A DNA stretch of 64,000 bases from Bryobacterales bacterium (lineage in GTDB: Bacteria; Acidobacteriota; Terriglobia; Bryobacterales; Bryobacteraceae), in contig PMTR01000009.1 of assembly GCA_003167255.1 (NCBI GenBank), forward strand, positions 38,758 to 102,757, in the 5' to 3' direction. Position 1 is the first letter of the stretch. The number at the start of each line of letters is the position of its first letter. This document shows positions 1-64,000 of this stretch, one piece after another. The notes under the pieces were generated by a model. That model was not told where the DNA came from. It ran no database searches and saw nothing but the letters and a program-made list of their open reading frames with translations. The position numbers and the translations under genes are program-made.

Positions 1-525
1 GGCACTCATGCCGACGCCCGGTCCCGACAGCCTGTCCGTACCCCACCAGCGTGTCGAGAGGAGTCTCGACACGGCACGCACGAGTGCGTGCGCCACTTCA
101 TCGGGCCGGATGTGAGAAATGCGGGTCAGTGGCGGCACATCATCGGCGTTTTTCGTCGCCGGTTCCGGCCGGCCTTATCTTATTGCGCGATGTCGACGAG
201 CGCCTGCGCCTCGAGCGGAATCTGAACCGTGCGCGTTTCGTCCGGGCCAGGGTGATGCGCCGGAACCTCCGTAGCTGGACCGGTTACTCTGGCGTTACGG
301 CCCAGCGAAGCACATGGAGTAACCGTTAAGTTTCCAAATATCCAGCAATGTGCAGGGGCGACCATGGCCAACGCATCTGCCGAGGACTATAATTCTCGCC
401 ATGACAAGTCGTGGTGTGGCCCGTTTGGATACGTGTAGGAATTCGATCAGCCTCGATTCCAAGCCGCTGCGCGGCGCGCTCGATGACGGTACCACCCCGC
501 ACGACAAACCTGAAGGGACCACTTT
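1..525. other. Leading intergenic region without a convincing gene
   Basis: No open frame here shows a signal peptide, a recognisable domain or a good ribosome-binding site; short frames on both strands look like chance frames in GC-rich DNA. The visible structure is a hairpin at 74-91 (GCACGCAC, spacer GA, GTGCGTGC). A 15-nt piece of it (GCACGCACGAGTGCG) recurs at 4061-4075 just after the second gene. The last bases hold a purine-rich AAGGGA at about the right distance for the GTG start at 526. Confidence 0.5.
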
Positions 526-2310
526 GTGACACGACTCAACTTACTCAAGCTGGCGTTGCTTCCGATCTGCCTGTTGGCCCTGGCTTCCGTTGCCGGGGCG
601 GGCAATTATCACAACTTCCGGGTGGCCGTCTACGCACGGGCCTACGAGGTGCAGCAAATGAAGGACCCCGCGTGGCTGGAAGCGCGCTGGGCCAGCATCA
701 CCAACGGGCTGAGGGTCGACAAGATCTATCTCGAAACCCACCGCGACGGCGTTATCCCGGACCAGGAGACGCTGAACAAGGCCAAAGAGTTTTTCAAGAG
801 CAAAGGTGTGGAAACAGCCGGGGGAATCGCCACGGTCGTCAACGAGAGAAACCACTTCGAGACGTTCGTCTATACCAATCCCGAACACCGGAAGAAGCTC
901 CAGGAGATTGTCGAGTATACCGCGCGGAACTTCGATGAGATCATCGTCGACGACTTTTTCTTCACCAGCAGCAAGACCGACTCCGACATCCAGGCGAAAG
1001 GGGACAAGACCTGGACCCGCTTCCGGCTGGACCTGATGGCCGTTGTGTCGCGGGACCTGCTGGTCGGTCCAGCGAAGAAGGTCAACCCCGGCGTCAAGGT
1101 CGTCATCAAATATCCCAACTGGTACGAGCACTTTCAGTACACGGGCTACAACCTGGAAGATGAGCCTCGGATCTTTGATGGCGTGTATACAGGCGCCGAA
1201 ACACGCGATCCCGTCAGAGGCAACCAGCACCTGCAACAGTATCTGGGCTACGACCTGTTCCGTTACCTCGAAAACATCAAGCCCGGTGGCAATGGAGGCG
1301 GCTGGGTGGACACCGGCGGGTGGCGGGACAAAGAGCGATACGGCGAGCAACTGTGGGTGGCCCTGTTCGCGAAAGCGCCGGAGATCACCCTCTTCGACTT
1401 CCGCCAGTTGCTCGCGCCCGTGCGCGACGCGGGGCAGAGCCTGGAACCGAATACCATACCCGGCTATGCCGGCAGCGTCTTCGAGCAGGTGGACAGCTTC
1501 CTCGGCAAACTTGGCAGACCGATCGGCGTCAAGAGCTACAAGCCCTATCATTCCTCGGGCGAAGACTTCCTGCACGATTTCATTGGCATGCTCGGCATTC
1601 CCCTGGAGATGGTTCCGGCATTCCCTACCGAAGCCCCTACCGTCTTGCTCACCGAATCGGCGAAGTTCGACCCCGCCATTGTGAGCAAGATGAAGAAGCA
1701 GTTGTTGGGCGGCAAGAAGGTCGTGATCACGTCCGGACTGCTGAAGGCGCTCCAAGGGAAGGGCATCGAGGATATCTCCGAAATTGAATGCACAGACCAA
1801 AAGGCCACCATCCGGGAGTTCCCCGGACGCGGCTCCGCGCGCTCCGAATCCGATATCGTCATTCCGGAGATCCGCTACCCCACCAACGACGCCTGGGAGA
1901 TCGTTACCAGCGCCACCAAGGGACTCGGATACCCGATCCTGCTGCAGGCCAGCTACGGAAAAGGCCAACTATACGTTCTGACGATTCCCGATAATCCGGG
2001 AGACCTGTATAACCTGCCGCCGCAGGTCCTGACGCAGATCCGCACGGTTATCTCCGGCGATCTTCCCGTGCTTCTGGATGGGCCCAGCCAGACGGGCCTG
2101 TTCCTCTACGACAACCACAAGTTCATCGTTGAGAACTTTGCCGCGCCGGGCGGCAGCACGGTTACCGCCAAGGCCGTGGTCGATAGCAAGTACACGAAAC
2201 TTGTAGATGTGGTCTCCGGCCAGCAGATTTCAGGGCAAGCGAGCGGAGACAAGATGGTTTTCGAACTCACGATTCCGCCGGCCTCATACCGGGTTTTTTC
2301 CACGGAATAA
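526..2310 (+). CDS. Secreted protein, possible TIM-barrel glycoside hydrolase-like
   Basis: 594 residues starting at GTG, preceded by AAGGGA. The N-terminus is a typical signal peptide (basic MTRLNLLK, then a Leu/Ala core ending near residue 25 at AGAG), so the product is probably periplasmic or secreted. Residues about 30-270 alternate predicted strands and helices as in a TIM barrel (VAVYARAYEV, KIYLETHRDG, VETAGGIATVV, EIIVDDFFFT, VVIKYPNWYEH). The acidic VDDFFF strand end is where hydrolases of this fold often carry catalytic carboxylates. The C-terminal part (about 300-594) resembles the ligand-binding or beta-sandwich extensions seen after such barrels. I do not recognise a named family. 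It lies 16 bp upstream of a GH35-like gene, probably in the same operon, which supports a carbohydrate role. The function remains an inference. Confidence 0.55.
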   Translation: MTRLNLLKLALLPICLLALASVAGAGNYHNFRVAVYARAYEVQQMKDPAWLEARWASITNGLRVDKIYLETHRDGVIPDQETLNKAKEFFKSKGVETAGGIATVVNERNHFETFVYTNPEHRKKLQEIVEYTARNFDEIIVDDFFFTSSKTDSDIQAKGDKTWTRFRLDLMAVVSRDLLVGPAKKVNPGVKVVIKYPNWYEHFQYTGYNLEDEPRIFDGVYTGAETRDPVRGNQHLQQYLGYDLFRYLENIKPGGNGGGWVDTGGWRDKERYGEQLWVALFAKAPEITLFDFRQLLAPVRDAGQSLEPNTIPGYAGSVFEQVDSFLGKLGRPIGVKSYKPYHSSGEDFLHDFIGMLGIPLEMVPAFPTEAPTVLLTESAKFDPAIVSKMKKQLLGGKKVVITSGLLKALQGKGIEDISEIECTDQKATIREFPGRGSARSESDIVIPEIRYPTNDAWEIVTSATKGLGYPILLQASYGKGQLYVLTIPDNPGDLYNLPPQVLTQIRTVISGDLPVLLDGPSQTGLFLYDNHKFIVENFAAPGGSTVTAKAVVDSKYTKLVDVVSGQQISGQASGDKMVFELTIPPASYRVFSTE

Positions 2311-2326
2311 GTAAGAGGGTACAGTT

Positions 2327-4048
2327 ATGAAAACTCGAATTCTCATCACTGGTGTGGCGCTCTGTTCAGGTGCGCTGCTGGTGTCTCAGGCAAGCGGGCA
2401 GTCCGAACAGGATACTCCACACTTGCGAAAACAGGGCTCCGCCACGCAGTTGATCGTCGATGGTAAACCGTTCCTGGCATTGGCTGGAGAACTAGGTAAC
2501 AACAGCGCCACCAGCCTGGAACATATGAAACCCATCTGGCCCAGGCTTCAGGAAGCCAAGCTGAACACCGTGCTAGCGGGTGTTTCGTGGGCGCAGATTG
2601 AGCCGCAAGAGGGCAAATTCGAGTTCGGGATCGTGGACGGCGTCATCCGGGAAGCCAGAAGCCACAATCTGCGGCTGGTTCTTCTCTGGTTCGCAAGCTG
2701 GAAGAACGGCTTATCCAGTTACGCGCCGGACTGGCTGAAAAAGGACTTCGAGCGATTCCCGCGCATCCAGGTAAAGGACGGCCGCACCATCGAACTCCTC
2801 TCCAGCTTCAGCGACGCGAACCGCGATGCCGATGCCGCCGCCTTCGCCGCGCTCATGCGGCACATCCACCAGGTGGATGGACGGGACCACACGGTCATCA
2901 TGATGCAGGTGGAGAACGAGGTGGGGGTCCTGCGCGATTCGCGAGACCGGTCGGCGGTGGCCAACAAAGCCTTTGCCGGGCCGGTGCCGAAGGAGTTGAT
3001 GGATTATCTCCAGAAGCACAAAGACACCCTGATCCCGGAATTCCGCGATCTTTGGAAAGACCACGGTTTCAAGACGGCCGGCTCCTGGGTAGAGGTCTTC
3101 GGTCCCGGAAAGCCCGACAGCTTCGACGTGCCGGTGCGCTCCTTGAGCCCACCGCTCAGCCAGGAAGCGCATGACAACACCGAGTGGCGCAAACTGACCT
3201 GGCCGGTGGATGAGATCTTCATGGCCTGGCAATACGCGCGCTTCATCAGCCGCGTGGTGGAGGCGGGAAAAGCCGAATACAACATCCCCATGTATGTGAA
3301 CGCCTGGTTGCAGCAACCCGACCACGCATGGCCGGGCACCTACCCCAGCGGCGGCCCGCTCCCCCAGGTGATGGACATCTGGAAAGCGGGCGCGCCGGCT
3401 ATCGACATTCTCGCGCCGGACCTTTACCTTTCGCATTTTGCCGAAGTCTGCGCGCGCTACGTCAGGCAGGGCAATCCGCTGTTCATTCCCGAGACGGGCG
3501 CCGGTGCCACGGGAAGCGCTAACGCGCTGCTGGCTTTTGGGCAGTACAACGCCATCGGCTTTTCGCCCTTCTACATCGAGAGAACCGCGGGCAGCGATAC
3601 GGATCTTGAGGGCACCTACGATCTACTCGCGCAACTGTCGCCCCTGATTCTGGAGCACCAGGGGAAAGGGACCATGATCGCCATCCTGGTGAACCCGAAC
3701 GATCCGCCGCAGAACGTGCAGTTGGGCAACTATACCGCGCACCTGGCGTTCGCGTCGCGACGCGGAGGGCCCGCAGTGGGCCAACAGCCCAGCAGCCCAG
3801 CAGCCGCCATCCTCATCTTGACCGGCCCAGACGAGTTCTATATCGCCGGCGCCGGTCTCTCGGTGACCTTCACACCCCACACGCCCGGACCGCCCCTGGC
3901 CGGCCTGGGGACCGTCGAAGAGGGCACCTTCGTGAATGGCCGCTGGATCCCCGGACGCCGCCTCGCCGGAGACGACACCGGCCAGGGCGAAAATCTCTCG
4001 CTCCGTGCTAACGGTATCCTGCGCGTCACGCTGTACAGCTACCGCTAG
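2327..4048 (+). CDS. Secreted GH35/DUF5597 beta-galactosidase-like glycoside hydrolase
   Basis: 573 residues with an N-terminal signal peptide (MKTRILITGVALCSGALLVS, cleavage probably after ASG). The start is supported by AGAGGG about 8 nt upstream. The family cleaves terminal beta-galactosides or related sugars by a retaining mechanism. The barrel begins with the typical LIVDGKPFLALAGELGNNSA. The acid/base is probably E198 in QVENEVG and the nucleophile E389 in FIPETGAG, the two strand-end glutamates expected in clan GH-A. The C-terminal region (about 450-573, ending in LRVTLYSY) fits the DUF5597 beta domain of Bacteroidetes and Acidobacteria members. It follows the 526-2310 gene closely, so the two may degrade one polysaccharide. 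Substrate specificity cannot be read from the sequence. Confidence 0.85.
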   Translation: MKTRILITGVALCSGALLVSQASGQSEQDTPHLRKQGSATQLIVDGKPFLALAGELGNNSATSLEHMKPIWPRLQEAKLNTVLAGVSWAQIEPQEGKFEFGIVDGVIREARSHNLRLVLLWFASWKNGLSSYAPDWLKKDFERFPRIQVKDGRTIELLSSFSDANRDADAAAFAALMRHIHQVDGRDHTVIMMQVENEVGVLRDSRDRSAVANKAFAGPVPKELMDYLQKHKDTLIPEFRDLWKDHGFKTAGSWVEVFGPGKPDSFDVPVRSLSPPLSQEAHDNTEWRKLTWPVDEIFMAWQYARFISRVVEAGKAEYNIPMYVNAWLQQPDHAWPGTYPSGGPLPQVMDIWKAGAPAIDILAPDLYLSHFAEVCARYVRQGNPLFIPETGAGATGSANALLAFGQYNAIGFSPFYIERTAGSDTDLEGTYDLLAQLSPLILEHQGKGTMIAILVNPNDPPQNVQLGNYTAHLAFASRRGGPAVGQQPSSPAAAILILTGPDEFYIAGAGLSVTFTPHTPGPPLAGLGTVEEGTFVNGRWIPGRRLAGDDTGQGENLSLRANGILRVTLYSYR

Positions 4049-4230
4049 CTCTGACGTGGCGCACGCACGAGTGCGCAATGCCCCATAGTTTTGCCAATCC
4101 TGAACATCTCCACCATGTATTATTGTGCCTTGTTTTCTTCGCAGGCCGCGACGAATCTGCCGCGGCGACAGACTCATTTTTCTAGCGAGGCTGATCGTCA
4201 GCAAAAGCGCGGCCAGACTGTCCCGAGCCG

Positions 4231-4734
4231 CTACTGGTAGTGGATGGTGATCTTGGTCCCGCTCACCGCGTCGGAATCAAAGACCTGCTGGTTGCCCTTG
4301 ATGATGGTAACGTGCGAGATCTTGGCGTTGGCGTTGTTATGCGCCAGGAAGTTGGCGGTGCTTCCCTGGTGGAACGCGCTGTACGGGCGCATCATGAACC
4401 CCTTGCCGTCGGTGCCGGTGTTAAAAACGATGTGGGCGCCGGCGTAGGTGATGTCCACTCTGCAGGATTCGCCCGCGAACGCGATGGTCTGGTCCTTGCC
4501 GCCCACCGTGAAGGCAACACTGGTGGCCGACTTGGTGGTGTGCGGATGGGACTTGATATCGCCCGTGCCCGTGTACAGGGACCACGGAACCTCGGATCGA
4601 ATGTTCAGCGAGCCGTCCGAAATCACAATGGGCGTGTCGCCGCCCTGAGCCCAACCAAATACGCATAGGGCGAATGCCGCCGTCAGGAGCGCGGCCACTG
4701 TTCCGGCCAGGCGTAGTTTCTGCTGTCTTCGCAT
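4231..4734 (-). CDS. Small exported protein of unknown function
   Basis: 167 residues when started at the ATG at 4734; the frame is open further upstream, but the signal peptide (MRRQQKLRLAGTVAALLTAAFALCVFGWAQG) and a GAGGAG box about 10 nt before this ATG fix the start. The mature part is beta-rich (VAFTVGGKDQTIAFAG, AHIVFNTGTDG, THVTIIKG-like strands) with no cysteine pair or catalytic motif that I can identify. It lies 43 bp after the protein kinase stop codon in the same orientation and may be co-transcribed with it. It converges with the glycoside hydrolase gene. No family recognised. Confidence 0.6.
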   Translation of the reverse strand: MRRQQKLRLAGTVAALLTAAFALCVFGWAQGGDTPIVISDGSLNIRSEVPWSLYTGTGDIKSHPHTTKSATSVAFTVGGKDQTIAFAGESCRVDITYAGAHIVFNTGTDGKGFMMRPYSAFHQGSTANFLAHNNANAKISHVTIIKGNQQVFDSDAVSGTKITIHYQ

Positions 4735-4777
4735 TTCCAAAAGCTCCTCTTCCTCAATTTTGAAATCGTGCGCCGCA

Positions 4778-7771
4778 TCATTTCCCGGCCGCGAGCCGCT
4801 CCAACCGGCCGCGGTCAAACTGGATATCGGGACGCGCCGAGTATCCCGCGTAGCTCCCAGGGTCCCACTTCTGCCCGAGAGCCGCAAGTAGTTCCAGCGC
4901 GCGTCCGGCATCCGCGCGCGCATTCCCGGCGTCCTTCAGTACAACTTCAGCTTGCGCCGCTGCCAGGAGTGACCGCCACTCGGCTTCCTGGTTGCCCACA
5001 CGCGCAAACCATTGCTGCGCGGCCCGCGCGCTTTCGAGCGCTTTGTGGGCATCGCCCGCCGCAAGTTGCGCCTGGGCCTGCCCCAGCGCGGTTTCGGCAA
5101 TCAGCCACGCCGAACCCGACTTGGCCGCCAGGGCCGCCGCTTCCGCCGTCGAGGCCGCCGCTTCGCGTCCCGCACCCATGGCAACCTGCGCCAGGCCCAC
5201 CATGTTCTTCACGCCGGCCGCCACGTCCGCGCTGAGGCCGGTTTCGAGCAGCACGCGCCGGCCGGCTTCGATCGCCGCGGGAAACTGGCGCTGGCTGAGC
5301 GCCATGGCGGCCTGGATCTGGCCGGCCTGCGCCAGCGCCCCTCGTGAATTGCTGGAACTGGCTTGCGCCAGCAATTGCCGTGCTTCCTCGTAACGACCCA
5401 GCCGCCAGCTCACGTCGGCGGCGTTCAACAAATCGTACTGGGTGCTGAGCGGATCGCCCGACTTGCGCGCCGTCTCGCCGGCTTCCTGGTAACGCGCCAG
5501 CGCTTCAGGCCATCGTCCTTGCGCCTCGAGGACGGTCCCGCTTCCCTGTTGCGCCAGAGCAATTTGCGTCAGGTCGCCCAGCCTGCGCCCAATCTCCAGT
5601 TGCTGGTCGAACGAATTGAGCGCCGCAACGAAGTCGCCTTTCTGGCGCTGCGCGCGCGCCGCTAAGATCAACGCCTGCGCGGTCTCCTTCTGATACCCGC
5701 CGCGCCGGTAGAAAGCCAGTGCCAGCTCCACGTTGTGCAGACCGTCTTCGGATTGGCCATAGAACATCTCCAGGCTGCCCAGCGAGAACAGCGCGCGCGC
5801 CTCATTGCGTTCGGAACGGTAACGGCGCGCGTATTCCAGGCTCTGCGTGAAGTACTTTTTGGCGTTTTCCGCATCGCCCTTGAGGAAGTAGGCGTTGCCC
5901 AGATCCACCAACCCGCGCGTGGTGAGGCTCTCCATGCCGTTGGCGCGCGCCAGGTCGATGGCTTCGGTGGCATCGGTCTGCGCCTCGGCGAAGTGGCTCA
6001 TGCGCTGCTCCGCGGCGCTCAACGCCAGCAACACCACAATCTGCTGCGCCTGGCTGCCAATGTGCCGCGATAGTTCCAGTGCCTGCTCCAGCGAGGCGCG
6101 CGCCTCCGCGGTTTTCCCCAGCCGGTTGGCCAGCACGGCCCGCTGGTAGAGCACCTCCGAAACACCTTCGAAATTGGAAAGGCCGCGGTAGATGGGCTCG
6201 GCTTTGGCGAAGGATTCGGCGGCTTTGGCCTGATCCATCTGGCGCCCGTAGAGAATCGCGAGGCGCAGCCACGCCGCCGGATTCTGCGATTGGCGCGCGG
6301 CCGCTTCGCGATAGGAATCCACCGCTTCCTTGAGTTTTTCGTTCTTCTCGAGGGCGCGGCCCAGATCCAGATAGGCGTCCGCCTTGCCGGAATCCACGGT
6401 GCGCCCCACGATCTCGCGATACCGAACGACGGCGCCCGGGAAGTCGCCCGTCAACGTCATCTGGAGCGCCTGCAAGTACGACTCCTCCACGCGGGTGAGC
6501 CGCGGATGCGAGCCGGGCGGCGACGCGCGCAGCATTTCCTCCCTGGCCTTGTCGGCGAAGTCGAGTTCGAGCCACGCCTCCGCCAAGCGCGCGTGCGCCA
6601 GGGTGAATCGCGGGTCGCGGTCGACGGCCTGCTCCAGCGCCTTGCTGGCTTTGTAATAGGTTCCGTCGCGCAACGCCGTGAGGCCTTCCTGATACCAGCG
6701 AAGGGATTCCGGCTGGGCCTGGTACGATCCGCCCGGCCACAGCCAAACTCCCGCCAGGATGAGCGCGGCCATCAGCGCCATCACCGCGATGGTGGTGGTG
6801 CGCGAGCGCCGCAGCGGCCCGGCCAGCGTCCGCAGACTTCTGAGCGCCGTGGTCAAGTGGCTTTGGCGCGTACCCGGAGACACGGCCAGCAGTTCCGTCT
6901 GCTCGCTGTCCGGGTGCGAGAGGGCCGCTCGCGCCGCCCGCACATCGGCGATCATTTCGCCGGCCGATTGATACCGCGCTTCCGGGTCCTTCACCAGCGC
7001 CTTCAACACAACGCGGTCCAATGACACCGGAATCTGCGGGTTGAGTTGCGAAGGCGGCGCCGGTTCCACGTGCAGTACCGCCGCCAGAATGTCCACCGAG
7101 TTCGTCCCCGAAAAAGGCGGCCGTCCGGTCAAACATTCGTAGAACACACTCCCCAGGGAAAACAGATCGCTGCGTGGAGCGAGCGGCGCTTCCCGCGCCT
7201 GCTCCGGCGACATATACGAAGGAGTCCCGAGCACCGTGCCCGCGGCCGTTTCCGCCGACGTCTCCCGCTGCGTCTGGCTGATGTCGGGCTGGGCGCTTTG
7301 CCCGAACTGTTTGGCCAGCCCGAAATCCAGCACCTTCACCTGGCCGCGCTCGTTAATGACGATGTTGCCCGGCTTGATATCGCGGTGCACGATCCCGTGG
7401 CGGTGCGCCTCCCCCAGCGCTTCCGCCACTTCCTCGACGATCCGCAGCGCCTGCGCGACCGACATCCCCCCGCGGTGCAGAAGCCGCGAAAGATCCTCGC
7501 CGGTGACCAACTCCATCACGATAAACGGCTGTCCGGCGGCGGTTTCGCCGTAATCATAAATGCGGGCGATGTGCGGATGATTCAGCGCGGAAGCCGCGCG
7601 CGCCTCACGCAGGAAGCGGGCGCGATATTGCTCGTCCTCCGGCGCGGCCGTGGAGAATTTGATGGCCACCTGGCGGGCCAGGTGCGTATCTTCCGCCAGA
7701 TACACCACACCCATGCCCCCACGGCCAAGCCTGCTGAGTATGCGGTAATGGGAAACGGTCTCGCCGACCAT
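4778..7771 (-). CDS. Membrane Ser/Thr protein kinase with TPR sensor domain
   Basis: 997 residues from the ATG at 7771 (MVGETVSHYRILSRLG); the longer open frame adds an untypical N-terminus. Hanks-type kinase domain at about 9-285: GRGGMGVVY loop, VAIK lysine K38, HRDIKPGN with catalytic D131, DFG with D149, and an activation segment ending SYMSPEQ. A single membrane helix follows at about 325-347. The remaining 650 residues are tetratricopeptide-type helical repeats rich in Ala and Leu, predicted outside the cytoplasm. This architecture is common in Acidobacteria and is thought to sense extracytoplasmic partners, with ATP-dependent phosphorylation of cytoplasmic proteins. Its targets are unknown. 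It is divergent from the DsbA-like genes and upstream of a small exported protein. Confidence 0.92.
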   Translation of the reverse strand: MVGETVSHYRILSRLGRGGMGVVYLAEDTHLARQVAIKFSTAAPEDEQYRARFLREARAASALNHPHIARIYDYGETAAGQPFIVMELVTGEDLSRLLHRGGMSVAQALRIVEEVAEALGEAHRHGIVHRDIKPGNIVINERGQVKVLDFGLAKQFGQSAQPDISQTQRETSAETAAGTVLGTPSYMSPEQAREAPLAPRSDLFSLGSVFYECLTGRPPFSGTNSVDILAAVLHVEPAPPSQLNPQIPVSLDRVVLKALVKDPEARYQSAGEMIADVRAARAALSHPDSEQTELLAVSPGTRQSHLTTALRSLRTLAGPLRRSRTTTIAVMALMAALILAGVWLWPGGSYQAQPESLRWYQEGLTALRDGTYYKASKALEQAVDRDPRFTLAHARLAEAWLELDFADKAREEMLRASPPGSHPRLTRVEESYLQALQMTLTGDFPGAVVRYREIVGRTVDSGKADAYLDLGRALEKNEKLKEAVDSYREAAARQSQNPAAWLRLAILYGRQMDQAKAAESFAKAEPIYRGLSNFEGVSEVLYQRAVLANRLGKTAEARASLEQALELSRHIGSQAQQIVVLLALSAAEQRMSHFAEAQTDATEAIDLARANGMESLTTRGLVDLGNAYFLKGDAENAKKYFTQSLEYARRYRSERNEARALFSLGSLEMFYGQSEDGLHNVELALAFYRRGGYQKETAQALILAARAQRQKGDFVAALNSFDQQLEIGRRLGDLTQIALAQQGSGTVLEAQGRWPEALARYQEAGETARKSGDPLSTQYDLLNAADVSWRLGRYEEARQLLAQASSSNSRGALAQAGQIQAAMALSQRQFPAAIEAGRRVLLETGLSADVAAGVKNMVGLAQVAMGAGREAAASTAEAAALAAKSGSAWLIAETALGQAQAQLAAGDAHKALESARAAQQWFARVGNQEAEWRSLLAAAQAEVVLKDAGNARADAGRALELLAALGQKWDPGSYAGYSARPDIQFDRGRLERLAAGK

Positions 7772-7820
7772 GCAGTTTCCCCATTCTCCACCAACGCCCG
7801 TGGCAATACAAGCTCTGACC

Positions 7821-7947
7821 TCACCGCGGAGACGCGGAGCCGCTGAGAAAACTGAGGAATCGGAGTGAGCCCACGGACGTGTCGGCGCCCTCATCGAGAT
7901 TCTGGTTTCTCTCTCGTTTTCTCCGCGTCTTCGCGTCTCCGCGGTGA
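7821..7947. repeat. Inverted repeat element between divergent genes
   Basis: Two perfect 16-bp arms, TCACCGCGGAGACGCG at 7821-7836 and its reverse complement at 7932-7947, bracket a 95-bp centre that itself contains related GCGGAG/CTCCGC blocks. It lies in the 209-bp gap between the kinase start and the first dsbA-like start. It looks like a small palindromic intergenic element; the right arm is about 30 bp from the dsbA-like start, so it may affect that promoter. Confidence 0.7.
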
Positions 7948-7980
7948 AAAACCTGGCCTCTTCGCATTTACAATGGTCCT

Positions 7981-8574
7981 ATGAGAACTTTTGCCGTCGT
8001 GCTTGCCGCGGCCGCCGCACTCATGGCCGGATCCACCGACAACATCAATGGGAACACTTACGGGGAACCGCATGCGCCGGTGCTGATCGAAATCTTCAGC
8101 GATTTCCAGTGCCCCGCCTGCAAGACGCTTCACGACGATACGTTTCAGTTGATCATGCGCGATTATGTGGTGCCCGGAAAAGTCTACATCATCTACCGCT
8201 ATTTTCCGCTGCCGATGCACCCCTTCGGCCATCCGTGCGCCGAGTTCGCCTGTGCCGCCTCGCGGATTGGCCGCTATCAAAAAGTGGCCGATGCCCTCTT
8301 CGCCCAGCAGTCGAATATTTCCATCTCCGGCAAAGTGGAGGACGTGGTCAATAGCGTCCTTACGCCTACCGAAGCAAAAAAAGTGAAGAGCCTTCTGCAC
8401 GATCCCGGCGTGCAGCGCGAAATCCAGACCGATCTCGACGAGGGCAAATTGGTCCCGGTTACCGGCACTCCCACCCTCTGGATCACGCATGGCGGAAAAA
8501 GCCAGGTGGTTTCCTTTCCCATCAACTACTCGCTGCTGAAGTCCTATCTGGATGCCCTTCTGGCAAAGAAGTAA
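7981..8574 (+). CDS. Exported DsbA-like thioredoxin-fold protein (CPAC)
   Basis: 197 residues with a short signal peptide (MRTFAVVLAAAAALMAGS). Thioredoxin fold with CxxC active site C44-P-A-C47 following EIFSDFQ, an inserted helical domain (about 75-150), and the cis-proline P164 in TGTPTL. This is the DsbA/DSBA-like (thioredoxin_4) pattern: thiol-disulfide exchange in periplasmic proteins. The next gene encodes a second protein of nearly the same length with its CxxC at the same residue numbers, indicating tandem duplication. No DsbB or VKOR partner is adjacent; a MauE/DoxX-like membrane protein follows. Whether it oxidises, isomerises or serves a dedicated substrate cannot be told. Confidence 0.85.
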   Translation: MRTFAVVLAAAAALMAGSTDNINGNTYGEPHAPVLIEIFSDFQCPACKTLHDDTFQLIMRDYVVPGKVYIIYRYFPLPMHPFGHPCAEFACAASRIGRYQKVADALFAQQSNISISGKVEDVVNSVLTPTEAKKVKSLLHDPGVQREIQTDLDEGKLVPVTGTPTLWITHGGKSQVVSFPINYSLLKSYLDALLAKK

Positions 8575-8593
8575 CTGCATATACAATGGGAAT

Positions 8594-9193
8594 ATGAAGC
8601 TCTACACGATTGCGCTGGTGGCGCTGCTGCCCTGCCTGGCGGCCACTCCGGATGTCGACAAAGGCAAAACTCTGGGGCTGCCCACCGCGCCCATCCGGAT
8701 GGAGATTTTCGGCGACTTCACCTGCCTGCACTGCCGCTTGCTGCATGAAGAGACCCTGCCGCTGCTGATGAAGGAATTCGTGGTTACCGGCAAACTGTAC
8801 ATCATCGACCGCGCTTTTCCCCTCACCGGTCCCCCACACCAGTATTCCCGCGAGGCTTTTGGCTACGCCGTGGCCGCGGCGCGCATCGGCAAGTATCAGG
8901 AAGTGGCCGACGCACTCTACGCCCATCAGCAAACCTGGGCGCAGGCCGGCAACGTGTGGGACTGCGTCACCGCCGTGCTCAAGAATCCCGCCGATCAGAA
9001 AAAAGTCAAGGACCTTTCCAAGGATCCAGGCGTGCTGGCCGAGATCGAAGCCGAATATCAGGAAGGCGTGCAGGCCGGAGTCAACGTGACGCCCACAATG
9101 ATTGTGACCGCCGGCGGCAAGCGCTATCCGCTGCCGCCCGCGCCGAACTACGAACTCTTGAGGTCGATGCTCAATGGATTTCTACCAAAATAG
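8594..9193 (+). CDS. Exported DsbA-like thioredoxin-fold protein (CLHC)
   Basis: 199 residues from the ATG at 8594, chosen because it opens directly into a signal peptide (MKLYTIALVALLPCLAA). Thioredoxin fold with C44-L-H-C47 after EIFGDFT and cis-proline P167 in NVTPTM. It is the tandem paralogue of the gene 19 bp upstream; the dipeptide between the cysteines differs (LH versus PA), and this dipeptide tunes redox potential in the family. Its 3' end overlaps the MauE/DoxX-like gene by 20 bp, which implies translational coupling and a functional link with that membrane protein. Confidence 0.85.
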   Translation: MKLYTIALVALLPCLAATPDVDKGKTLGLPTAPIRMEIFGDFTCLHCRLLHEETLPLLMKEFVVTGKLYIIDRAFPLTGPPHQYSREAFGYAVAAARIGKYQEVADALYAHQQTWAQAGNVWDCVTAVLKNPADQKKVKDLSKDPGVLAEIEAEYQEGVQAGVNVTPTMIVTAGGKRYPLPPAPNYELLRSMLNGFLPK

Positions 9194-9617
9194 AGCGCTC
9201 CGCGCGATCCTGCTGGCGATCCGCATCGTGCTCGGCGCCGTCTTCGTCTACGGCGGCTACGTCAAACTGCAAGCCCCCTGGGCGCTCTTCGGGATGGCCA
9301 TCGATTCGTACCACCTGGTGCCGCTGCGGTACATTGAGCCGCTGGCGCGCACGATTCCCTGGTTCGAAGTGGCGCTCGGCTTGTTGCTGATCTTCGGCTG
9401 GCTGCTGCGCATCTCCGCGACCACGGTTTCGCTGACGCTGGCGATTTTTTTCGCCGCCATGCTGCATGCCTTCCTCAACCACCAGGAAATCAATTGCGGT
9501 TGCTTCGGCCCGGGCGAACCGATTTCCAAGTGGACGTTGCTGCGCGACGGTTCCATGCTGGCCGGCTCGCTGTTCCTGACGTGGATGGCTCTCCGCAGCC
9601 CGCGCCGGATGGCGTAA
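9174..9617 (+). CDS. MauE/DoxX-family integral membrane protein
   Basis: 147 residues with four hydrophobic segments (about 11-28, 62-78, 82-98 and 122-138). The segment VLGAVFVYGGYVKLQAPWALFGMAIDSYHLVP is typical of MauE/DoxX proteins. The loop NCGCFGPGEPISKWTLLRDG carries a CxC pair often seen in MauE relatives that work with thioredoxin-like partners. MauE is needed for disulfide-rich methylamine dehydrogenase maturation; here no mau structural genes are present, so the likely role is electron transfer or support for the two DsbA-like proteins encoded just upstream. The 20-bp overlap with the preceding gene and the shared base with the next one support an operon. Confidence 0.8.
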   Translation: MDFYQNRALRAILLAIRIVLGAVFVYGGYVKLQAPWALFGMAIDSYHLVPLRYIEPLARTIPWFEVALGLLLIFGWLLRISATTVSLTLAIFFAAMLHAFLNHQEINCGCFGPGEPISKWTLLRDGSMLAGSLFLTWMALRSPRRMA

Positions 9618-10366
9618 TGGCCGAATCGGAAGTCTCCGCCCGCGAACTCGCTTACCACGAAAAGCTCTATTCCGGCTTCGCGCAAGCGCATTTTGCGCGC
9701 CCCGCGGTGCGCGCTCTGCGGCGCCACATGGTGGCCCGCTTCCGCTCGCTCACCGGCGTTGATTCCCGCTCGCGCGTGCTGAGCCTGGGCTGCGGCATCG
9801 GCGACACCGAGCTCCTGCTGGCGCCCCATGTGGGAGAGATCGTGGGTGTCGACCTATCGCCCGCGGCCATCCGCCAAGCCAGCGCCGACGCCGCGCGCGC
9901 CGGCATTACCAACGCCCGCTTCGAATTGGGCAGCGACGCTCCGGGCCGCTATGACGCCATCATCGCCATCTTTTTCCTGCACCATCTGCCGGATGCCGCG
10001 CTGGCTGCGCTGCCCAAATGGCTTCACCAGCGCCTCGCGCCCGGCGGCGTCTTCTACTCGCTCGACCCGAGCCGCCGCCGCCTCTCCGGAACCATCGGCC
10101 GCCTGCTGGTTCCCGGCCTCATGAAAAAATACCAGACGCCCGACGAGCGCGAACTCGAGCCGCAAGCCACCTGCGATCTCTTCGGCGCCGGATTCGACGC
10201 CCGCATCGAGATGTACGATTTCGGATCGTCGCCGCTGGCCGGCTTGTTTCCCGGCTGGGGCGCCGGATACCGCGCCGCGCGCGCCATGGATGACTGGCTG
10301 CTGCGCCTGGCGCCCCTGCGCGCCCGCGGCAGCAACTTCGAGATTATCGCCCGCACCCGCCCGTAA
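9617..10366 (+). CDS. Class I SAM-dependent methyltransferase
   Basis: 249 residues from the ATG at 9617, which overlaps the TAA of the MauE-like gene by one base. Motif I VLSLGCGIGD (54-63) is the SAM-binding glycine loop, followed by VGVDLSPAAI with the acidic residue that binds the ribose, and a FFLHHLP post-motif typical of methyltransf_11/25 enzymes. The substrate is unknown. It looks like the last gene of the dsbA-like operon. Its 3' end overlaps the convergent nicotinamidase gene by 23 bp. Confidence 0.8.
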   Translation: MAESEVSARELAYHEKLYSGFAQAHFARPAVRALRRHMVARFRSLTGVDSRSRVLSLGCGIGDTELLLAPHVGEIVGVDLSPAAIRQASADAARAGITNARFELGSDAPGRYDAIIAIFFLHHLPDAALAALPKWLHQRLAPGGVFYSLDPSRRRLSGTIGRLLVPGLMKKYQTPDERELEPQATCDLFGAGFDARIEMYDFGSSPLAGLFPGWGAGYRAARAMDDWLLRLAPLRARGSNFEIIARTRP

Positions 10367-10976
10367 TCTCTTCCACGGTGGCGAGGCGCCCGCCGCCCGC
10401 GACAATTTCTTCGATGGCGCGCCGCGAGCCCTCCGGCGTCAGCGCTTCGATGGCATCAGCCACCACTTCCACCGTCTGGCCGCGCTGCAGCAAGCCGCGC
10501 GCCGCATAAAGGACACAGATCTCCGTCACGACCCCGTAGAGCACGTAGTGATCGGCCTTCAGGAGATCCAGCACGCGGGTGAGATTAGGCGCCTGGAAAA
10601 CATCCACCGTCTGCTTCTCCACGATGATCTGCTGCGCGCCAGTGGGACAGGCCTCCTGGCCGGTCGTTGGCAGGCTGAAGCCTGCCCCACCTTGTCGAGT
10701 CCCACTCGGAACGGTCACGCGCCGCTCCAGCAGGGTGGATTCGGCCTTGTGCTGGCCGGTGGTCCCGGCGACGCAGTGGTGCGGCCACTGGGCGAACTCG
10801 GGGTCGTTCTCGGCGTGCGCGTCGGTGGTCGAGACTACCGGCATGCCCTGCGCCGCGGCGAAGCGGTTGAGCCGCGCGATCGAGCCCAAAATCCGCTCGG
10901 CTCCCGGCACGTACAGCGCGCCCGAAGGAAACAGGAAATCCAGTTGCGAATCGATGTCGACGAATACCGTTCTCAT
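10344..10976 (-). CDS. Nicotinamidase-type cysteine hydrolase with in-frame palindromic insert
   Basis: 210 residues from the ATG at 10976, whose ATGA overlaps the stop of pncB. Isochorismatase-like fold: catalytic D9 in DSQLDF, K121 in IVEKQTVDVF and nucleophile C154 in GVVTEICVL. Nicotinamidase converts nicotinamide to nicotinic acid, the substrate of the enzyme encoded immediately upstream, which makes the assignment strong. Residues about 91-113 have no counterpart that I know in the family: the DNA there (about 10647-10691) is a pair of the palindromes that elsewhere in the window are intergenic. The reading frame is kept, so the gene is probably still functional, with an extra surface loop. 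Alternative: another cysteine hydrolase of the family. Confidence 0.82.
   Translation of the reverse strand: MRTVFVDIDSQLDFLFPSGALYVPGAERILGSIARLNRFAAAQGMPVVSTTDAHAENDPEFAQWPHHCVAGTTGQHKAESTLLERRVTVPSGTRQGGAGFSLPTTGQEACPTGAQQIIVEKQTVDVFQAPNLTRVLDLLKADHYVLYGVVTEICVLYAARGLLQRGQTVEVVADAIEALTPEGSRRAIEEIVAGGGRLATVEEITGGCGR
10647..10691. repeat. Palindromic repeats inside the nicotinamidase gene
   Basis: Contains GACAGGCCTCCTGGCC (10647-10662) and GGCAGGCTGAAGCCTGCC (10669-10686) followed by CCAC. The second block is identical to the intergenic copy at 12301-12318. Here both lie in a coding frame that stays open. Confidence 0.8.
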
Positions 10977-12286
10977 CCCAGCAGATTGTGGCGGGTACGC
11001 TCGATCAGCTCGCGCAGTTCGCGGCTGAAAATCACGGGCCACGGCTCCCCTGTTTCCAATTGTCGCAAAGCCGGCGGCAGCTTCGACAGGCATTCCGCCG
11101 CACGTTGCCGCGCCTGGCCGAGGGTGGGAAGCGGTTCCACCAGGCGCCCGCCCAGGATCACCGGCCGCAGCAGCGCTTCGCCCTTGCCGCACTCGCCGGA
11201 GCGCGCAATCACGTCGCGCGCCGCATCGCGGAATACCTGCTTGGCGCCGGGGTAGGACGGCTTATCTTCGCTATACTTCGCCGTATAACGGTGGATGCCG
11301 GAAATCTCCAGTTCCACCAGCTTGTAGACGGCGTTTAAATTAGGAGCGTCCGCGGAGGTGGCCAGTTGAGTGCCCACGCCGAAGGCGTCGATGGGAGCAC
11401 CCGCCTTCACCAGATCGCGAATGCGGTACTCGTCCAGATCGCCGCTCGCCATGATGCGGGCTTCGGACAGGCCGGCCGCATCGAGGATCTCGCGCACCTG
11501 CCGCGAAAGCACCAGAAAATCTCCGCTATCGAGGCGCACACCCGCCAGCGGGCTGCCCCCTTGCGCCGCGAGCCGCGCGCCTTCCAGCGGTTCGTAGGTA
11601 TCGATCAACTGCACGGAGGCTTCGCCCAGCACCCGCTGCAACTGGCGGAAAGCCTCTTTTTCGCCGCAGAACGACATCACCCACGAATGGCCGGCGGTCC
11701 CCATCACGGGAATGCCGAATCGATACCCGGCCAGGGTGTTGCTGGTGCCGGCACAGCCGCCGATGTAAGCCGCCCGCGCTCCCAGCACGCCCGCCTCGGG
11801 AGTGTGCGCGCGCCGCGTGCCGAACTCCACCACGTCGCGGCCGGCGGCCGCCTCCACCGTGCGCGCCGCCTTACTCGCGATCATCGACTGGAAGGCGACC
11901 ATCGAAAGCACGTACGTTTCCGGAATCTGAGCTTCGATGATGGGGGCGCGAATGGTCAGGAACGGTTCGCCCGGAAACAGCGGGGTGCCTTCTGGCGCGG
12001 CAAACACGTCTCCCGTGAAACGAAACTGGCGGAGATAGTCGAAAAAGGCGCCGGGCGCCAGGCGGAACTGCGCAAGGCCGCGCAAGTAAGAGATTTCGTC
12101 CGCGGTGAAGCTGAGGTTGAGCAGGTAGTCCACCACCTGCGCGAGGCCCGCCGCCAGCACGAAGTTGCGTTGGGGAGGCAGACGCCGGAGGGTGAATTCG
12201 AAGGTGGCCTTCTCGGCCGCCTTGCCGGCGTCGAAGTAGCCGGCCGCCATTGTGAGTTCGTAGAGGTCGGTGAGAAGGCCGTTCAT
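10973..12286 (-). CDS. pncB: Nicotinate phosphoribosyltransferase
   Basis: 437 residues from the ATG at 12286 (MNGLLTDLYELTMAAGYF, the usual family N-terminus). The enzyme joins nicotinate and PRPP to nicotinate mononucleotide, using ATP, in the Preiss-Handler NAD salvage route. Seen: FGTRRAH at 155-161 containing the histidine that is phosphorylated in the family (H161), GGCAGTSNTLAG and GTAGHSWVMSF around the active site, and VRLDSGD for PRPP binding. It forms a two-gene operon with the downstream nicotinamidase (4-bp overlap), giving nicotinamide to nicotinate to NaMN. The gap upstream holds palindromic repeats, not an obvious regulatory RNA. Confidence 0.95.
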   Translation of the reverse strand: MNGLLTDLYELTMAAGYFDAGKAAEKATFEFTLRRLPPQRNFVLAAGLAQVVDYLLNLSFTADEISYLRGLAQFRLAPGAFFDYLRQFRFTGDVFAAPEGTPLFPGEPFLTIRAPIIEAQIPETYVLSMVAFQSMIASKAARTVEAAAGRDVVEFGTRRAHTPEAGVLGARAAYIGGCAGTSNTLAGYRFGIPVMGTAGHSWVMSFCGEKEAFRQLQRVLGEASVQLIDTYEPLEGARLAAQGGSPLAGVRLDSGDFLVLSRQVREILDAAGLSEARIMASGDLDEYRIRDLVKAGAPIDAFGVGTQLATSADAPNLNAVYKLVELEISGIHRYTAKYSEDKPSYPGAKQVFRDAARDVIARSGECGKGEALLRPVILGGRLVEPLPTLGQARQRAAECLSKLPPALRQLETGEPWPVIFSRELRELIERTRHNLLG

Positions 12287-12300
12287 GCTGGTGTACCGTT

Positions 12301-12373
12301 GGCAGGCTGAAGCCTGCCCCACCCAACCAAGCGCCGGCTGAAAGCCGGCGGCAGCCAGGATTGGCTGCCCCAC
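12301..12373. repeat. Palindromic repeat mosaic upstream of pncB
   Basis: Two adjacent intergenic elements: GGCAGGCTGAAGCCTGCC followed by CCACC at 12301-12321, and a longer one at 12333-12373 starting GCCGGCTGAAAGCCGGC and ending in GGCTGCCCCAC. The second is nearly identical to the copy at 25157-25198 in the cas operon. Each forms strong hairpins. Confidence 0.85.
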
Positions 12374-12393
12374 AGGGCAGATGCCTGCTCCGC

Positions 12394-13716
12394 TTACTTC
12401 TTCTTGGGCGGCTCGGGGGCGGCTTCCTTCACGTCGGACGCCGCTTTGAGCAGGTCGTCCACCGCTTTCCCGTCCAGTTCATAGATGCTCGGCTCGCCTT
12501 CGCGTTGCGCGAAATATTCGGTTCCCTGCTTGCGGATGGTCACTTTTTCCACGCGCTTGCCGCTGTTCGAAGTAACGGTGGCTTCGAAAACCACGTCGCC
12601 CGCAGCCTTATCGGGGAACTTGGTGGCGGCTACATCGCGCAGCTTGTCGACCAGATTCTGCACGCTGGAATTGTCCATGGTCTTCGCGCCGGCCATCCAC
12701 TTGTCGCCGCTCTTGGTGTAGGCAACAGCCTTGAGCTCCACCTTGGCCGGATCGCTGAAACCGAAATCGAAGAGCTTCTTATTGCGGAAATCGTCGAGCC
12801 CTTTGTCACACGCGTCGCCGATATCGGCCGGCACTTTGAACACGCCTTCCACCACCGAGCTCTTGGCGTAGTAGTTCTTGTCCTTGTCCTTGCGCAGATC
12901 GAGCGTCTGATCGCCGGCGTTGTCCGACAGCACGGCCACCGCCACCTTCGTGCCGGAGGCGAATGCCGCGGCCGCCTTCTTGGCATCTTCGTCGGAAACC
13001 GCGGGGTCCATGCGCGCGTCGCGCAGCTTCGAGACCAGCGCTTCCACCTGCGAACTGTCGGCGCGTAGCGGCCGCGGCTTCAGCACCTGCCATTCGTTTT
13101 GCCCGTTCTTGCCGAACTCGATGGTGGGTCCCTTGGCCGTCAACTGCACGCGCGTCAGCTTGTCGGAATCGAAGGTCAGCAGCCGCTTGTCGCGCAGATC
13201 GTTGACGCTCTTGTCGAGACTGGTCTTCACGTAGCTCGCCACCGTGAAGACGCGCGGGTCGCCGGCCAGTTTGGCATACGCGCCCGAATTGGTGGGGGTG
13301 GAATCGCCTATCAGCGCCTCGGCCGTCTTGCCGTCCTTCTTGGAGATGGTGATATCGAGCGTGGGAATGTTGAGGCCGTACGGCGCAAGATCGGTGGCAT
13401 TCGGTTCGATGGTCTTGTCCGCGGTGAGCGCTCCCAGCGTCGACACGATGGAACCCACGGTATCCTGATCGGCGGCCAGCGGCTTGGGCTCGACCAACCG
13501 CCACTTGCCGTTCTCGCGCTTCAGGTCCTCGACTTCGCCGGTGAGTTTCTTGATGCGGATTTCCTGAAACTGGTCGTCGGAAATCGTCAACAGCTTGGTG
13601 GTGGTGTCGGTGGCAGACTTCGGCGGACTGGCGGCCTGCTTCTTATTCGACCACCAGATCAGGCCGCCCAGAACAGCCAAGAGACCGACAGCAATTAGGA
13701 GCCCTTTCGGCCTCAT
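12394..13716 (-). CDS. DUF4340 membrane-anchored protein of an ABC transporter operon
   Basis: 440 residues: an N-terminal signal anchor (about 5-22, LLIAVGLLAVLGGLIWW) followed by a long soluble region containing repeated strand-turn units with conserved phrases such as LTISDDQFQEIRIKKL and KWRLVEPKPLAADQDTVGSIVSTL. These mark the DUF4340 family, which is regularly encoded next to GldG-like auxiliary proteins. The C-terminus is Pro/Glu/Lys-rich. It is last of four genes that start within a few bases of one another, so it is probably an extracytoplasmic partner of the ABC complex. Its biochemical role is not known. Confidence 0.85.
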   Translation of the reverse strand: MRPKGLLIAVGLLAVLGGLIWWSNKKQAASPPKSATDTTTKLLTISDDQFQEIRIKKLTGEVEDLKRENGKWRLVEPKPLAADQDTVGSIVSTLGALTADKTIEPNATDLAPYGLNIPTLDITISKKDGKTAEALIGDSTPTNSGAYAKLAGDPRVFTVASYVKTSLDKSVNDLRDKRLLTFDSDKLTRVQLTAKGPTIEFGKNGQNEWQVLKPRPLRADSSQVEALVSKLRDARMDPAVSDEDAKKAAAAFASGTKVAVAVLSDNAGDQTLDLRKDKDKNYYAKSSVVEGVFKVPADIGDACDKGLDDFRNKKLFDFGFSDPAKVELKAVAYTKSGDKWMAGAKTMDNSSVQNLVDKLRDVAATKFPDKAAGDVVFEATVTSNSGKRVEKVTIRKQGTEYFAQREGEPSIYELDGKAVDDLLKAASDVKEAAPEPPKKK

Positions 13717-13719
13717 GCG

Positions 13720-15147
13720 TTACCTCCGCTTCCACCACGTGGCCATGCCAATGGCAACCACGCCGAGGGGGAAGATCACGAAGCTCAACCAGAAGATGGT
13801 CGACAGCTTCTGCGTGGTGAGCGTCAGCGGCCGGTCTTCGGGCTCCTTGGGACGAATCGAGATCAGGTCTTCGTCGGAAGACAGCCAGTTGATCATGTTG
13901 CCCAGCAGGTCCCGGTTGCCCAGCGAGCGGGAACCCAGAATGCTGTTCTGCGCCCACATCGAAGTGCCCACTACGATGAACCTGCCCGCCGTCGGGCCGT
14001 TGTACGTGCCGGCCGCGCCCATAGTCAGCGGGCCTTTCTTTCCCTTCTTCGGATCGATGGATCCGCCCGGCCCGATGCCGGTCACCGCCACGCTGTCTTC
14101 GGTGGTCCCGAATAGTTTGGAGACGGTGGTCTTATCGCCCGACTTGATATCGAGGGATCGCGCCAGCGGATAAGCCGTGGGCATGCGGGTGAGCGGTGCC
14201 GTGATAGGATGCGACTCGTAGGAGAGCAGCACCGGCACTTCCGGCGGCAGCCCGAAAAGCTGGCCCATGCCGCTTAGATCCAGCACCAGGTCCTTGTTCA
14301 CGGTGACGCCCCAATCGGCCACCACTTTGGTGAACGCGGCGTTCTCCGCGGCGGCCTCGTCCCGTCCCAGGCGAATCACGTTGTCCAGCAGGATCAACTC
14401 GCGCCCGCCGCCTTCTTCGTAACTCTTCAGGGCGTTCACCGCCGCGGCGGTATAGTCCAACTGCGGCCCGCCTACGATCAGAACGGTGCAGTCCTTCGGA
14501 ACTTCCGTGGCTCCCTCGGCCGGGGCCTGGCCCACCGCTACCGGCTTGCTCGCGTCCGGCGCCGCCGCCTTGAAATCCACTGCGCGAACTTTGTAGTTAT
14601 CGCGCTCCAGTAACTGCTTCAAAAGCGCGTAACCGCCCGCAGCCTGTTCGTCGATGCTGTGCTCGCCCGCCGCGTTCAGCACGCACACGTTGCGCTCGCC
14701 CGATTTGAGCGACCGGATGATGGCCCCCGTGATCTCTTCTTCGGAAAGGCTCTTGGCGGCTTCTTTGCGCACGCCGCTCGAGATCAGCACGGGCGAATCC
14801 GGCCGGTATCCGGCGGCCTTCGCGATGGCCGGCTTCCGCTCCGCATCTACGTAGGTCACGTGAAACTTGGGCGACAACGCCGCGTATCGCTCCAGGACAT
14901 CGCGGGCGTTCGGAAAGCTCCCGGTATCGCCGAAGTAAGTCGCATTTAAGTCGCGATTCAATCCGCGGACAACCTTCAGCGTCTGATCGGACAGGCTGAA
15001 CTGCTTGTTGGCGGTGGAATCGTACGACTTGTCGTAGCGGTTCGCCAGAAAATTCACCGCCGCCAGCACCGCCAGGATCACCACGATGTAAGTGCCGGCG
15101 TAAGTCCAATACTGAGTCTGTCTTGCTTTCAGCCACTTGGCATTCAT
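13720..15147 (-). CDS. GldG-like ABC transporter auxiliary protein
   Basis: 475 residues with a transmembrane helix at each end (about 18-36 and 448-468), flanking a large extracytoplasmic domain. The domain starts with DSTANKQFSLSDQTLKVVRGL and holds LNATYFGD and AGEHSID elements typical of ABC_transp_aux (PF09822), the GldG family. In Flavobacterium, GldG works with GldF and GldA in an ABC transporter needed for gliding; in Acidobacteria the substrate is unknown. It lies 1 bp from the permease gene and 3 bp from the DUF4340 gene. Confidence 0.87.
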   Translation of the reverse strand: MNAKWLKARQTQYWTYAGTYIVVILAVLAAVNFLANRYDKSYDSTANKQFSLSDQTLKVVRGLNRDLNATYFGDTGSFPNARDVLERYAALSPKFHVTYVDAERKPAIAKAAGYRPDSPVLISSGVRKEAAKSLSEEEITGAIIRSLKSGERNVCVLNAAGEHSIDEQAAGGYALLKQLLERDNYKVRAVDFKAAAPDASKPVAVGQAPAEGATEVPKDCTVLIVGGPQLDYTAAAVNALKSYEEGGGRELILLDNVIRLGRDEAAAENAAFTKVVADWGVTVNKDLVLDLSGMGQLFGLPPEVPVLLSYESHPITAPLTRMPTAYPLARSLDIKSGDKTTVSKLFGTTEDSVAVTGIGPGGSIDPKKGKKGPLTMGAAGTYNGPTAGRFIVVGTSMWAQNSILGSRSLGNRDLLGNMINWLSSDEDLISIRPKEPEDRPLTLTTQKLSTIFWLSFVIFPLGVVAIGMATWWKRR

Positions 15148-15148
15148 A

Positions 15149-15916
15149 TTAGGCCCTCCACCGCAGCGATTCCATGGATCGCGAGGTCAGAAACAGGGAG
15201 AAGAAAATCATGGACAAGTAGAAGACCACGTCCTTGGTGTCGACGACCCCTTTGCTGAAATTCTCCATGTGGGTCACGATCGACAGGTAGTTGATCACCT
15301 TTGAGAGGACCGTGCTCTCAAAAGCCGTGAACCAGCTCAGCAGCCACAGCAGCAGGCTCACGAAGAACGTCACGCCGCCCGCCACGATCTGGTTGCGTGT
15401 GGTGGTGGATACGAAGGTGCCGATGGCCAGCAGGCATGCGCCCTGCAGCAACAGCCCCAGATAAGCCACCAGCACCGGCTTCAGATCCGGCTTGCCCCAC
15501 ATGAATAACATGGCGATGTTAATGACCGACATCCCCAGTACGCACATGTACAGCAACAGCGCGCCCAACCACTTGCCCAGGATGATTTCGATATCTCTTA
15601 TCGGCGAGGTGAGGAGCAGCTCAATAGTCCCGGTGCGCTTTTCCTCGGCCACCAGCCGCATGGTGATCATGGGAATCAGGAACAGCATGATGGTCCCCGC
15701 AAAGCCCAGCAGGGGGCGGATCACCTGTTCATTGACGCTCATGGGCTGTTGCTGGCCCATCATCTGGGCGCGAAATCCCAATTGCACCATGTCGCGCGTG
15801 GCGGTGTAAAAACCAAATCCGAAGATGAGCCCGAACAGCGCCATCACCGCATAGCCGATGGGCGAAACGAAATAACCCTTGAATTCCTTGAAACAGATGA
15901 GAAGTATGTTCTTCAT
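15149..15916 (-). CDS. ABC-2 type permease, GldF-like
   Basis: 255 residues with about six hydrophobic helices and the family phrases FKGYFVSPIGYAVMALFG, EEKRTGTIELLLTSPI and LGKWLGALLLY. These identify an ABC-2 permease of the GldF/NosY type. It overlaps the ATPase gene by 4 bp and precedes the GldG-like gene, giving the order ATPase, permease, GldG-like, DUF4340. Confidence 0.9.
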   Translation of the reverse strand: MKNILLICFKEFKGYFVSPIGYAVMALFGLIFGFGFYTATRDMVQLGFRAQMMGQQQPMSVNEQVIRPLLGFAGTIMLFLIPMITMRLVAEEKRTGTIELLLTSPIRDIEIILGKWLGALLLYMCVLGMSVINIAMLFMWGKPDLKPVLVAYLGLLLQGACLLAIGTFVSTTTRNQIVAGGVTFFVSLLLWLLSWFTAFESTVLSKVINYLSIVTHMENFSKGVVDTKDVVFYLSMIFFSLFLTSRSMESLRWRA

Positions 15917-16911
15917 TTGCCGGCTCCTTCGACTTCTTGCGGCGCGTGGCTGCCGCCGGCGCCCTTATCGGTGGCGGTCAACTGCAGGAAGATGTCCTCC
16001 AGGCTCAGGCCAACCGGGCGAAGCTCGTTCAGGTTCCAGCCCGAGTTCACGACGGTGCGCGCCAGCTCGGCGCGAATGTGGCGGCCCTGCAGGCTCTCCA
16101 CTTCAAAAATCAGCCGGCCGTTCCTGGAATCCTTCATCACCACCCGGCTCACGCCCGAAACCACTTCCAGGCGCTGCTGCACTTCCGACGGATCCGGATG
16201 CCCGTCCGGCGCCTCCACTTCGAGCGCCACGGCCTCCGATCCGCGCAACCGGTTGGTCAGGTTCGCCACCGAATCGATCGCCACCAGCTTTCCCTGGTTG
16301 ATGATGATGACCCGCTCGCAGGAATTCTCCACTTCCGGCAGAATGTGAGTGCTCAGAATGATGGTGTGATCGCCCGCCAGCGATTTCAGCAGCTCGCGGA
16401 TTTCGATGATCTGCTTCGGATCGAGGCCCGAGGTGGGCTCGTCCAGGATCAGCACTTCCGGATTGTGGATAATGGCCTGCGCCAGGCCCACACGCTGCCG
16501 GTAACCCTTCGAGAGCTTCCCGATCAGCTTGTTGCGCACATCGCCCACCGCGCAGCGCCCCACCACTTGATCCACGCGCTTGGCGATATCGGCGGAAGAG
16601 ATGCCTTTGAGCTGCCCGACAAATTTGAGGTATTCCGACACCTCCATTTCCGGATACAGCGGCGGCGTCTCCGGCAGATAGCCGATGCGGCGCTTCACCT
16701 CCATGGGGTGCTCCAGCACGTCGAAGCCGGCCACCGAGGCCGTCCCCGCCGTGGGAGGCAGGAAGCAGGTGAGGACGCGCATGGTGGTAGTCTTCCCCGC
16801 CCCGTTAGGGCCCAGGAATCCCACGATCTGTCCTTTTTCCACTTCGAAGGAGATGTTATCGACCGCCACAGTGCGGGCGTATCGCTTGGTCAGACCCTCG
16901 ACTTTGATCAT
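15913..16911 (-). CDS. ABC transporter ATP-binding protein, GldA-like
   Basis: 332 residues. Walker A GPNGAGKT at 34-41, signature LSKGYRQR at 133-140, Walker B LILDEP at 154-159, and the switch histidine in LSTHILPEVE. The C-terminal 100 residues form the extra domain usual in ATPases that pair with GldF-type permeases. First gene of the four-gene operon. It powers the complex by ATP hydrolysis; the transported substrate is unknown. Confidence 0.93.
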   Translation of the reverse strand: MIKVEGLTKRYARTVAVDNISFEVEKGQIVGFLGPNGAGKTTTMRVLTCFLPPTAGTASVAGFDVLEHPMEVKRRIGYLPETPPLYPEMEVSEYLKFVGQLKGISSADIAKRVDQVVGRCAVGDVRNKLIGKLSKGYRQRVGLAQAIIHNPEVLILDEPTSGLDPKQIIEIRELLKSLAGDHTIILSTHILPEVENSCERVIIINQGKLVAIDSVANLTNRLRGSEAVALEVEAPDGHPDPSEVQQRLEVVSGVSRVVMKDSRNGRLIFEVESLQGRHIRAELARTVVNSGWNLNELRPVGLSLEDIFLQLTATDKGAGGSHAPQEVEGAGK

Positions 16912-17550
16912 ATTGTTTTGTTCCAGATCACAGCAGACACGAAAGTCGCCGCTGGGGCGGAGAATGCTTCACAGAAATTCGCTCAAACGGCCTTTATCAA
17001 GGTGAAGCTTTATGATACGGACGCAGGGGAAGGGTTGTCAAATGAAGGGACGCTTCGGGGAGGATGGCGCGCCAAGGCGAAATTGGGTTCGGTTGGCCCG
17101 TTCCGCAGGATGAGGCGGCGGAAAGGGTGGGATGGCGATACTGGGTTCGTTCTGGGAAGACGATGGGGTGCGGGACGTGGCTGTAAGGCGTTGATTTTGG
17201 CGGAACAAAGACCGATTGAGGGAGGCGAAATTGGGTTCGTTTGGTCAAACCAGGGCGGGCGGCGCGGGGAGTGGAAGTGTACTGAAATTGGGTTCGTTTC
17301 GCCAAAATGGACCGCCGGCGAGCGCCGCCGACAGAACTGGGGCCGTGGCACGGAGTTTCCAGAGAGCAGAAACGGCGGAAATGGCTATGATCGGCAGGCA
17401 AAGTCTTTCTCCTAGCCTTATTATCGCAGCCGGGAGACGAGAGAATGAACGTAACTATTTGACTTTAATGGAATAAATAGTGGAAACGGGATTCAAATGG
17501 ACGGCTGGGCCGCCGGGCCTCTTGGCTCGCGCGATTCCCTGGCACGGGCT
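16912..17550. other. Intergenic region with four TTGGGTTCG repeat units
   Basis: No gene is supported in these 639 bp. Copies of a degenerate unit around GAAATTGGGTTCGTTTnG lie at 17079-17098, 17137-17155, 17226-17247 and 17283-17307. On the - strand the units read as partially open frames repeating ...TNPIS.../...KRTQF..., but there is no steady frame and no start signal. The region also holds the promoter side of the GldA-like operon, where I could not pick a reliable promoter. Confidence 0.6.
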
Positions 17551-17874
17551 TCACCGGGTGTCATAGAGAAGCCTTCCCTCGCGCACGACGGTGGCCGGCA
17601 GGGACGCCCTGACCCAAGCCGCGCGCTCCTCGAAATCGGTCTTGCGCCACGGCACGATGTCTTTGGCGAACCCGGTTCCACGTACCGCTCTGCGCCCCGC
17701 GCCCGGACGCAATTTGTCCTCGGGTGCATCGTCCGAGACGACCACCAGAAAATCGAGGTCGCTATCCGGCCCGTCATCGCCGCGCGCGACGAATCCGAAC
17801 AAGTAGATGCGAACCGGCTGGTAGAACTCGACCAGTCTATGGGTGATCTCCGCAATCGCCTCGTCGCGTGTCAT
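17551..17874 (-). CDS. MNT-type minimal nucleotidyltransferase
   Basis: 107 residues from the ATG at 17874 (a TTG two codons earlier is also possible). The core motif LFGFVARGDDGPDSDLDFLVVV is the pol-beta nucleotidyltransferase G-S-x10-D-x-D pattern with both metal-binding aspartates, but the usual serine after glycine is phenylalanine here. Family members act as MntA-type antitoxins that AMPylate a HEPN toxin, or as aminoglycoside-type transferases. No HEPN gene is visible on either side, so it is an orphan. It sits 375 bp before the cas operon. The opposite-strand open frame across it lacks any domain and is taken as a shadow. Confidence 0.7.
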   Translation of the reverse strand: MTRDEAIAEITHRLVEFYQPVRIYLFGFVARGDDGPDSDLDFLVVVSDDAPEDKLRPGAGRRAVRGTGFAKDIVPWRKTDFEERAAWVRASLPATVVREGRLLYDTR

Positions 17875-18249
17875 GTTCAATCCCGGTGTTCACTGAAACG
17901 ATTGGCGCCCGGCCTTCGAGGTCTCTTTTCCGGCGCTGAAGACCAGCCGCTCACCTTTCAAGATTACTGCTCCTGGCAGCACCGGGGAGAAATTACCATT
18001 AGGATTTTAGGCTACCCATTCGCTTAGATTTAGCGCGCCTTGTAGTCGGCGTCTTCAAGGCGGCAGATGACGGGGGCGGTGGTGCCAACCTTCTTAGCGA
18101 GTGGGTGCTGGGCCTGCCGTGCGGCGGTCCGCATGCTTGTGAATCAGGAAGCGGGGAAGGCCTGTGGCAAGGAGGTGCGGCAGGGATTGTCCCGAGCCCA
18201 GCGTCGTGCTATGTGTTGGGGTTTCCGCTCAGCAGCAAGTTGCCCGTAG
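17875..18249. other. Intergenic region before the cas operon
   Basis: No gene supported. It must contain the cas operon promoter, but I see no strong -35/-10 pair or operator. No repeat of the CRISPR array type is present here. Confidence 0.4.
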
Positions 18250-20937
18250 GTGGCTCTTAGCGAGCCGATCCAGATGGAAATGGACGATCATTTCTCGTCG
18301 GCGTTTCGAACCTTGACAAGGGACGGCGTGAAAGACGGCTACGCGCCCCTGCACTGGCAGCGACGCCTGTTTGAGCAGTTCTGTTGCAACAACATTCCAA
18401 GACTCTGTGATCTGCCCACCGGGCTGGGGAAGACCAGCGTCATTCATCTCTGGATGCTTGCGCTAAGGCAACAAATAGCGGAAAACAAGTCGCGGCTTCC
18501 GACACGTTTGGTGTATGTCGTCGACCGCCGAACCGTCGTCGATCAGGCTACCAAGGTTGCCGAGGGAATTAAGAAGAACCTCCCATTACTGGGTCTCGGG
18601 GAGAAGTGGCTGTCCGTCAGCACACTTCGTGGACAGTTTGCTGACAACCACGACTGGACGATCAATCCGTCGCGGCCAGCCATCATCATCGGAACGGTCG
18701 ACATGATCGGCAGCCGCCTGCTGTTTAGCGGGTATCGCTCTTCATACAAGAGGCGCCCGCTCGACGCCGGACTACTCGGCCAGGACACTTTTTTGGTCCT
18801 AGACGAGGCGCATCTTTCTGTGCCGTTCGAGAAATTGGTTCGCGCATTGGGTGACGAGGGCGACTTCCAGAGAAATCAAGGTCGGCCGATGAGGGTCATG
18901 TGTATGTCCGCCACGACTGGCGATGATGGCCCGGCACCGTTCAAGCTCGAACAAACGGACCTCGCAGGGGATCCGGATACGAACCCGATTGTCCGGCGAT
19001 ACGAAGCGAAAAAGCGGCTCGTACTAGAACCACCCGTCGAGAAGAGCAAGGTCAGGCACGGCGTCGTCGAGGCTGCGGCGGGACTGGTGAAGAAAGACAA
19101 CGCCCGAGTGGTTGTGTTCACACAAAAGCCTGAAGAGGCCAGCGAGATTGCCAAAGCGCTCCGCAAACGGCTTTCGGAAGGTACCGTTGAAGTCCTGACG
19201 GGCACGATGCGGGGGCTGGAACGAGACGAACTCCTCGAAAAAGCGGTTATGAAAAGATTCCTGGACGGCGAGGAGAAGCCAGAAGACAGAGCGGGCAAAG
19301 AGCCCGCCGTGCTGGTTTCCACAAGCGCAGGCGAAGTGGGCTTTGATCTGAATGCCGACCATATGATCTGTGACGCCGCTCCTCTCGACTCCATGATCCA
19401 GCGATTGGGCCGGGTCAATCGACGCGGGTACGGCGACGCGAACGTCCACGTCTATGTGGCGAAGGCTGACGACAAGCCAGCCAAGGTGAAGGGCAAGAAA
19501 TCGACGGGTAATAATAGATGGGAGTCCGCCACAGCCGCAGCCCTAAAGTGCCTGGAACAACTGGTACCGAACGAGGACGGCACCCTGGACGCCAGCCCAA
19601 AAGCGATGGATCAACTGAAGGGAACACTGACCAAGAAGGAATTTCAGGCCGCCCTGAGTCCCAGGCCGGATACGGTCGAGTTAACGGACATCCTCCTCGA
19701 CGCCTGGTCGATGACAACCATCGCCGGGCGAATGCCCGGCAGGCCGCCGGTTGCTCCGTGGCTAAGGGGTCTTGATGATGCGGAGCCTCAAACTACCATC
19801 GCCTGGCGGTCCGAATTGGATGTCGAGGGCTTCGGCCTTTTGGACCCCGCTGACATTGAGGATTGGCTCGACGCCCACCGCGTACTGCCCCACGAGACAC
19901 TTTCGGTACCCACCTATAAGGCCCGTGAATGGATGCTCGGCCGGTGGGAGCAGTTGTCGGAGGAAGATCGACTCACCGTTGGCGACAGACCCTGTATTGT
20001 GGACCGCGGCGGGCTGCAATTGTTCGACATGAAGAGTCTTGTCGATGAGTTGGGACGGAAGCTTCCAAATTCCCCGATTGTCAACTCCGATATTGTTGTC
20101 CCAGCATCGTTCGGCGGCATCCAGCGCAACCGAGGATTGCTCGACCCGAATGCACCTAAACCTGTAGACCCGGCGGAAGTCGCGCCGGACGACTCCCGCT
20201 CGATTTCAGATGTTGCTGACGCCGAACGCGGAAGGTATCGCCTTCTGCGGGACGATGCCGTCGGGAGTGAAGCCCCTCTGGTGGGTGCTCCGCCTAAACA
20301 CTGTGCGAACTTCGCTCGATTCGCCCTTGATCTGCCCGGCGACGGGGATACAGCCAGACAACTGATTAGCCTTGTCCCCAAGAAAGAGTGGACGGAATAC
20401 GGAACAGCGCGCCAGTCGCTCCAAACCCACGTGAGTCTCGTCGAGAAATGCGCTGGCGAGATTGCCGTCCGTCTCTCGCCTTCCGAAGATGTTTTCCGCG
20501 AGGCACTTCGCCTTGCCGCCAAGTGGCACGACAACGGCAAACGCCGCGAAATCTGGCAACGGGCAGTGGGGAAAAACCCCGGTGAAGATCCCGTGGGCAA
20601 ATCCGGCGGCTCTATGCGTCGCATCGCGGGAGGCTACCGGCACGAGTTCGGTTCGCTTCGCGAGTTCGCGAAGGCGCACCACGGCAAGACTGCTGATTCT
20701 GTCTTCGATCTGGCGATGCACCTGATCGCCGTTCATCATGGCCGCGGCAGACCGCACTTCCCCAAAGGCGGATTCGATCCCGACGCACGAGCTGAGTCGG
20801 CGGAGATTGCCGTTGAGTCGGTTCGCCGTTTCGCACGACTACAGCGGCGCTACGGCTACTGGCGGCTTGCATGGCTGGAAAACCTGCTTCGCTGCGCGGA
20901 CGCGATGGCGTCGGCTGAGAAGGACGGGCAGCCATGA
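18250..20937 (+). CDS. cas3: Type I-G CRISPR-associated helicase-nuclease Cas3
   Basis: 895 residues from GTG 18250; ATG codons at 18274 and 18280 are equally possible because no start has a clear Shine-Dalgarno. Superfamily 2 helicase: Walker A LPTGLGKTS (55-63), VYVVDRRTVVDQ, DEAH at 185-188, SAT at 220-222, and the C-terminal helicase motif near LDSMIQRLGRVNRRG. The HD nuclease domain follows at the C-terminus: WHDNGK with H760-D761, then GYRHE and AVHHGRGR. The helicase-then-HD order is that of the GSU0051-type Cas3 of type I-G (old I-U). It is recruited by Cascade to unwind and degrade target DNA. Overlaps csb3 by 4 bp. Confidence 0.93.
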   Translation: MALSEPIQMEMDDHFSSAFRTLTRDGVKDGYAPLHWQRRLFEQFCCNNIPRLCDLPTGLGKTSVIHLWMLALRQQIAENKSRLPTRLVYVVDRRTVVDQATKVAEGIKKNLPLLGLGEKWLSVSTLRGQFADNHDWTINPSRPAIIIGTVDMIGSRLLFSGYRSSYKRRPLDAGLLGQDTFLVLDEAHLSVPFEKLVRALGDEGDFQRNQGRPMRVMCMSATTGDDGPAPFKLEQTDLAGDPDTNPIVRRYEAKKRLVLEPPVEKSKVRHGVVEAAAGLVKKDNARVVVFTQKPEEASEIAKALRKRLSEGTVEVLTGTMRGLERDELLEKAVMKRFLDGEEKPEDRAGKEPAVLVSTSAGEVGFDLNADHMICDAAPLDSMIQRLGRVNRRGYGDANVHVYVAKADDKPAKVKGKKSTGNNRWESATAAALKCLEQLVPNEDGTLDASPKAMDQLKGTLTKKEFQAALSPRPDTVELTDILLDAWSMTTIAGRMPGRPPVAPWLRGLDDAEPQTTIAWRSELDVEGFGLLDPADIEDWLDAHRVLPHETLSVPTYKAREWMLGRWEQLSEEDRLTVGDRPCIVDRGGLQLFDMKSLVDELGRKLPNSPIVNSDIVVPASFGGIQRNRGLLDPNAPKPVDPAEVAPDDSRSISDVADAERGRYRLLRDDAVGSEAPLVGAPPKHCANFARFALDLPGDGDTARQLISLVPKKEWTEYGTARQSLQTHVSLVEKCAGEIAVRLSPSEDVFREALRLAAKWHDNGKRREIWQRAVGKNPGEDPVGKSGGSMRRIAGGYRHEFGSLREFAKAHHGKTADSVFDLAMHLIAVHHGRGRPHFPKGGFDPDARAESAEIAVESVRRFARLQRRYGYWRLAWLENLLRCADAMASAEKDGQP

Positions 20938-21800
20938 GGAACGGTACGGTAACCATCAGCATCCCCGTCGACGTGACGAATCCCGGCCAGTTCTTCGCCT
21001 GTTGCGGGCTATTCGAGCTTGCGGACCGGCTGTGGCCGGGAGCTGAAGCATGGTTCAAAGGTGATGCGGCTCACTCTGAATTTCAGATCATGGCGTGGAA
21101 GAGCCAGTCGGACGTCAACACCGACGATGGCCCCACCCTCCGTGAACTCCTGTCCAATGCCCGCGCGCTTCGGTTCGACATAGGAAATGACGAGGGTGGT
21201 TCGGACGGCGAAGGGGACGACGACTCCCCGCTTGATCCTATCGCCATTCAATCGCCCGTCCAGATGATTCTCGATTGGTGGTCGGACAAGTCAATCAAGC
21301 CCTGGGCCGGATCGATGAAAGAGCGGTCAATCCTTGATGCGATGCTGAGGGCAATAGATCCCGCAAACCCAGACCCAATGAACGACACCAAGCCGGTTTT
21401 CGACCCAGTTGGGCCAATGGAAGCCGGAAGGCGAGCAAAGAAGCTGAAGAAGAAGGAACCCTTCTATTTTGATTGCCGCCGGGGTTCCAACGCGCATCCT
21501 CTGGATTCAGGCTTCTCCCCGGATCCGCATCAATTAAGGTCTTACTGCTTTCCCGCGGTTGAGGCAATGTGCTTCGTCGGCCTGCAGCGAGCCCGCCCGG
21601 CACCGACGGACGTACCGAATCAATCCACCTATACGGTATGGACAACGAGGCTGTCCGTCAATGTGATCGGACCCATTGCTTGCGGCATGGCCGGGGTTTC
21701 TGGTTCATCGGCTTTCACTTTTGACAACTTCTTCAGGACAGATCAGAGAAAACACAAGAGTTATTCGCGCGCAACGCGCGCAAGGAGCAACAATGCCTGA
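20934..21800 (+). CDS. csb3: Type I-G Cascade subunit Csb3 (Cas8-like)
   Basis: 288 residues. The N-terminus IPVDVTNPGQFFACCGLFELADRLWPG is characteristic of the Csb3/GSU0052 family, regarded as the Cas8-type subunit of type I-G. The position between cas3 and csb1 also matches. By analogy with Cas8 proteins it would contribute to PAM recognition and R-loop formation, though that is inference. The gene overlaps csb1 by 8 bp and cas3 by 4 bp. The length is near that expected for Csb3 and well below Csx17, the alternative large subunit in some relatives. Confidence 0.85.
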   Translation: MRNGTVTISIPVDVTNPGQFFACCGLFELADRLWPGAEAWFKGDAAHSEFQIMAWKSQSDVNTDDGPTLRELLSNARALRFDIGNDEGGSDGEGDDDSPLDPIAIQSPVQMILDWWSDKSIKPWAGSMKERSILDAMLRAIDPANPDPMNDTKPVFDPVGPMEAGRRAKKLKKKEPFYFDCRRGSNAHPLDSGFSPDPHQLRSYCFPAVEAMCFVGLQRARPAPTDVPNQSTYTVWTTRLSVNVIGPIACGMAGVSGSSAFTFDNFFRTDQRKHKSYSRATRARSNNA

Positions 21801-23363
21801 ATCTTCGATCACCCAGTTCGCTGACCTTTTGAAGCCTGACGGCCCCGTGGCGATTGTAATCAAACAGGCCCTGGCACCAGCTAATGAGGACGACCCGATT
21901 ATTTTCCCCCCAAGCTATCCGCTGACGATGTTCAAGGGACGAGTACATACCGTTAGCGACGGGGACTACCGGGTATCCGTCGAACTTCCGTCTGACCCCA
22001 AAGCCAAAAAGAATGAAAAGGGTACCGACCAAGCGGCGGGCTACAATATTGACAGGTTTCCCGATGGCACCAACTCCTGCGAGATCGACAGCCCGCAGTC
22101 TCAGGCCAATCGAATAGAGCCGGAGTTCAAGAAACCTGAATACTGTAATCTCGTCCCGCAAATCAAGATCAGAGTCGGCAACGACCCATCCAGTTCGACG
22201 ATCGTAAACCTGCTCGATGCCGGACACCGAGCCGGTGACGCTGTCGTTCGCCTGTCTTCGCTGGCGAGCGAATTTCATAAAGCTTTCTTGGACGCCAAGG
22301 CGGGTGATCACTTCACGCTGGCGACTCTAGCCCCAACCTCGTTGCTCTTCGGAGTTTGGGACTCCCGTTCGACCCAGGTGAAGATCCAGCGAGTTCTGAA
22401 GGCGTCCATCCGAGCCAACAACGTTCGCGAGTGTACCCGGTCGGCACAGTTCACTCCTGCCGTGGATTATGTAGCGGCGGGCGCTGTGGACGCGGACCGC
22501 GACCAGGGCGAGGGTGACCAAAACCCCCTCTCCTCAGAGGGCATGAAATACGCGTTGGCAGTGCAAAAGGCGGGGGGCGTCATGCTCACACCAGCCAGTG
22601 AGCTAACGCGCACGGTCAACCTTAATCTCGCCGCGATCCGCGCGTTGAGGGGTGCCGACGACCGACATACGGAAGCCTTGCAAGCTTACATCCTTGGTCT
22701 CGCGTTGGTCGCGGTAACCATCGACCAGGACCTGAATCTGCGTGAAGGTTGTAATCTCCGCTTCAAGGATGAGAAGGACGCCCCCAAGCTTATTCCACGG
22801 AGAGGGGAGCCAAAGCCGGAAGCCCTCGATCACAAGAAGGTTATCGCCTTCGCAACGGCGTCTGCGAAGGATTTCTTTAGCGTCGCCGGGATTCCATTTG
22901 ATAATAAGGACCATCTCGATGCCATATTCGAGGCCGGCGTAGCGGAGGAGTTTCTCGGTCTTGAAAAAAAAGAAGATCGCGACAAGGTTAGGGCGCTGGG
23001 ACCGCTGACCGCAGCCACGCTGAAGCGGTTTCGCGACCAAAGCGTCGATCCATTAAAGCTAGTGACGGACGCGCTCGCGAAAGCGAAGAAGGCACTCCCA
23101 AAGTGGAAGAAGGGGCAGCCGCCAGTTCATGACCAGATGACACTCAACCCTGTGCACGATGCCCTTAAGCTGCTGTCCGGAGATCCCACGATTCCCGAGA
23201 ACGCGCAGGCTCTCGCTTCTGAACTAGCGGATTATCTCACTGTGGACCAACCGGACTCGCACGCAGTCCTAAAGCACATTGAGGCCAAGGTAAGGGCGTT
23301 CAAGAAGTCCCAAAAGGATGGAGCAGACACCGGGACTGGAACTGGCGAGAATCTACCGAACAA

Positions 23364-23367
<4 letters not shown>
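21793..23367 (+). CDS. csb1: Type I-G Cas7-family backbone protein Csb1
   Basis: 524 residues from the ATG at 21793 (MPESSITQFADLLKPDGPVAIVIKQAL), preceded by AAGGAG; the frame is open upstream, but the RBS and family N-terminus fix this start. The sequence LxPxxGxxxFPPSYP followed by the NSCEIDSPQSQANRIEP block is typical of Csb1/GSU0053, the Cas7 homologue that forms the crRNA-binding backbone. The C-terminal 100 residues are Lys-rich. It overlaps csb3 by 8 bp and csb2 by 4 bp (ATGA). Confidence 0.9.
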
Positions 23368-25110
<1,743 letters not shown>

Positions 25111-25156
25111 AGGAGTTGGGCGGTGATGGGGGCACGTCCGAGCTGCGCTCGGATTC

Positions 25157-25198
25157 GCCGGCTGAAAAGCCGGCGGCAGCCAGAATTGGCTGCCCCAC
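25157..25198. repeat. Palindromic repeat between cas2 and cas4-cas1
   Basis: Starts GCCGGCTGAAAAGCCGGC and ends in TTGGCTGCCCCAC. It differs from the copy at 12333-12373 by one inserted base and one substitution, so it belongs to the host's dispersed palindrome family. It lies in the only sizeable gap (113 bp) inside the cas operon. Confidence 0.85.
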
Positions 25199-25223
25199 GG
25201 GGTTTCGGTGATGAGAGGTCAAT

Positions 25224-26981
25224 GTGGGAGCTCTACCGGTAGTTGCCGAAGCGCGGCGCGAGTTGCCGGATTATCTGCCGGCGCGGATGGTCAACGAGTT
25301 CGCGTATTGCCCGCGGCTGTTCTTCTACGAATGGATCGAGGGAGTGTTCGCGGAAAGCACGGACACGGTCGAGGGCGCGATCCAGCACAAACGGGTGGAT
25401 GAGAAGGCCACGGCGCTGCCGGAATCGGCGGACTTGCCCCAGTCGATCCATTCGCGGTCGGTCACACTGTCGAGCGAGCGATTGCACGTGATCGCCAAGA
25501 TGGATTTGGTGGAGGTGGAGGACGGAACGGGGACGCCGGTGGATTACAAACACGGCCGTCCTCGGGAGGGGGCGAACGGGTTGGAGCTTTGGCCGGCGGA
25601 CCGGGCGCAACTGGCGGTTCAGGGCATGGTGCTGCGGGAGAACGGGTACCGGTGCGAGGAAGGCATCGTTTACTACCGCAAGACGGGGCAACGGGTTCGG
25701 GTGGAGTTCGACGACGGGCTGGTGGTGGAGACCGAGGCGCTGATCGAGCGGGCGTGGGCAACGGCGGAGGCGGGCGAGATTCCACCGCCGCTGGTGGATT
25801 CACCGAAGTGTCCGGGCTGCTCGCTGGTGGGGATCTGTCTGCCGGACGAAACCGGATTCGTGAGCGAAGCGGAACTGGAGACGGAACCGCTACAACTCGG
25901 CCTGTTCGATACGCCACGGCGGAAGGGCGCGAAGCGGGAGGTGCGCCCGCTGGTGACGCCGCGCAGCGAATTGCGGCCGCTGTATTTGAACAGCCAGGGA
26001 TTCCGGCTGGGGAAATCGGGCGCGGTGCTGCAGGTGAAAGACAAAGAGAAGGTGGTGCAGGAAGTGCGCCTGGGGGAGATTTGCCAGGTGAGCCTGATGG
26101 GCAACGTGCAGGTTTCCACTCAGGCCGTGCAGGCGCTGTGCGAGGCGGGGGTGCCGGTGTGCTACTTCTCCATGGGCGGCTGGTTCTACGGCATTACCAC
26201 GGGGCTGAACGAGAAGAACGTGTTTCTGCGCCGGAGCCAGTTCCGGCTGGCGGAGCAGGAGTACTTTACGCGAGCGATCGCACGGCGGCTGGTGGCGGGA
26301 AAGATCCGCAACCAGAGGACACTGCTGCAGCGGAACCATGTGGAACCGAAGCGGGCGACGCTGGCGGGACTGAAGGAGATGGCGGAGCGCGCGGAATCGG
26401 CGGAGTCGCTGGGCGAGTTACTGGGGATCGAGGGCAACGCCGCGCGGTTGTACTTTGGCGATTTTGGGGGAATGATCAAACCCGACGAAGCCCCGGGAGC
26501 GGCAGAGATGGACTTCGACTTCGCGGGACGCAACCGGCGTCCGCCGCGGGACCCGGTGAATGCGCTGCTCTCGTTGGGGTATAGCCTGCTTGCGAAGGAC
26601 TTAACGGTGGCGAGCTATGCGGTAGGGTTCGATCCGTACATTGGTTTCTACCATCAGCCGCGATTTGGGCGGCCCGCTTTGGCGTTGGACTTGATGGAGC
26701 CTTTCCGGCCGCTGATCGCGGATTCGGCGGTACTGACGGCGATCAATACGGGGATGGTGACGGTGCGGGACTTCGTGCGGGTGGGCGGATCGGTGGCGCT
26801 GAGCGCGTCGGGGCGGAAGGGATTTTTCCGGGCGTACGAACTACGTATGGATACGCTGGTGACGCACCCGCTGTTCGACTACCGGGTGAGTTACCGGAGG
26901 CTGCTGGAGATTCAGTCGCGATTATTGGCGCGGGTTCTGGAGGGGGAAATAGGGGAATATCCGGTGTTCACGACGCGGTGA
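25224..26981 (+). CDS. cas4-cas1: Cas4-Cas1 fusion protein
   Basis: 585 residues from GTG 25224, preceded by GAGAGG. Cas4 part (about 15-210): C29 in EFAYCPRLF, nuclease residues D94 and D107-Y-K109, and the C-terminal cluster C196-x2-C199-x5-C205, giving four cysteines for a 4Fe-4S cluster. Cas1 part (about 250-585): metal ligands E403 in GIEGNAARLYF, H477 in GFYHQPRFGR and the acidic pair D489/E492 in LDLMEPFRP. Cas1 integrates spacers; Cas4 trims prespacers and sets PAM choice, as shown for the Geobacter fusion. Fusion of the two is usual in type I-G. The leader of the array starts right after the stop codon. Confidence 0.95.
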   Translation: MGALPVVAEARRELPDYLPARMVNEFAYCPRLFFYEWIEGVFAESTDTVEGAIQHKRVDEKATALPESADLPQSIHSRSVTLSSERLHVIAKMDLVEVEDGTGTPVDYKHGRPREGANGLELWPADRAQLAVQGMVLRENGYRCEEGIVYYRKTGQRVRVEFDDGLVVETEALIERAWATAEAGEIPPPLVDSPKCPGCSLVGICLPDETGFVSEAELETEPLQLGLFDTPRRKGAKREVRPLVTPRSELRPLYLNSQGFRLGKSGAVLQVKDKEKVVQEVRLGEICQVSLMGNVQVSTQAVQALCEAGVPVCYFSMGGWFYGITTGLNEKNVFLRRSQFRLAEQEYFTRAIARRLVAGKIRNQRTLLQRNHVEPKRATLAGLKEMAERAESAESLGELLGIEGNAARLYFGDFGGMIKPDEAPGAAEMDFDFAGRNRRPPRDPVNALLSLGYSLLAKDLTVASYAVGFDPYIGFYHQPRFGRPALALDLMEPFRPLIADSAVLTAINTGMVTVRDFVRVGGSVALSASGRKGFFRAYELRMDTLVTHPLFDYRVSYRRLLEIQSRLLARVLEGEIGEYPVFTTR

Positions 26982-27167
26982 CGGAGGCGCGAGCGGTAGT
27001 GTGGCGCGAAAAAGGCGGGAGCCGCTCGCGGGGCGCCAGAATGGTGGAGAATGAGGAGTTAGCGGTGAAAAGTGATCGGGCGATGTCGCACGTGCGTCGG
27101 CCGGAGTTGAGGCGCTCGCGGCGGGCACCCGAGGTCTTTGAAAACAGAATAGGATAGAGGAGCAGCT
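26982..27167 (+). promoter_or_regulatory. CRISPR leader region
   Basis: 186 bp between cas4-cas1 and the first repeat. Leader position is inferred from the order, from repeat orientation (each ends ATTGAAGC) and from the degenerate repeat at the far end. The last 40 bp are relatively A-rich with CTTTGAAAACAGAATAGG close to the first repeat, which would suit a promoter or an integration-host site; I could not assign exact elements. Confidence 0.6.
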
Positions 27168-30100
27168 AATTCCGCGATCAATTGATCGCGGCCCCATTGA
27201 AGCTCTCCGGCTTCACCAAAGTTTATGTCGTCGCTGAAAATTCCGCGATCAATTGATCGCGGCCCCATTGAAGCCGAGAGACTCCCGATAAACACATACG
27301 TCATAGCTTTAATTCCGCGATCAATTGATCGCGGCCCCATTGAAGCGTCTCTGGCGTCCCACGCTCAAGTTTGCGACCAGCTCAATTCCGCGATCAATTG
27401 ATCGCGGCCCCATTGAAGCACTGAGCGCTTCGAGCGCTTCCACGTTGCGGCGTTCGAATTCCGCGATCAATTGATCGCGGCCCCATTGAAGCGGCAGGGC
27501 GCCCTCGGGGAGCCTCCGCTTCACCGCAATTCCGCGATCAATTGATCGCGGCCCCATTGAAGCAGCTGATTGCAGTTTCATCCTGGAGCGCACCGGCGCA
27601 ATTCCGCGATCAATTGATCGCGGCCCCATTGAAGCACGTCCACGTGATCGCCCTGCAACATGAGCGTCCATAATTCCGCGATCAATTGATCGCGGCCCCA
27701 TTGAAGCTTCGCCGGCCTGGCGGCCCTGGTGGGTTTCGGCGGAATTCCGCGATCAATTGATCGCGGCCCCATTGAAGCCGCCGATACCGCTTGAGGCCCG
27801 CGCCCGTGCGCTCCAATTCCGCGATCAATTGATCGCGGCCCCATTGAAGCTGGCACCCATGGCCGCCATCAGCTTTTCGTTGCCGGAATTCCGCGATCAA
27901 TTGATCGCGGCCCCATTGAAGCACCGTCAGAGGAGTAGGTGGGCTCGGGTTCGTTTCGCAATTCCGCGATCAATTGATCGCGGCCCCATTGAAGCTACAG
28001 CGGAGCGACCGCTCCCACGGGCAGCGGGGCCAATTCCGCGATCAATTGATCGCGGCCCCATTGAAGCTCTACAGCCAGCACCGCGAGGGCGTCGGCCGCT
28101 CGCAATTCCGCGATCAATTGATCGCGGCCCCATTGAAGCCACCCCGCCAGTACCGCTTGTTCGCTCAGTGGTCGCAATTCCGCGATCAATTGATCGCGGC
28201 CCCATTGAAGCATCACCGCGGCCGACGCGCTCAGACTGGCGAAGCAGAATTCCGCGATCAATTGATCGCGGCCCCATTGAAGCAATCGGTAGCATCAGCG
28301 GCGGCGGTGGCTGGATTCAATTCCGCGATCAATTGATCGCGGCCCCATTGAAGCCGATTTAACCGGAGAAGCCATCGCGGGGCCGGCCTTAATTCCGCGA
28401 TCAATTGATCGCGGCCCCATTGAAGCAGTTTGGCGCCCGCCGGGGAAGTCTGATAGCGGACAATTCCGCGATCAATTGATCGCGGCCCCATTGAAGCCAC
28501 GTCGCAGGGCGACTTCTTCGTCGCGTCGGCGTAATTCCGCGATCAATTGATCGCGGCCCCATTGAAGCCAGCCGGTCGCGCCCGTTGGGACTACGCTCGG
28601 GCCAATTCCGCGATCAATTGATCGCGGCCCCATTGAAGCATTCGTGCAAATACCACGTCGTGTGGTGCCCAAAATAATTCCGCGATCAATTGATCGCGGC
28701 CCCATTGAAGCTGCGCGGGATACGACGTGGCGCGGAAACGCGACGGGAATTCCGCGATCAATTGATCGCGGCCCCATTGAAGCCGTCCACACTGCATCGA
28801 AGTTCGCTAGGGCAAGCGCAATTCCGCGATCAATTGATCGCGGCCCCATTGAAGCCTGGTGAAGTAGGCCAGAGCCTCAGCTACCAGATCCAATTCCGCG
28901 ATCAATTGATCGCGGCCCCATTGAAGCGGGATCATTGTGCCGGTGCGAATGCTGTACGTCAGCGGAATTCCGCGATCAATTGATCGCGGCCCCATTGAAG
29001 CTGGATCGATGCCACCGCGGCCTCGGCCAACGTTCAGAATTCCGCGATCAATTGATCGCGGCCCCATTGAAGCACGTCTCTCCATTCCGCGCTCCATTCC
29101 CGCCGCAACCAATTCCGCGATCAATTGATCGCGGCCCCATTGAAGCCCTATAAAATTCTCTGGCGCCAGCAGCAGGCGGAAAAATTCCGCGATCAATTGA
29201 TCGCGGCCCCATTGAAGCTTCGGCGTAGATGGCGCCTTCCATGGCCGACTGGCAATTCCGCGATCAATTGATCGCGGCCCCATTGAAGCGTGTCGAAAGG
29301 GACGGGCTTGCCGTACTCGCGCTCCAATTCCGCGATCAATTGATCGCGGCCCCATTGAAGCTCCGAAATCGGCGCTTGCCTACATTGTCCCGTGGTCAAT
29401 TCCGCGATCAATTGATCGCGGCCCCATTGAAGCGAAACTACCTCTCGCAAACGTACATTCCGATCAACAATTCCGCGATCAATTGATCGCGGCCCCATTG
29501 AAGCTTGCACGGCCGGGTCTGAACCGGACTCGCGCACCAAATTCCGCGATCAATTGATCGCGGCCCCATTGAAGCGTGTTTCCCCTTGGCCGCGGTCAAC
29601 GCCGGAGGCAACAATTCCGCGATCAATTGATCGCGGCCCCATTGAAGCGAGCCAAGCCCGCAGAGGAGCAACACAATGGCAGCAATTCCGCGATCAATTG
29701 ATCGCGGCCCCATTGAAGCGGACCCGGTGCGGTTCACGGCGGCGCTACAGCCGGCAATTCCGCGATCAATTGATCGCGGCCCCATTGAAGCACCCCGCAC
29801 AGGTCGTCGATGCGCACTGCCATGGCGCAATTCCGCGATCAATTGATCGCGGCCCCATTGAAGCCAGCGACCTTTGCCGTGCGCTCGGGGGAGTGCAATG
29901 AATTCCGCGATCAATTGATCGCGGCCCCATTGAAGCAAAAGCTCGGCGAGCGCCTCAATACAGGCCGCTTGGAATTCCGCGATCAATTGATCGCGGCCCC
30001 ATTGAAGCGTGTCGATCTCGGGCGTGCCCACATAGGTGCCCCAAATTCCGCGATCAATTGATCGCGGCCCCATTGAAGCAGCGCGGCGGACCATACCTTC

Positions 30101-31299
30101 GGGGCGGCGGCGCTGCAATTCCGCGATCAATTGATCGCGGCCCCATTGAAGCTGGAGTTTGTCGACCTCGGCCTTCGAGGCACCGGGAATTCCGCGATCA
30201 ATTGATCGCGGCCCCATTGAAGCGATCCTTCCGGCCGACGGCGACGACGACCGCGACCAGAATTCCGCGATCAATTGATCGCGGCCCCATTGAAGCCGCT
30301 GGATCTACCGCGTCGATGGCTCGCCCGTCTGAATTCCGCGATCAATTGATCGCGGCCCCATTGAAGCCCGCCCTCGCGCGCCCCGCCAGCTTCGCTTGCT
30401 ACCAATTCCGCGATCAATTGATCGCGGCCCCATTGAAGCGCCCGCAAAATTGTTTATCCCGCTAGACCACGCCCCAATTCCGCGATCAATTGATCGCGGC
30501 CCCATTGAAGCCACGGCCTGTCTATCGCGGGAGGGAGCGCTGATGTGAATTCCGCGATCAATTGATCGCGGCCCCATTGAAGCAAGGTAGTGCGATCCAC
30601 TTCGACGCTGTTGGCATTAATTCCGCGATCAATTGATCGCGGCCCCATTGAAGCGCGCTTCCTTCACAGCGCTGCTGGCTCGTTTGGGATAATTCCGCGA
30701 TCAATTGATCGCGGCCCCATTGAAGCTTCCAAATCGGCGACACGCCTCTTAATCGAGCCCAAATTCCGCGATCAATTGATCGCGGCCCCATTGAAGCCGG
30801 CTTGGCGAATCAGGGAGTCGGCACGTACGCCATAATTCCGCGATCAATTGATCGCGGCCCCATTGAAGCACTGGAGCCGGAATATCTCCCGTAATGCCTT
30901 CTTCAATTCCGCGATCAATTGATCGCGGCCCCATTGAAGCCTGAACGGCACTTACGACTTCGAGAGCGGCTTGCTCAATTCCGCGATCAATTGATCGCGG
31001 CCCCATTGAAGCACGCAACCTCCTGCGGGCGCCCAGCCAGGGCCACCTAATTCCGCGATCAATTGATCGCGGCCCCATTGAAGCATCTTCGGCCCCTGTA
31101 CCCCGGTTCGCCGCCTCGGAATTCCGCGATCAATTGATCGCGGCCCCATTGAAGCGAAAGCCCGATCGGCGTTCTTTTTGGTGAGCGTGCCAATTCCGCG
31201 ATCAATTGATCGCGGCCCCATTGAAGCGTTACGGCCGTCTCGCGCACCGGGGGCTTGTCAGTGAATTCCGCGATCAACTGACCGCGGCCTTGGCTGGTC
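27168..31299 (+). CRISPR. Type I-G CRISPR array, 57 repeats plus a degenerate terminal one
   Basis: Counted by eye: 57 repeats of 36 nt, first at 27168-27203 and last intact one at 31192-31227, with start-to-start distances of 71-74 bp, hence spacers of 35-38 nt. Every repeat starts AATT, contains the palindrome CCGCGATCAATTGATCGCGG and ends CCCCATTGAAGC; I saw no variant among the intact copies. A 58th repeat at 31264-31299 keeps roughly the first 26 positions with two T-to-C changes and then diverges, marking the trailer end. There are 57 spacers, the last at 31228-31263. All short frames within the array are translations of the repeat and are not genes. Confidence 0.98.
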
Positions 31300-31793
31300 T
31301 TGGTGGTGGCGAAGAACGTACGCGCTGAACTCAGGAGTTGCCCGGAAGAGCATTGCGTGCAGGTCTTGCCATCACCAGGGGCTAAAGCCCCATTCCTTTC
31401 ACGGTTCGGCACGGCTGAAGCCATGCCCTGATACAAACCAGATCATAACCTCATGCAGTCGGAAATGTAGAAACTCCAGGGCCGGGCTACGCCCGGCTGC
31501 ACCGATTGGCAATCGGTGCGCAGGATACCATCCTGCCCCACCGAGCAGGCAGTGCTGCAAACCAGTGTGGGATTGCATCACCCCCTGGCGCGGGCAACAT
31601 CGGTTGCCATGAAAGGTAGAATCTGAGATTTGGCCAGGGGGAGCCGGTTAAAGCCGGCATATGGCAGGATCAATCCTGCCAAACACCGGCGGCAAGACCG
31701 CCGGCGCTACCAGTTCAAGCAGCAGCATAAGCTGGCGGCAAGACCGCCGGCGCTACCAGTTCAAGCAGCAGCATAAGCTGGTGGGTGCGTGCG
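31300..31793. other. Intergenic mosaic of palindromic repeats after the array
   Basis: No gene is supported. At least five hairpins follow one another: GGGGCTAAAGCCCC (31378-31391), GGCACGGCTGAAGCCATGCC (31408-31427), GCACCGATT-GGC-AATCGGTGC (31499-31519), GGCAGGATCAATCCTGCC (31663-31680) and a GCCGGCGG family next to it. The 19-mer AAATGTAGAAACTCCAGGG at 31463-31481 recurs inverted at 35258-35276. Confidence 0.75.
31688..31779. repeat. 46-bp tandem duplication
   Basis: Two head-to-tail 46-bp copies (31688-31733 and 31734-31779), each running from GGCGGCAAGACCGCCGGCG through a CTACCAGTTCAAGCAGCAG stretch to AAGCT. They lie directly after the 3' end of the ABC exporter operon, 14 bp from its last stop codon. 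Confidence 0.85.
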
Positions 31794-32933
31794 CTACTGA
31801 AACCGGAATGAGCGCGCCAGAAGCCACATGCCGGCCAGCGTGGCCGCCGCCAGCACCAGGAAGTGCGGAACCACTTCAGCGGGCGAGGCGCCGAAGTTCA
31901 CCAGCTTGTGCAGCGCGTCCATGGCCAAGCCGGTGGGCAGAAACAGCGCCAGCTTTTGCGCCCACAGCGGCGTGATTTCGATGGGCCACCAGCAACCGCC
32001 CAGGCCTGCCAAGACGTTGCTCAAGATCACACCGAACCCGATCACCTGGCCTTCGGTGCGTCCGAAGTTGCCGAGCAGCATCCCGAGCGTCGCCGCCAGC
32101 GCGCCATAGGCCAGCAAAACCAGCGCCACCGCCGGAAGGTTGCTGCCCCACCGCACGTGGAAGATCACGCTCCCCACAATCATCGCGAAAGCGATCTGGA
32201 TGACACCCACCGCCATGCGCGCGCCCCACTTGCCGGCCACCACCGCGCCGCGCCGCATGGGCGAGGACGCGAGGCGCCGCAGAATCCCCTGGTGGCGTTC
32301 GATGGTCAGGCTCACCGCGCCGCTGGTGAACAGCACCAGCAACGTGAACATCACCATGGTGCCCGGGACGGATTGTTCGAACCCGGTGGGCGGATCGATG
32401 CGCCGGCCGGCCGGCTTCACTTCGAGCGTGAGCGTGCGGGGTTCGCGCTCCAAGGCGGCGAACCGTTCCCTGGTGGCCTCTCCGCCGCCCGCGGTCACCA
32501 CTACCAGATCGGCCAGCACGGTGTAGACCGCGCGCGTCAGCCGCACGCGGTCGTAATCGGCGCCGATGTCCTTGCCAGTGCGCGTGAGCCGGATCTTTTG
32601 CGGCTTGCCCGCCAGCACCGCGGCGGTGAAACCGGCCGGAATCTCCAGCCGCGTGCGGAACTCTTCGAACTCCTGGCGTGTCTCCGGCCTCACGACGCGA
32701 TAGTTGGCTGCCTTCAGGCGGTCGATCACCTGCCCGGCCAGAAAGCCCGCATCCGCCGGTACGCTTACCGCGATGGGATCTCTGTTATCTCCGCCGCCCC
32801 CGGCGTTCCTTGTAATGGTCCCGATGAAGTAGAAGAAAATCACGGGCATCACGAACGTCCACAGGATGGTCTCGCGCCGCGTCAACAGGTAGCGGGCGTC
32901 CATGCGGGCCAGGAATAAAGCGTCTCGCAGCAT
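31794..32933 (-). CDS. ABC-2 type exporter permease
   Basis: 379 residues: one N-terminal transmembrane segment (about 24-42, TILWTFVMPVIFFYFIG), a soluble extracytoplasmic domain to about 190, then five more helices. SLTIERHQGILRRLASSPMRRG and GGCWWPIEI are typical of ABC-2 membrane proteins of the drug or polymer exporter type (YhgE/NatB-like). It overlaps the upstream permease gene by one base; the two probably form a heterodimer with the ATPase encoded first. Confidence 0.88.
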   Translation of the reverse strand: MLRDALFLARMDARYLLTRRETILWTFVMPVIFFYFIGTITRNAGGGGDNRDPIAVSVPADAGFLAGQVIDRLKAANYRVVRPETRQEFEEFRTRLEIPAGFTAAVLAGKPQKIRLTRTGKDIGADYDRVRLTRAVYTVLADLVVVTAGGGEATRERFAALEREPRTLTLEVKPAGRRIDPPTGFEQSVPGTMVMFTLLVLFTSGAVSLTIERHQGILRRLASSPMRRGAVVAGKWGARMAVGVIQIAFAMIVGSVIFHVRWGSNLPAVALVLLAYGALAATLGMLLGNFGRTEGQVIGFGVILSNVLAGLGGCWWPIEITPLWAQKLALFLPTGLAMDALHKLVNFGASPAEVVPHFLVLAAATLAGMWLLARSFRFQ

Positions 32934-34150
32934 CAGACCAGGAACCCCGAGCGCAAACGGCGCAGCGCCACCATGAACATCACGGCGCTCACTACGGTCA
33001 ATCCGGCAACGGCCACGGCCAGTTGGCGCGCATCGATTTCACCGGACAGGATGGCCTGGAACTGGGTGATGGCCCACCCGTTGGGCGTCAGCCTGCCGAT
33101 GCGCGCCATCCAGGCGGGCATCCACTCAAACGGGAAAAAGCATCCGCCGATCATGGCCAGCGGAAACACGATCAGGTTTCCCATCACGCTGGCCGCGCGC
33201 GCCGTGGAGGCGGTCACCGCCACTACCAGCATCATCAGGAACAGCGCGGAGCCGGCGAAGGTCAGCCACATTACCGCGGCGGGCAAATTCGGCACCGGTA
33301 CGCCCGCAAGCCCGCGCGAGGCCACGAGGCCAACCAGGGCCACCAGCGCAAATACGCTCGCCACAAAAATCAGCCGGGCCGCCAGGAACGCCCCCAGCGG
33401 GGCCGGCGAAACCGCCAGCCGCCGCAGCGTCCCCATCAGCCGCTCTCTCCAGATGTCGAACGCCAGGCTGTTGGCGATCATGAGCAGGGCCATGAAGATC
33501 ATGCTCGGCAGAAACGTAGCGGCGAAACTCTTGCTCTCGCTCCGGTCCGCCACCACGACAGTCTCCAGGTCCATCGCCAGCGGATACAGATACCGCCGCA
33601 GACTGGTCACCAAGTGATTGATGGAGACGCTCACCGAGGCGATCAACTCATCCGGGGGCGCGTTCCTGGTGGCGACCACGCGCAGTTGGTCTCCGGCCAC
33701 GCGCTGCACGTAGAAGGCGCCGTCCACCATGATCGACAGGCTCTCCTGAACGATCTGCGGCAGAATCGTCTGCGCGGGGTTGGTAAAGAGCTGCAACTGG
33801 AACGGCCGGTTGCCAAGGAAAGCTTCCTGGAAACCCGCCGGAATAATCAGCAACGCAGAGCCATCGCCGCGATTGATGCGCGCGTGACCGTCGGCTTGCG
33901 CGACCTTCTCCACCAGCAACATCTTGTCCAACGGGTCGCGGTTGAACGCCCCCAGCAACAGGTTGCTGGCCACGCTCGAGTCTTCATCGGCCACCAGCAG
34001 CCGGCCTTGCGGCGCAGCCTGGCCGCGTCCGAACACCAGGCTCATCATGACCGCCAGAATCAGCGGGATGGCCAGTGAGGTGGCGAGCGAAAACGGATCG
34101 CGCCGCACCCGGCTCCAATCCTTGCGCACCGAGATCCACAGGAAGCGCAT
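32933..34150 (-). CDS. ABC-2 type exporter permease
   Basis: 405 residues with the same layout as its downstream neighbour: an N-terminal helix (about 24-42), a long extracytoplasmic domain, and five C-terminal helices. The motif FDIWRERLMGTLRRLAVSPAPLG and GGCFFPFEWMP mark an ABC-2 permease. The gene starts 2 bp after the ATPase stop. The two permeases are paralogues with about 25-30 percent similarity by eye. Confidence 0.88.
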   Translation of the reverse strand: MRFLWISVRKDWSRVRRDPFSLATSLAIPLILAVMMSLVFGRGQAAPQGRLLVADEDSSVASNLLLGAFNRDPLDKMLLVEKVAQADGHARINRGDGSALLIIPAGFQEAFLGNRPFQLQLFTNPAQTILPQIVQESLSIMVDGAFYVQRVAGDQLRVVATRNAPPDELIASVSVSINHLVTSLRRYLYPLAMDLETVVVADRSESKSFAATFLPSMIFMALLMIANSLAFDIWRERLMGTLRRLAVSPAPLGAFLAARLIFVASVFALVALVGLVASRGLAGVPVPNLPAAVMWLTFAGSALFLMMLVVAVTASTARAASVMGNLIVFPLAMIGGCFFPFEWMPAWMARIGRLTPNGWAITQFQAILSGEIDARQLAVAVAGLTVVSAVMFMVALRRLRSGFLV

Positions 34151-34152
34151 GG

Positions 34153-35082
34153 CTATTCCCGCAGCTCCTTGCCGGTCAACTTGATGAACAGGCTTTCCAG
34201 GCTGGGCTGCGTCAGGGTGGTGCCGCGCACGTCCGAGCCGGCGGCGGCCAGCGCGGCGAAAATGGCCGGCAAGCGGCGCGAAGCTTCCGGCAGCGCGAGA
34301 ATCAGGAGTTCCGCATCGGCCTGAAGCACCTCGATCGAATCGATGTGCGCCAGCGCCGCCTTGGCCGCCTCTACCTGGAAACTTCCCGAAAGCCGCAGCA
34401 GATCGCGCTCACCCAGCATGGCGCGCAACTCCGCCAGCGTGCCCGCGGCGATGATGCGACCGTGGTCCACAATCGCCAGCCGGTGGCACAGCGTTTCGGC
34501 TTCTTCCATGTAGTGGGTGGTGTAGAGCACGCAGGCGCCGTCGCGGGCCTGTGTCCGCACCAGTTCGAGCAGGCGCACGCGGCTCTGCGGATCAACCCCC
34601 ACGGTGGGCTCGTCGAGCAGCAGGACCTTGGGTTGATGGATGATGCCGCAGGCGAAATTCAGGCGCCGCTTCATCCCGCCGCTGAAGCGCTTCACGGGCT
34701 CGCGCGCGCGATCCTCGAGGCCGGTGAGCTCCAGCACCTGGCGCATGCGTTCACCGAGCGCCGGCTGCCGCATGCCCTGCGCGCCGCCCCAATACGCCAG
34801 GTTCTCCGCCGCCGAGAGATCTTCGTAAAGCGAAATCTCCTGCGGCACCACGCCGAGTACGCGCCGCGCCGCCGGGCCATCGCTCACGGCGTCGTGGCCG
34901 TCCACCTTCACGTGTCCGGAACTTGGTGTCAGCAGTCCGGAAATGCAACTGATTATGGTAGTTTTGCCCGCGCCGTTAGGCCCCAGCAGCCCGAAGATCT
35001 CGCCGCGGCCAGCCGTGAAGGAAACCCCATCCACGGCGGTCAGATCCCCGAACGATTTGCGAAGTTGCGCGACCTCAATCAT
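34153..35082 (-). CDS. ABC exporter ATP-binding protein
   Basis: 309 residues. Walker A GPNGAGKT at 34-41, signature FSGGMKRR at 133-140, Walker B LLLDEP at 154-159, and TTHYMEEAE with the switch histidine. First gene of a three-gene operon with two ABC-2 permeases, the layout of drug/antibiotic or polyketide exporters. The C-terminal 90 residues form a small regulatory extension. The substrate is unknown. Confidence 0.93.
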   Translation of the reverse strand: MIEVAQLRKSFGDLTAVDGVSFTAGRGEIFGLLGPNGAGKTTIISCISGLLTPSSGHVKVDGHDAVSDGPAARRVLGVVPQEISLYEDLSAAENLAYWGGAQGMRQPALGERMRQVLELTGLEDRAREPVKRFSGGMKRRLNFACGIIHQPKVLLLDEPTVGVDPQSRVRLLELVRTQARDGACVLYTTHYMEEAETLCHRLAIVDHGRIIAAGTLAELRAMLGERDLLRLSGSFQVEAAKAALAHIDSIEVLQADAELLILALPEASRRLPAIFAALAAAGSDVRGTTLTQPSLESLFIKLTGKELRE

Positions 35083-35425
35083 GCGTGAGGTAAAGGTAAC
35101 ACGGGAGGCGGTTCACGGCGCTCGACGGGCGACCAGCGGCCCGGATTTCCGATGAGGCGGCCAAATAGCCCGACGACCGGCGGCCACGGCGCGCGGGCAG
35201 GCGGGATTGGCAGGCGCGTGCCAACGACAGGCCAGGAGGCCATGCCAGGAGGCCTGTCCCTGGAGTTTCTACATTTTCAAGCTTCGTTAAGACCAACTGG
35301 TAGCGCCGGCGGTCGCGCCGCCGGTGTTTGACGGGCCAGGGGGCCTGGCCCACGGGCAGGCGGCACCGCGTGCCCCACCAATTTGGCTTATTGGCGGGCG
35401 GCTAGTCGCTTCACCCACGCACGGT
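35083..35425. other. Intergenic mosaic of palindromic repeats
   Basis: No gene supported. Contains the outer palindrome GACAGGCC...GGCCTGTC (35227-35258), the inverted 19-mer at 35258-35276, a 36-bp element at 35295-35330 that is the reverse complement of 31680-31715 with two mismatches, GGGCCAGGGGGCCTGGCCC (35333-35351), and a GGCAGGC...GTGCCCCACC copy near 35356-35379. It must also carry the exporter operon promoter, which I could not place. Confidence 0.75.
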
Positions 35426-35671
35426 CTAGAGATAAAAGCCGTCGACGGAATATCCGGGGAGATCCTGCGCGGCTTGCGCCTGAAGGTCCTGGCACAGGCG
35501 ACCGAGGTTCTCAGCGACCTTGAGAAATGTGAAAGAGGCCTGGTTGTTGGGGCCGTAAACGCCGACGACCACCTTGTAGAGTTCCTGAAGCCGCGCATTG
35601 GCGGCTCGCAACTCGCGGCCCAGTTCCCGGTGCTCTTCGAGCGTCAAAGGCACGGGGGCTTGGGGACGCAC
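35426..35671 (-). CDS. Small helical protein of unknown function
   Basis: 81 residues starting at GTG, with a strong GGAGGG eight bases upstream, which is the main reason to accept it. The sequence is largely helical with heptad-like charge spacing (LTLEEHRELGRELRAANARLQELYKVV, then FLKVAENLGRLCQDLQAQAAQDL), no signal peptide and no membrane segment. It could be a small coiled-coil cytoplasmic protein. No family recognised; alone between palindromic-repeat regions. Confidence 0.6.
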   Translation of the reverse strand: MRPQAPVPLTLEEHRELGRELRAANARLQELYKVVVGVYGPNNQASFTFLKVAENLGRLCQDLQAQAAQDLPGYSVDGFYL

Positions 35672-35979
35672 GCGAAACCCTCCGAAGCAGAATTCATGTC
35701 AACAGTCGTGGTGACGCCCCCAGCCTGATACGTGCCAAGGGCATCGGGGCCGTAGTGGCGGCCTCTTAAGTCAGTTTAACATAGTCCCGGCGCGCCGCCG
35801 GGCGCTTTGGCGCAAGTGGCGCAGCCGGAGACTCTTTTCAGAGAGCCCCTTGGCACAGTATAACGGAAGCTGGAGGGTTGTTATGAATCGCGCGCAAATC
35901 CAACGGCATGCGGAGCGCAGCGTTCCGGACGCCCGGCACGTGTGGGGTGGTGCCGCTGTGACTTGCTACAATCCGAGGG
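35672..35979. other. Intergenic region between small protein and cyclophilin genes
   Basis: No gene or clear promoter seen. A short GC-rich hairpin (CGGCGCGCCGCCGGGCG region near 35790-35810) could be a terminator or repeat remnant. The cyclophilin RBS GAGG lies at its end. Confidence 0.4.
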
Positions 35980-36468
35980 ATGGCAAACGACATTTACGCC
36001 GTATTCGACACTACCGAAGGCAAGTTCAAAATCAAGCTTTTCGCGGATGAGACTCCGCGTACGGTGGAGAACTTTGTCAGCCTGGCGGAAGGCGCCAAGA
36101 CCGGGAAGCCGCTTTATGACGGCACGATCTTCCACCGGGTGATTCCGGGTTTCATGATCCAGGGAGGCGACCCGGAAGGCACGGGACGCGGCGGCCCGGG
36201 ATACAAATTCGCAGACGAGTTCCACAAGGACCTGAAACACACTAAGGCCGGCACCCTGTCGATGGCCAATGCCGGGCCGAACACCAACGGAAGCCAGTTT
36301 TTCATCACGCTGGCGGCGACTCCCTGGCTGGACAACAAGCACAGCGTTTTCGGCGAAGTGACCGAAGGGTATGAGGTGGTCGAGAAGATCTCGCACGTGC
36401 CGCGGGGGGCGCAGGACCGGCCGGTGAAGGAAGTCCGCGTGAATTCCGTAAAGATCGAGCGGGTGTAG
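35980..36468 (+). CDS. Peptidyl-prolyl cis-trans isomerase, cyclophilin type
   Basis: 162 residues, the size of a single-domain bacterial cyclophilin with no signal peptide, so cytoplasmic. Active-site blocks are complete: [15 protein letters not shown] (catalytic Arg, Phe, Gln), [20 protein letters not shown], and [12 protein letters not shown]. It accelerates proline isomerisation during protein folding. The start ATG is preceded by GAGG. Stands alone upstream of nadD. Confidence 0.95.
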
Positions 36469-36516
36469 AAGACGCGAGCAGGCAGGCGGACCAGGGAAGC
36501 TGGGAAAGAATCGGTT

Positions 36517-36590
36517 GGCAGGCGAAAGCGCCTGCCCCACCAGAGCGCGGGCCCTTGCGCACCAAAGTGGGACAGACGCTTTCGTCTGTC
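36517..36590. repeat. Palindromic repeats upstream of nadD
   Basis: GGCAGGCGAAAGCGCCTGCC plus CCAC at 36517-36540 and GACAGACG-CTTT-CGTCTGTC at 36571-36590. Both belong to the dispersed hairpin families of the window. They fill the gap between the cyclophilin stop and the nadD start. Confidence 0.8.
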
Positions 36591-36658
36591 AACCCGGCGA
36601 TCTCAGCGATTTCTTCACACCCCCCAGGGGGTCCGCCCCACAATTTGAGGCAAGAGCT

Positions 36659-37249
36659 TTGAGACTGGCGATCTTCGGCGGGACGTTCGACCCGATTCAC
36701 AAGGGGCACCTTGCGATTGCGCGTAAGGCGGCACGGCACTTCCGCCTGGACCGCGTGCTGTTCATACCGGCGTATCATCCACCTCACAAAGCAGGCGTAA
36801 CTAATGCGACTTATGACGACCGCGTGCGGATGGCGGAGTTAGCCTGCGGCGGGCGGGCGGGGTTCGAGGTGTCGCGCCTGGAAGAGGGCACGGAGCGGAG
36901 CTATTCGATCGATACGATCGAAAGAGTGGCACGGATGGCGCCCGAGGACGAGTTGTGCTTTTTGATTGGGGCGGACGCGTTTGGGGAAGTCCGGACCTGG
37001 CGGCGATGGCGGGATGTGGCGCGCGCGGTGCGGTTTCTGGTAGTGAGCCGGCCGGGGTGGGACTACCAGACTCCGGCGGAAGTGGCACTGGAGCGGCTCG
37101 ACACGGTGACGTTGCCGATTTCGTCATCGGAGGTCCGCAAAGCCCTGGCCGCGGGCAAGCGGCCGGAGGAACTGCCGCGACGGGTTCTCGATTATATCTT
37201 GAAGCATGGTTTGTACGGCACGGCGAAAAAGCGGCGGATCTCCGGGTAA
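36659..37249 (+). CDS. nadD: Nicotinate-nucleotide adenylyltransferase
   Basis: 196 residues when started at the TTG at 36659, with GAGG about 8 nt upstream; the in-frame extension further upstream is encoded by palindromic repeats and is unlikely to be translated. Nucleotidyltransferase motif GGTFDPIHKGHL at 7-18 and ISSSEVR at 154-160 are diagnostic. The enzyme adenylates NaMN to deamido-NAD with ATP, the step after the PncB reaction encoded 25 kb away. In many bacteria nadD is followed by rsfS; that gene is not present here. Confidence 0.94.
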   Translation: MRLAIFGGTFDPIHKGHLAIARKAARHFRLDRVLFIPAYHPPHKAGVTNATYDDRVRMAELACGGRAGFEVSRLEEGTERSYSIDTIERVARMAPEDELCFLIGADAFGEVRTWRRWRDVARAVRFLVVSRPGWDYQTPAEVALERLDTVTLPISSSEVRKALAAGKRPEELPRRVLDYILKHGLYGTAKKRRISG

Positions 37250-37455
37250 ACCGATTGGCAGGCGCGTGCAGTGGCGGGACCGACTCGCCCAAGCGTCTTT
37301 ACTCTAAGGACACCGTTTCATCAATACGCTCTCATATTCCACGAAGACCGCTCCCTCACAGCCGCGGCTCCGATGGGAGCCGCGCGCGTAAGCAAGCGGT
37401 CTGGCAATACGTGAACGCACTTCTGAAGCCGGGGACTGAGCTATGCAATTCAGGG

Positions 37456-38420
37456 CTAGGAGGCCAGGGCCACAGCCACGGTCTGGTGCTCGACGGGTTG
37501 GTCGAGAATCATGCTCTGGAGCACTTCGAGCGCTTCCACCACCCGCTCGACGTAATCCTCGTTGCGCGCCATAGATGCCTTGATCGATTCGATGGCGTGA
37601 GCGTGGCCCTTGGCCGCGTGTTCGATGCCGTGGACCTGGCCCGCCAGCCCCACCTGCAGCGCCGCGATCTCCCGCTCGGTCGATTCCGCCGCATGCGCGG
37701 CCGACTGCGCGAAGTGGTCCGCCCGCTGTTGCGACGCTTCCAGGCACTTCTCCACTTCGGCGAACTGCACCTGCACATCGTCGAGCGCCGTCGTTACCGC
37801 CTGCGCCAGTTCGCTGGTCCGTGCGGTCACCGCCCGCTCCAATCCCGCCAGTTCGCCGGCTTGCCGCTGCAGCTCCGCGCGCACCGCCGCCTCCAGGCCG
37901 GGGTGGCGTGCCACCACGCTGGTGTCGCTCTGGCGCTCGGCAATCGCCAGAAGTTTCAGCTCCATCTGCACCTGCTGCATCCGCTGCCAGCGCGCCGCCG
38001 GATCCTTCGCCAGGCACTGCTTCACCACCTGGTCCAATCCCTCGTGGCCGATGGGTGAAAAGCCTTTCGCCATGATCTCTTCCTGGAGCGCTTCCGGATT
38101 GTCGGCCGCCCCGTCGCCATCTCATAGAGCACCGCGCCGAACGCGAAAATATCCGTTCTGGCGTCAGCCGGCTCGTCCTGCAGGATCTCGGGCGCGGTAT
38201 AAGGCGTCAGGTCTTCCAGCGCGCCGGGCGTGGCCGGCTGCAATCGGGCGCTCGACTCGCTCACCTGAATCAGCTCAGGCGTCAGGGCGCCGTGGCATCG
38301 GCCGCCAGCGTGAATGCGCCGTAGCGCGCTGCCAATATTCAAGGCGTAACGGATCGTGTCGGAAACCGGCATCCGGTTTCCGGCGAGAAGCTTGGCTAGA
38401 GGTTGGAGATTGTGTGTCAT
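37456..38420 (-). pseudogene. Frameshifted kinase-like (pseudokinase) gene
   Basis: Two overlapping frames join into one product. The 5' frame (from ATG 38420, MTHNLQPLAKLLAGNRMPVSDTIRYAL) covers a kinase C-lobe: CHGALTPELI in place of HRDIKPxN, and YTAPEILQDEPADARTDIFAFGAVLYEMATGRP. The next frame resumes with NPEALQEEIMAKGFSPIGHEGLDQVVKQCLAKDPAARWQ, the normal end of a kinase domain, followed by a 150-residue coiled-coil tail. The switch falls near 38085-38115. There is no N-lobe, no catalytic Asp and no DFG, so even the intact ancestor was a pseudokinase. One indel would restore the frame; a sequencing error is therefore an alternative to true decay. Confidence 0.7.
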
Positions 38421-38581
38421 GTGGGTGTACTTTTTCGCGTTCTGGATAAAGATTACCGGATCTCCCGCCAATCGCCAAGTCATCCAAACGGAATGAACGT
38501 AGTGGTCCTACTGAAATAAACGTACTGACCGTACATTGCCTTTGGTTAACATTGCCGGCTGGGTTATGTCAGGATATCTGT

Positions 38582-39529
38582 GTGGAATCCCGCTTAATTG
38601 AAGTCCCCGCCGGCGTGGATGCCGGCACTATCATCCCTGTTTCCATGCTGCGCGGCGACCGCCCCGGGCCGGTTCTGGCCCTCATCGCCGGCAATCACGG
38701 CTACGAATACCCGCCCGTCCTGGCGCTGCAGAAGTTTCCCGGCCTGATCCGCCCCGCCGAAATCAGCGGCTCCATCGTCATGGTTCAGGTGGCGAATATG
38801 CCGTCCTTCCTGGGCCGCACGGTTTACTTCAGTCCCATCGACGGCAAAAATCTCAACCGTGTCTATCCAGGCCGCCCCGACGGCTCCGTCTCCGAGCGAA
38901 TCGCCTACGCCATTACCTCCGAGGTCATCGAGAAAGCCGACTACGTCCTGGACCTCCACTGCGGCGACGGCAACGAGTGGCTGCGGCCCTATGTGTATCA
39001 GGCCGTCACCGGCCAGCCCCGGATCGATGCCGCCATCGCCCGCCTGGTGCTCGCGTTTGGAATCGACCACGTGGTGGTGGACCGCAACCGTCCCACCGAT
39101 CCTACCCGCTCCCTTTACTGCTCCACCACCGCCATCACGCGCGGCAAGCCCGCCGTCACCATCGAAAGCGGCGCCCTCGGCATGACCGACGATGAATCCG
39201 TCGACCGCATCCTCACCGGCATCTTCGGCGTCCTGCGCGAACTCGGCATGTGTGAGTCCGGACCGCCCCCGCTCACCCGCGCCACCTGGCTCGACCCCAC
39301 CGCCGTCGTGACCAGCCCCGAATCCGGCGTCCTCTATCCCAAGGTTGACCGCGACCAGACGGTGGCGGCCGGCGACCTCATCGCTCTCGTCACCGACTTT
39401 TTCGGAAACCAGATAGCCGAAGTGCGCGCCCCCATCGCCGGCCTGGTGCTCTACGTCGTCACTACCCCGCCCATCACGAAAGGCCAACCGGTAGCCTGCA
39501 TCGGCACGCCGGGCAGCACCGCGCCGTAA
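38582..39529 (+). CDS. Succinylglutamate desuccinylase/aspartoacylase family protein
   Basis: 315 residues from GTG 38582, with AGGA seven bases upstream. Zinc-carboxypeptidase-like fold: GNHGYEY provides the HxxE ligands and VLDLHCGDGN the second histidine. NLNRVYPG and the late ESGALG glutamate region complete the AstE/AspA pattern. Family members remove acyl groups from amino acids or similar amides in the cytoplasm. The C-terminal 80 residues form the usual beta domain (APIAGLVLYV). The true substrate is unknown. Confidence 0.85.
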   Translation: MESRLIEVPAGVDAGTIIPVSMLRGDRPGPVLALIAGNHGYEYPPVLALQKFPGLIRPAEISGSIVMVQVANMPSFLGRTVYFSPIDGKNLNRVYPGRPDGSVSERIAYAITSEVIEKADYVLDLHCGDGNEWLRPYVYQAVTGQPRIDAAIARLVLAFGIDHVVVDRNRPTDPTRSLYCSTTAITRGKPAVTIESGALGMTDDESVDRILTGIFGVLRELGMCESGPPPLTRATWLDPTAVVTSPESGVLYPKVDRDQTVAAGDLIALVTDFFGNQIAEVRAPIAGLVLYVVTTPPITKGQPVACIGTPGSTAP

Positions 39530-39590
39530 TATTACCGTGGGCTGTCAGCCGGCGACGATCGAGTGCGGAGATTTGCGTGCGGCCGAAAGA

Positions 39591-39632
39591 GCCGGCTGAA
39601 AGCCGGCTGCGGGCAAAATTGCCCGCCCCACA
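39591..39632. repeat. Palindromic repeat (GCCGGCTGAAAGCCGGC family)
   Basis: GCCGGCTGAAAGCCGGC is followed by GGGCAAAATTGCCCGCCCCAC; both halves form hairpins. Same layout as the copies at 12333-12373 and 25157-25198, but with a different second hairpin. Confidence 0.8.
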
Positions 39633-39653
39633 GGGCTGCGTGGTCACCGCGGC

Positions 39654-40043
39654 CTACTGCGTGATGATCTGCGCCGATGTGCTCTTCAGCGTTAAGGTTG
39701 TCGAGGAGATCGGAATCAGCAGCGTTTTGAAGTTGTACGTCAGTTGCACCTGTACGGTGCTACCCGGATGGTTGTTCGGGCTCCACGTCACACCCACCGT
39801 CAACTGCGCGTTGTCGAGCGCCGCCACGTTGGCTAGCGCGTCCGCCTGGACATCCGCCACCGCGGCCGCGTGGCCGCTGGTGCTTCCGCGCGTGGCCGCC
39901 CAACGCGCCGCGCGATGCGCCGCAAACGCGATGGAATTATAGGCGAACCCCATACGGCCGAAATCCGCGATCCCCATCAGCAGAATCAGAAACACCGTCG
40001 TGACCAACGCCGATTCCACCATCGTGCTGCCGCGCCGTTTCAC
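39654..40043 (-). CDS. TadE-like pilus assembly protein
   Basis: 129 residues from GTG 40043, which overlaps the stop of the upstream gene by four bases. The N-terminus KRRGSTMVESALVTTVFLILLMGIADFGR is a TadE-type prepilin-like segment with one membrane helix; the glutamate in MVE is conserved. TadE-like pseudopilins assist Flp/Tad pilus assembly. Only the minor components are here (TadE, TadE, TadG), without tadA/B/C or flp, so these may be part of a dispersed locus. Confidence 0.82.
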   Translation of the reverse strand: MKRRGSTMVESALVTTVFLILLMGIADFGRMGFAYNSIAFAAHRAARWAATRGSTSGHAAAVADVQADALANVAALDNAQLTVGVTWSPNNHPGSTVQVQLTYNFKTLLIPISSTTLTLKSTSAQIITQ

Positions 40044-40462
40044 TGGGCCCTCATGCTCACGGTGGTCGAGACCGCTCCCGCAAAGGGCACCAGCGAGTAG
40101 CTGAAGATGGGCGTCGCGGTGGTGGATGCCGTCACTTGGGCGTACACCCGCACCGGGCCGGACGAGCAACTGCCGCCGCAGCTCACCGCCGTGCCGTCCG
40201 AACACTTGCAGGCTTTCACAGCGGTTGCGGTGAGCCCTGGTACGTCCGGCGCCGCATTCAGCGCGGCGTTCTGCATGCCCGATGTATTCGACGCGTTGGC
40301 CGCGCTCAAGCTGCCGAACTGCGCTCCGGCCCGCGCCGCGTCGGCCACCGAAATGGCCGTGCGCATTACCAGCGTGTAGTCCAGCACGCCCGCCAGCAGC
40401 AGAAGGATCAGCGGCAGCATGACTGCGAACTCCACTAACGCCGTACCCCGTTTCCCGGCCAT
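40040..40462 (-). CDS. TadE/TadG-like pilus protein
   Basis: 140 residues. MAGKRGTALVEFAVMLPLILLLLAGVLDYTLVMR is the TadE-like membrane segment with the conserved VEF. A cysteine-rich loop CKCSDGTAVSCGGSCSSG holds four or five cysteines that could form disulfides outside the cell. Between a TadG-like gene 2 bp upstream and a second TadE-like gene overlapping downstream. Confidence 0.82.
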   Translation of the reverse strand: MAGKRGTALVEFAVMLPLILLLLAGVLDYTLVMRTAISVADAARAGAQFGSLSAANASNTSGMQNAALNAAPDVPGLTATAVKACKCSDGTAVSCGGSCSSGPVRVYAQVTASTTATPIFSYSLVPFAGAVSTTVSMRAQ

Positions 40463-40464
40463 AG

Positions 40465-41709
40465 CTATTCGCTCAAAGTGGCGCCGCCCTTCACCGGCGA
40501 TCCGCCGGGAAGCGCCGAGTAGTTGTTGTTCAGCGTGGCGCCACCGGAGAAGTTGACCGTGTCGGCCACGATGATGGTGTAGGCGCTCGCAGAGCCGCCC
40601 ATAAACGTCAGAGCGGTGGTCGGGAAATAGAGAGTCCCATTCATGATCGCTGTCGCTCCGTTGGAAAATGAGCTGGCCGCGCCCGCCCCCACGCTGGAGT
40701 CCTGGAAAAACAGAATCCCCGCCAACGGACCGGTGGTAGGGGCGCTCAGCGTTACCGTCGTGCCGCCGTTCAGCGTGATCGGCCCGTAGCTGTAGCCGGT
40801 GGCCGCCGTGTTGAAGAAGGTCACCCCCGCGCCCGTTATCGTGGAGCCGTTGCTCAACAATAACCCACCGCCTTTAAGGATGTATGTGCCCGGGTTGAAC
40901 GTCACATGCGAGCCACCGTTGATCGCGATCCCTTTGCAATAGGTTCCCGGCGAAAGCGTGGCCGTGTTCCCGTTCGAAACGCTCTTGCCGGTATAGTCGC
41001 AACCTCCCACCGATGGTTTCGGCAGGGACAAAAACGGATCGCTCGACGCCGTCACGCCAGTCATAGGCGCCGGACTCGTACTCGACCCGCCGTACACCGT
41101 CGCGTTTCCGGTCACGTCGAAATAGGTGGCCGTCACGTGCGAGCCGCCGCTCACCGACATGGCCGTGGTGCTCGAAGAGTCTACCATCACGCCGCAATTG
41201 ATTTGCACCGTGACACCGCCGCTCACGCTGAAGGCCCCGCTCGCCGCCGGATCGAGCGCGTAGAAACAGTTCGTTCCGCTGCCCAGCAGCGCCACCGCCC
41301 GCGCCTGCACCGTGCCGGAAGAAATTCCGATCAGCTCCATGAAGAATGTGGGCACGTTCTGCGAGATCAGAACTTCCACCGCGGTCGAATTCGCCGTCGA
41401 ATAGCCCGTTGCCGGAGGGTTGTTCACGGTGATGGCGACTCCGTTCGCCCCGTCCGTGAACCCGTTGGCCGCCGCATCTCCCTTGGCCGCCGCGATCAGA
41501 TTTGTCGAGCCGCTGGCTCGCAGTTCCTGCGCGCCGCCCACAGCCGCCGCATCCGCCGCCGTCTGCATGCGCGTCTTGACGTATTCCTCGTATCCGACGT
41601 CGATGCCCAGGCCGAGGAATGACAGCAGGACCGTCAGGCTCACCAGCATGGTGACCACGACGTATCCCCGCCGCCGGCACGTCCGGGCTGTCCCCCTGAC
41701 CGCGTTCAT
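40465..41709 (-). CDS. TadG-like protein with beta-rich extracellular domain
   Basis: 414 residues. The N-terminus (RRRGYVVVTMLVSLTVLLSFLGLGIDVGYEEYVKTRMQTAADAAAVGGA) matches the Tad/TadG N-domain (PF13400). The remainder is very rich in Gly, Ser and Thr with repeated patterns such as ISVSGGSHVT and NGSTITGAGVTFF, suggesting a beta-helix-like surface domain. First gene of the TadG-TadE-TadE operon. Probably exported and cell-surface exposed. Confidence 0.82.
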   Translation of the reverse strand: MNAVRGTARTCRRRGYVVVTMLVSLTVLLSFLGLGIDVGYEEYVKTRMQTAADAAAVGGAQELRASGSTNLIAAAKGDAAANGFTDGANGVAITVNNPPATGYSTANSTAVEVLISQNVPTFFMELIGISSGTVQARAVALLGSGTNCFYALDPAASGAFSVSGGVTVQINCGVMVDSSSTTAMSVSGGSHVTATYFDVTGNATVYGGSSTSPAPMTGVTASSDPFLSLPKPSVGGCDYTGKSVSNGNTATLSPGTYCKGIAINGGSHVTFNPGTYILKGGGLLLSNGSTITGAGVTFFNTAATGYSYGPITLNGGTTVTLSAPTTGPLAGILFFQDSSVGAGAASSFSNGATAIMNGTLYFPTTALTFMGGSASAYTIIVADTVNFSGGATLNNNYSALPGGSPVKGGATLSE

Positions 41710-41790
41710 GGCTCTTACGCCTCGACTCTACCAGCGCCGGCCCACCCTGCCAATCGGGTGCGAGTCTGATCCGCGGTGGATAATCACCTT

Positions 41791-41877
41791 GGAAGTTAGA
41801 AGTTAGAAGCAGGGGGCCGGCGCGGGGCAAGGGCGAAGCGCTCGGCTCCATTCTAACTTCCTCATCTTCTAACTTCC
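41791..41877. repeat. Inverted repeat GGAAGTTAGAAG / CTTCTAACTTCC
   Basis: Exact 12-bp arms at 41791-41802 and 41866-41877, each with a second offset copy of the same motif (AAGTTAGAAG and TTCTAACTTCC). Intergenic, between the tadG-like start and the next gene's end. Confidence 0.75.
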
Positions 41878-41883
41878 AGCTTC

Positions 41884-41918
41884 CATATCCCGAAGGGATA
41901 TCAAGGGCGCAGCCCTTG
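41884..41918. terminator. Paired hairpins, possible terminator
   Basis: ATATCCC-GAA-GGGATAT at 41884-41900 and CAAGGGC-GCA-GCCCTTG at 41902-41918. They lie just 3' of the stop codon of the - strand gene that ends at 41923. There is no T-run, so an intrinsic terminator is only possible; they could be repeats instead. Confidence 0.4.
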
Positions 41919-41922
41919 CTGT

Positions 41923-42873
41923 TTAGGTTCCGATTGCGTTCGTCGCCATCGGATTGATCACCGATCCGTCCGCCGCCAGCGTTCCCGGCGGATACGTCAT
42001 CCCTGCAATGGCCGGCCCGATCACGTTCGCCTGAAACATAGGCATGTCGTCCGGGAAATTTCCGGTCCCGCTGAGAAAGGCCACCATCTGATCGTTGTAG
42101 TTCGTGATGGCCCCACCCTGATTGATTTCCTGCGTCAGGTCCGCGGCTAGTTGCGGCACGCCGTATCCGCCGAACTTCGCATAGTACGCGAGATCGGCCG
42201 CATTCACCGTCTGGCCGCTCGGCAACTGGATGAAATTGGCCTTCGGCTCCGTGGTGGTCGCAGTGGACGTAGGAAACGGAACTTTCTGCACCACCGTGCC
42301 TCCCAGCAGCGTCGCCAGTTGCTGCGCCGTCTGGTCGGAAGCGTAATACGCCGGCGAGTCGTAAACCGTGCCGAAGGGCATGTTTTCCGTCAACTGCGAA
42401 CGATCCTTAAAAGTGGGCTGGAACGAACCGTTCATGATGGCGGCGATCAACGCGCCGATCCCTGGCTGCGCGGGAGTCGCTGCGGGCGTCGAACTCGGAG
42501 TGCTGGCGGCGGTCACCGCAGGTGTGGCCGTCACCAGGCCCGCGAGCGGGTTCACAGGCACCACTTCGGTGGTGGCGGCCGTGGTGGCAGTGCTGCTCGC
42601 CGGGTTCGCCGGCGGCGGCCCACATGTCACCCAGCCCGCGAGCGGGTTCACCGTCGCCATCGTGGTCTTCGTGGCGCTCGGCGCCGCAGCCGTTTTGACG
42701 GCCACTCCTTCGCCTGACCTCGCAACCGGAGGCCGGCCCGTCACCAGGGCGGCGAAGGGATTCACCGCTTTGGTGGTCTGTCCCGAGGTTGCCGATCCCG
42801 TTTGTGCGTTGTGGGTCTGCGCCGGAACTCGCGCCGGAGTCGGCAGAGTAACCGAATGCTGAGCGATCTTCAT
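41923..42873 (-). CDS. Pro/Thr/Ala-rich protein with threefold VNPxAxxVT motif
   Basis: 316 residues from the ATG at 42873, with AAGGA upstream. No signal peptide. The first half is low-complexity Thr/Ala/Pro with three copies of one motif: VNPFAALVTGRPP, VNPLAGWVTCGPPPA and VNPLAGLVTATPA, about 40 residues apart. The second half (about 165-316) looks folded, with PFGTVYDSPAYYASDQTAQQLATLLGG and a YAKFGGYGVPQLAADLTQEINQGG helix-rich part. No family recognised. The motif spacing suggests a repeated short binding segment in a disordered arm. Confidence 0.65.
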   Translation of the reverse strand: MKIAQHSVTLPTPARVPAQTHNAQTGSATSGQTTKAVNPFAALVTGRPPVARSGEGVAVKTAAAPSATKTTMATVNPLAGWVTCGPPPANPASSTATTAATTEVVPVNPLAGLVTATPAVTAASTPSSTPAATPAQPGIGALIAAIMNGSFQPTFKDRSQLTENMPFGTVYDSPAYYASDQTAQQLATLLGGTVVQKVPFPTSTATTTEPKANFIQLPSGQTVNAADLAYYAKFGGYGVPQLAADLTQEINQGGAITNYNDQMVAFLSGTGNFPDDMPMFQANVIGPAIAGMTYPPGTLAADGSVINPMATNAIGT

Positions 42874-42971
42874 GTTCCAATCCTTCTCTCTTCTTCCATC
42901 GGCGGAACCGCAAAATTCCTGCACCCCGCCGTGTCAGCGAAGTTTATTCGTGCAATTGCGTAACCAAAATC

Positions 42972-42992
42972 GACAGGCCAGGGGGCCTGTCC
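42972..42992. repeat. Palindromic repeat GACAGGCC...GGCCTGTC
   Basis: GACAGGCC, a five-base centre, then GGCCTGTC, in the gap between two divergent genes. Same family as 10647-10662 and 35227-35258. Confidence 0.75.
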
Positions 42993-43006
42993 TACTCGGC
43001 GTTACC

Positions 43007-43960
43007 ATGGCATCTATGCATGATCGCGTCGCCGCCGCCTACGAACGCATCCGCCCCTTGGTCCGCGAGACTCCGGTGGAAGAGTCCGCCGCTTTGGCCG
43101 ATCGCTCCGGCGCCACGGTCTTACTGAAACTCGAACACCTCCAGCACACCGGCTCCTTTAAGTTCCGCGGAGCGTCCCATAAGATCGCGCTCCTCACCGC
43201 CGGGCAGGCCGCCCGCGGCGTGGTAGCCGCTTCCAACGGCAACCACGGCCTGGGCGTCGCTGCCGCCGCACGCGCACGATCTATCGCCGCCGAAGTCTTC
43301 GTTTCCTCCAGCGTCTCACCCGCCAAAGCGCGGCGCATCGAATCGCTCGGCGCGCGCATCCGTACGGCCGGTTCGGACCCCCTCACCGCCGAACTGGCCG
43401 CGCGCCACGCCGCGGAATCCTCCGGCCGGGTCTTCATCTCTCCGTACAACGATCTCGATGTGGTGGCCGGCCAGGGCACCATCGCCGTGGAACTCGACCG
43501 CCAGGCGCCCCACCTCGACGCGGTCTTCGTGGCGGTCGGCGGCGGAGGCCTCATCGCCGGCATCGGCGCCAGCCTCAAGTCGATTTCTCCCGACACTCAG
43601 ATCATCGGATGCTGGCCCGAAAACTCGCCGGTCCTCTACCAGTGCCTCCAGGCCGGCCAGGTGATCGACGTTCCCGAAAAACCCACTCTTTCCGAGAGCA
43701 CTTCGGGCGGCCTCGAACCCAATTCCGTCACCCTGGAACTCTGCCGCAACGCCATCGACCGCGCCATTTTTGTGTCGGAAGACGAGATTTTGGCGGCGAT
43801 GCGGCTGGTCCTCGAAGCCGAACACTGGGTGATCGAAGGCGCGGCCGCCGTGGCCGTGGCCGCTTTCCGTCAGGATGCCCACCGTTGGGCCGGCAAGACC
43901 GTCGCCATCATCCTGTGCGGCCGGAATGTCTCCCCCGAAGTCTGGCGCCGGGTTGTGTAA
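43007..43960 (+). CDS. PLP-dependent threonine/serine dehydratase
   Basis: 317 residues from the ATG at 43007. Fold type II PLP enzyme: SFKFRGA contains the Schiff-base lysine, ASNGNHGLGVA the phosphate/carboxylate loop, and VGGGGLIAGI the glycine loop that holds the PLP phosphate. There is no C-terminal ACT domain, so it resembles catabolic threonine dehydratases or serine racemase-like enzymes rather than biosynthetic IlvA. It would deaminate threonine to 2-oxobutanoate or serine to pyruvate. The gene stands alone. Confidence 0.88.
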   Translation: MASMHDRVAAAYERIRPLVRETPVEESAALADRSGATVLLKLEHLQHTGSFKFRGASHKIALLTAGQAARGVVAASNGNHGLGVAAAARARSIAAEVFVSSSVSPAKARRIESLGARIRTAGSDPLTAELAARHAAESSGRVFISPYNDLDVVAGQGTIAVELDRQAPHLDAVFVAVGGGGLIAGIGASLKSISPDTQIIGCWPENSPVLYQCLQAGQVIDVPEKPTLSESTSGGLEPNSVTLELCRNAIDRAIFVSEDEILAAMRLVLEAEHWVIEGAAAVAVAAFRQDAHRWAGKTVAIILCGRNVSPEVWRRVV

Positions 43961-44026
43961 CCCCAGCCAGGCTGCGTTCGCCCTAATGGGTTACCCGAAA
44001 ATGCATATACTATATCCCTTGTAATC

Positions 44027-46972
44027 ATGAAACGTACCTTTTTGTTCCTCGTTCCAGCCACCGTCGTCTGTGCGGGGCTGGCGTTCGCGCAACCGGCCTC
44101 CCCGCCGCGGCTCACCCCGGAACTCTTTCACGAAATCCAGATGCGCAACATCTCCGGGACGTTCACTTCCGGGCGCATCGCCGACGTCGCCGTGGACCCC
44201 CACAATCGCGACATCTGGTACGTCGCGACGGCCTCCGGCGGCCTCTGGAAAACCACCAATCGCGGCATCACTTTCAATCCGATCTTCGATAACGGCGGCT
44301 CCTACTCGCTCGGCTGCGTCACCGTCGATCCGAACAACCCCGATGTCGTCTGGCTGGGCACCGGCGAGAACGAAGCCCAACGCGCCATCGGTTATGGCGA
44401 CGGCATCTACAGGAGCACCGACGCCGGCCGCACCTGGAAGAACATGGGGCTCAAAAACTCCGAGCACATCGCCAAGATCCTCATCGATAAACGCGATTCC
44501 AAGGTCATGTGGGTCGCGGTGCAAGGACCGCTCTTCGCGCCCGGCGGCGACCGCGGCCTGTACAAGACCACCGATGGCGGCCAGACGTGGAAGCCCCTGC
44601 TCCAGATCTCCGAAAACACCGGCATCACCGATATCGATATCGATCCGCGCAATCCCGACGTGATCTACGCGGCCGCTTACCAGCGCCGCCGCAATACCAG
44701 CGTGGTGGTGGCCGGTGGCCCGGAGGCCGGCATCTTCAAGACCACCGACGGCGGCGCGCACTGGACCCAACTCAAAGACGGCCTGCCCACCGTGGACATG
44801 GGCCGCATCGCGCTGGCTATTTCGCCGCAGAAGCCCGACGTGGTGTACGCCTTCATCATGACTGCCAAGATCAAAAAGATGAGCGGCTTCTACCGGTCCG
44901 ACGACGCCGGCGCCCACTGGACGCGCGGCGCTGCCTTCGAAGTCCAGGACCCCGAATACTATGGCGAGATTTTCGCCGACCCCTCGCAATACGACCGCGT
45001 CTACGGCATGGATATCAACGTCTTCGTCACCGAAGACGGCGGCAAGACCATCCAGCGCGCCGGCTGGGGCATCCACTCCGATAACCACGCCTTGGTCTTC
45101 GATCCCGCCGACCCGCAGCATTTGATCGAAGGCAACGACGGCGGCCTCTTTGAGTCCTACGACCACGGCCGCTCCTGGCGCCACTTCAACAACATTCCGG
45201 TGACGCAGTTCTATCGCGTGTCGGTGGACAACGGCCTGCCGTTTTACAACGTCTATGGGGGCACCCAGGACAACGGCTCCCAGGGCGTCCCCTCGCGCAC
45301 TTCCAGCCGCGCTGGCGTCCGCACTTCCGATTGGATGAACACGGGCGGTGGCGATGGCTACCAGTCGCGCGCCGACCAGGACGATGCCTCCATCGTCTAC
45401 ACCTGCTCCCAGCAGATCAACTGCGTGCGCCTCGACCTCAAGACCGGCATCAGCACGAGCATCAACCCGCAGGCCGGGCGCGGCGGCCGCGGCGGGCAGA
45501 CGCCACCAACGCCGCCACCGGGCAAAGTCGACGACCCCAAGCTGCGTTCGCGCTGGGACATTCCCTTCATCATCAGCCCCCACAACCACACGCGCCTTTA
45601 CATCGCCGGCAACCGCCTGATGCGCAGCGACGATAGCGGCGCTTCCTGGAAGCTGGTTTCGGCCGACCTCACACGCGCCATCGACCGCGACACCGTCCCC
45701 GTGATGGGGAAGGTGTGGGGCCCCGACGCCGTTTGGAAAAACGAATTCACCGACGAATACGGAACCGGCACGGCGCTGGCCGAATCGCCGCTCAAGGAAG
45801 GACTGCTCTTCGTCGGCACCGACGACGGCCTGGTGCAGATCTCCGAAGACAGCGCGCAGACCTGGCGCAAGATCGACAAGTTCCCCGGCGTCCCCGATCT
45901 CACCTACGTCACCGACGTCCACCCATCGCCCACCGACGTCAATACCGTCTACGTCACCCTCAACGATTTCCAGCGTGGCAATTTCAAGCCGTATCTCGTC
46001 AAGTCGACCGACCTCGGCCGCACCTGGATCTCCATCACCGGCGATCTTCCCGACCGCGACCCCGCCTGGAGCATCGTCCAGGACCACATCAATCCCCGGC
46101 TCCTCTTCGTAGGAACCGAGTTCGGCCTCTCATTCAGCATCGATGGCGGCGCGCACTGGATCAGGATCACCAACGGCATGCCCACCATCGCGATTCGCGA
46201 CCTGGAAATCCAGCGCCGCGAGAGCGATCTGGCCGCCGCTTCGTTCGGACGCGGATTCTTCATCCTCGACGACTACTCGGCGCTCCGCCAGATCAACCCG
46301 GAAACGCTCACTTCCGAAGGCGCCCTGTTCGCGCCCGGCCGCAAGGCGCGCCAGTTCGATGAGATCGGTTACTACAGGGCGCAGGGCGACAACATCGCTT
46401 CTCCCAACCCGGCTTTCGGCGCGATGCTCACCTACTATTTGCGCGACGACCTGGCCAGTGCCGGCGGAGCCGACGCCCCCAAGTACGTTTTGCAAGTCGC
46501 CGATTCCACCGGCAAGATGGTCCGCCAGCTCGACGCCTCGACGCGCGCCGGTCTGCACCGGGTAGCCTGGGACCTGCGTGAAACCCCGCCCGCCAATGCC
46601 GGCGGCCGTGGGGGCCGCGGCGGCGGTGGCCGTGGTGGTGCTGGCGCGGCCGGTGACGCCGGTGCCGGCGGCGCTGGCGCGGCAGGTGATGTGGGCGCAG
46701 CCGGTGCTGCTGGTGCAGGCGCTGGTGCAGGCGATGGCCGTGGCGGTCGCGGCGGCGCCGGCGACGTAGCCGACGCCGGTGCCCCCGCAGCCCAAGCCGG
46801 TCGCGGCGGCGGTGGTGGTGGCGGATTCGGCGGCCGTGGCGGACGCAGCGGCGCCGCTGTCAAACCCGGCATCTACACCGTCACACTCGGCAAACTGGCC
46901 GGAACGAATTTCACTCCCCTGGGCCAGCCGCAGAAAGTGGAAGTAGTGCCGCTCGAAGCGTCGAACCGCTAA
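44027..46972 (+). CDS. Secreted BNR/sortilin-type beta-propeller protein with Gly-rich tail
   Basis: 981 residues with a signal peptide (MKRTFLFLVPATVVCAGLAFAQ). The body contains many BNR/Asp-box-like units of the form STDAGRTWK, TTDGGQTWKPL, SDDAGAHWTRG, SEDSAQTWRK and SIDGGAHWIR, typical of VPS10/sortilin-like propellers seen in acidobacterial glycosyl-hydrolase-related proteins. At about 857-944 a strongly Gly/Ala/Arg/Asp-rich stretch (GGRGG and GAAGD-like units) separates the propeller from a final beta segment (KPGIYTVTLGKLAGTNFTPLG). A smaller GGRGG-PTPPPG insert lies near residue 485. Function is unknown; no catalytic motif is evident. Confidence 0.8.
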   Translation: MKRTFLFLVPATVVCAGLAFAQPASPPRLTPELFHEIQMRNISGTFTSGRIADVAVDPHNRDIWYVATASGGLWKTTNRGITFNPIFDNGGSYSLGCVTVDPNNPDVVWLGTGENEAQRAIGYGDGIYRSTDAGRTWKNMGLKNSEHIAKILIDKRDSKVMWVAVQGPLFAPGGDRGLYKTTDGGQTWKPLLQISENTGITDIDIDPRNPDVIYAAAYQRRRNTSVVVAGGPEAGIFKTTDGGAHWTQLKDGLPTVDMGRIALAISPQKPDVVYAFIMTAKIKKMSGFYRSDDAGAHWTRGAAFEVQDPEYYGEIFADPSQYDRVYGMDINVFVTEDGGKTIQRAGWGIHSDNHALVFDPADPQHLIEGNDGGLFESYDHGRSWRHFNNIPVTQFYRVSVDNGLPFYNVYGGTQDNGSQGVPSRTSSRAGVRTSDWMNTGGGDGYQSRADQDDASIVYTCSQQINCVRLDLKTGISTSINPQAGRGGRGGQTPPTPPPGKVDDPKLRSRWDIPFIISPHNHTRLYIAGNRLMRSDDSGASWKLVSADLTRAIDRDTVPVMGKVWGPDAVWKNEFTDEYGTGTALAESPLKEGLLFVGTDDGLVQISEDSAQTWRKIDKFPGVPDLTYVTDVHPSPTDVNTVYVTLNDFQRGNFKPYLVKSTDLGRTWISITGDLPDRDPAWSIVQDHINPRLLFVGTEFGLSFSIDGGAHWIRITNGMPTIAIRDLEIQRRESDLAAASFGRGFFILDDYSALRQINPETLTSEGALFAPGRKARQFDEIGYYRAQGDNIASPNPAFGAMLTYYLRDDLASAGGADAPKYVLQVADSTGKMVRQLDASTRAGLHRVAWDLRETPPANAGGRGGRGGGGRGGAGAAGDAGAGGAGAAGDVGAAGAAGAGAGAGDGRGGRGGAGDVADAGAPAAQAGRGGGGGGGFGGRGGRSGAAVKPGIYTVTLGKLAGTNFTPLGQPQKVEVVPLEASNR

Positions 46973-47090
46973 AGCAGTTGGGGCAGCCGCTTTACCTATG
47001 AACAGGTTTCTGCTCGATACAGGTTTTGCCTGACATAGCCGGCCTGCAATCCTGGAATGCAATCCGTCATAATGTAATGGGACTCGTCTC

Positions 47091-47363
47091 ATGATTCACA
47101 ATGCCAAAGATCTCTCTCCCGACCAGAAGAGGGCCATTGAAAGCTTGCTCGGACGCCGCGTACTGGAAGACGAGGCAATCAGCGTCCGCGCGATTGAGCC
47201 TCCTATACTCTCCGATCAGCGGCGGCAAGAACTAGCGGCGGAGCTTAGGAAGTATTTCGCCGGTGTGGATGCCCGCCGCAATGACGGCTCCCCGGCGGAA
47301 GCCGAGCGAATCCTCACTGAGGCCATCCGGAGCAGCCGGCCCGGCTATCGCCCGCACCAGTGA
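47091..47363 (+). CDS. Small antitoxin-like protein
   Basis: 90 residues, charged and helical: DLSPDQKRAIESLLGRRVLEDEAISVRAIEPP, then QRRQELAAELRKYFAGVD. This resembles small antitoxin proteins that precede PIN-domain toxins in Acidobacteria, though I cannot name the family. The stop codon overlaps a GTG that opens like a PIN toxin (VKIVL) and is cut short 20 codons later, which supports the toxin-antitoxin reading. Confidence 0.55.
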   Translation: MIHNAKDLSPDQKRAIESLLGRRVLEDEAISVRAIEPPILSDQRRQELAAELRKYFAGVDARRNDGSPAEAERILTEAIRSSRPGYRPHQ

Positions 47364-47422
47364 AGATCGTCCTTGCGCCAGGCCGAAGCGTCGGTAAACA
47401 CTTAGCGACTTTGCGGGAGTGA
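47360..47422 (+). pseudogene. Truncated toxin remnant (PIN-like start)
   Basis: GTG at 47360 overlaps the stop of the antitoxin-like gene. The 20 codons read VKIVLAPGRSVGKHLATLRE and then stop. PIN toxins usually begin MKIVLDTNV, with the aspartate that binds metal; here the match ends after VL. Most of the gene appears deleted. Short length keeps confidence low. Confidence 0.4.
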
Positions 47423-47473
47423 TAGGTTAAGGCGTGAGCCGCGCTCGCGTTCTTGACCAGCCTCTCCTGTTCG

Positions 47474-47806
47474 CTAGGTCTGCTTGGCGCCGTGCCCCAT
47501 TGTTGTATAGGTTGCACGCCGCGCCCAGCGTGCGGCCGCAACCAGGGCGAGTGGCCCAAGTATCATCACCGATATAGCCCCCCAGTCGAGCCCTTGGCCA
47601 CGCATGACCACCGTGGACGTCACGACCGACGTTAGACCGTAGCCGGTGAGCAGAATTCGGCGGTATCGGTCGAGCGGCTGCGAACTGCGGCGCAGCTCGC
47701 GCATCAGGCGCTGGTCGAAATCAGGCGGCAAGCTCGGGACAGGCGCGGCCATGGAACGCCGTAGCAAACTATCGATCTCGGCTTCGCGAGGTTCCATCTC
47801 AGTCAC
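47474..47806 (-). CDS. Small membrane protein, possible anti-sigma factor
   Basis: 110 residues: a charged N-terminal part (EAEIDSLLRRSMAAPVPSLPPDFDQRLMRELRR) followed by two hydrophobic segments (about 51-66 and 75-91). It overlaps the end of the ECF sigma gene by 8 bp, so it is translationally coupled. The PPDFDQRLMREL phrase is frequent in acidobacterial anti-sigma or sigma-linked membrane proteins. No zinc-binding HxxxCxxC motif is present, so the anti-sigma assignment rests on context. Confidence 0.65.
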   Translation of the reverse strand: MTEMEPREAEIDSLLRRSMAAPVPSLPPDFDQRLMRELRRSSQPLDRYRRILLTGYGLTSVVTSTVVMRGQGLDWGAISVMILGPLALVAAARWARRATYTTMGHGAKQT

Positions 47807-48359
47807 AAGAATATCCTTTCTCTTTCAGCATGCCATGGAGAAGCTGGCGCGCGCGATGCAGATACGATTTGGCAGTATTCGCGGGAACGCCAAGCAATTC
47901 CGCCACTTCGCCTACGCCCGAGCCCAGCCAATAGTACAGTCGTAAGGCCGATTGGTAGATCTCGGGTAGCGTTTGAATGCACTTGGCAAGGGCGTGATCG
48001 CGCTGCGCCGTTTCAGCCTGTCGGTACGGTCCCGGTCCCGGACTCACCGCCTGATAAAGAACCGTCTCGTCCGCGTGTGGGCTTCGGAAGCGAACCCGAG
48101 CCTTCAGGTTCACCGCCTGATTGAACGTGATCCGGTAGATCCAGGAGCTGAATTCGGCCTCGCCGCGAAACGACTCGATCGCGTGGTGAACCTTGAGAAA
48201 CACCTCTTGCGCCACGTCTTCCGCTTCCGGAATAAACTCCCGGCCCAAAATCGAAACCGCGAGGCGAAACACCAGAGCGCTATAGCAGCGAACCAGTTCC
48301 GCGAAAGCTTGCTGGTCGCCGCTCTGCGCGCGGGCCACGAGTTGGGAATCGCTCTCCAC
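47799..48359 (-). CDS. ECF-type RNA polymerase sigma factor
   Basis: 186 residues from GTG 48359, chosen because it starts 6 bp after the stop of the preceding gene. Region 2: AFAELVRCYSALVFRLAVSILGREFIPEAEDVAQEVFLKVHHAIESFRGEAEFSSWIYRI. Region 4: LPEIYQSALRLYYWLGSGVGEVAELLGVPANTAKSYLHRARQLL. There is no region 1 or 3, as in ECF sigma factors. It would direct RNA polymerase to a specific promoter set and is probably held by the membrane protein encoded next. Middle gene of a three-gene operon. Confidence 0.9.
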   Translation of the reverse strand: MESDSQLVARAQSGDQQAFAELVRCYSALVFRLAVSILGREFIPEAEDVAQEVFLKVHHAIESFRGEAEFSSWIYRITFNQAVNLKARVRFRSPHADETVLYQAVSPGPGPYRQAETAQRDHALAKCIQTLPEIYQSALRLYYWLGSGVGEVAELLGVPANTAKSYLHRARQLLHGMLKEKGYSCD

Positions 48360-48364
48360 TGGCG

Positions 48365-48739
48365 TTAACGCCCAGGCTTGGCTTGCAAGAAATGGAAGGC
48401 AATCAGGCCCACGCCTAAGAAAGTGAAGGGCAGAGGGGCCACCCAAGATCCATGGGACGGAGTCGGAAGAATGAGGGCGAGCACGATCATGGTTCCAACC
48501 GAGAGACTTAAAAGAACCGTTCCCAAAATCGGCAGGACGGTCGGATCGGGCGGACGGCGCTCGCGCGCCGGCTCCAATGGAAACTCCGGCAACGGTATTC
48601 CCTTTTCCATCGCCGCCATCCGCTCCTGATGAATGATCTCGATCCTTTTCTGCCGACTCTGGTGCTTCATGAAAAGATAACCAAGAATGCTTCCCGCCAA
48701 CGCGAACGTGACCATACCATCGCCGATTGTGTAGCTCAT
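48365..48739 (-). CDS. Small two-helix membrane protein
   Basis: 124 residues. An N-terminal membrane segment (about 5-24, IGDGMVTFALAGSILGYLFMK), a charged cytoplasmic stretch (RQKRIEIIHQERMAAMEKGIPLPE), and two closely spaced hydrophobic segments (about 69-89 and 97-117). The MEKGIPLPEFP phrase is typical of DUF6249-like proteins encoded next to ECF sigma factors. AAGGAG lies just upstream of the ATG. First gene of the sigma factor operon; function unknown. Confidence 0.7.
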   Translation of the reverse strand: MSYTIGDGMVTFALAGSILGYLFMKHQSRQKRIEIIHQERMAAMEKGIPLPEFPLEPARERRPPDPTVLPILGTVLLSLSVGTMIVLALILPTPSHGSWVAPLPFTFLGVGLIAFHFLQAKPGR

Positions 48740-48851
48740 TTCTCCTTCACCTCACCCTTAGGACAAGGTGTGCCGGGTGCCGGTTGCAGCGGGTCGAACA
48801 AGAATTTGGGTTCGCATTGACCAGCCGTGGGGCCTGGAACCAAGTTCGACT

Positions 48852-48880
48852 CGCCGCTGTCGCCGCTGTCGCCGCTGTCC
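48852..48880. repeat. Short 9-bp tandem repeat
   Basis: Three copies of CGCCGCTGT in a row between the cyanophycinase-like stop and the sigma operon. Probably slippage-prone microsatellite; no coding evidence. Confidence 0.6.
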
Positions 48881-48902
48881 GGGTGTCGAAGCTGGCGAGC
48901 CC

Positions 48903-49907
48903 TTAGTAAATCCCGCCCCCAGCCTGGCTGGATCGGATCGCGCCGTCTTCCACGTCGAGCGCGTATGCCGAGCCCCCGTGCCCGGTCCAGGTCTTGAGGT
49001 CGAAATCGCCTCCCCTGGGGACGCGGTACACGGCCATGCCGTGGATGGTCAATGGAACGCCAGGCTTCAAGACTTCGGCCGGTTTGCGGGCGCGGATGAA
49101 GTACACGCATCCCTCGCCCTCGACCGCGATCCGGCCATCCGCTTCGGTGAGCGCGGCGGTGCGCTCGTCGATCGAGATGGCGCGCGCCTCCGCCAGTTTG
49201 CCGCCCTCCAGCATGCGGGCGAGAAACGCCAGCGTGCGTCCCATGCGATCGCGCGCATGGAAGTGCGTGTCGGTGATAACGCCCTTAAGCGCGGGGATGC
49301 GCAGGAAACCAGTGCCCACGGTTACACGCTCGTCGAAGGGGTTGGCCAGGGCCTGCGCGGAAGTGACCGTATCTTTTTCGGCGGTGTAGATATACTCGCC
49401 CAGAACGGCCAGGCCGGCGCTGGTGCCGCCCACCGGCACGCCCTTATCGATGAGGTACTGGATGGCTTCGGAAACCGGCGTGTGGTTCCAGACCCGGACG
49501 TAGTTCCACTGATCGCCGCCGGCGATGAATAGCGCCTCGGCCTTGCGGATGCGGTCGGCGACAAAGGGGTCGCGGGCTGCTTCGGGAGTGGCCACCACCA
49601 GGCTTTCCACCGAATCGATCTTGGCCAGGCCCATCATGTAGGGGTTATATCCGTCCGAGCCGGAAGCGCGGAGCACCACTACGTCGCCGCCACCGGAGCG
49701 CTGGAGGAACCAGCGGGTAACGGAATCCACGTCCTTGCCCCCGCCAACCAGCGCGAAGCCCGGCGTGGTTCGGGTTTGGACATCGGCGGCGCTGCCGGTG
49801 AGGTAGTACTTGTAGGGCGTGTCCGCCTGGAAAGCCACGCACGGGATGAGCCAGGAGGCGAGAGCCAAAGACCGCAGCACCGCAGCCCGCGACAACCGAT
49901 ATGGCAT
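48903..49907 (-). CDS. Exported cyanophycinase-like S51 family hydrolase
   Basis: 334 residues with a signal peptide (VLRSLALASWLIPCVAFQA). Class I glutamine-amidotransferase-like fold of peptidase family S51: nucleophile serine in GGTSAGLAVLG and EALFIAGGDQWNYV before it, then TDTHFHARDRMGR, matching cyanophycinase and related proteins. Cyanophycinase hydrolyses the storage polymer cyanophycin to beta-Asp-Arg; a secreted version would scavenge external polymer. No cyanophycin synthetase is present in the window, so the real substrate may differ. Confidence 0.85.
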   Translation of the reverse strand: MPYRLSRAAVLRSLALASWLIPCVAFQADTPYKYYLTGSAADVQTRTTPGFALVGGGKDVDSVTRWFLQRSGGGDVVVLRASGSDGYNPYMMGLAKIDSVESLVVATPEAARDPFVADRIRKAEALFIAGGDQWNYVRVWNHTPVSEAIQYLIDKGVPVGGTSAGLAVLGEYIYTAEKDTVTSAQALANPFDERVTVGTGFLRIPALKGVITDTHFHARDRMGRTLAFLARMLEGGKLAEARAISIDERTAALTEADGRIAVEGEGCVYFIRARKPAEVLKPGVPLTIHGMAVYRVPRGGDFDLKTWTGHGGSAYALDVEDGAIRSSQAGGGIY

Positions 49908-50002
49908 GCAAATAGAGTAACCAAAGACAGGACTTCGTGTGGGCTCGGGGGATTGGGGCTAAATCCGTTAAAGCCCTGGTACGCATTTTCTTCTGGGAAT
50001 CC

Positions 50003-50200
50003 AGCCGCGGCGCCGCCATAATGGAGGCTACGGGCCGCGAAACCACCAAGCGCACCGGGCAGTCGTTCCCGGTGCAGGCGCAATACGCCGCCGGCAAGTG
50101 GACCGTCGTCATGCAATTGCCCGACATGGCCGCCGGCACGCCGTTGGCCGTCGCGGTCTGGAACGGCGCACAGCAGCCAAGATTGGCTGCCCACAATTCA
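50003..50200 (+). pseudogene. Fragment resembling the C-terminal end of a haem-binding EB_dh-type domain
   Basis: In one + strand frame the region reads GRETTKRTGQSFPVQAQYAAGKWTVVMQLPDMAAGTPLAVAVWNGAQQ. The pattern GKWTVV...G.P.AVAVWNGA is like the last strands of ethylbenzene-dehydrogenase-related haem-binding domains. No start codon, upstream domain or RBS belongs to it, and the frame runs into a palindromic repeat at 50173-50194. It is probably a decayed 3' remnant; homology is by eye only. Confidence 0.35.
50173..50194. repeat. Palindromic repeat GCAGCCAA...TTGGCTGC
   Basis: GCAGCCAA-GA-TTGGCTGC followed by CCAC. This is the second hairpin of the longer element at 12333-12373 occurring alone, at the 3' end of the CRTAC1 operon. 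Confidence 0.75.
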
Positions 50201-51865
50201 GCGCCCCGGTTCCGTTACGGTCAGAATCTGATCGGCCTTCACCTTCTTCAGGATCTGCACAATCCCGCTGGGCCAGCGGATCTCCAGAGAGTCAATCGCC
50301 TTCTCAGTCCCCAGCCCGAAGTGCACCCGCTTGTCGCTGGACGACATGAATCCGCCGGAAGTGGTCACATGGTTATAGAGTGTGCGGCCGGAAGCCGTGG
50401 TCAGTTTCAGCACAGCGCCGATACCGTCGCGATTACTCCGGCGGCCGATGGTGTTGACCAGCAGCCAGTGATTTCCGTTATCGGCCGAGTTCATCAGGAT
50501 ACGCGGCTTCTCAGCGAGCGATGTCACTACCAGGTCCGGGAAGCCGTCGTTGTTCAGGTCCACGAAGGCCGAGCCGCGCTGGAAACCGGCATGGTTGAAA
50601 TCGGGGCCTAACTGGGCGGAGACATCCCGGAACTCCTTGCCATTCACGTTTTCGAACATGGTGTCGGGCTGGCGCGAGATTTCGCCCATGTTATCGATGT
50701 CTCCGTTGGATGAGTAAAGATCCTTCCATCCGTCATTGTTATAGTCGACGAAACCGTTGCTCCAGCCGGAGCTATGCTCGCTGAGGCGCGATACATGAGA
50801 CAGGCCGGAAACATAGCTCATATATTTACCGCCCATGTTGCGGAACAGCCCCCATATCTGGCCCTTGAGGTTGTTATAGAAGAGGTCCGGGAAGCCGTCG
50901 TTATCGTAGTCTTTGGCGTCGGCGCCCATGGAGGAATGCGCATTGCCGTTCTCGTCATACGCGACGCCCCACTCGTAACCGGACTCCTTAAACGTCCCGT
51001 TTTTCTGGTTGATGAAGAGAAAATTCCGCACGGTGTCATTGGCCACGAATACGTCCATATAGCCGTCGCCGTTGAAATCCGCGATGGCGATACCCATTCC
51101 TTTGCCCAGTTCCTTGCCGATGCCGGACGAGTCGGTCACATCTTCGAAGCGGCCATTGCCGAGGTTGTGATAGAGACGGTGCGCGACGCTGGGATAGACC
51201 TTGGGATGGCAGTAATATTCCTGACCGTTCACAGCGCAGATCTTATCGATCTGAGGCGTCCAGACCGTGTAATTGGAGACGATGAGGTCCAGCTTGCCGT
51301 CGTTATCGTAGTCGAACCAGGCGGCGGCGACACTCACGATATCCTTCGGCTTCGTCCCGATGCCGGAGCGCTCCGTAACGTCGGTGAACGTGCCGTCGCC
51401 GTTGTTGTGGTACAGCGTATTCGGTCCCGCGTTGCAGATGAACAGATCTTGGTAGCCGTCGTTGTCGTAGTCGCCGGCAGCCACACCGAAGCTGAATCCG
51501 AGTTTCTTGCCGAGCAGGCCGGCGCGCGCAGTGACATCCTCAAACGTGCCGTCGCCGCGATTGCGGAGCAGGCAATTGTAGAAACGCGCATCCGTCTTCT
51601 CCATTTCGGGAAGCTTGGCGCCGTTGGTGAAGAAAAGGTCCATGCGGCCGTCGTTGTCGAAATCGAAGGCGGCCACTCCGCCGCACATGGTTTGCGGGAA
51701 ATACTTCCGGCCGGTGAAGTTGTTGTCCGTGCGGTAAGCGAAGTCGGATTTGGGAGCGATATCGGTGAAATGCGGCCGGCGCGGTTCCGGTTGGGCGCCG
51801 GCGGCGGCCACCCACAACGCAGCGCCCGCCACGCACAATGCGGCCACGGCCCACCACCGCCTCAT
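50198..51865 (-). CDS. CRTAC1-family protein (FG-GAP/VCBS repeats, ASPIC/UnbV)
   Basis: 555 residues with a signal peptide (ALCVAGAALWVAAAGAQ). Multiple calcium-loop repeats of the form DFDNDGRMDLFFTNGAK, DYDNDGYQDLFICN, DYDNDGKLDLIVSN and DFNGDGYMDVFVAND build a seven-bladed propeller. The last 80 residues, from GNHWLLVNTIGRRSNRDGIGAVLKLT to LEIRWPSGIVQILKKV, form the ASPIC/UnbV domain. Such proteins are extracellular or periplasmic; their function in bacteria is not established. Last gene of an overlapping run. Closest relative in this window is the + strand gene at 59735. Confidence 0.92.
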   Translation of the reverse strand: MRRWWAVAALCVAGAALWVAAAGAQPEPRRPHFTDIAPKSDFAYRTDNNFTGRKYFPQTMCGGVAAFDFDNDGRMDLFFTNGAKLPEMEKTDARFYNCLLRNRGDGTFEDVTARAGLLGKKLGFSFGVAAGDYDNDGYQDLFICNAGPNTLYHNNGDGTFTDVTERSGIGTKPKDIVSVAAAWFDYDNDGKLDLIVSNYTVWTPQIDKICAVNGQEYYCHPKVYPSVAHRLYHNLGNGRFEDVTDSSGIGKELGKGMGIAIADFNGDGYMDVFVANDTVRNFLFINQKNGTFKESGYEWGVAYDENGNAHSSMGADAKDYDNDGFPDLFYNNLKGQIWGLFRNMGGKYMSYVSGLSHVSRLSEHSSGWSNGFVDYNNDGWKDLYSSNGDIDNMGEISRQPDTMFENVNGKEFRDVSAQLGPDFNHAGFQRGSAFVDLNNDGFPDLVVTSLAEKPRILMNSADNGNHWLLVNTIGRRSNRDGIGAVLKLTTASGRTLYNHVTTSGGFMSSSDKRVHFGLGTEKAIDSLEIRWPSGIVQILKKVKADQILTVTEPGR

Positions 51866-53010
51866 CTCGGTTTGGTTCCTGCCGGGAGGGCGTCCCGCCG
51901 ATCCATGAGCTTCTGAGAGACGGCGCGTTCGCGATCGCCGTCGGCGCTGCGATTCAGCCGGTAGTAGACGGTCGCTAGAGTAGCGTGCGCCTCCGCGAAA
52001 TCGGGCGATTCCGCAATCAGAACTTCCAGCGCCCGGCGCGCCAGCTCGAGATTGCCGGTGGACAGATCGACATTGGCCAACTGATACCGCACCCCCGGAT
52101 CGTTAGGGCGCGTCCTGAGAGCGCGCTCGAAATAGCGGCGCGCCTCCGCGTACCCCTGGTCCTGCTTGGCCAGCACGCCCATGTTCAGGTTGGAGGTGAA
52201 CTCGTCGGGATCGAGGGCCAGTTCATGGGCGAAGACGGCGCGCGCGCGTTCGGAATCTCCCTGGGAAAGCAGCAGTTCGCCCAAGCGGGCATGAGCCCCG
52301 GCGAGACGGGGGTTCAAGGCGATGGCCTTCTCAAGGTCGGCGCGCGCGCTGTCGCGGTCGTGCGCGCTCAGTTCCAGAGTGCCCCGCAGCAGATAGGCTT
52401 CGGCGGAATCGCCCCGGCTGAGAATGCGGCTAATGACGGCCGTGCCGGCGGCTTCCTGGCCATCGCCGATGAGGGCGGTTCCAAAGAGATAGTCGAATCC
52501 CGCGTCGCCGGCCTTGTCTTTCTCGAGCGGGGCCAGGAGGGCCACAGCGTCCTTATATCTTCCCAGGTTGTTATAACAGACGGCGAGCAGCAGAGTGACC
52601 TGCTCCTTGAACTGAGGCGAGAGGGAGACGGCCCGTTCGAAGCGGGCGGCAGCTTCGGCGTGGCGGCCCGTTTTGTAATAGGCGAGACCCAGATTCAGCA
52701 GGAGGGCGGGATTGTCCGGGCTCTTGCGAAGACCGAGGGCGTATTCCGCGATGGCCTCGTCGTAGCGGCCCGCGCGCGCCAGGACGGTGCCCAGATTCGA
52801 ACGCGCTTGCACGGAATCGGGCTCGACGGCGAGGTATTCGCGATACGCGCGGATCGCGTCATCCAGTTCGCCTGCCTGGTGCAAGGTAATGGCATGTTGG
52901 AGGAGCGCGTCGGAACTGGCGGCGGGCTGCTGCCCGCCAAGAGTGGACGCGAGGAGGCTAATGATGAAGCAGAGTGGGGCGGGCTTGCTTTTGGGAGTGC
53001 GCGCGGTCAT
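51862..53010 (-). CDS. Exported TPR-repeat protein
   Basis: 382 residues with a signal-like hydrophobic N-terminus (LCFIISLLASTLGG). Nine or so tetratricopeptide units follow, for example DAIRAYREYLAVEPDSVQARSNLGTVLARAGRYDEAIAEYALGLRKSPDNPALLLNLGLAYYKTGRHAEAAARFERAVSLSP. TPR proteins mediate protein-protein contacts. It overlaps the genes on both sides by four bases and sits between a second TPR gene and a CRTAC1 gene. Confidence 0.88.
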   Translation of the reverse strand: MTARTPKSKPAPLCFIISLLASTLGGQQPAASSDALLQHAITLHQAGELDDAIRAYREYLAVEPDSVQARSNLGTVLARAGRYDEAIAEYALGLRKSPDNPALLLNLGLAYYKTGRHAEAAARFERAVSLSPQFKEQVTLLLAVCYNNLGRYKDAVALLAPLEKDKAGDAGFDYLFGTALIGDGQEAAGTAVISRILSRGDSAEAYLLRGTLELSAHDRDSARADLEKAIALNPRLAGAHARLGELLLSQGDSERARAVFAHELALDPDEFTSNLNMGVLAKQDQGYAEARRYFERALRTRPNDPGVRYQLANVDLSTGNLELARRALEVLIAESPDFAEAHATLATVYYRLNRSADGDRERAVSQKLMDRRDALPAGTKPR

Positions 53011-54158
53011 TGGCTTATCTCGACAGCCAGTTTTCTCAGGCGGGCGAATTCGGCTCGTTCGCGGGCGGCTTCGGCCTTCTTGCCCGCCATGGAGTAAGCT
53101 GTTGCCAAAGAGAAGTGTACCTGCGGACTGTCCGGGGCCTGCTGCCGGGCGATCTCGAGCTCTTTAATTCCCTGTTCCGCCTGGCCGGCGCTGGCCAGCA
53201 GCTTGCCCAGCACAGCGTGGGCCCCGAAGAATTGAGCATCCGCCTCGACCGCGCGCCGCGCGTACGAAATGGCCGTGTCTAAATCGCCGCGCGCCTCGTA
53301 CTCCAAGGCAATGGTCGCCAGGGCCTCCGTGTGCTTCGGGTTCAGCTCCAGTTCTTTCTGATATTCGCGCAGGCCCGCATCCTTATCGGTCGCCGACAGA
53401 AACGATCCATAGAGATAGTGGACGTTGGCCGCCTTCGGATAGGCGGCCACCAGCTCCGCGAAGTACGTTTGCGCCGCCGCGGGATCCCTCTGGGCCATCG
53501 CACAGACAGCTCGTCCGGCACTCTCAATCAAGTCCTTGTCACCCGGCGGCAGTTCTTCGGGAAAGATGGGCCGCCGCAGACCCGCGATCCCCGCGGCCTC
53601 AATTACGGCCGGGCCGGCGCCGCCATCCTTCACGACACTCATCAGCACTTGCATAGCGGACTCATACTCCTGGAGCCGCGTGAGCAGCAACATCTCGTGA
53701 AACAATACCACCCTCCTGATTTGGGGGTCGTCGCCCAAACCGAGACGGTGCGCCTGATAGATGTGATTGAGCGCCTTGGCGTACTCCTTCGTTTCAAACT
53801 CGCAGAGGCCCAGCAGCGCGAAGCCCGGGCCGGTCGTCTGATCGAGGGCTATCAGCCGGCGCAAAGAGTCCCGCGCTTCCGGATACTGGTTCTGGTCGTA
53901 AAGCAGCTCGCCCAGGAACCACCAGCCTTCGGTCCATGAAGGACGCAGCTTGACGGCCTGGCGGTACAACCCGATCGCGTCCTCGATGCGGTTTTCGGTG
54001 CGCGCCCCTGTGGCCGCCCGCGATGCCCGGTCGAACGCGGCAGAGGCAGCCTCCGGCGCCTTCTGACCGGCGGCGGCAACCGGCCCCAGAAGCGCCGCCA
54101 GGGAGAAAGCCGCGGCTGCTCGCCAGAGGACTGGAATCGCGCGCGGGGCAAAATGCAT
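53007..54158 (-). CDS. Exported TPR-repeat protein
   Basis: 383 residues from the ATG at 54158, with AAGGAG upstream inside the end of the preceding gene; the longer open frame upstream is a shadow of that gene. Signal peptide FSLAALLGPVAAAG. TPR units include AIGLYRQAVKLRPSWTEGWWFLGELLYDQNQYPEARDSLRRLIALDQ and YQKELELNPKHTEALATIALEYEARGDLDTAISYARRAVEAD. Second TPR protein of the run; it starts 2 bp after the CRTAC1 stop at 54161. Confidence 0.88.
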   Translation of the reverse strand: MHFAPRAIPVLWRAAAAFSLAALLGPVAAAGQKAPEAASAAFDRASRAATGARTENRIEDAIGLYRQAVKLRPSWTEGWWFLGELLYDQNQYPEARDSLRRLIALDQTTGPGFALLGLCEFETKEYAKALNHIYQAHRLGLGDDPQIRRVVLFHEMLLLTRLQEYESAMQVLMSVVKDGGAGPAVIEAAGIAGLRRPIFPEELPPGDKDLIESAGRAVCAMAQRDPAAAQTYFAELVAAYPKAANVHYLYGSFLSATDKDAGLREYQKELELNPKHTEALATIALEYEARGDLDTAISYARRAVEADAQFFGAHAVLGKLLASAGQAEQGIKELEIARQQAPDSPQVHFSLATAYSMAGKKAEAARERAEFARLRKLAVEISQ

Positions 54159-54160
54159 CG

Positions 54161-55969
54161 TTACGGAGTCTCCTTCACATGTAGCGCCTGATCGCCACGC
54201 ACGTCCTTCAGTGTCTGGACAATTCCCGACGGCCAATGGATGACCACCGACTCCGCCACTTCGTTCGCGCCCAACCCGAAATGCACCGGCCCGCAGCTCG
54301 ACGAGGCATAGCCCACGCTGGTGGTCATGTGGTTGTATTGCGAGCCGCTTTTGGTGGTGACTTGAATCCGCGCGCCGATGCCGTCGCGGTTGCTCCTGGT
54401 TCCTTCCAGTGCGATGTCCAGCCAGTGCCCGGCGCCGGGGCTGCGATTCATCCAGATTTCGGCCGGGTGCGCGAGCGCCGAGGTCACGACATCGATTCTG
54501 CCATCCCCGTCCAGGTCGCCGAACGCCAGGCCGCGATGGCGCGCCGCCGGCGAGACATCCAATCCTGCTTCGGCGGTGAGCGCCTCCCATCGCCCGTTGG
54601 CGCCGCCCGCGGCGCCGAGGTTCCGAAATACGGTGTTGTGCTGCTCTACTGTGGTGTTTGGCATCGGGCGGGACAACACGTCTCCGCGGCTGACGAACAG
54701 GTCCTTCCATCCGTCGTTGTCGAAATCGAAGAGTCCGACGCCGAATCCGGCCATCCGCATGCACAGCGTGCGCATGCCGCTCTGCGTGGTCACTTCCCGG
54801 AAGTCTTTCCCGGCCGCGTTCTTCCATATTGGAAAGGTCTGGTTTTCCAGCGCCGCGGTTACCAGGTCCGGGTATTCGTCGTTGTTAAAATCGCGAAAAT
54901 CCAGCCCCATTCCGGATATGAAGTTGCCGTCTTCCGGCAACGCCACGCCCTTCTGAAACGCGACTTCCTCGAACTTGTTGCCCAGATTGTGGAACAGGAA
55001 ATTATAAGATCCGTCATTGGTGACGAAAAGGTCTGGACGGCCATCCAGATCGTAATCGGCCATGCCCCCGCCCATGCCCTTCCCCACATGCGCGCGAATA
55101 CCCCATTGCTCCGAGACGTCTTCAAACTTGCCATTGCCCTTGTTCAGATACAACTGGTTAGGCAGGCCCTTATAAGACCGCGGCGAGCAATAGTCCGACA
55201 CTCCCTTGTACTCGCAGAGGGGCTCGGTGGCGTAGTCCCATTGCAGATAGTTGACCACGAACAGGTCGAGGAGACCATCGTTGTTGACATCCACCCAGAC
55301 CGCCGTAATCCCCCACATCGGCCCATATTTGGCGTCGGGGAGATTGGAGATGCCGGCCTTCTCGGTGACATCGGTGAACGTACCGTTGCCGTTGTTGTGA
55401 TAAAGCGTATTGTGGTGGACGCCTGTCACAAACAAATCGGGATAGCCGTCGTTATCGTAATCTCCCACCGCCACTCCGCTATCGAAGCCGGTGCCGGCCA
55501 GTCCGGCGGATTCGGTGACATCCGTGAATACGCCACGGCCATCGTTGCGAAACAGACGGTTGCGGTATTTCGGGTCGTCCTTTTTCAACGTGGCCAGATT
55601 GGCGCCATTGGTGAAGAAGATGTCGGGACGTCCGTCGCGATTGTAATCGAACACCGCCAGGCCTCCGGCCATAGTGGCGGGCACATGCCGCGCGACGACT
55701 TCGCCATGCTCGAGTTGGAAGGCGATGGGCTTGAGCTCGAACCGGATTGCCGGCGCCGATCCGTCCGTCGCGCGCAGCCACCAAGCCGCGCTTACCACCA
55801 GCGGAAGCAGCAAACACGTCATGCCGCTCATCACGCTGAACCCCCGCCGCACCAGGGCCCGCAAACCGTCGCGGTCTAAGATTGGCGCGGGCGGTTTCGC
55901 CGGCGCTTCCCCTGGGTGATTTCTGTCGCGGGCCGCCAGCGAAATCAGGCGACGGGAATCCATATCCAT
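54161..55969 (-). CDS. CRTAC1-family protein (FG-GAP/VCBS repeats, ASPIC/UnbV)
   Basis: 602 residues from the ATG at 55969 (another ATG follows two codons later). A membrane anchor or uncleaved signal (about 48-63, CLLLPLVVSAAWWL) follows a 45-residue cytoplasmic arm. Repeats include DYNRDGRPDIFFTNGAN, DYDNDGYPDLFVTG, DVNNDGLLDLFVVN, DYDLDGRPDLFVTNDGS and DLDGDGRIDVVTS. The ASPIC/UnbV domain is at the C-terminus (WLDIALEGTRSNRDGIGARIQVTT...WPSGIVQTLKDV). The subtype differs from its operon mate at 50198 and is closest to the gene at 61396. First of the four-gene overlapping run. Confidence 0.92.
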   Translation of the reverse strand: MDMDSRRLISLAARDRNHPGEAPAKPPAPILDRDGLRALVRRGFSVMSGMTCLLLPLVVSAAWWLRATDGSAPAIRFELKPIAFQLEHGEVVARHVPATMAGGLAVFDYNRDGRPDIFFTNGANLATLKKDDPKYRNRLFRNDGRGVFTDVTESAGLAGTGFDSGVAVGDYDNDGYPDLFVTGVHHNTLYHNNGNGTFTDVTEKAGISNLPDAKYGPMWGITAVWVDVNNDGLLDLFVVNYLQWDYATEPLCEYKGVSDYCSPRSYKGLPNQLYLNKGNGKFEDVSEQWGIRAHVGKGMGGGMADYDLDGRPDLFVTNDGSYNFLFHNLGNKFEEVAFQKGVALPEDGNFISGMGLDFRDFNNDEYPDLVTAALENQTFPIWKNAAGKDFREVTTQSGMRTLCMRMAGFGVGLFDFDNDGWKDLFVSRGDVLSRPMPNTTVEQHNTVFRNLGAAGGANGRWEALTAEAGLDVSPAARHRGLAFGDLDGDGRIDVVTSALAHPAEIWMNRSPGAGHWLDIALEGTRSNRDGIGARIQVTTKSGSQYNHMTTSVGYASSSCGPVHFGLGANEVAESVVIHWPSGIVQTLKDVRGDQALHVKETP

Positions 55970-56030
55970 CCACAATACCGCATGTGCGGAAGCCGCTGTG
56001 AGCAGCGTCCTGCAGTATGGGCTGTCGCCC

Positions 56031-56056
56031 GGCTGGCAAGCTAAAGCATGCCCCAC
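56031..56056. repeat. Degenerate palindromic repeat
   Basis: GGCAAGCTAAAGCATGCCCCAC, an imperfect copy of the GGCAGGCTGAAGCCTGCCCCAC family, between the TonB receptor stop and the CRTAC1 gene. Confidence 0.6.
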
Positions 56057-56078
56057 CTCTGAAAGCACTGGCCACAAA

Positions 56079-59000
56079 CTAAAATGATAACCGAGCGCTT
56101 AACTGAAACTCCCGGCCCGGCGTTGTGGCTTCCGTTATGCTCCCGAACTGCGGCGTGTTTACGAATCGGTTGGGAGTTCCCCAGTTGGAATGATTGAGAG
56201 TGTTGTAGGCTTCCGCTCGCATCTCCAGGCGCACTCGCTCCACGATGGCGAACGATCGCGTCATCGCGATGTCCATGGTCTGCATCCCCGGCCCGTACAC
56301 CGTGTTGCGCCCCACGTTGCCGAAGCTGTATGCCGCGGGCGTCGCGAATGCGGCGGGGTTGAACCATGCGTTGGTGTTGCCGGTTCCGGGCCCGAATACC
56401 GCCTGGCCGGTATAGTTGGCGCGGATTGGATTCTCGCCCACTACCGTGCCGGCGTTAGCTGTGTCGCCGTACACCGAGATGGTGAAAGGAAAGCCGCTCT
56501 GCACCTGGTACAGCGTGGAAAACCTCCAGTCGCGAGTCAGCGCCCGACCGGCGCGGCCTCTCCCGAACACAGGAATATCGTATACGGCGCTCACCACAAA
56601 GCGATGACGCACATCGCACGCCGGGCCTTTTTCGGCCTCCAGATCGCGGCTGTTCTGCGGAACCGCCGATTCGAACATGGGCGAGCGGAAGTCCGGCGCG
56701 CTGCTCAGGTTCTTTGAGTAGGTGTAATTCGCCAGCAAGCTCAGCCCTTTGGAATACCGCCGCCGGAGGTTAATGTATCCCGCGTCATACCAGCTTCTCG
56801 CCGTGTCTTGGAGCATGTTCACGGTGCTTACGGGAAAGGTGAGACCCGTCGACGCCACGTTTGCGGGTATCACCGTACCGGGCAGGAACGTCGCTGTCGG
56901 ATAAGGCCGCCGCGGCTGCAGCGTGCCCGGCCCGGGGAGGTCGTTGTTGATCAGGTCCGACCGCTGCAGATGGAAGCCGCGCTCGCCGTGATATCCCATC
57001 TCGACCGTCGTATCGTGTCCCAAGCTCTTCTGGACGGATGCGCTCCACTGCTGGACGTACTGCGCCGGTGCGTGGGGATGGAAGGCGGTGAAACTCACCA
57101 CCGTAGTCCCCAGCACCGGCTGAGGGAAGTTGAAGCCGTTGATGGAGGGCGTGAAGTTATCGCTTTGTTGGGTGATGGGAAAGACCAGCGGCACGTTGTG
57201 CAACTGGTTGCACCAGGTGTTCAAATCCACCGGCGTATAGAAAATCCCGTAGGCCGCCCGCACCACCAGGCCTGCGCTCTCCACATGGTGCGCTATGCCG
57301 AGCCGCGGCGCGAAACGCAGCTTGCTCGGGTACATCAGCCCGCGCGGCATTCCGCTCTCGCCGCCGATGAACGCTGCCAGTCCCGTGCTTGTCTGATACA
57401 GATTGCTCCAATGGCGCGAGGTATCCACCAGGGGCGCCATGAATTCATACCGCACACCCGCGTCAATCGTGGTGTGCGGCGCCACGCGCCAGGTGTCCTG
57501 CGCGAACGCGTCTGCCGACCACTGCCGCAAGTCCATCGTGGGCACGCCGTTCTGCACCTGCCGCGTGGCGGGAAGACCCAGCAGAAAGCTCGCCAGCGCG
57601 TCGCCCGTGCCGTCGTTGGTCGCGGTCTGCGTGGTAAATCCGTTGGTAAACGTGTAGTAGCCGCGGCTCTGCACCAATGCCCACATCGGCCAAATGTACC
57701 AGCGGTAGCTTCCGCCGAACTTCAGGCTGTGAGCGCCCCTTTGCCAGTTCAAGGTTTCGCGGCCCTCCAGCATGGTGTCCCACATGTGCATCGGTGTGGC
57801 CAACCACGAATCGCCGAACGGCGAGTAGCCCTGTACGTTGAAGGACGGCGCGCCCCAAGCGCCCTGGCCGCCAAAGTTGACGCCGGTAATTCCTAGCGCA
57901 TCTACGATGTCATTGACCCCGTTATTCTCCGTGTGGTGAAACATGCTCAGCCTCGACACCGTGACCGACGCCGTGTTCACCACCGTGGGCGAGATGATCC
58001 GCGTCCAGACGATCGACCCGTTCTGGCCCATGTTGTCGTGAAAGAAACCATAGCCCGGCAGGTTTTGGGGATAGAACCCGTGCTCGCCGCTCACCGAGTA
58101 GCGCGCGTATATAAAGTCGCCGCCGGTGAACATCCGGTCTACGCGGATCGTACCCTGATTGGTGGTCAATCGCGAGTCGCGCAGGTCCAGCAGGTTATTC
58201 GAATCCTGGCCGCCGCTGTTGCCCAGAACGGTGGGTGTCCCCATCATGGTCATGTCGCCCATCATGCCGTTGTCCATATTAGGCAGCGGCGTGTAGTTCT
58301 GCAGCATCTTGAAAGCCGCCGCATACAGCCGGCTTGCCGGAATCACGTTGCCGGGAAAGGCGCTGCGCATCACCTGGGGATTCGACGGGCCCGCCGGCAG
58401 CGCCGGATTGTAGGCCGGGTTTGGGACGGAGTTCGAAGGATCGAATATCTTCGTTCCGCTTTGGCTGAAATCTCCTCCATCTTCAGCAGCGGTGGGGACA
58501 GTGTCGATTGAGGTCTGAGCCTGGGTCCGGCGGTAACCCTCATAATTGGCGAAGAAGAAAGTCTTCTTACCGTAAACCGGACCGCCCAGCGAGGCGCCGA
58601 AATTGTGCTGCACCAGGAATGTGGTTCCAGGCATCTCGTTCCAGGTGCGCGCATCGAGCGCGCTATTGCGAAGGTATTCGTACGCCGTCCCGTGGAATTG
58701 GCTGGTTCCCGCTCTGGTGATGATGTTCACTTGCCCGCCGCCGGCCCCACCCATCTCGGCGCGGTAGCTGCCGGTCTGCACCTGAAACTCCCGAACTGCG
58801 TCGGGTGACGGACTGAAGTTCTGCGTGTTGAACGTCGGATCGGTGTTGACCGCACCATCCAACAGGAAATAGTTCGCATTCGGGCGGTTGCCGCCGATTG
58901 TAATCGCCGATGCCTGTCCCGGACGCCAGTACAGTGGGTTCATCGTACCCGTCTGCGCTCCGTGACCCTGATGCGCGCCGGGAACGGTGAGGGCGAGATC

Positions 59001-59438
59001 GAGTAGCATGCGCCCGTTGAGCGGCAACTCCTGGACCGACCTCGGCTCGACCACCTCGCCGAGACTCGCATCCTGTGTCTTGAGCGTTTCGGCGGTAGCC
59101 GTGACCGCAACAGTTTCTCGCCGCTGGCCCAGTTCCATGGCGAAGTCGATACCAATGCGCTGGTTGACTTCCAGCGTCACGCTATGCAAGAGCGTCAGGA
59201 AACCCGGAGCTCTGACCTCAACGGAATAGTCCCCAGGCATAAGGTTCACCGCCTCGAACAGCCCGTCGCTGTTCGAGATGAGCGAACGAACCGAGCTTGT
59301 GTCCTTGGCCGTGATTGTCACGAGCGCGTGATCGAGCGCCCGATGGGAGGGGTCATCAATCCTTCCGCTAATGGTGGCGAAATTGCTCTGCGCCAGAGCG
59401 GCAACAGAGAGGCAAAACAGACCGAGTGCGGACCGCAT
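56079..59438 (-). CDS. Oar-like TonB-dependent outer membrane receptor
   Basis: 1119 residues from the ATG at 59438 (MRSALGLFCLSVAALAQ, signal peptide). An N-terminal carboxypeptidase-regulatory-like beta-sandwich covers about 20-105 (ISGRIDDPSHRALDHALVTI...SVEVRAPGF). A plug domain follows with LPLNGRMLLDLALTVPG and AITIGGNRPNANYFLLDG, then a large beta-barrel ending in the aromatic RLSF typical of outer membrane barrels. This layout is abundant in Acidobacteria and linked to uptake of polymers or to surface protein handling. It starts the leftward cluster and is divergent from the + strand CRTAC1 genes; 109 bp separate it from the downstream CRTAC1 gene. Confidence 0.93.
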   Translation of the reverse strand: MRSALGLFCLSVAALAQSNFATISGRIDDPSHRALDHALVTITAKDTSSVRSLISNSDGLFEAVNLMPGDYSVEVRAPGFLTLLHSVTLEVNQRIGIDFAMELGQRRETVAVTATAETLKTQDASLGEVVEPRSVQELPLNGRMLLDLALTVPGAHQGHGAQTGTMNPLYWRPGQASAITIGGNRPNANYFLLDGAVNTDPTFNTQNFSPSPDAVREFQVQTGSYRAEMGGAGGGQVNIITRAGTSQFHGTAYEYLRNSALDARTWNEMPGTTFLVQHNFGASLGGPVYGKKTFFFANYEGYRRTQAQTSIDTVPTAAEDGGDFSQSGTKIFDPSNSVPNPAYNPALPAGPSNPQVMRSAFPGNVIPASRLYAAAFKMLQNYTPLPNMDNGMMGDMTMMGTPTVLGNSGGQDSNNLLDLRDSRLTTNQGTIRVDRMFTGGDFIYARYSVSGEHGFYPQNLPGYGFFHDNMGQNGSIVWTRIISPTVVNTASVTVSRLSMFHHTENNGVNDIVDALGITGVNFGGQGAWGAPSFNVQGYSPFGDSWLATPMHMWDTMLEGRETLNWQRGAHSLKFGGSYRWYIWPMWALVQSRGYYTFTNGFTTQTATNDGTGDALASFLLGLPATRQVQNGVPTMDLRQWSADAFAQDTWRVAPHTTIDAGVRYEFMAPLVDTSRHWSNLYQTSTGLAAFIGGESGMPRGLMYPSKLRFAPRLGIAHHVESAGLVVRAAYGIFYTPVDLNTWCNQLHNVPLVFPITQQSDNFTPSINGFNFPQPVLGTTVVSFTAFHPHAPAQYVQQWSASVQKSLGHDTTVEMGYHGERGFHLQRSDLINNDLPGPGTLQPRRPYPTATFLPGTVIPANVASTGLTFPVSTVNMLQDTARSWYDAGYINLRRRYSKGLSLLANYTYSKNLSSAPDFRSPMFESAVPQNSRDLEAEKGPACDVRHRFVVSAVYDIPVFGRGRAGRALTRDWRFSTLYQVQSGFPFTISVYGDTANAGTVVGENPIRANYTGQAVFGPGTGNTNAWFNPAAFATPAAYSFGNVGRNTVYGPGMQTMDIAMTRSFAIVERVRLEMRAEAYNTLNHSNWGTPNRFVNTPQFGSITEATTPGREFQLSARLSF

Positions 59439-59734
59439 GTTTTGGCGATTATATGGTGCCGGGACCTTTGCGATCAATAATATGAAGTAATTATCCCCGG
59501 CCTAGTTGCGGTCCGAGATGAAGTCCCCTCTCGGGAACTCAGGCGATTCCTTAGAACTAGCAACACGTGTAACTCCGCCGCCTGATGAATCGAGCCCCGC
59601 TTCGCATCGCCCTAGGCTCCCCGACTTCCGTACGCTGGCACTTGGCAATGGCGTTCCCGGCCAGGAACCCGCCGAACTCCGCTTACAATAGGGATTCGGA
59701 GTCTGACACCAGCGCCCATTCGCCGGAGGAACAG
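59439..59734. promoter_or_regulatory. Divergent control region of the TonB/CRTAC1 cluster
   Basis: 296-bp gap between the divergent starts at 59438 and 59735. It must hold promoters for both directions. The part near 59450-59500 is AT-rich (ATTATATGG and CAATAATATGAAGTAATTATCC), unlike the surrounding DNA. No operator could be assigned. Confidence 0.5.
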
Positions 59735-61399
59735 TTGAAGCGCACGATCGCCCTGGCTATATCGAGTCTCTGCGCCTTCTTGTTTGTGGCGCTGCCGCCG
59801 GGCCGGCCCGCCCAGACTCCCAAGCGCCCCCACTTCACGGACGTGGCGGCGCGCTCGCAGATCTCCTACCGCAGCAACAACAGCCCCGGAGGGCACAAGT
59901 ATTTTCCGCAGCCCATGTGCGGCGGGGTGGCCATCTTCGACTTCGATAACGACGGCCGGCTGGACATATTTTTCACTAACGGCGCGCAGCTTCCGGAAAT
60001 GAAGAAGACAAACCCATCGTTTTACAACTGCCTATTGAGGCAGCGCACCGACGGAACGTTCGAGGATGTCACCAGCAAGGCGGGCTTGACGGGTAAAGAT
60101 CTCGATTTCAACTTCGGTGTGGCGGTGGGCGATTATGACAACGACGGCTACGAGGATCTCTTCGTTTGCGGCGCCGGTCGCAACGCCCTATACCACAACA
60201 ACGGCGACGGGACTTTCACGGATGTCACGGCGGCTTCGGGCATTGGCGGCAAGCCGCCGAATACGCTGAGCGTGGCGGCCGCCTGGTTCGATTACGACAA
60301 CGACGGGCTGCTGGATCTCATAGTGGATAACTACACCTTCTGGACGCCGCAGACAGACCTGCGCTGTACCATGGGCAGTGCGGAATACTACTGCGATCCG
60401 CGGCGCTACCAGAGCGTGCCGCCGCGCCTCTATCGCAATCTGGGCCATGGCAAGTTCGAGGATGTCACCGAAAAGTCGGGCTTAGCTAAGTCGCCGGGCA
60501 AGGGAATGGGCATCTCCATCGCGGATTTCAATAACGATGGATGGCCCGACATTTTCATCGCCAATGACACCGAGCCCAATTCGCTGTTCATCAACCGGAA
60601 GAATGGGACGTTTGAGGAACAGGGGTTGGAACTGGGCGTTGCCTATAACGATAGCGGGAACACAGGATCGTCTATGGGGTCGGACGCCAAAGACTATGAC
60701 AACGATGGCAACGTAGACATCTTCTACAACAACCTGAAGGGCCAAGTGTGGCAGCTATTGCGCAATGACAGCAACCTGTTCCAGTTGGCCTACGTGTCGA
60801 AGGTGCAAACACTGAGCCTGCCTTTTTCCGGCTGGAGCAATGGATTCATCGACTACAACAACGACGGATGGAAGGACATCTACTCGGCAAATGGGGATGT
60901 CGACCAGGTGAACGAGAAGTCGCCGCAACATGACACGATGTTCGAAAACCTAGGAGGGAAAACATTCCTGGATGTTTCCGGGGAGATGGGCAAAGACTTC
61001 CAAAGGATCGGCTACCAGCGCGGCTCGGCCTTCGGAGACCTGAACAACGATGGAGCGATGGATATCGTGGTGACCTCGCTGAACGCGACGCCGCGCATTC
61101 TCATGAACAGCGCGGATAGCGGTAACCACTGGCTGTTGCTGAGCCTCACCGGTCACAAGAGTGCGCGGGACGCGGTGGGCGCGAAGATCAAATTAACGAC
61201 TGCGTCGGGGCGAGTGCTTTACAACCACGTTGCCATCAGCGTTGGCTTCATGTCGTCGAGTGACAAGCGCGTGCACTTCGGGTTGGGAGACGAAACCAAG
61301 GTTAGCTCCATCGAAATCCGCTGGCCGAGCGGGATTCGACAGGTACTAAAGGATATCAAGGCGGACCAGGTTTTGAAGATCGATGAGGCGGGGAAATGA
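59735..61399 (+). CDS. CRTAC1-family protein (FG-GAP/VCBS repeats, ASPIC/UnbV)
   Basis: 554 residues from the TTG at 59735, with GGAGGA six bases upstream and a signal peptide following (LKRTIALAISSLCAFLFVALPPG); the in-frame ATG at 59585 lacks both. Repeats DFDNDGRLDIFFTNGAQ, DYDNDGYEDLFVCGAG, DYDNDGLLDLIVDN and DFNNDGWPDIFIANDTE are followed by an ASPIC/UnbV end (NHWLLLSLTGHKSARDAVGAKIKLTT...WPSGIRQVLKDI). It is the close paralogue of the 50198-51865 gene (shared KYFPQ-MCGGVA, WTPQ and SSDKRVHFGLG blocks). ATGA overlap with the next gene. Confidence 0.92.
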   Translation: MKRTIALAISSLCAFLFVALPPGRPAQTPKRPHFTDVAARSQISYRSNNSPGGHKYFPQPMCGGVAIFDFDNDGRLDIFFTNGAQLPEMKKTNPSFYNCLLRQRTDGTFEDVTSKAGLTGKDLDFNFGVAVGDYDNDGYEDLFVCGAGRNALYHNNGDGTFTDVTAASGIGGKPPNTLSVAAAWFDYDNDGLLDLIVDNYTFWTPQTDLRCTMGSAEYYCDPRRYQSVPPRLYRNLGHGKFEDVTEKSGLAKSPGKGMGISIADFNNDGWPDIFIANDTEPNSLFINRKNGTFEEQGLELGVAYNDSGNTGSSMGSDAKDYDNDGNVDIFYNNLKGQVWQLLRNDSNLFQLAYVSKVQTLSLPFSGWSNGFIDYNNDGWKDIYSANGDVDQVNEKSPQHDTMFENLGGKTFLDVSGEMGKDFQRIGYQRGSAFGDLNNDGAMDIVVTSLNATPRILMNSADSGNHWLLLSLTGHKSARDAVGAKIKLTTASGRVLYNHVAISVGFMSSSDKRVHFGLGDETKVSSIEIRWPSGIRQVLKDIKADQVLKIDEAGK

Positions 61400-63057
61400 A
61401 GCGTTGGTCTTTGATCGTAACCGCTGCCGGCGTGCTCCTCGCGGCGCCGGCGGCGGGCATAATTGCTTTCGAGGAAATCGCCGAGCGCTCCGGCCTCATT
61501 TTCACCGCCAATAGCTGCCCCACGCCCAACAAGAACCAGCCTGAGACAATGGTGGCTGGTGTCGCGCTACTGGACTACGATAACGATGGTTACCTCGACG
61601 TCTACCTGGTGAACGGCGCCGCTATCCCATCTCTCAAGAAAGAAAGCCCGAAGTACTGGAATCGGCTCTTCCACAACAACCGTGACGGCACGTTTACCGA
61701 CGTGACCGAAAAGGCTGGAGTTGCGGGAGAGGGTTACGGCATGGGCGTGGCGGTCGGCGACTTCGACAACGACGGCTGGCCGGACCTCTACGTCGTCAAC
61801 GTGACGAAGAATCAGCTTTTCCGCAACAACCACGACGGCACCTTCACCGACGTAACGGATCGGGCGCACGTGGGCGGAGGTATGCTCGACGGCAAGAAAA
61901 TGTGGTCCGTCTCGGCCGTCTGGCTCGACTACAACAACGACGGGCTGCTGGATTTATTCGTCTCCAATTACTGCAAATGGGAGGTGAATCAGGACCCGGT
62001 TTGCCGCGCGAATCCCACGACACGCTCTTACTGCCATCCGAAATACTACCAGCCTCTACCGAACACGCTATACCGCAATAACGGCGACGGGACCTTCACC
62101 GACGTATCCGCGGAAACCGGCATCGGCAAGCATTTCGGCAAGGGCATGGGGGCCGTGATCGCCGACTACGACGGGGACGGGTTCATGGACGTGTTCGTCC
62201 CCAACGACAACATGCCCAATTTTCTCTTCCACAATATCGGAGGGAAAAAATTCGAGGAGGTCGCCCTGGAAAGCGGCGTGGCATACCCGCAGAGCGCTAA
62301 CGCGGTCTCCAGCATGGGCGCCGATTTCAAGGATGTTTGGAACGACGGCAAGCCGGATATCTGGCACACCGCCACCGAGAACGAATCGTTCCCCCTGTAT
62401 CGGAACCGCGGTGAAGGAGCCTTTTGGGAGGTAACCGACCAGAGCATGCTGGGGGGAACGCGCGACATGTCGGGGTGGTCGAACGGAATCTTCGATTTCG
62501 ACAACGACGGCTGGAAGGACCTTTTCGCGGCCCGCGGAAACGTGCTCGACAACGTGGCCCTGACCTCCAGCCGCACCTACGGAGAGAACAATGCGGTCTT
62601 CCGCAATCTCGCTAACGGCAAGTTTCGGGATGTGAGCGCGGAAGCCGGAGCCGACTTCCAGAAAACCGCGCCCCACCGCGGTGCGGCGTTCGGCGATCTC
62701 GATAACGATGGCCGCGTCGACGCGGTAGTCACGGTGCTCAACGGCCAGATGAAATACTTCCATAACGTTACGGAGAACCGGAACCACTGGATTCTCCTGA
62801 AGCTGGTTGGAACCAAGAGTAATCGAATGGCCATCGGGGCGCAGATCCGGATCACCACCGGGGACAACTTGCGGCAGTATAACCAAGTCACCACAGCCTG
62901 CGGCTACGCCAGTGCGAGCGACTCGCGTGTTCACTTTGGGCTAGGGGCATCCAAGATCATCCGGGAGATCGACATCAAATGGCCCAGCCGCATTCACCAG
63001 GTTCTGCGAGATGTCCCGGCGGACCAGATTCTGACCATTAAAGAGCCTGCTCAGTAG
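61396..63057 (+). CDS. CRTAC1-family protein (FG-GAP/VCBS repeats, ASPIC/UnbV)
   Basis: 553 residues with a signal peptide (LIVTAAGVLLAAPAAG). Starts FEEIAERSGLIFTANSCPTPNKNQPETMVAGVALLDYDNDGYLDVYLVNGAA and keeps calcium-loop repeats through DLDNDGRVDAVVT. The C-terminal ASPIC/UnbV domain ends IDIKWPSRIHQVLRDVPADQIL. Its arrangement of blocks (DYCSP/SYCHPKYYQPLPNTLY, GKGMGAVIADYDGDGFMDVFVPND) is closest to the 54161-55969 protein. Overlaps the upstream gene by four bases; 41 bp from the convergent cytochrome gene. Confidence 0.92.
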   Translation: MKRWSLIVTAAGVLLAAPAAGIIAFEEIAERSGLIFTANSCPTPNKNQPETMVAGVALLDYDNDGYLDVYLVNGAAIPSLKKESPKYWNRLFHNNRDGTFTDVTEKAGVAGEGYGMGVAVGDFDNDGWPDLYVVNVTKNQLFRNNHDGTFTDVTDRAHVGGGMLDGKKMWSVSAVWLDYNNDGLLDLFVSNYCKWEVNQDPVCRANPTTRSYCHPKYYQPLPNTLYRNNGDGTFTDVSAETGIGKHFGKGMGAVIADYDGDGFMDVFVPNDNMPNFLFHNIGGKKFEEVALESGVAYPQSANAVSSMGADFKDVWNDGKPDIWHTATENESFPLYRNRGEGAFWEVTDQSMLGGTRDMSGWSNGIFDFDNDGWKDLFAARGNVLDNVALTSSRTYGENNAVFRNLANGKFRDVSAEAGADFQKTAPHRGAAFGDLDNDGRVDAVVTVLNGQMKYFHNVTENRNHWILLKLVGTKSNRMAIGAQIRITTGDNLRQYNQVTTACGYASASDSRVHFGLGASKIIREIDIKWPSRIHQVLRDVPADQILTIKEPAQ

Positions 63058-63098
63058 CGCCTATTTTATTCCGCCTTCTCCGGAGTCTCTGACGCCCG

Positions 63099-64000
63099 TT
63101 AGTTCGGGTACGGTTCGCCCTTCTTGGCGATGCGGATCTGGTGATCGGTGAACTGGGCGTGCGCGCCCGGCAGGTCGACCTTGGGCATGTGGCATTCGAC
63201 GCAGTTGGCTTTGGCCACGCGGCAGACCTTGGTGTGCAAGGCCGTTGAATGGCAGGACTTGCATGTCGCGTCGTAGCTCGACAGGTTGGTGGCGAGCGCC
63301 CCGTGCGGGTCGTGGCAGGCAGTGCAGCGGATGCGCCGATCCTCGACGTCGTAGCATTTACTGTTGGTCAGCCGGTAGGGCTGGAAGCGCACAGTATTCG
63401 GGCCGCGCATTCCGGTTAGAGCGATCTGCGCCCACGTGCGATGGCACCGGCCGCACAATTCGGCCATATCCTCCGGTCCCAGGCCGGCCAGGTGCGGCAG
63501 TTTCGCGGCAGCCACATTCCCGGCGCGAACCGCGTTGGCATGTTTTTCCACTTGCCCATGGCACGACTGGCATCCGACGCCGGGCACGACCGACTCGACA
63601 TGCAGCATTCCCCCGGACACACCGCCATTGGAGTGGCACCCGAGGCAATTGGCCGCGTCGGGTGGTTCCAGGCGGCGGCCGGCGGCCTCGACGATCGTCT
63701 GCGGTTTCGTGCCGATGTCTCCGATGGTTAGATCGAGCGCGGCCGGCCCGTTATAGAAACTGACTCGGCTCTCGTACATCGCCCCTTCATATTGGAAAAC
63801 ATAGGTCTGGCCGGCCTTTCCCTGGCCCAATGCCCAGAGGATTGGAACGGTAAAGGTCTCAGTCCCACGGGTCACGGTAAGGATGCTGCGATCACCCTCC
63901 CGCTTAATTTGGGAGTGGTAGGGACCCTCTTGAAACTGGAGATCGGGATGGTTCTTGAGAATGTCGCAGAGTTCTATGGTTTCGAGCGCCTGCGCCATCG
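63099..64000 (-). CDS. Multihaem cytochrome c, partial
   Basis: At least 299 residues; the 5' end runs past the window, since no signal peptide is seen and the first ATG at 63998 opens inside an already folded-looking sequence. Six CxxCH haem sites: CLGCH, CQSCH, CGRCH, CTACH, CKSCH and CVECH. CTACHDPHG and CVECHMPKVD are typical of the cytochrome c3-/NrfA-related or doubled-CXXCH families with TPR partners in Acidobacteria. It must be exported for haem attachment. Its neighbours are CRTAC1 genes, which are often found near multihaem cytochromes. Confidence 0.88.
   Translation of the reverse strand, partial: MAQALETIELCDILKNHPDLQFQEGPYHSQIKREGDRSILTVTRGTETFTVPILWALGQGKAGQTYVFQYEGAMYESRVSFYNGPAALDLTIGDIGTKPQTIVEAAGRRLEPPDAANCLGCHSNGGVSGGMLHVESVVPGVGCQSCHGQVEKHANAVRAGNVAAAKLPHLAGLGPEDMAELCGRCHRTWAQIALTGMRGPNTVRFQPYRLTNSKCYDVEDRRIRCTACHDPHGALATNLSSYDATCKSCHSTALHTKVCRVAKANCVECHMPKVDLPGAHAQFTDHQIRIAKKGEPYPN

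Follow-up and report, generated by a model that had tools for sequence, protein, structure and literature searches.

Clustered CRTAC1-like, TPR and TonB-dependent receptor genes as an apparently undescribed cell-envelope module of Acidobacteria

Vertebrate CRTAC1 combines an FG-GAP propeller with a C-terminal ASPIC/UnbV domain (PF07593). Oar of Myxococcus xanthus, an outer-membrane protein featuring a CarboxypepD_reg N-terminal extension, a plug-like region and a barrel, is known for the secretion of PopC (PMC6434023), while the SusCD/RagAB systems of Bacteroidota encode a TonB-dependent barrel together with exported helical-repeat and ligand-binding-type proteins, of which SusD is TPR-bearing (PMC2954216). 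In soil Acidobacteria, CRTAC1-like (ASPIC/UnbV) proteins are strongly expanded, with up to 56 matches per genome. Within the open-licence PMC literature, we found neither a function for these bacterial proteins nor a paper on the gene combination CRTAC1-TPR-TonB.

The window analysed here, a stretch of 64,000 nucleotides from a Bryobacterales bacterium, contains seven genes of these families, whose order and strands, as described in a previous sequence-only reading, were confirmed (Table 1). That reading had also reported 4-bp overlaps along the leftward run. Exact overlaps of this length are present between TPR2 and TPR1 (53007-53010) and between TPR1 and A (51862-51865), as well as between A' and B' (61396-61399), and a further one joins B to TPR2 provided that TPR2 starts at GTG 54164. 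In contrast, the receptor (stop at 56079) does not overlap B, and the 1-bp gap between them is a product of the longest ORF; as homology of B with its orthologues starts near 55987-55969, the true gap is about 90-110 bp. The start of A' is most likely TTG 59735 rather than 59585, in which case the divergent starts of the receptor and A' lie about 295 bp apart, and promoter-like matches in this intergenic region were no commoner than in shuffled sequences. To the right, the cluster runs on past the end of the window, with a convergent multihaem cytochrome gene (from 63099), a paralogue of TPR1 (47%) and one more TPR gene, the third. In three genomes, one of them the window genome, A'B' is found with a related cytochrome; a general cytochrome c partnership was rejected, as no enrichment was observed near CRTAC1 genes. 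A second TonB-TPR-CRTAC1 run was found in the same genome at C29.

Table 1 Features of the locus, with positions in the window.
Feature	Position	Strand	Remarks and basis
CRTAC1 type A	50198..51865	-	seven-bladed FG-GAP propeller and C-terminal ASPIC/UnbV domain behind a signal-peptide-like N-terminus; Pfam
TPR1, predicted exported superhelical TPR protein, ~10 repeats	51862..53010	-	Pfam, AlphaFold2
TPR2, predicted exported TPR protein	53007..54164	-	start GTG 54164 or ATG 54158; Pfam
CRTAC1 type B	54161..55969	-	start uncertain, longest ORF to 56077; Pfam, orthologues
A-TPR1-TPR2-B cassette (conserved block)	50197..55987	-	DNA identity to relatives
Putative Oar-class TonB-dependent receptor	56079..59438	-	CarboxypepD_reg, weak plug, OMP_b-brl_4 (Pfam)
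Divergent intergenic region	59439..59734	.	sigma-70-like promoter match for receptor at 59477-59448
CRTAC1 type A'	59735..61399	+	TTG start behind GGAGG; Pfam
CRTAC1 type B'	61396..63057	+	tandem with A' in window; Pfam

Comparison across genomes revealed that CRTAC1, exported TPR and TonB receptor genes cluster far above background in Bryobacteraceae and other Acidobacteriota. Type A forms a discrete ortholog group with about 70 matches in other genomes of the family. Within two genes of type A, a TonB receptor was present at 31/55 loci, a TPR gene at 38/55 and both at 29/55, compared with 3/155, 11/155 and 0/155, respectively, for background genes taken from these loci (n = 155), counts that are not independent because the genomes are related. 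At roughly half of the type A loci sampled, the set is incomplete within this distance. We conclude that these parts belong to an apparently undescribed cell-envelope module, widespread in Acidobacteria and best sampled in Bryobacteraceae, and tentatively favour, as its most likely role, a calcium-stabilised, TonB-linked ligand-capture complex in the envelope. A role in defence was rejected, as PADLOC matches were weak and concerned generic TPR only.

All four CRTAC1 proteins of the window gave FG-GAP_3 matches (E 2e-48 to 4e-54) and C-terminal UnbV_ASPIC matches above the Pfam cut-off (E 2e-19 to 2e-23), and these were the only Pfam domains detected in them. DxDxDG-type loops number 7, 7, 6 and 6 (0.01-0.03 in shuffled sequence), with seven in type A and six in type B, a pattern that predicts calcium-type loops repeated in each protein. 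The AlphaFold2 model of type A, the only type modelled (pLDDT 95.5), matched murine CRTAC1 9etn over residues 28-554 (Z 42.4, rmsd 2.4, 22% identity; TM 0.73 to the solved CRTAC1), pointing to a common overall fold, and further fold matches include lectin (PVL) and integrin alpha propellers. TPR1 was modelled as a plain superhelix of 20 helices (pLDDT 93.2) with O-GlcNAc transferase TPR superhelices as best folds, and TPR2 has orthologues of 84% (G036) and 67% (G102) identity with the gene order kept. For the receptor, matches to PF13620 and PF25183 indicate a CarboxypepD_reg N-terminal extension and an outer-membrane barrel, by which it is putatively assigned to the Oar class; the plug match (PF07715) was weak (23.2-23.9 bits at a cut-off of 23.9), and a TonB-box-like ETVAVT occurs at residue 108.

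The N-termini of the CRTAC1 and TPR proteins are signal-peptide-like, and a simple pattern search found no clear lipobox in A, A', B, B', TPR1 or TPR2, so that they would have to reach the surface by some other route. Such proteins could be cargo of TonB-dependent export, in which an Oar-class receptor would pass the CRTAC1 proteins over the outer membrane together with TPR chaperones, as Oar does with PopC in Myxococcus, and Oar's N-terminal extension is present in the receptor of the window as well as in the R1 receptor described below. However, the CarboxypepD_reg domain is found in importers too and PopC secretion is a single case, and we consider export unlikely.

With protein identities of 66% for A/A', 49% for B/B', 44% for A/B, 45% for A/B' and 46% for A'/B', A and A' pair tightly, but the resemblance between B and B' barely exceeds that of either to A. 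Phylogenetic analysis placed A and B as deep, old paralogues in separate clades, ruling out that B is a recent local copy of A, and resolved A' as a clade separate from A, both inside type A. A single block duplication yielding both pairs is disfavoured by the unequal A/A' and B/B' identities and by the separation of the sub-loci in relatives. The two distinct CRTAC1 types of the sequence-only reading are thus borne out, and given these deep clades and the wide recurrence of the clustering in other genomes, neither a recent local origin of A and B nor an isolated occurrence of the gene combination applies. The proposed pairing of A with B stands in part: A' and B' adjoin one another in five further genomes, there divergent rather than tandem, but A lies near B in only 4/70 cases outside the window genome.

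The best-conserved partnership is instead that of B with B', which had been counted as one type. Among 27 genomes with B', 25 also hold B (Fisher p 2e-18), the two lie ≤9 kb apart in 13 genomes, and both are present in the window. At 10/20 sampled B loci, a receptor of the R1 clade is located directly upstream of B, co-directional and with a gap of 6-161 bp, an arrangement not seen in the window, and R1 and B covary (Mantel r 0.59, n = 10, 0/2000). Between B and B', or next to them, a divergent TPR pair and VWFA genes turn up repeatedly; in many B loci, one of the two CRTAC1 genes is adjoined by VWFA (TIGR03436) genes. These neighbours, together with the integrin alpha propellers among the fold matches, would suit an integrin-like adhesion or display complex, in which calcium-loaded FG-GAP propellers and VWFA proteins sit on TPR scaffolds and the receptor is a mere outer-membrane anchor. 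Near type A, however, VWFA genes are little above background (2/42 loci versus 1/56), a plain DxSxS MIDAS-like string occurs in only 2/6 VWFA seeds and a propeller-VWA fusion was not seen, which makes this reading quite improbable.

Absence of any functional coupling, with big paralogous exported families simply piling up in variable regions of a large genome, would be in line with the very large size of these families (up to the 56 ASPIC/UnbV matches per genome given above, and 75 receptor matches in the own genome) and with the paralogue expansion documented in related Solibacter (PMC3174227). This explanation is already disfavoured and equally improbable, as the receptor subfamilies are specific for, and covary with, the CRTAC1 type: receptors adjoining type A fall into few clades in the tree (9 changes versus a shuffled mean of 29.4, 0/500), and distances between type A proteins are correlated with the distances between their neighbouring receptors (r 0.69, n = 32) and between their neighbouring TPR proteins (r 0.67, n = 37), each with 0/2000 permutations. 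The lack of joint TonB and TPR occurrence among the background genes likewise argues against it.

The receptor of the window, which the sequence-only reading had included in its unit, did not hold up as a conserved CRTAC1 partner: none of its 33 orthologues in other genomes has an orthologue of A, B or B' within 15 kb, and 0/20 inspected orthologue loci contain a CRTAC1 gene. At the DNA level, a block spanning the receptor (56079-59520) is 90% identical to G030, while the cassette shares 89.5% identity with G036:C116 over 50197-55827 plus 55915-55987 and 79% with G102:C314. Cassette homology reaches as far as the stop codon of A at one end and stops upstream of B at the other, block limits fall in the gap between B and the receptor and, further on, upstream of the latter, and A'B' and the A-B cassette are located on separate contigs in both G036 and G102. 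In this assembly, the mirror layout is a local junction of three blocks that are apart in relatives, namely A-TPR1-TPR2-B, the receptor and A'B'; it is not a conserved unit but probably a local rearrangement, and repeats were not found at the junctions. One dedicated system of all seven mirror-image genes, including this receptor, is therefore very unlikely, even though the receptor shares its direction with B, TPR2, TPR1 and A at close spacing and relatives, too, use the position upstream of B for a receptor. As R1 often occupies this position elsewhere, the slot beside B is conserved and only its occupant differs here, being a receptor of a non-R1 clade (tree). The R1 receptor of the genome lies beyond the window but on its contig (C111:123955-127620), where two VWFA genes and the divergent pair of TPR genes are retained as well.

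For the favoured ligand-capture role, we infer a surface complex of A, B, TPR proteins and a receptor. The module comprises a TonB-dependent outer-membrane transporter of the Oar class and one or two CRTAC1-like proteins predicted to be secreted, each a predicted calcium-binding, seven-bladed FG-GAP propeller with ASPIC/UnbV, together with superhelical TPR proteins that are likewise predicted to be secreted, often joined in the B-type version by VWFA-domain proteins. By analogy with lectin- and integrin-type FG-GAP propellers, the CRTAC1 propellers may bind a glycan or peptide ligand, the TPR superhelices could tether them to the receptor or to one another, and the transporter would then bring the bound ligand through the outer membrane. 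Different ligand specificities might come from the two paralogues B and B' and, likewise, from A together with the receptor clades tied to it. Points against ligand capture are that the proteins carry no clear lipobox, unlike SusD-type surface lipoproteins, and that no recurrent catabolic or constant enzyme family was found beside the modules, where the largest unlabelled neighbour cluster occurs in 8 loci. LacI-family regulators were noted near CRTAC1 genes at several loci (raw occurrence), which would fit nutrient uptake. A more elaborate version, a hitherto undescribed TonB-energised envelope complex of Acidobacteriota in which separate CRTAC1 propellers and VWA proteins, the two kinds of domain from which integrin heads are built, assemble on TPR scaffolds at the transporter, with receptor and propeller subtypes exchanged as cassettes between genomes, is unlikely. 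By linking CRTAC1 subtypes to receptor clades, TPR and VWFA proteins, a vague paralogue family becomes a defined and testable module.

Compared with SusCD/RagAB, the window likewise encodes a TonB-dependent barrel with exported helical-repeat and ligand-binding-type proteins. However, TPR1 is predicted to be a plain TPR superhelix, Pfam searches of TPR1 and TPR2 returned TPR families and no SusD family match, neither a SusD-family partner nor a lipobox-bearing surface lipoprotein was found, and the CRTAC1 propeller is an additional protein. TPR1 as a SusD is thus unsupported by sequence or model; that SusD is missing from the best 50 fold matches listed is merely suggestive. CRTAC1 genes near hydrazine-synthase homologues also belong to a conserved cluster of exported proteins; the available part of that report mentions no TonB receptor or TPR protein and assigns the CRTAC1 protein no function (PMC12758564). 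With Oar, the window receptor has in common the CarboxypepD_reg extension and the barrel, together with a candidate plug-like region, whereas PopC secretion is what Oar is known for and the neighbours of the window receptor are CRTAC1 and TPR genes. Vertebrate CRTAC1 shares with the window proteins the FG-GAP propeller and the C-terminal ASPIC/UnbV domain, and the bacterial genes differ from it by the low identity noted for type A and by their clustering with TPR and TonB genes.

The assembly (7.35 Mb in 200 contigs, 98.9% complete) represents a Bryobacteraceae-type acidobacterial genome whose closest named relatives are MAGs of Bryobacterales and other Acidobacteriota; in it, the window spans C111:38758-102757. 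All seven genes that the sequence-only reading had joined into mirror-image CRTAC1 pairs around a TonB receptor were found in the order and orientation described. Its 4-bp overlaps were present at TPR2/TPR1, TPR1/A and A'/B', and at B/TPR2 if a GTG start is used, but not at receptor/B, where a B start near 55969 leaves about 110 bp between the genes. For A', a TTG start at 59735, preceded by GGAGG, is more likely. Inspection revealed signal-peptide-like N-termini in all seven proteins, least clearly in B, where the signal-like part is preceded by an RRGF motif and a lengthy charged segment, while a lipobox was found in none of the seven. Twin-arginine-like signals (MTRRSFLLGAAALPAMAA..., MNRRSFLGGLAG...) in CRTAC1 proteins at L002:15409-17064 and L177:13928-15601 suggest Tat export of some subtypes.

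Protein identities were 66% for A/A', 49% for B/B' and 44% for A/B. Across 237 genomes of the family, type A forms a discrete ortholog group, with matches of either 56-100% or at most 51% identity, one partial copy excepted. A tree of 101 rows placed type A in one clade (SH-aLRT 100) and B with B' in another (SH-aLRT 98), with separate subclades for A and A' and likewise for B and B', which rules out that A and B are recent local duplicates. By their sequences, A and B are thus real subtypes and the pairs old paralogues. All four proteins have a single UnbV_ASPIC domain and six stretches of FG-GAP_3, with seven DxDxDG-type loops in A and A' and six in B and B'. The unbV gene is also conserved in enediyne clusters, where its role is not known. 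A B'-like CRTAC1 at G000:C61:8707-10050 (72% over residues 9-454) is without the ASPIC/UnbV part and may be a truncated copy or one cut by a contig end.

Homology blocks were delimited by DNA comparison with relatives; for scale, rpoB DNA is ~84.5% identical to that of both genomes G036 and G102.

Blocks and further features in and near the window (window coordinates unless prefixed by a contig or locus)
Feature	Position	Remarks
A-TPR1-TPR2-B block	50197-55827, 55915-55987	89.5% to G036:C116, 79% to G102:C314
Receptor-only block	56079-59520	90% to G030:C139
A'B' block		~77-81% to G036:C29 and G102:C490
Convergent operon right of B'	63099-64000, L001:4857-8272 (C111, right of window)	Multihaem cytochrome (7 CXXCH), TPR1 paralogue (47%, 4-bp overlap), further TPR gene
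~100 bp stretch	36512-36613	Matches L035 and L179, unrelated loci, at 77-79%
ARAGORN tRNA-Glu call	44316-44402	Lies within long ORFs of low complexity and may be spurious
Segment with ECF sigma factor gene	47467-48851	DNA 93% identical to G036:C112, above rpoB (84.5%), so transfer may be involved
Divergent TPR pair	C111:114250-116533	Right of window
Two VWFA (TIGR03436) genes	C111:119089-122836	Right of window
R1 receptor	C111:123955-127620	Right of window, own genome
Two PD40-TPR genes	within L229 (C111:111500-131206)	Right of window

The locus therefore consists of separate homology blocks. No CRTAC1 or TPR gene lies near the receptor homologue at G030:C139, the G036 orthologue occupies a third contig (C80), none of 20 inspected loci with receptor orthologues (60-91% identity) contains a CRTAC1 gene, and no A, B or B' orthologue was found within 15 kb of any of 33 receptor orthologues. 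At G036:C29 and G102:C490 the genes A' and B' are divergent, whereas the window has them in tandem. The mirror-image layout is thus not a conserved unit, and a dedicated system of these seven genes as such is very improbable. In G036 and G102, A'B' is also accompanied by cytochrome and TPR3 homologues.

Co-occurrence of CRTAC1, TPR and TonB genes in other genomes is nevertheless real as a class. Within two genes of type A, a TonB receptor was found at 31/55 loci, a TPR gene at 38/55 and both at 29/55, against 3/155, 11/155 and 0/155 for background genes of the same loci, although the genomes are related and the events not independent. Type A is joined by receptors from a small number of clades (9 changes; mean after shuffling 29.4; 0/500). 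Its distances are correlated with those of the neighbouring receptor (r 0.69) and of the neighbouring TPR protein (r 0.67), at 0/2000 permutations each. Another TonB-TPR-CRTAC1 run occurs at C29 of the window genome, and others in further acidobacterial families. In the single genus g75, a deoxyhypusine-synthase-family gene (PF01916, 414 aa) directly adjoins type A at L072, L074, L076, L077 and L078.

With the best five candidates per genome scored, so that counts are lower bounds, B was present in 25 of 27 genomes having B' (Fisher p 2e-18, uncorrected for phylogeny) and within 9 kb of it in 13; A lay near B' in 7/70 cases and near B in 4/70. Among 20 B loci, selected because B' was close by or identity to B was high, ten have a receptor of the distinct clade R1 directly upstream and co-directional (gap 6-161 bp), and R1 and B distances co-vary (r 0.59, n 10, 0/2000). 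Beside R1-B, a divergent TPR pair, B' and VWFA-domain genes (TIGR03436) recur. The L229 stretch, in which the window genome keeps an R1 receptor, two VWFA genes, the TPR pair and two PD40-TPR genes, is collinear with G036:C116 but inverted, and its counterpart there adjoins B. The simplest reading of these sequences is that a rearrangement took the stretch away from B, whose slot another receptor now holds; an assembly fault may instead be responsible. The junctions of the rearranged blocks showed no repeats.

The best-supported explanation, still tentative, is that the locus parts form a TonB-linked ligand-capture complex. Its observed basis is the parts themselves and the linkage of receptor clade with CRTAC1 subtype, complemented by predicted folds: A, as modelled by AlphaFold2 (pLDDT 95.5, pTM 0.93), aligns with murine CRTAC1 (9etn) across residues 28-554 (Z 42.4, rmsd 2.4; TM 0.73), and the model of TPR1 (pLDDT 93.2) is a plain superhelix of 20 helices closest to O-GlcNAc-transferase TPR domains. 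In this scheme a peptide or glycan would bind to Ca-stabilised propellers docked by TPR superhelices, and the transporter would import the captured ligand. The window receptor combines CarboxypepD_reg, an OMP_b-brl_4 barrel, a weakly matching plug and a TonB-box-like ETVAVT, a domain layout that is that of the Oar subclass (PMC6434023); by analogy with Oar/PopC, TonB-dependent export of CRTAC1 is conceivable but unlikely. An integrin-like adhesion complex of propeller and VWA, for which the recurring VWFA genes would supply a partner, appears improbable, and equally so mere paralogue crowding with no coupling, given the background counts around type A.

The component families (CRTAC1, Oar-class receptors, TPR proteins) are each already known. 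Paralogue expansion in Solibacter was described in 2011, and an ASPIC/UnbV group was part of that analysis (PMC3174227); ASPIC/UnbV genes are multi-copy in Poribacteria (PMC3909097), and a CRTAC1 gene adjoins hydrazine-synthase homologues (PMC12758564). For the TonB-CRTAC1-TPR(-VWFA) combination, no paper was found among the open-licence PMC papers searched. We liken the module to known envelope systems that are TonB-linked and include accessory binding proteins.
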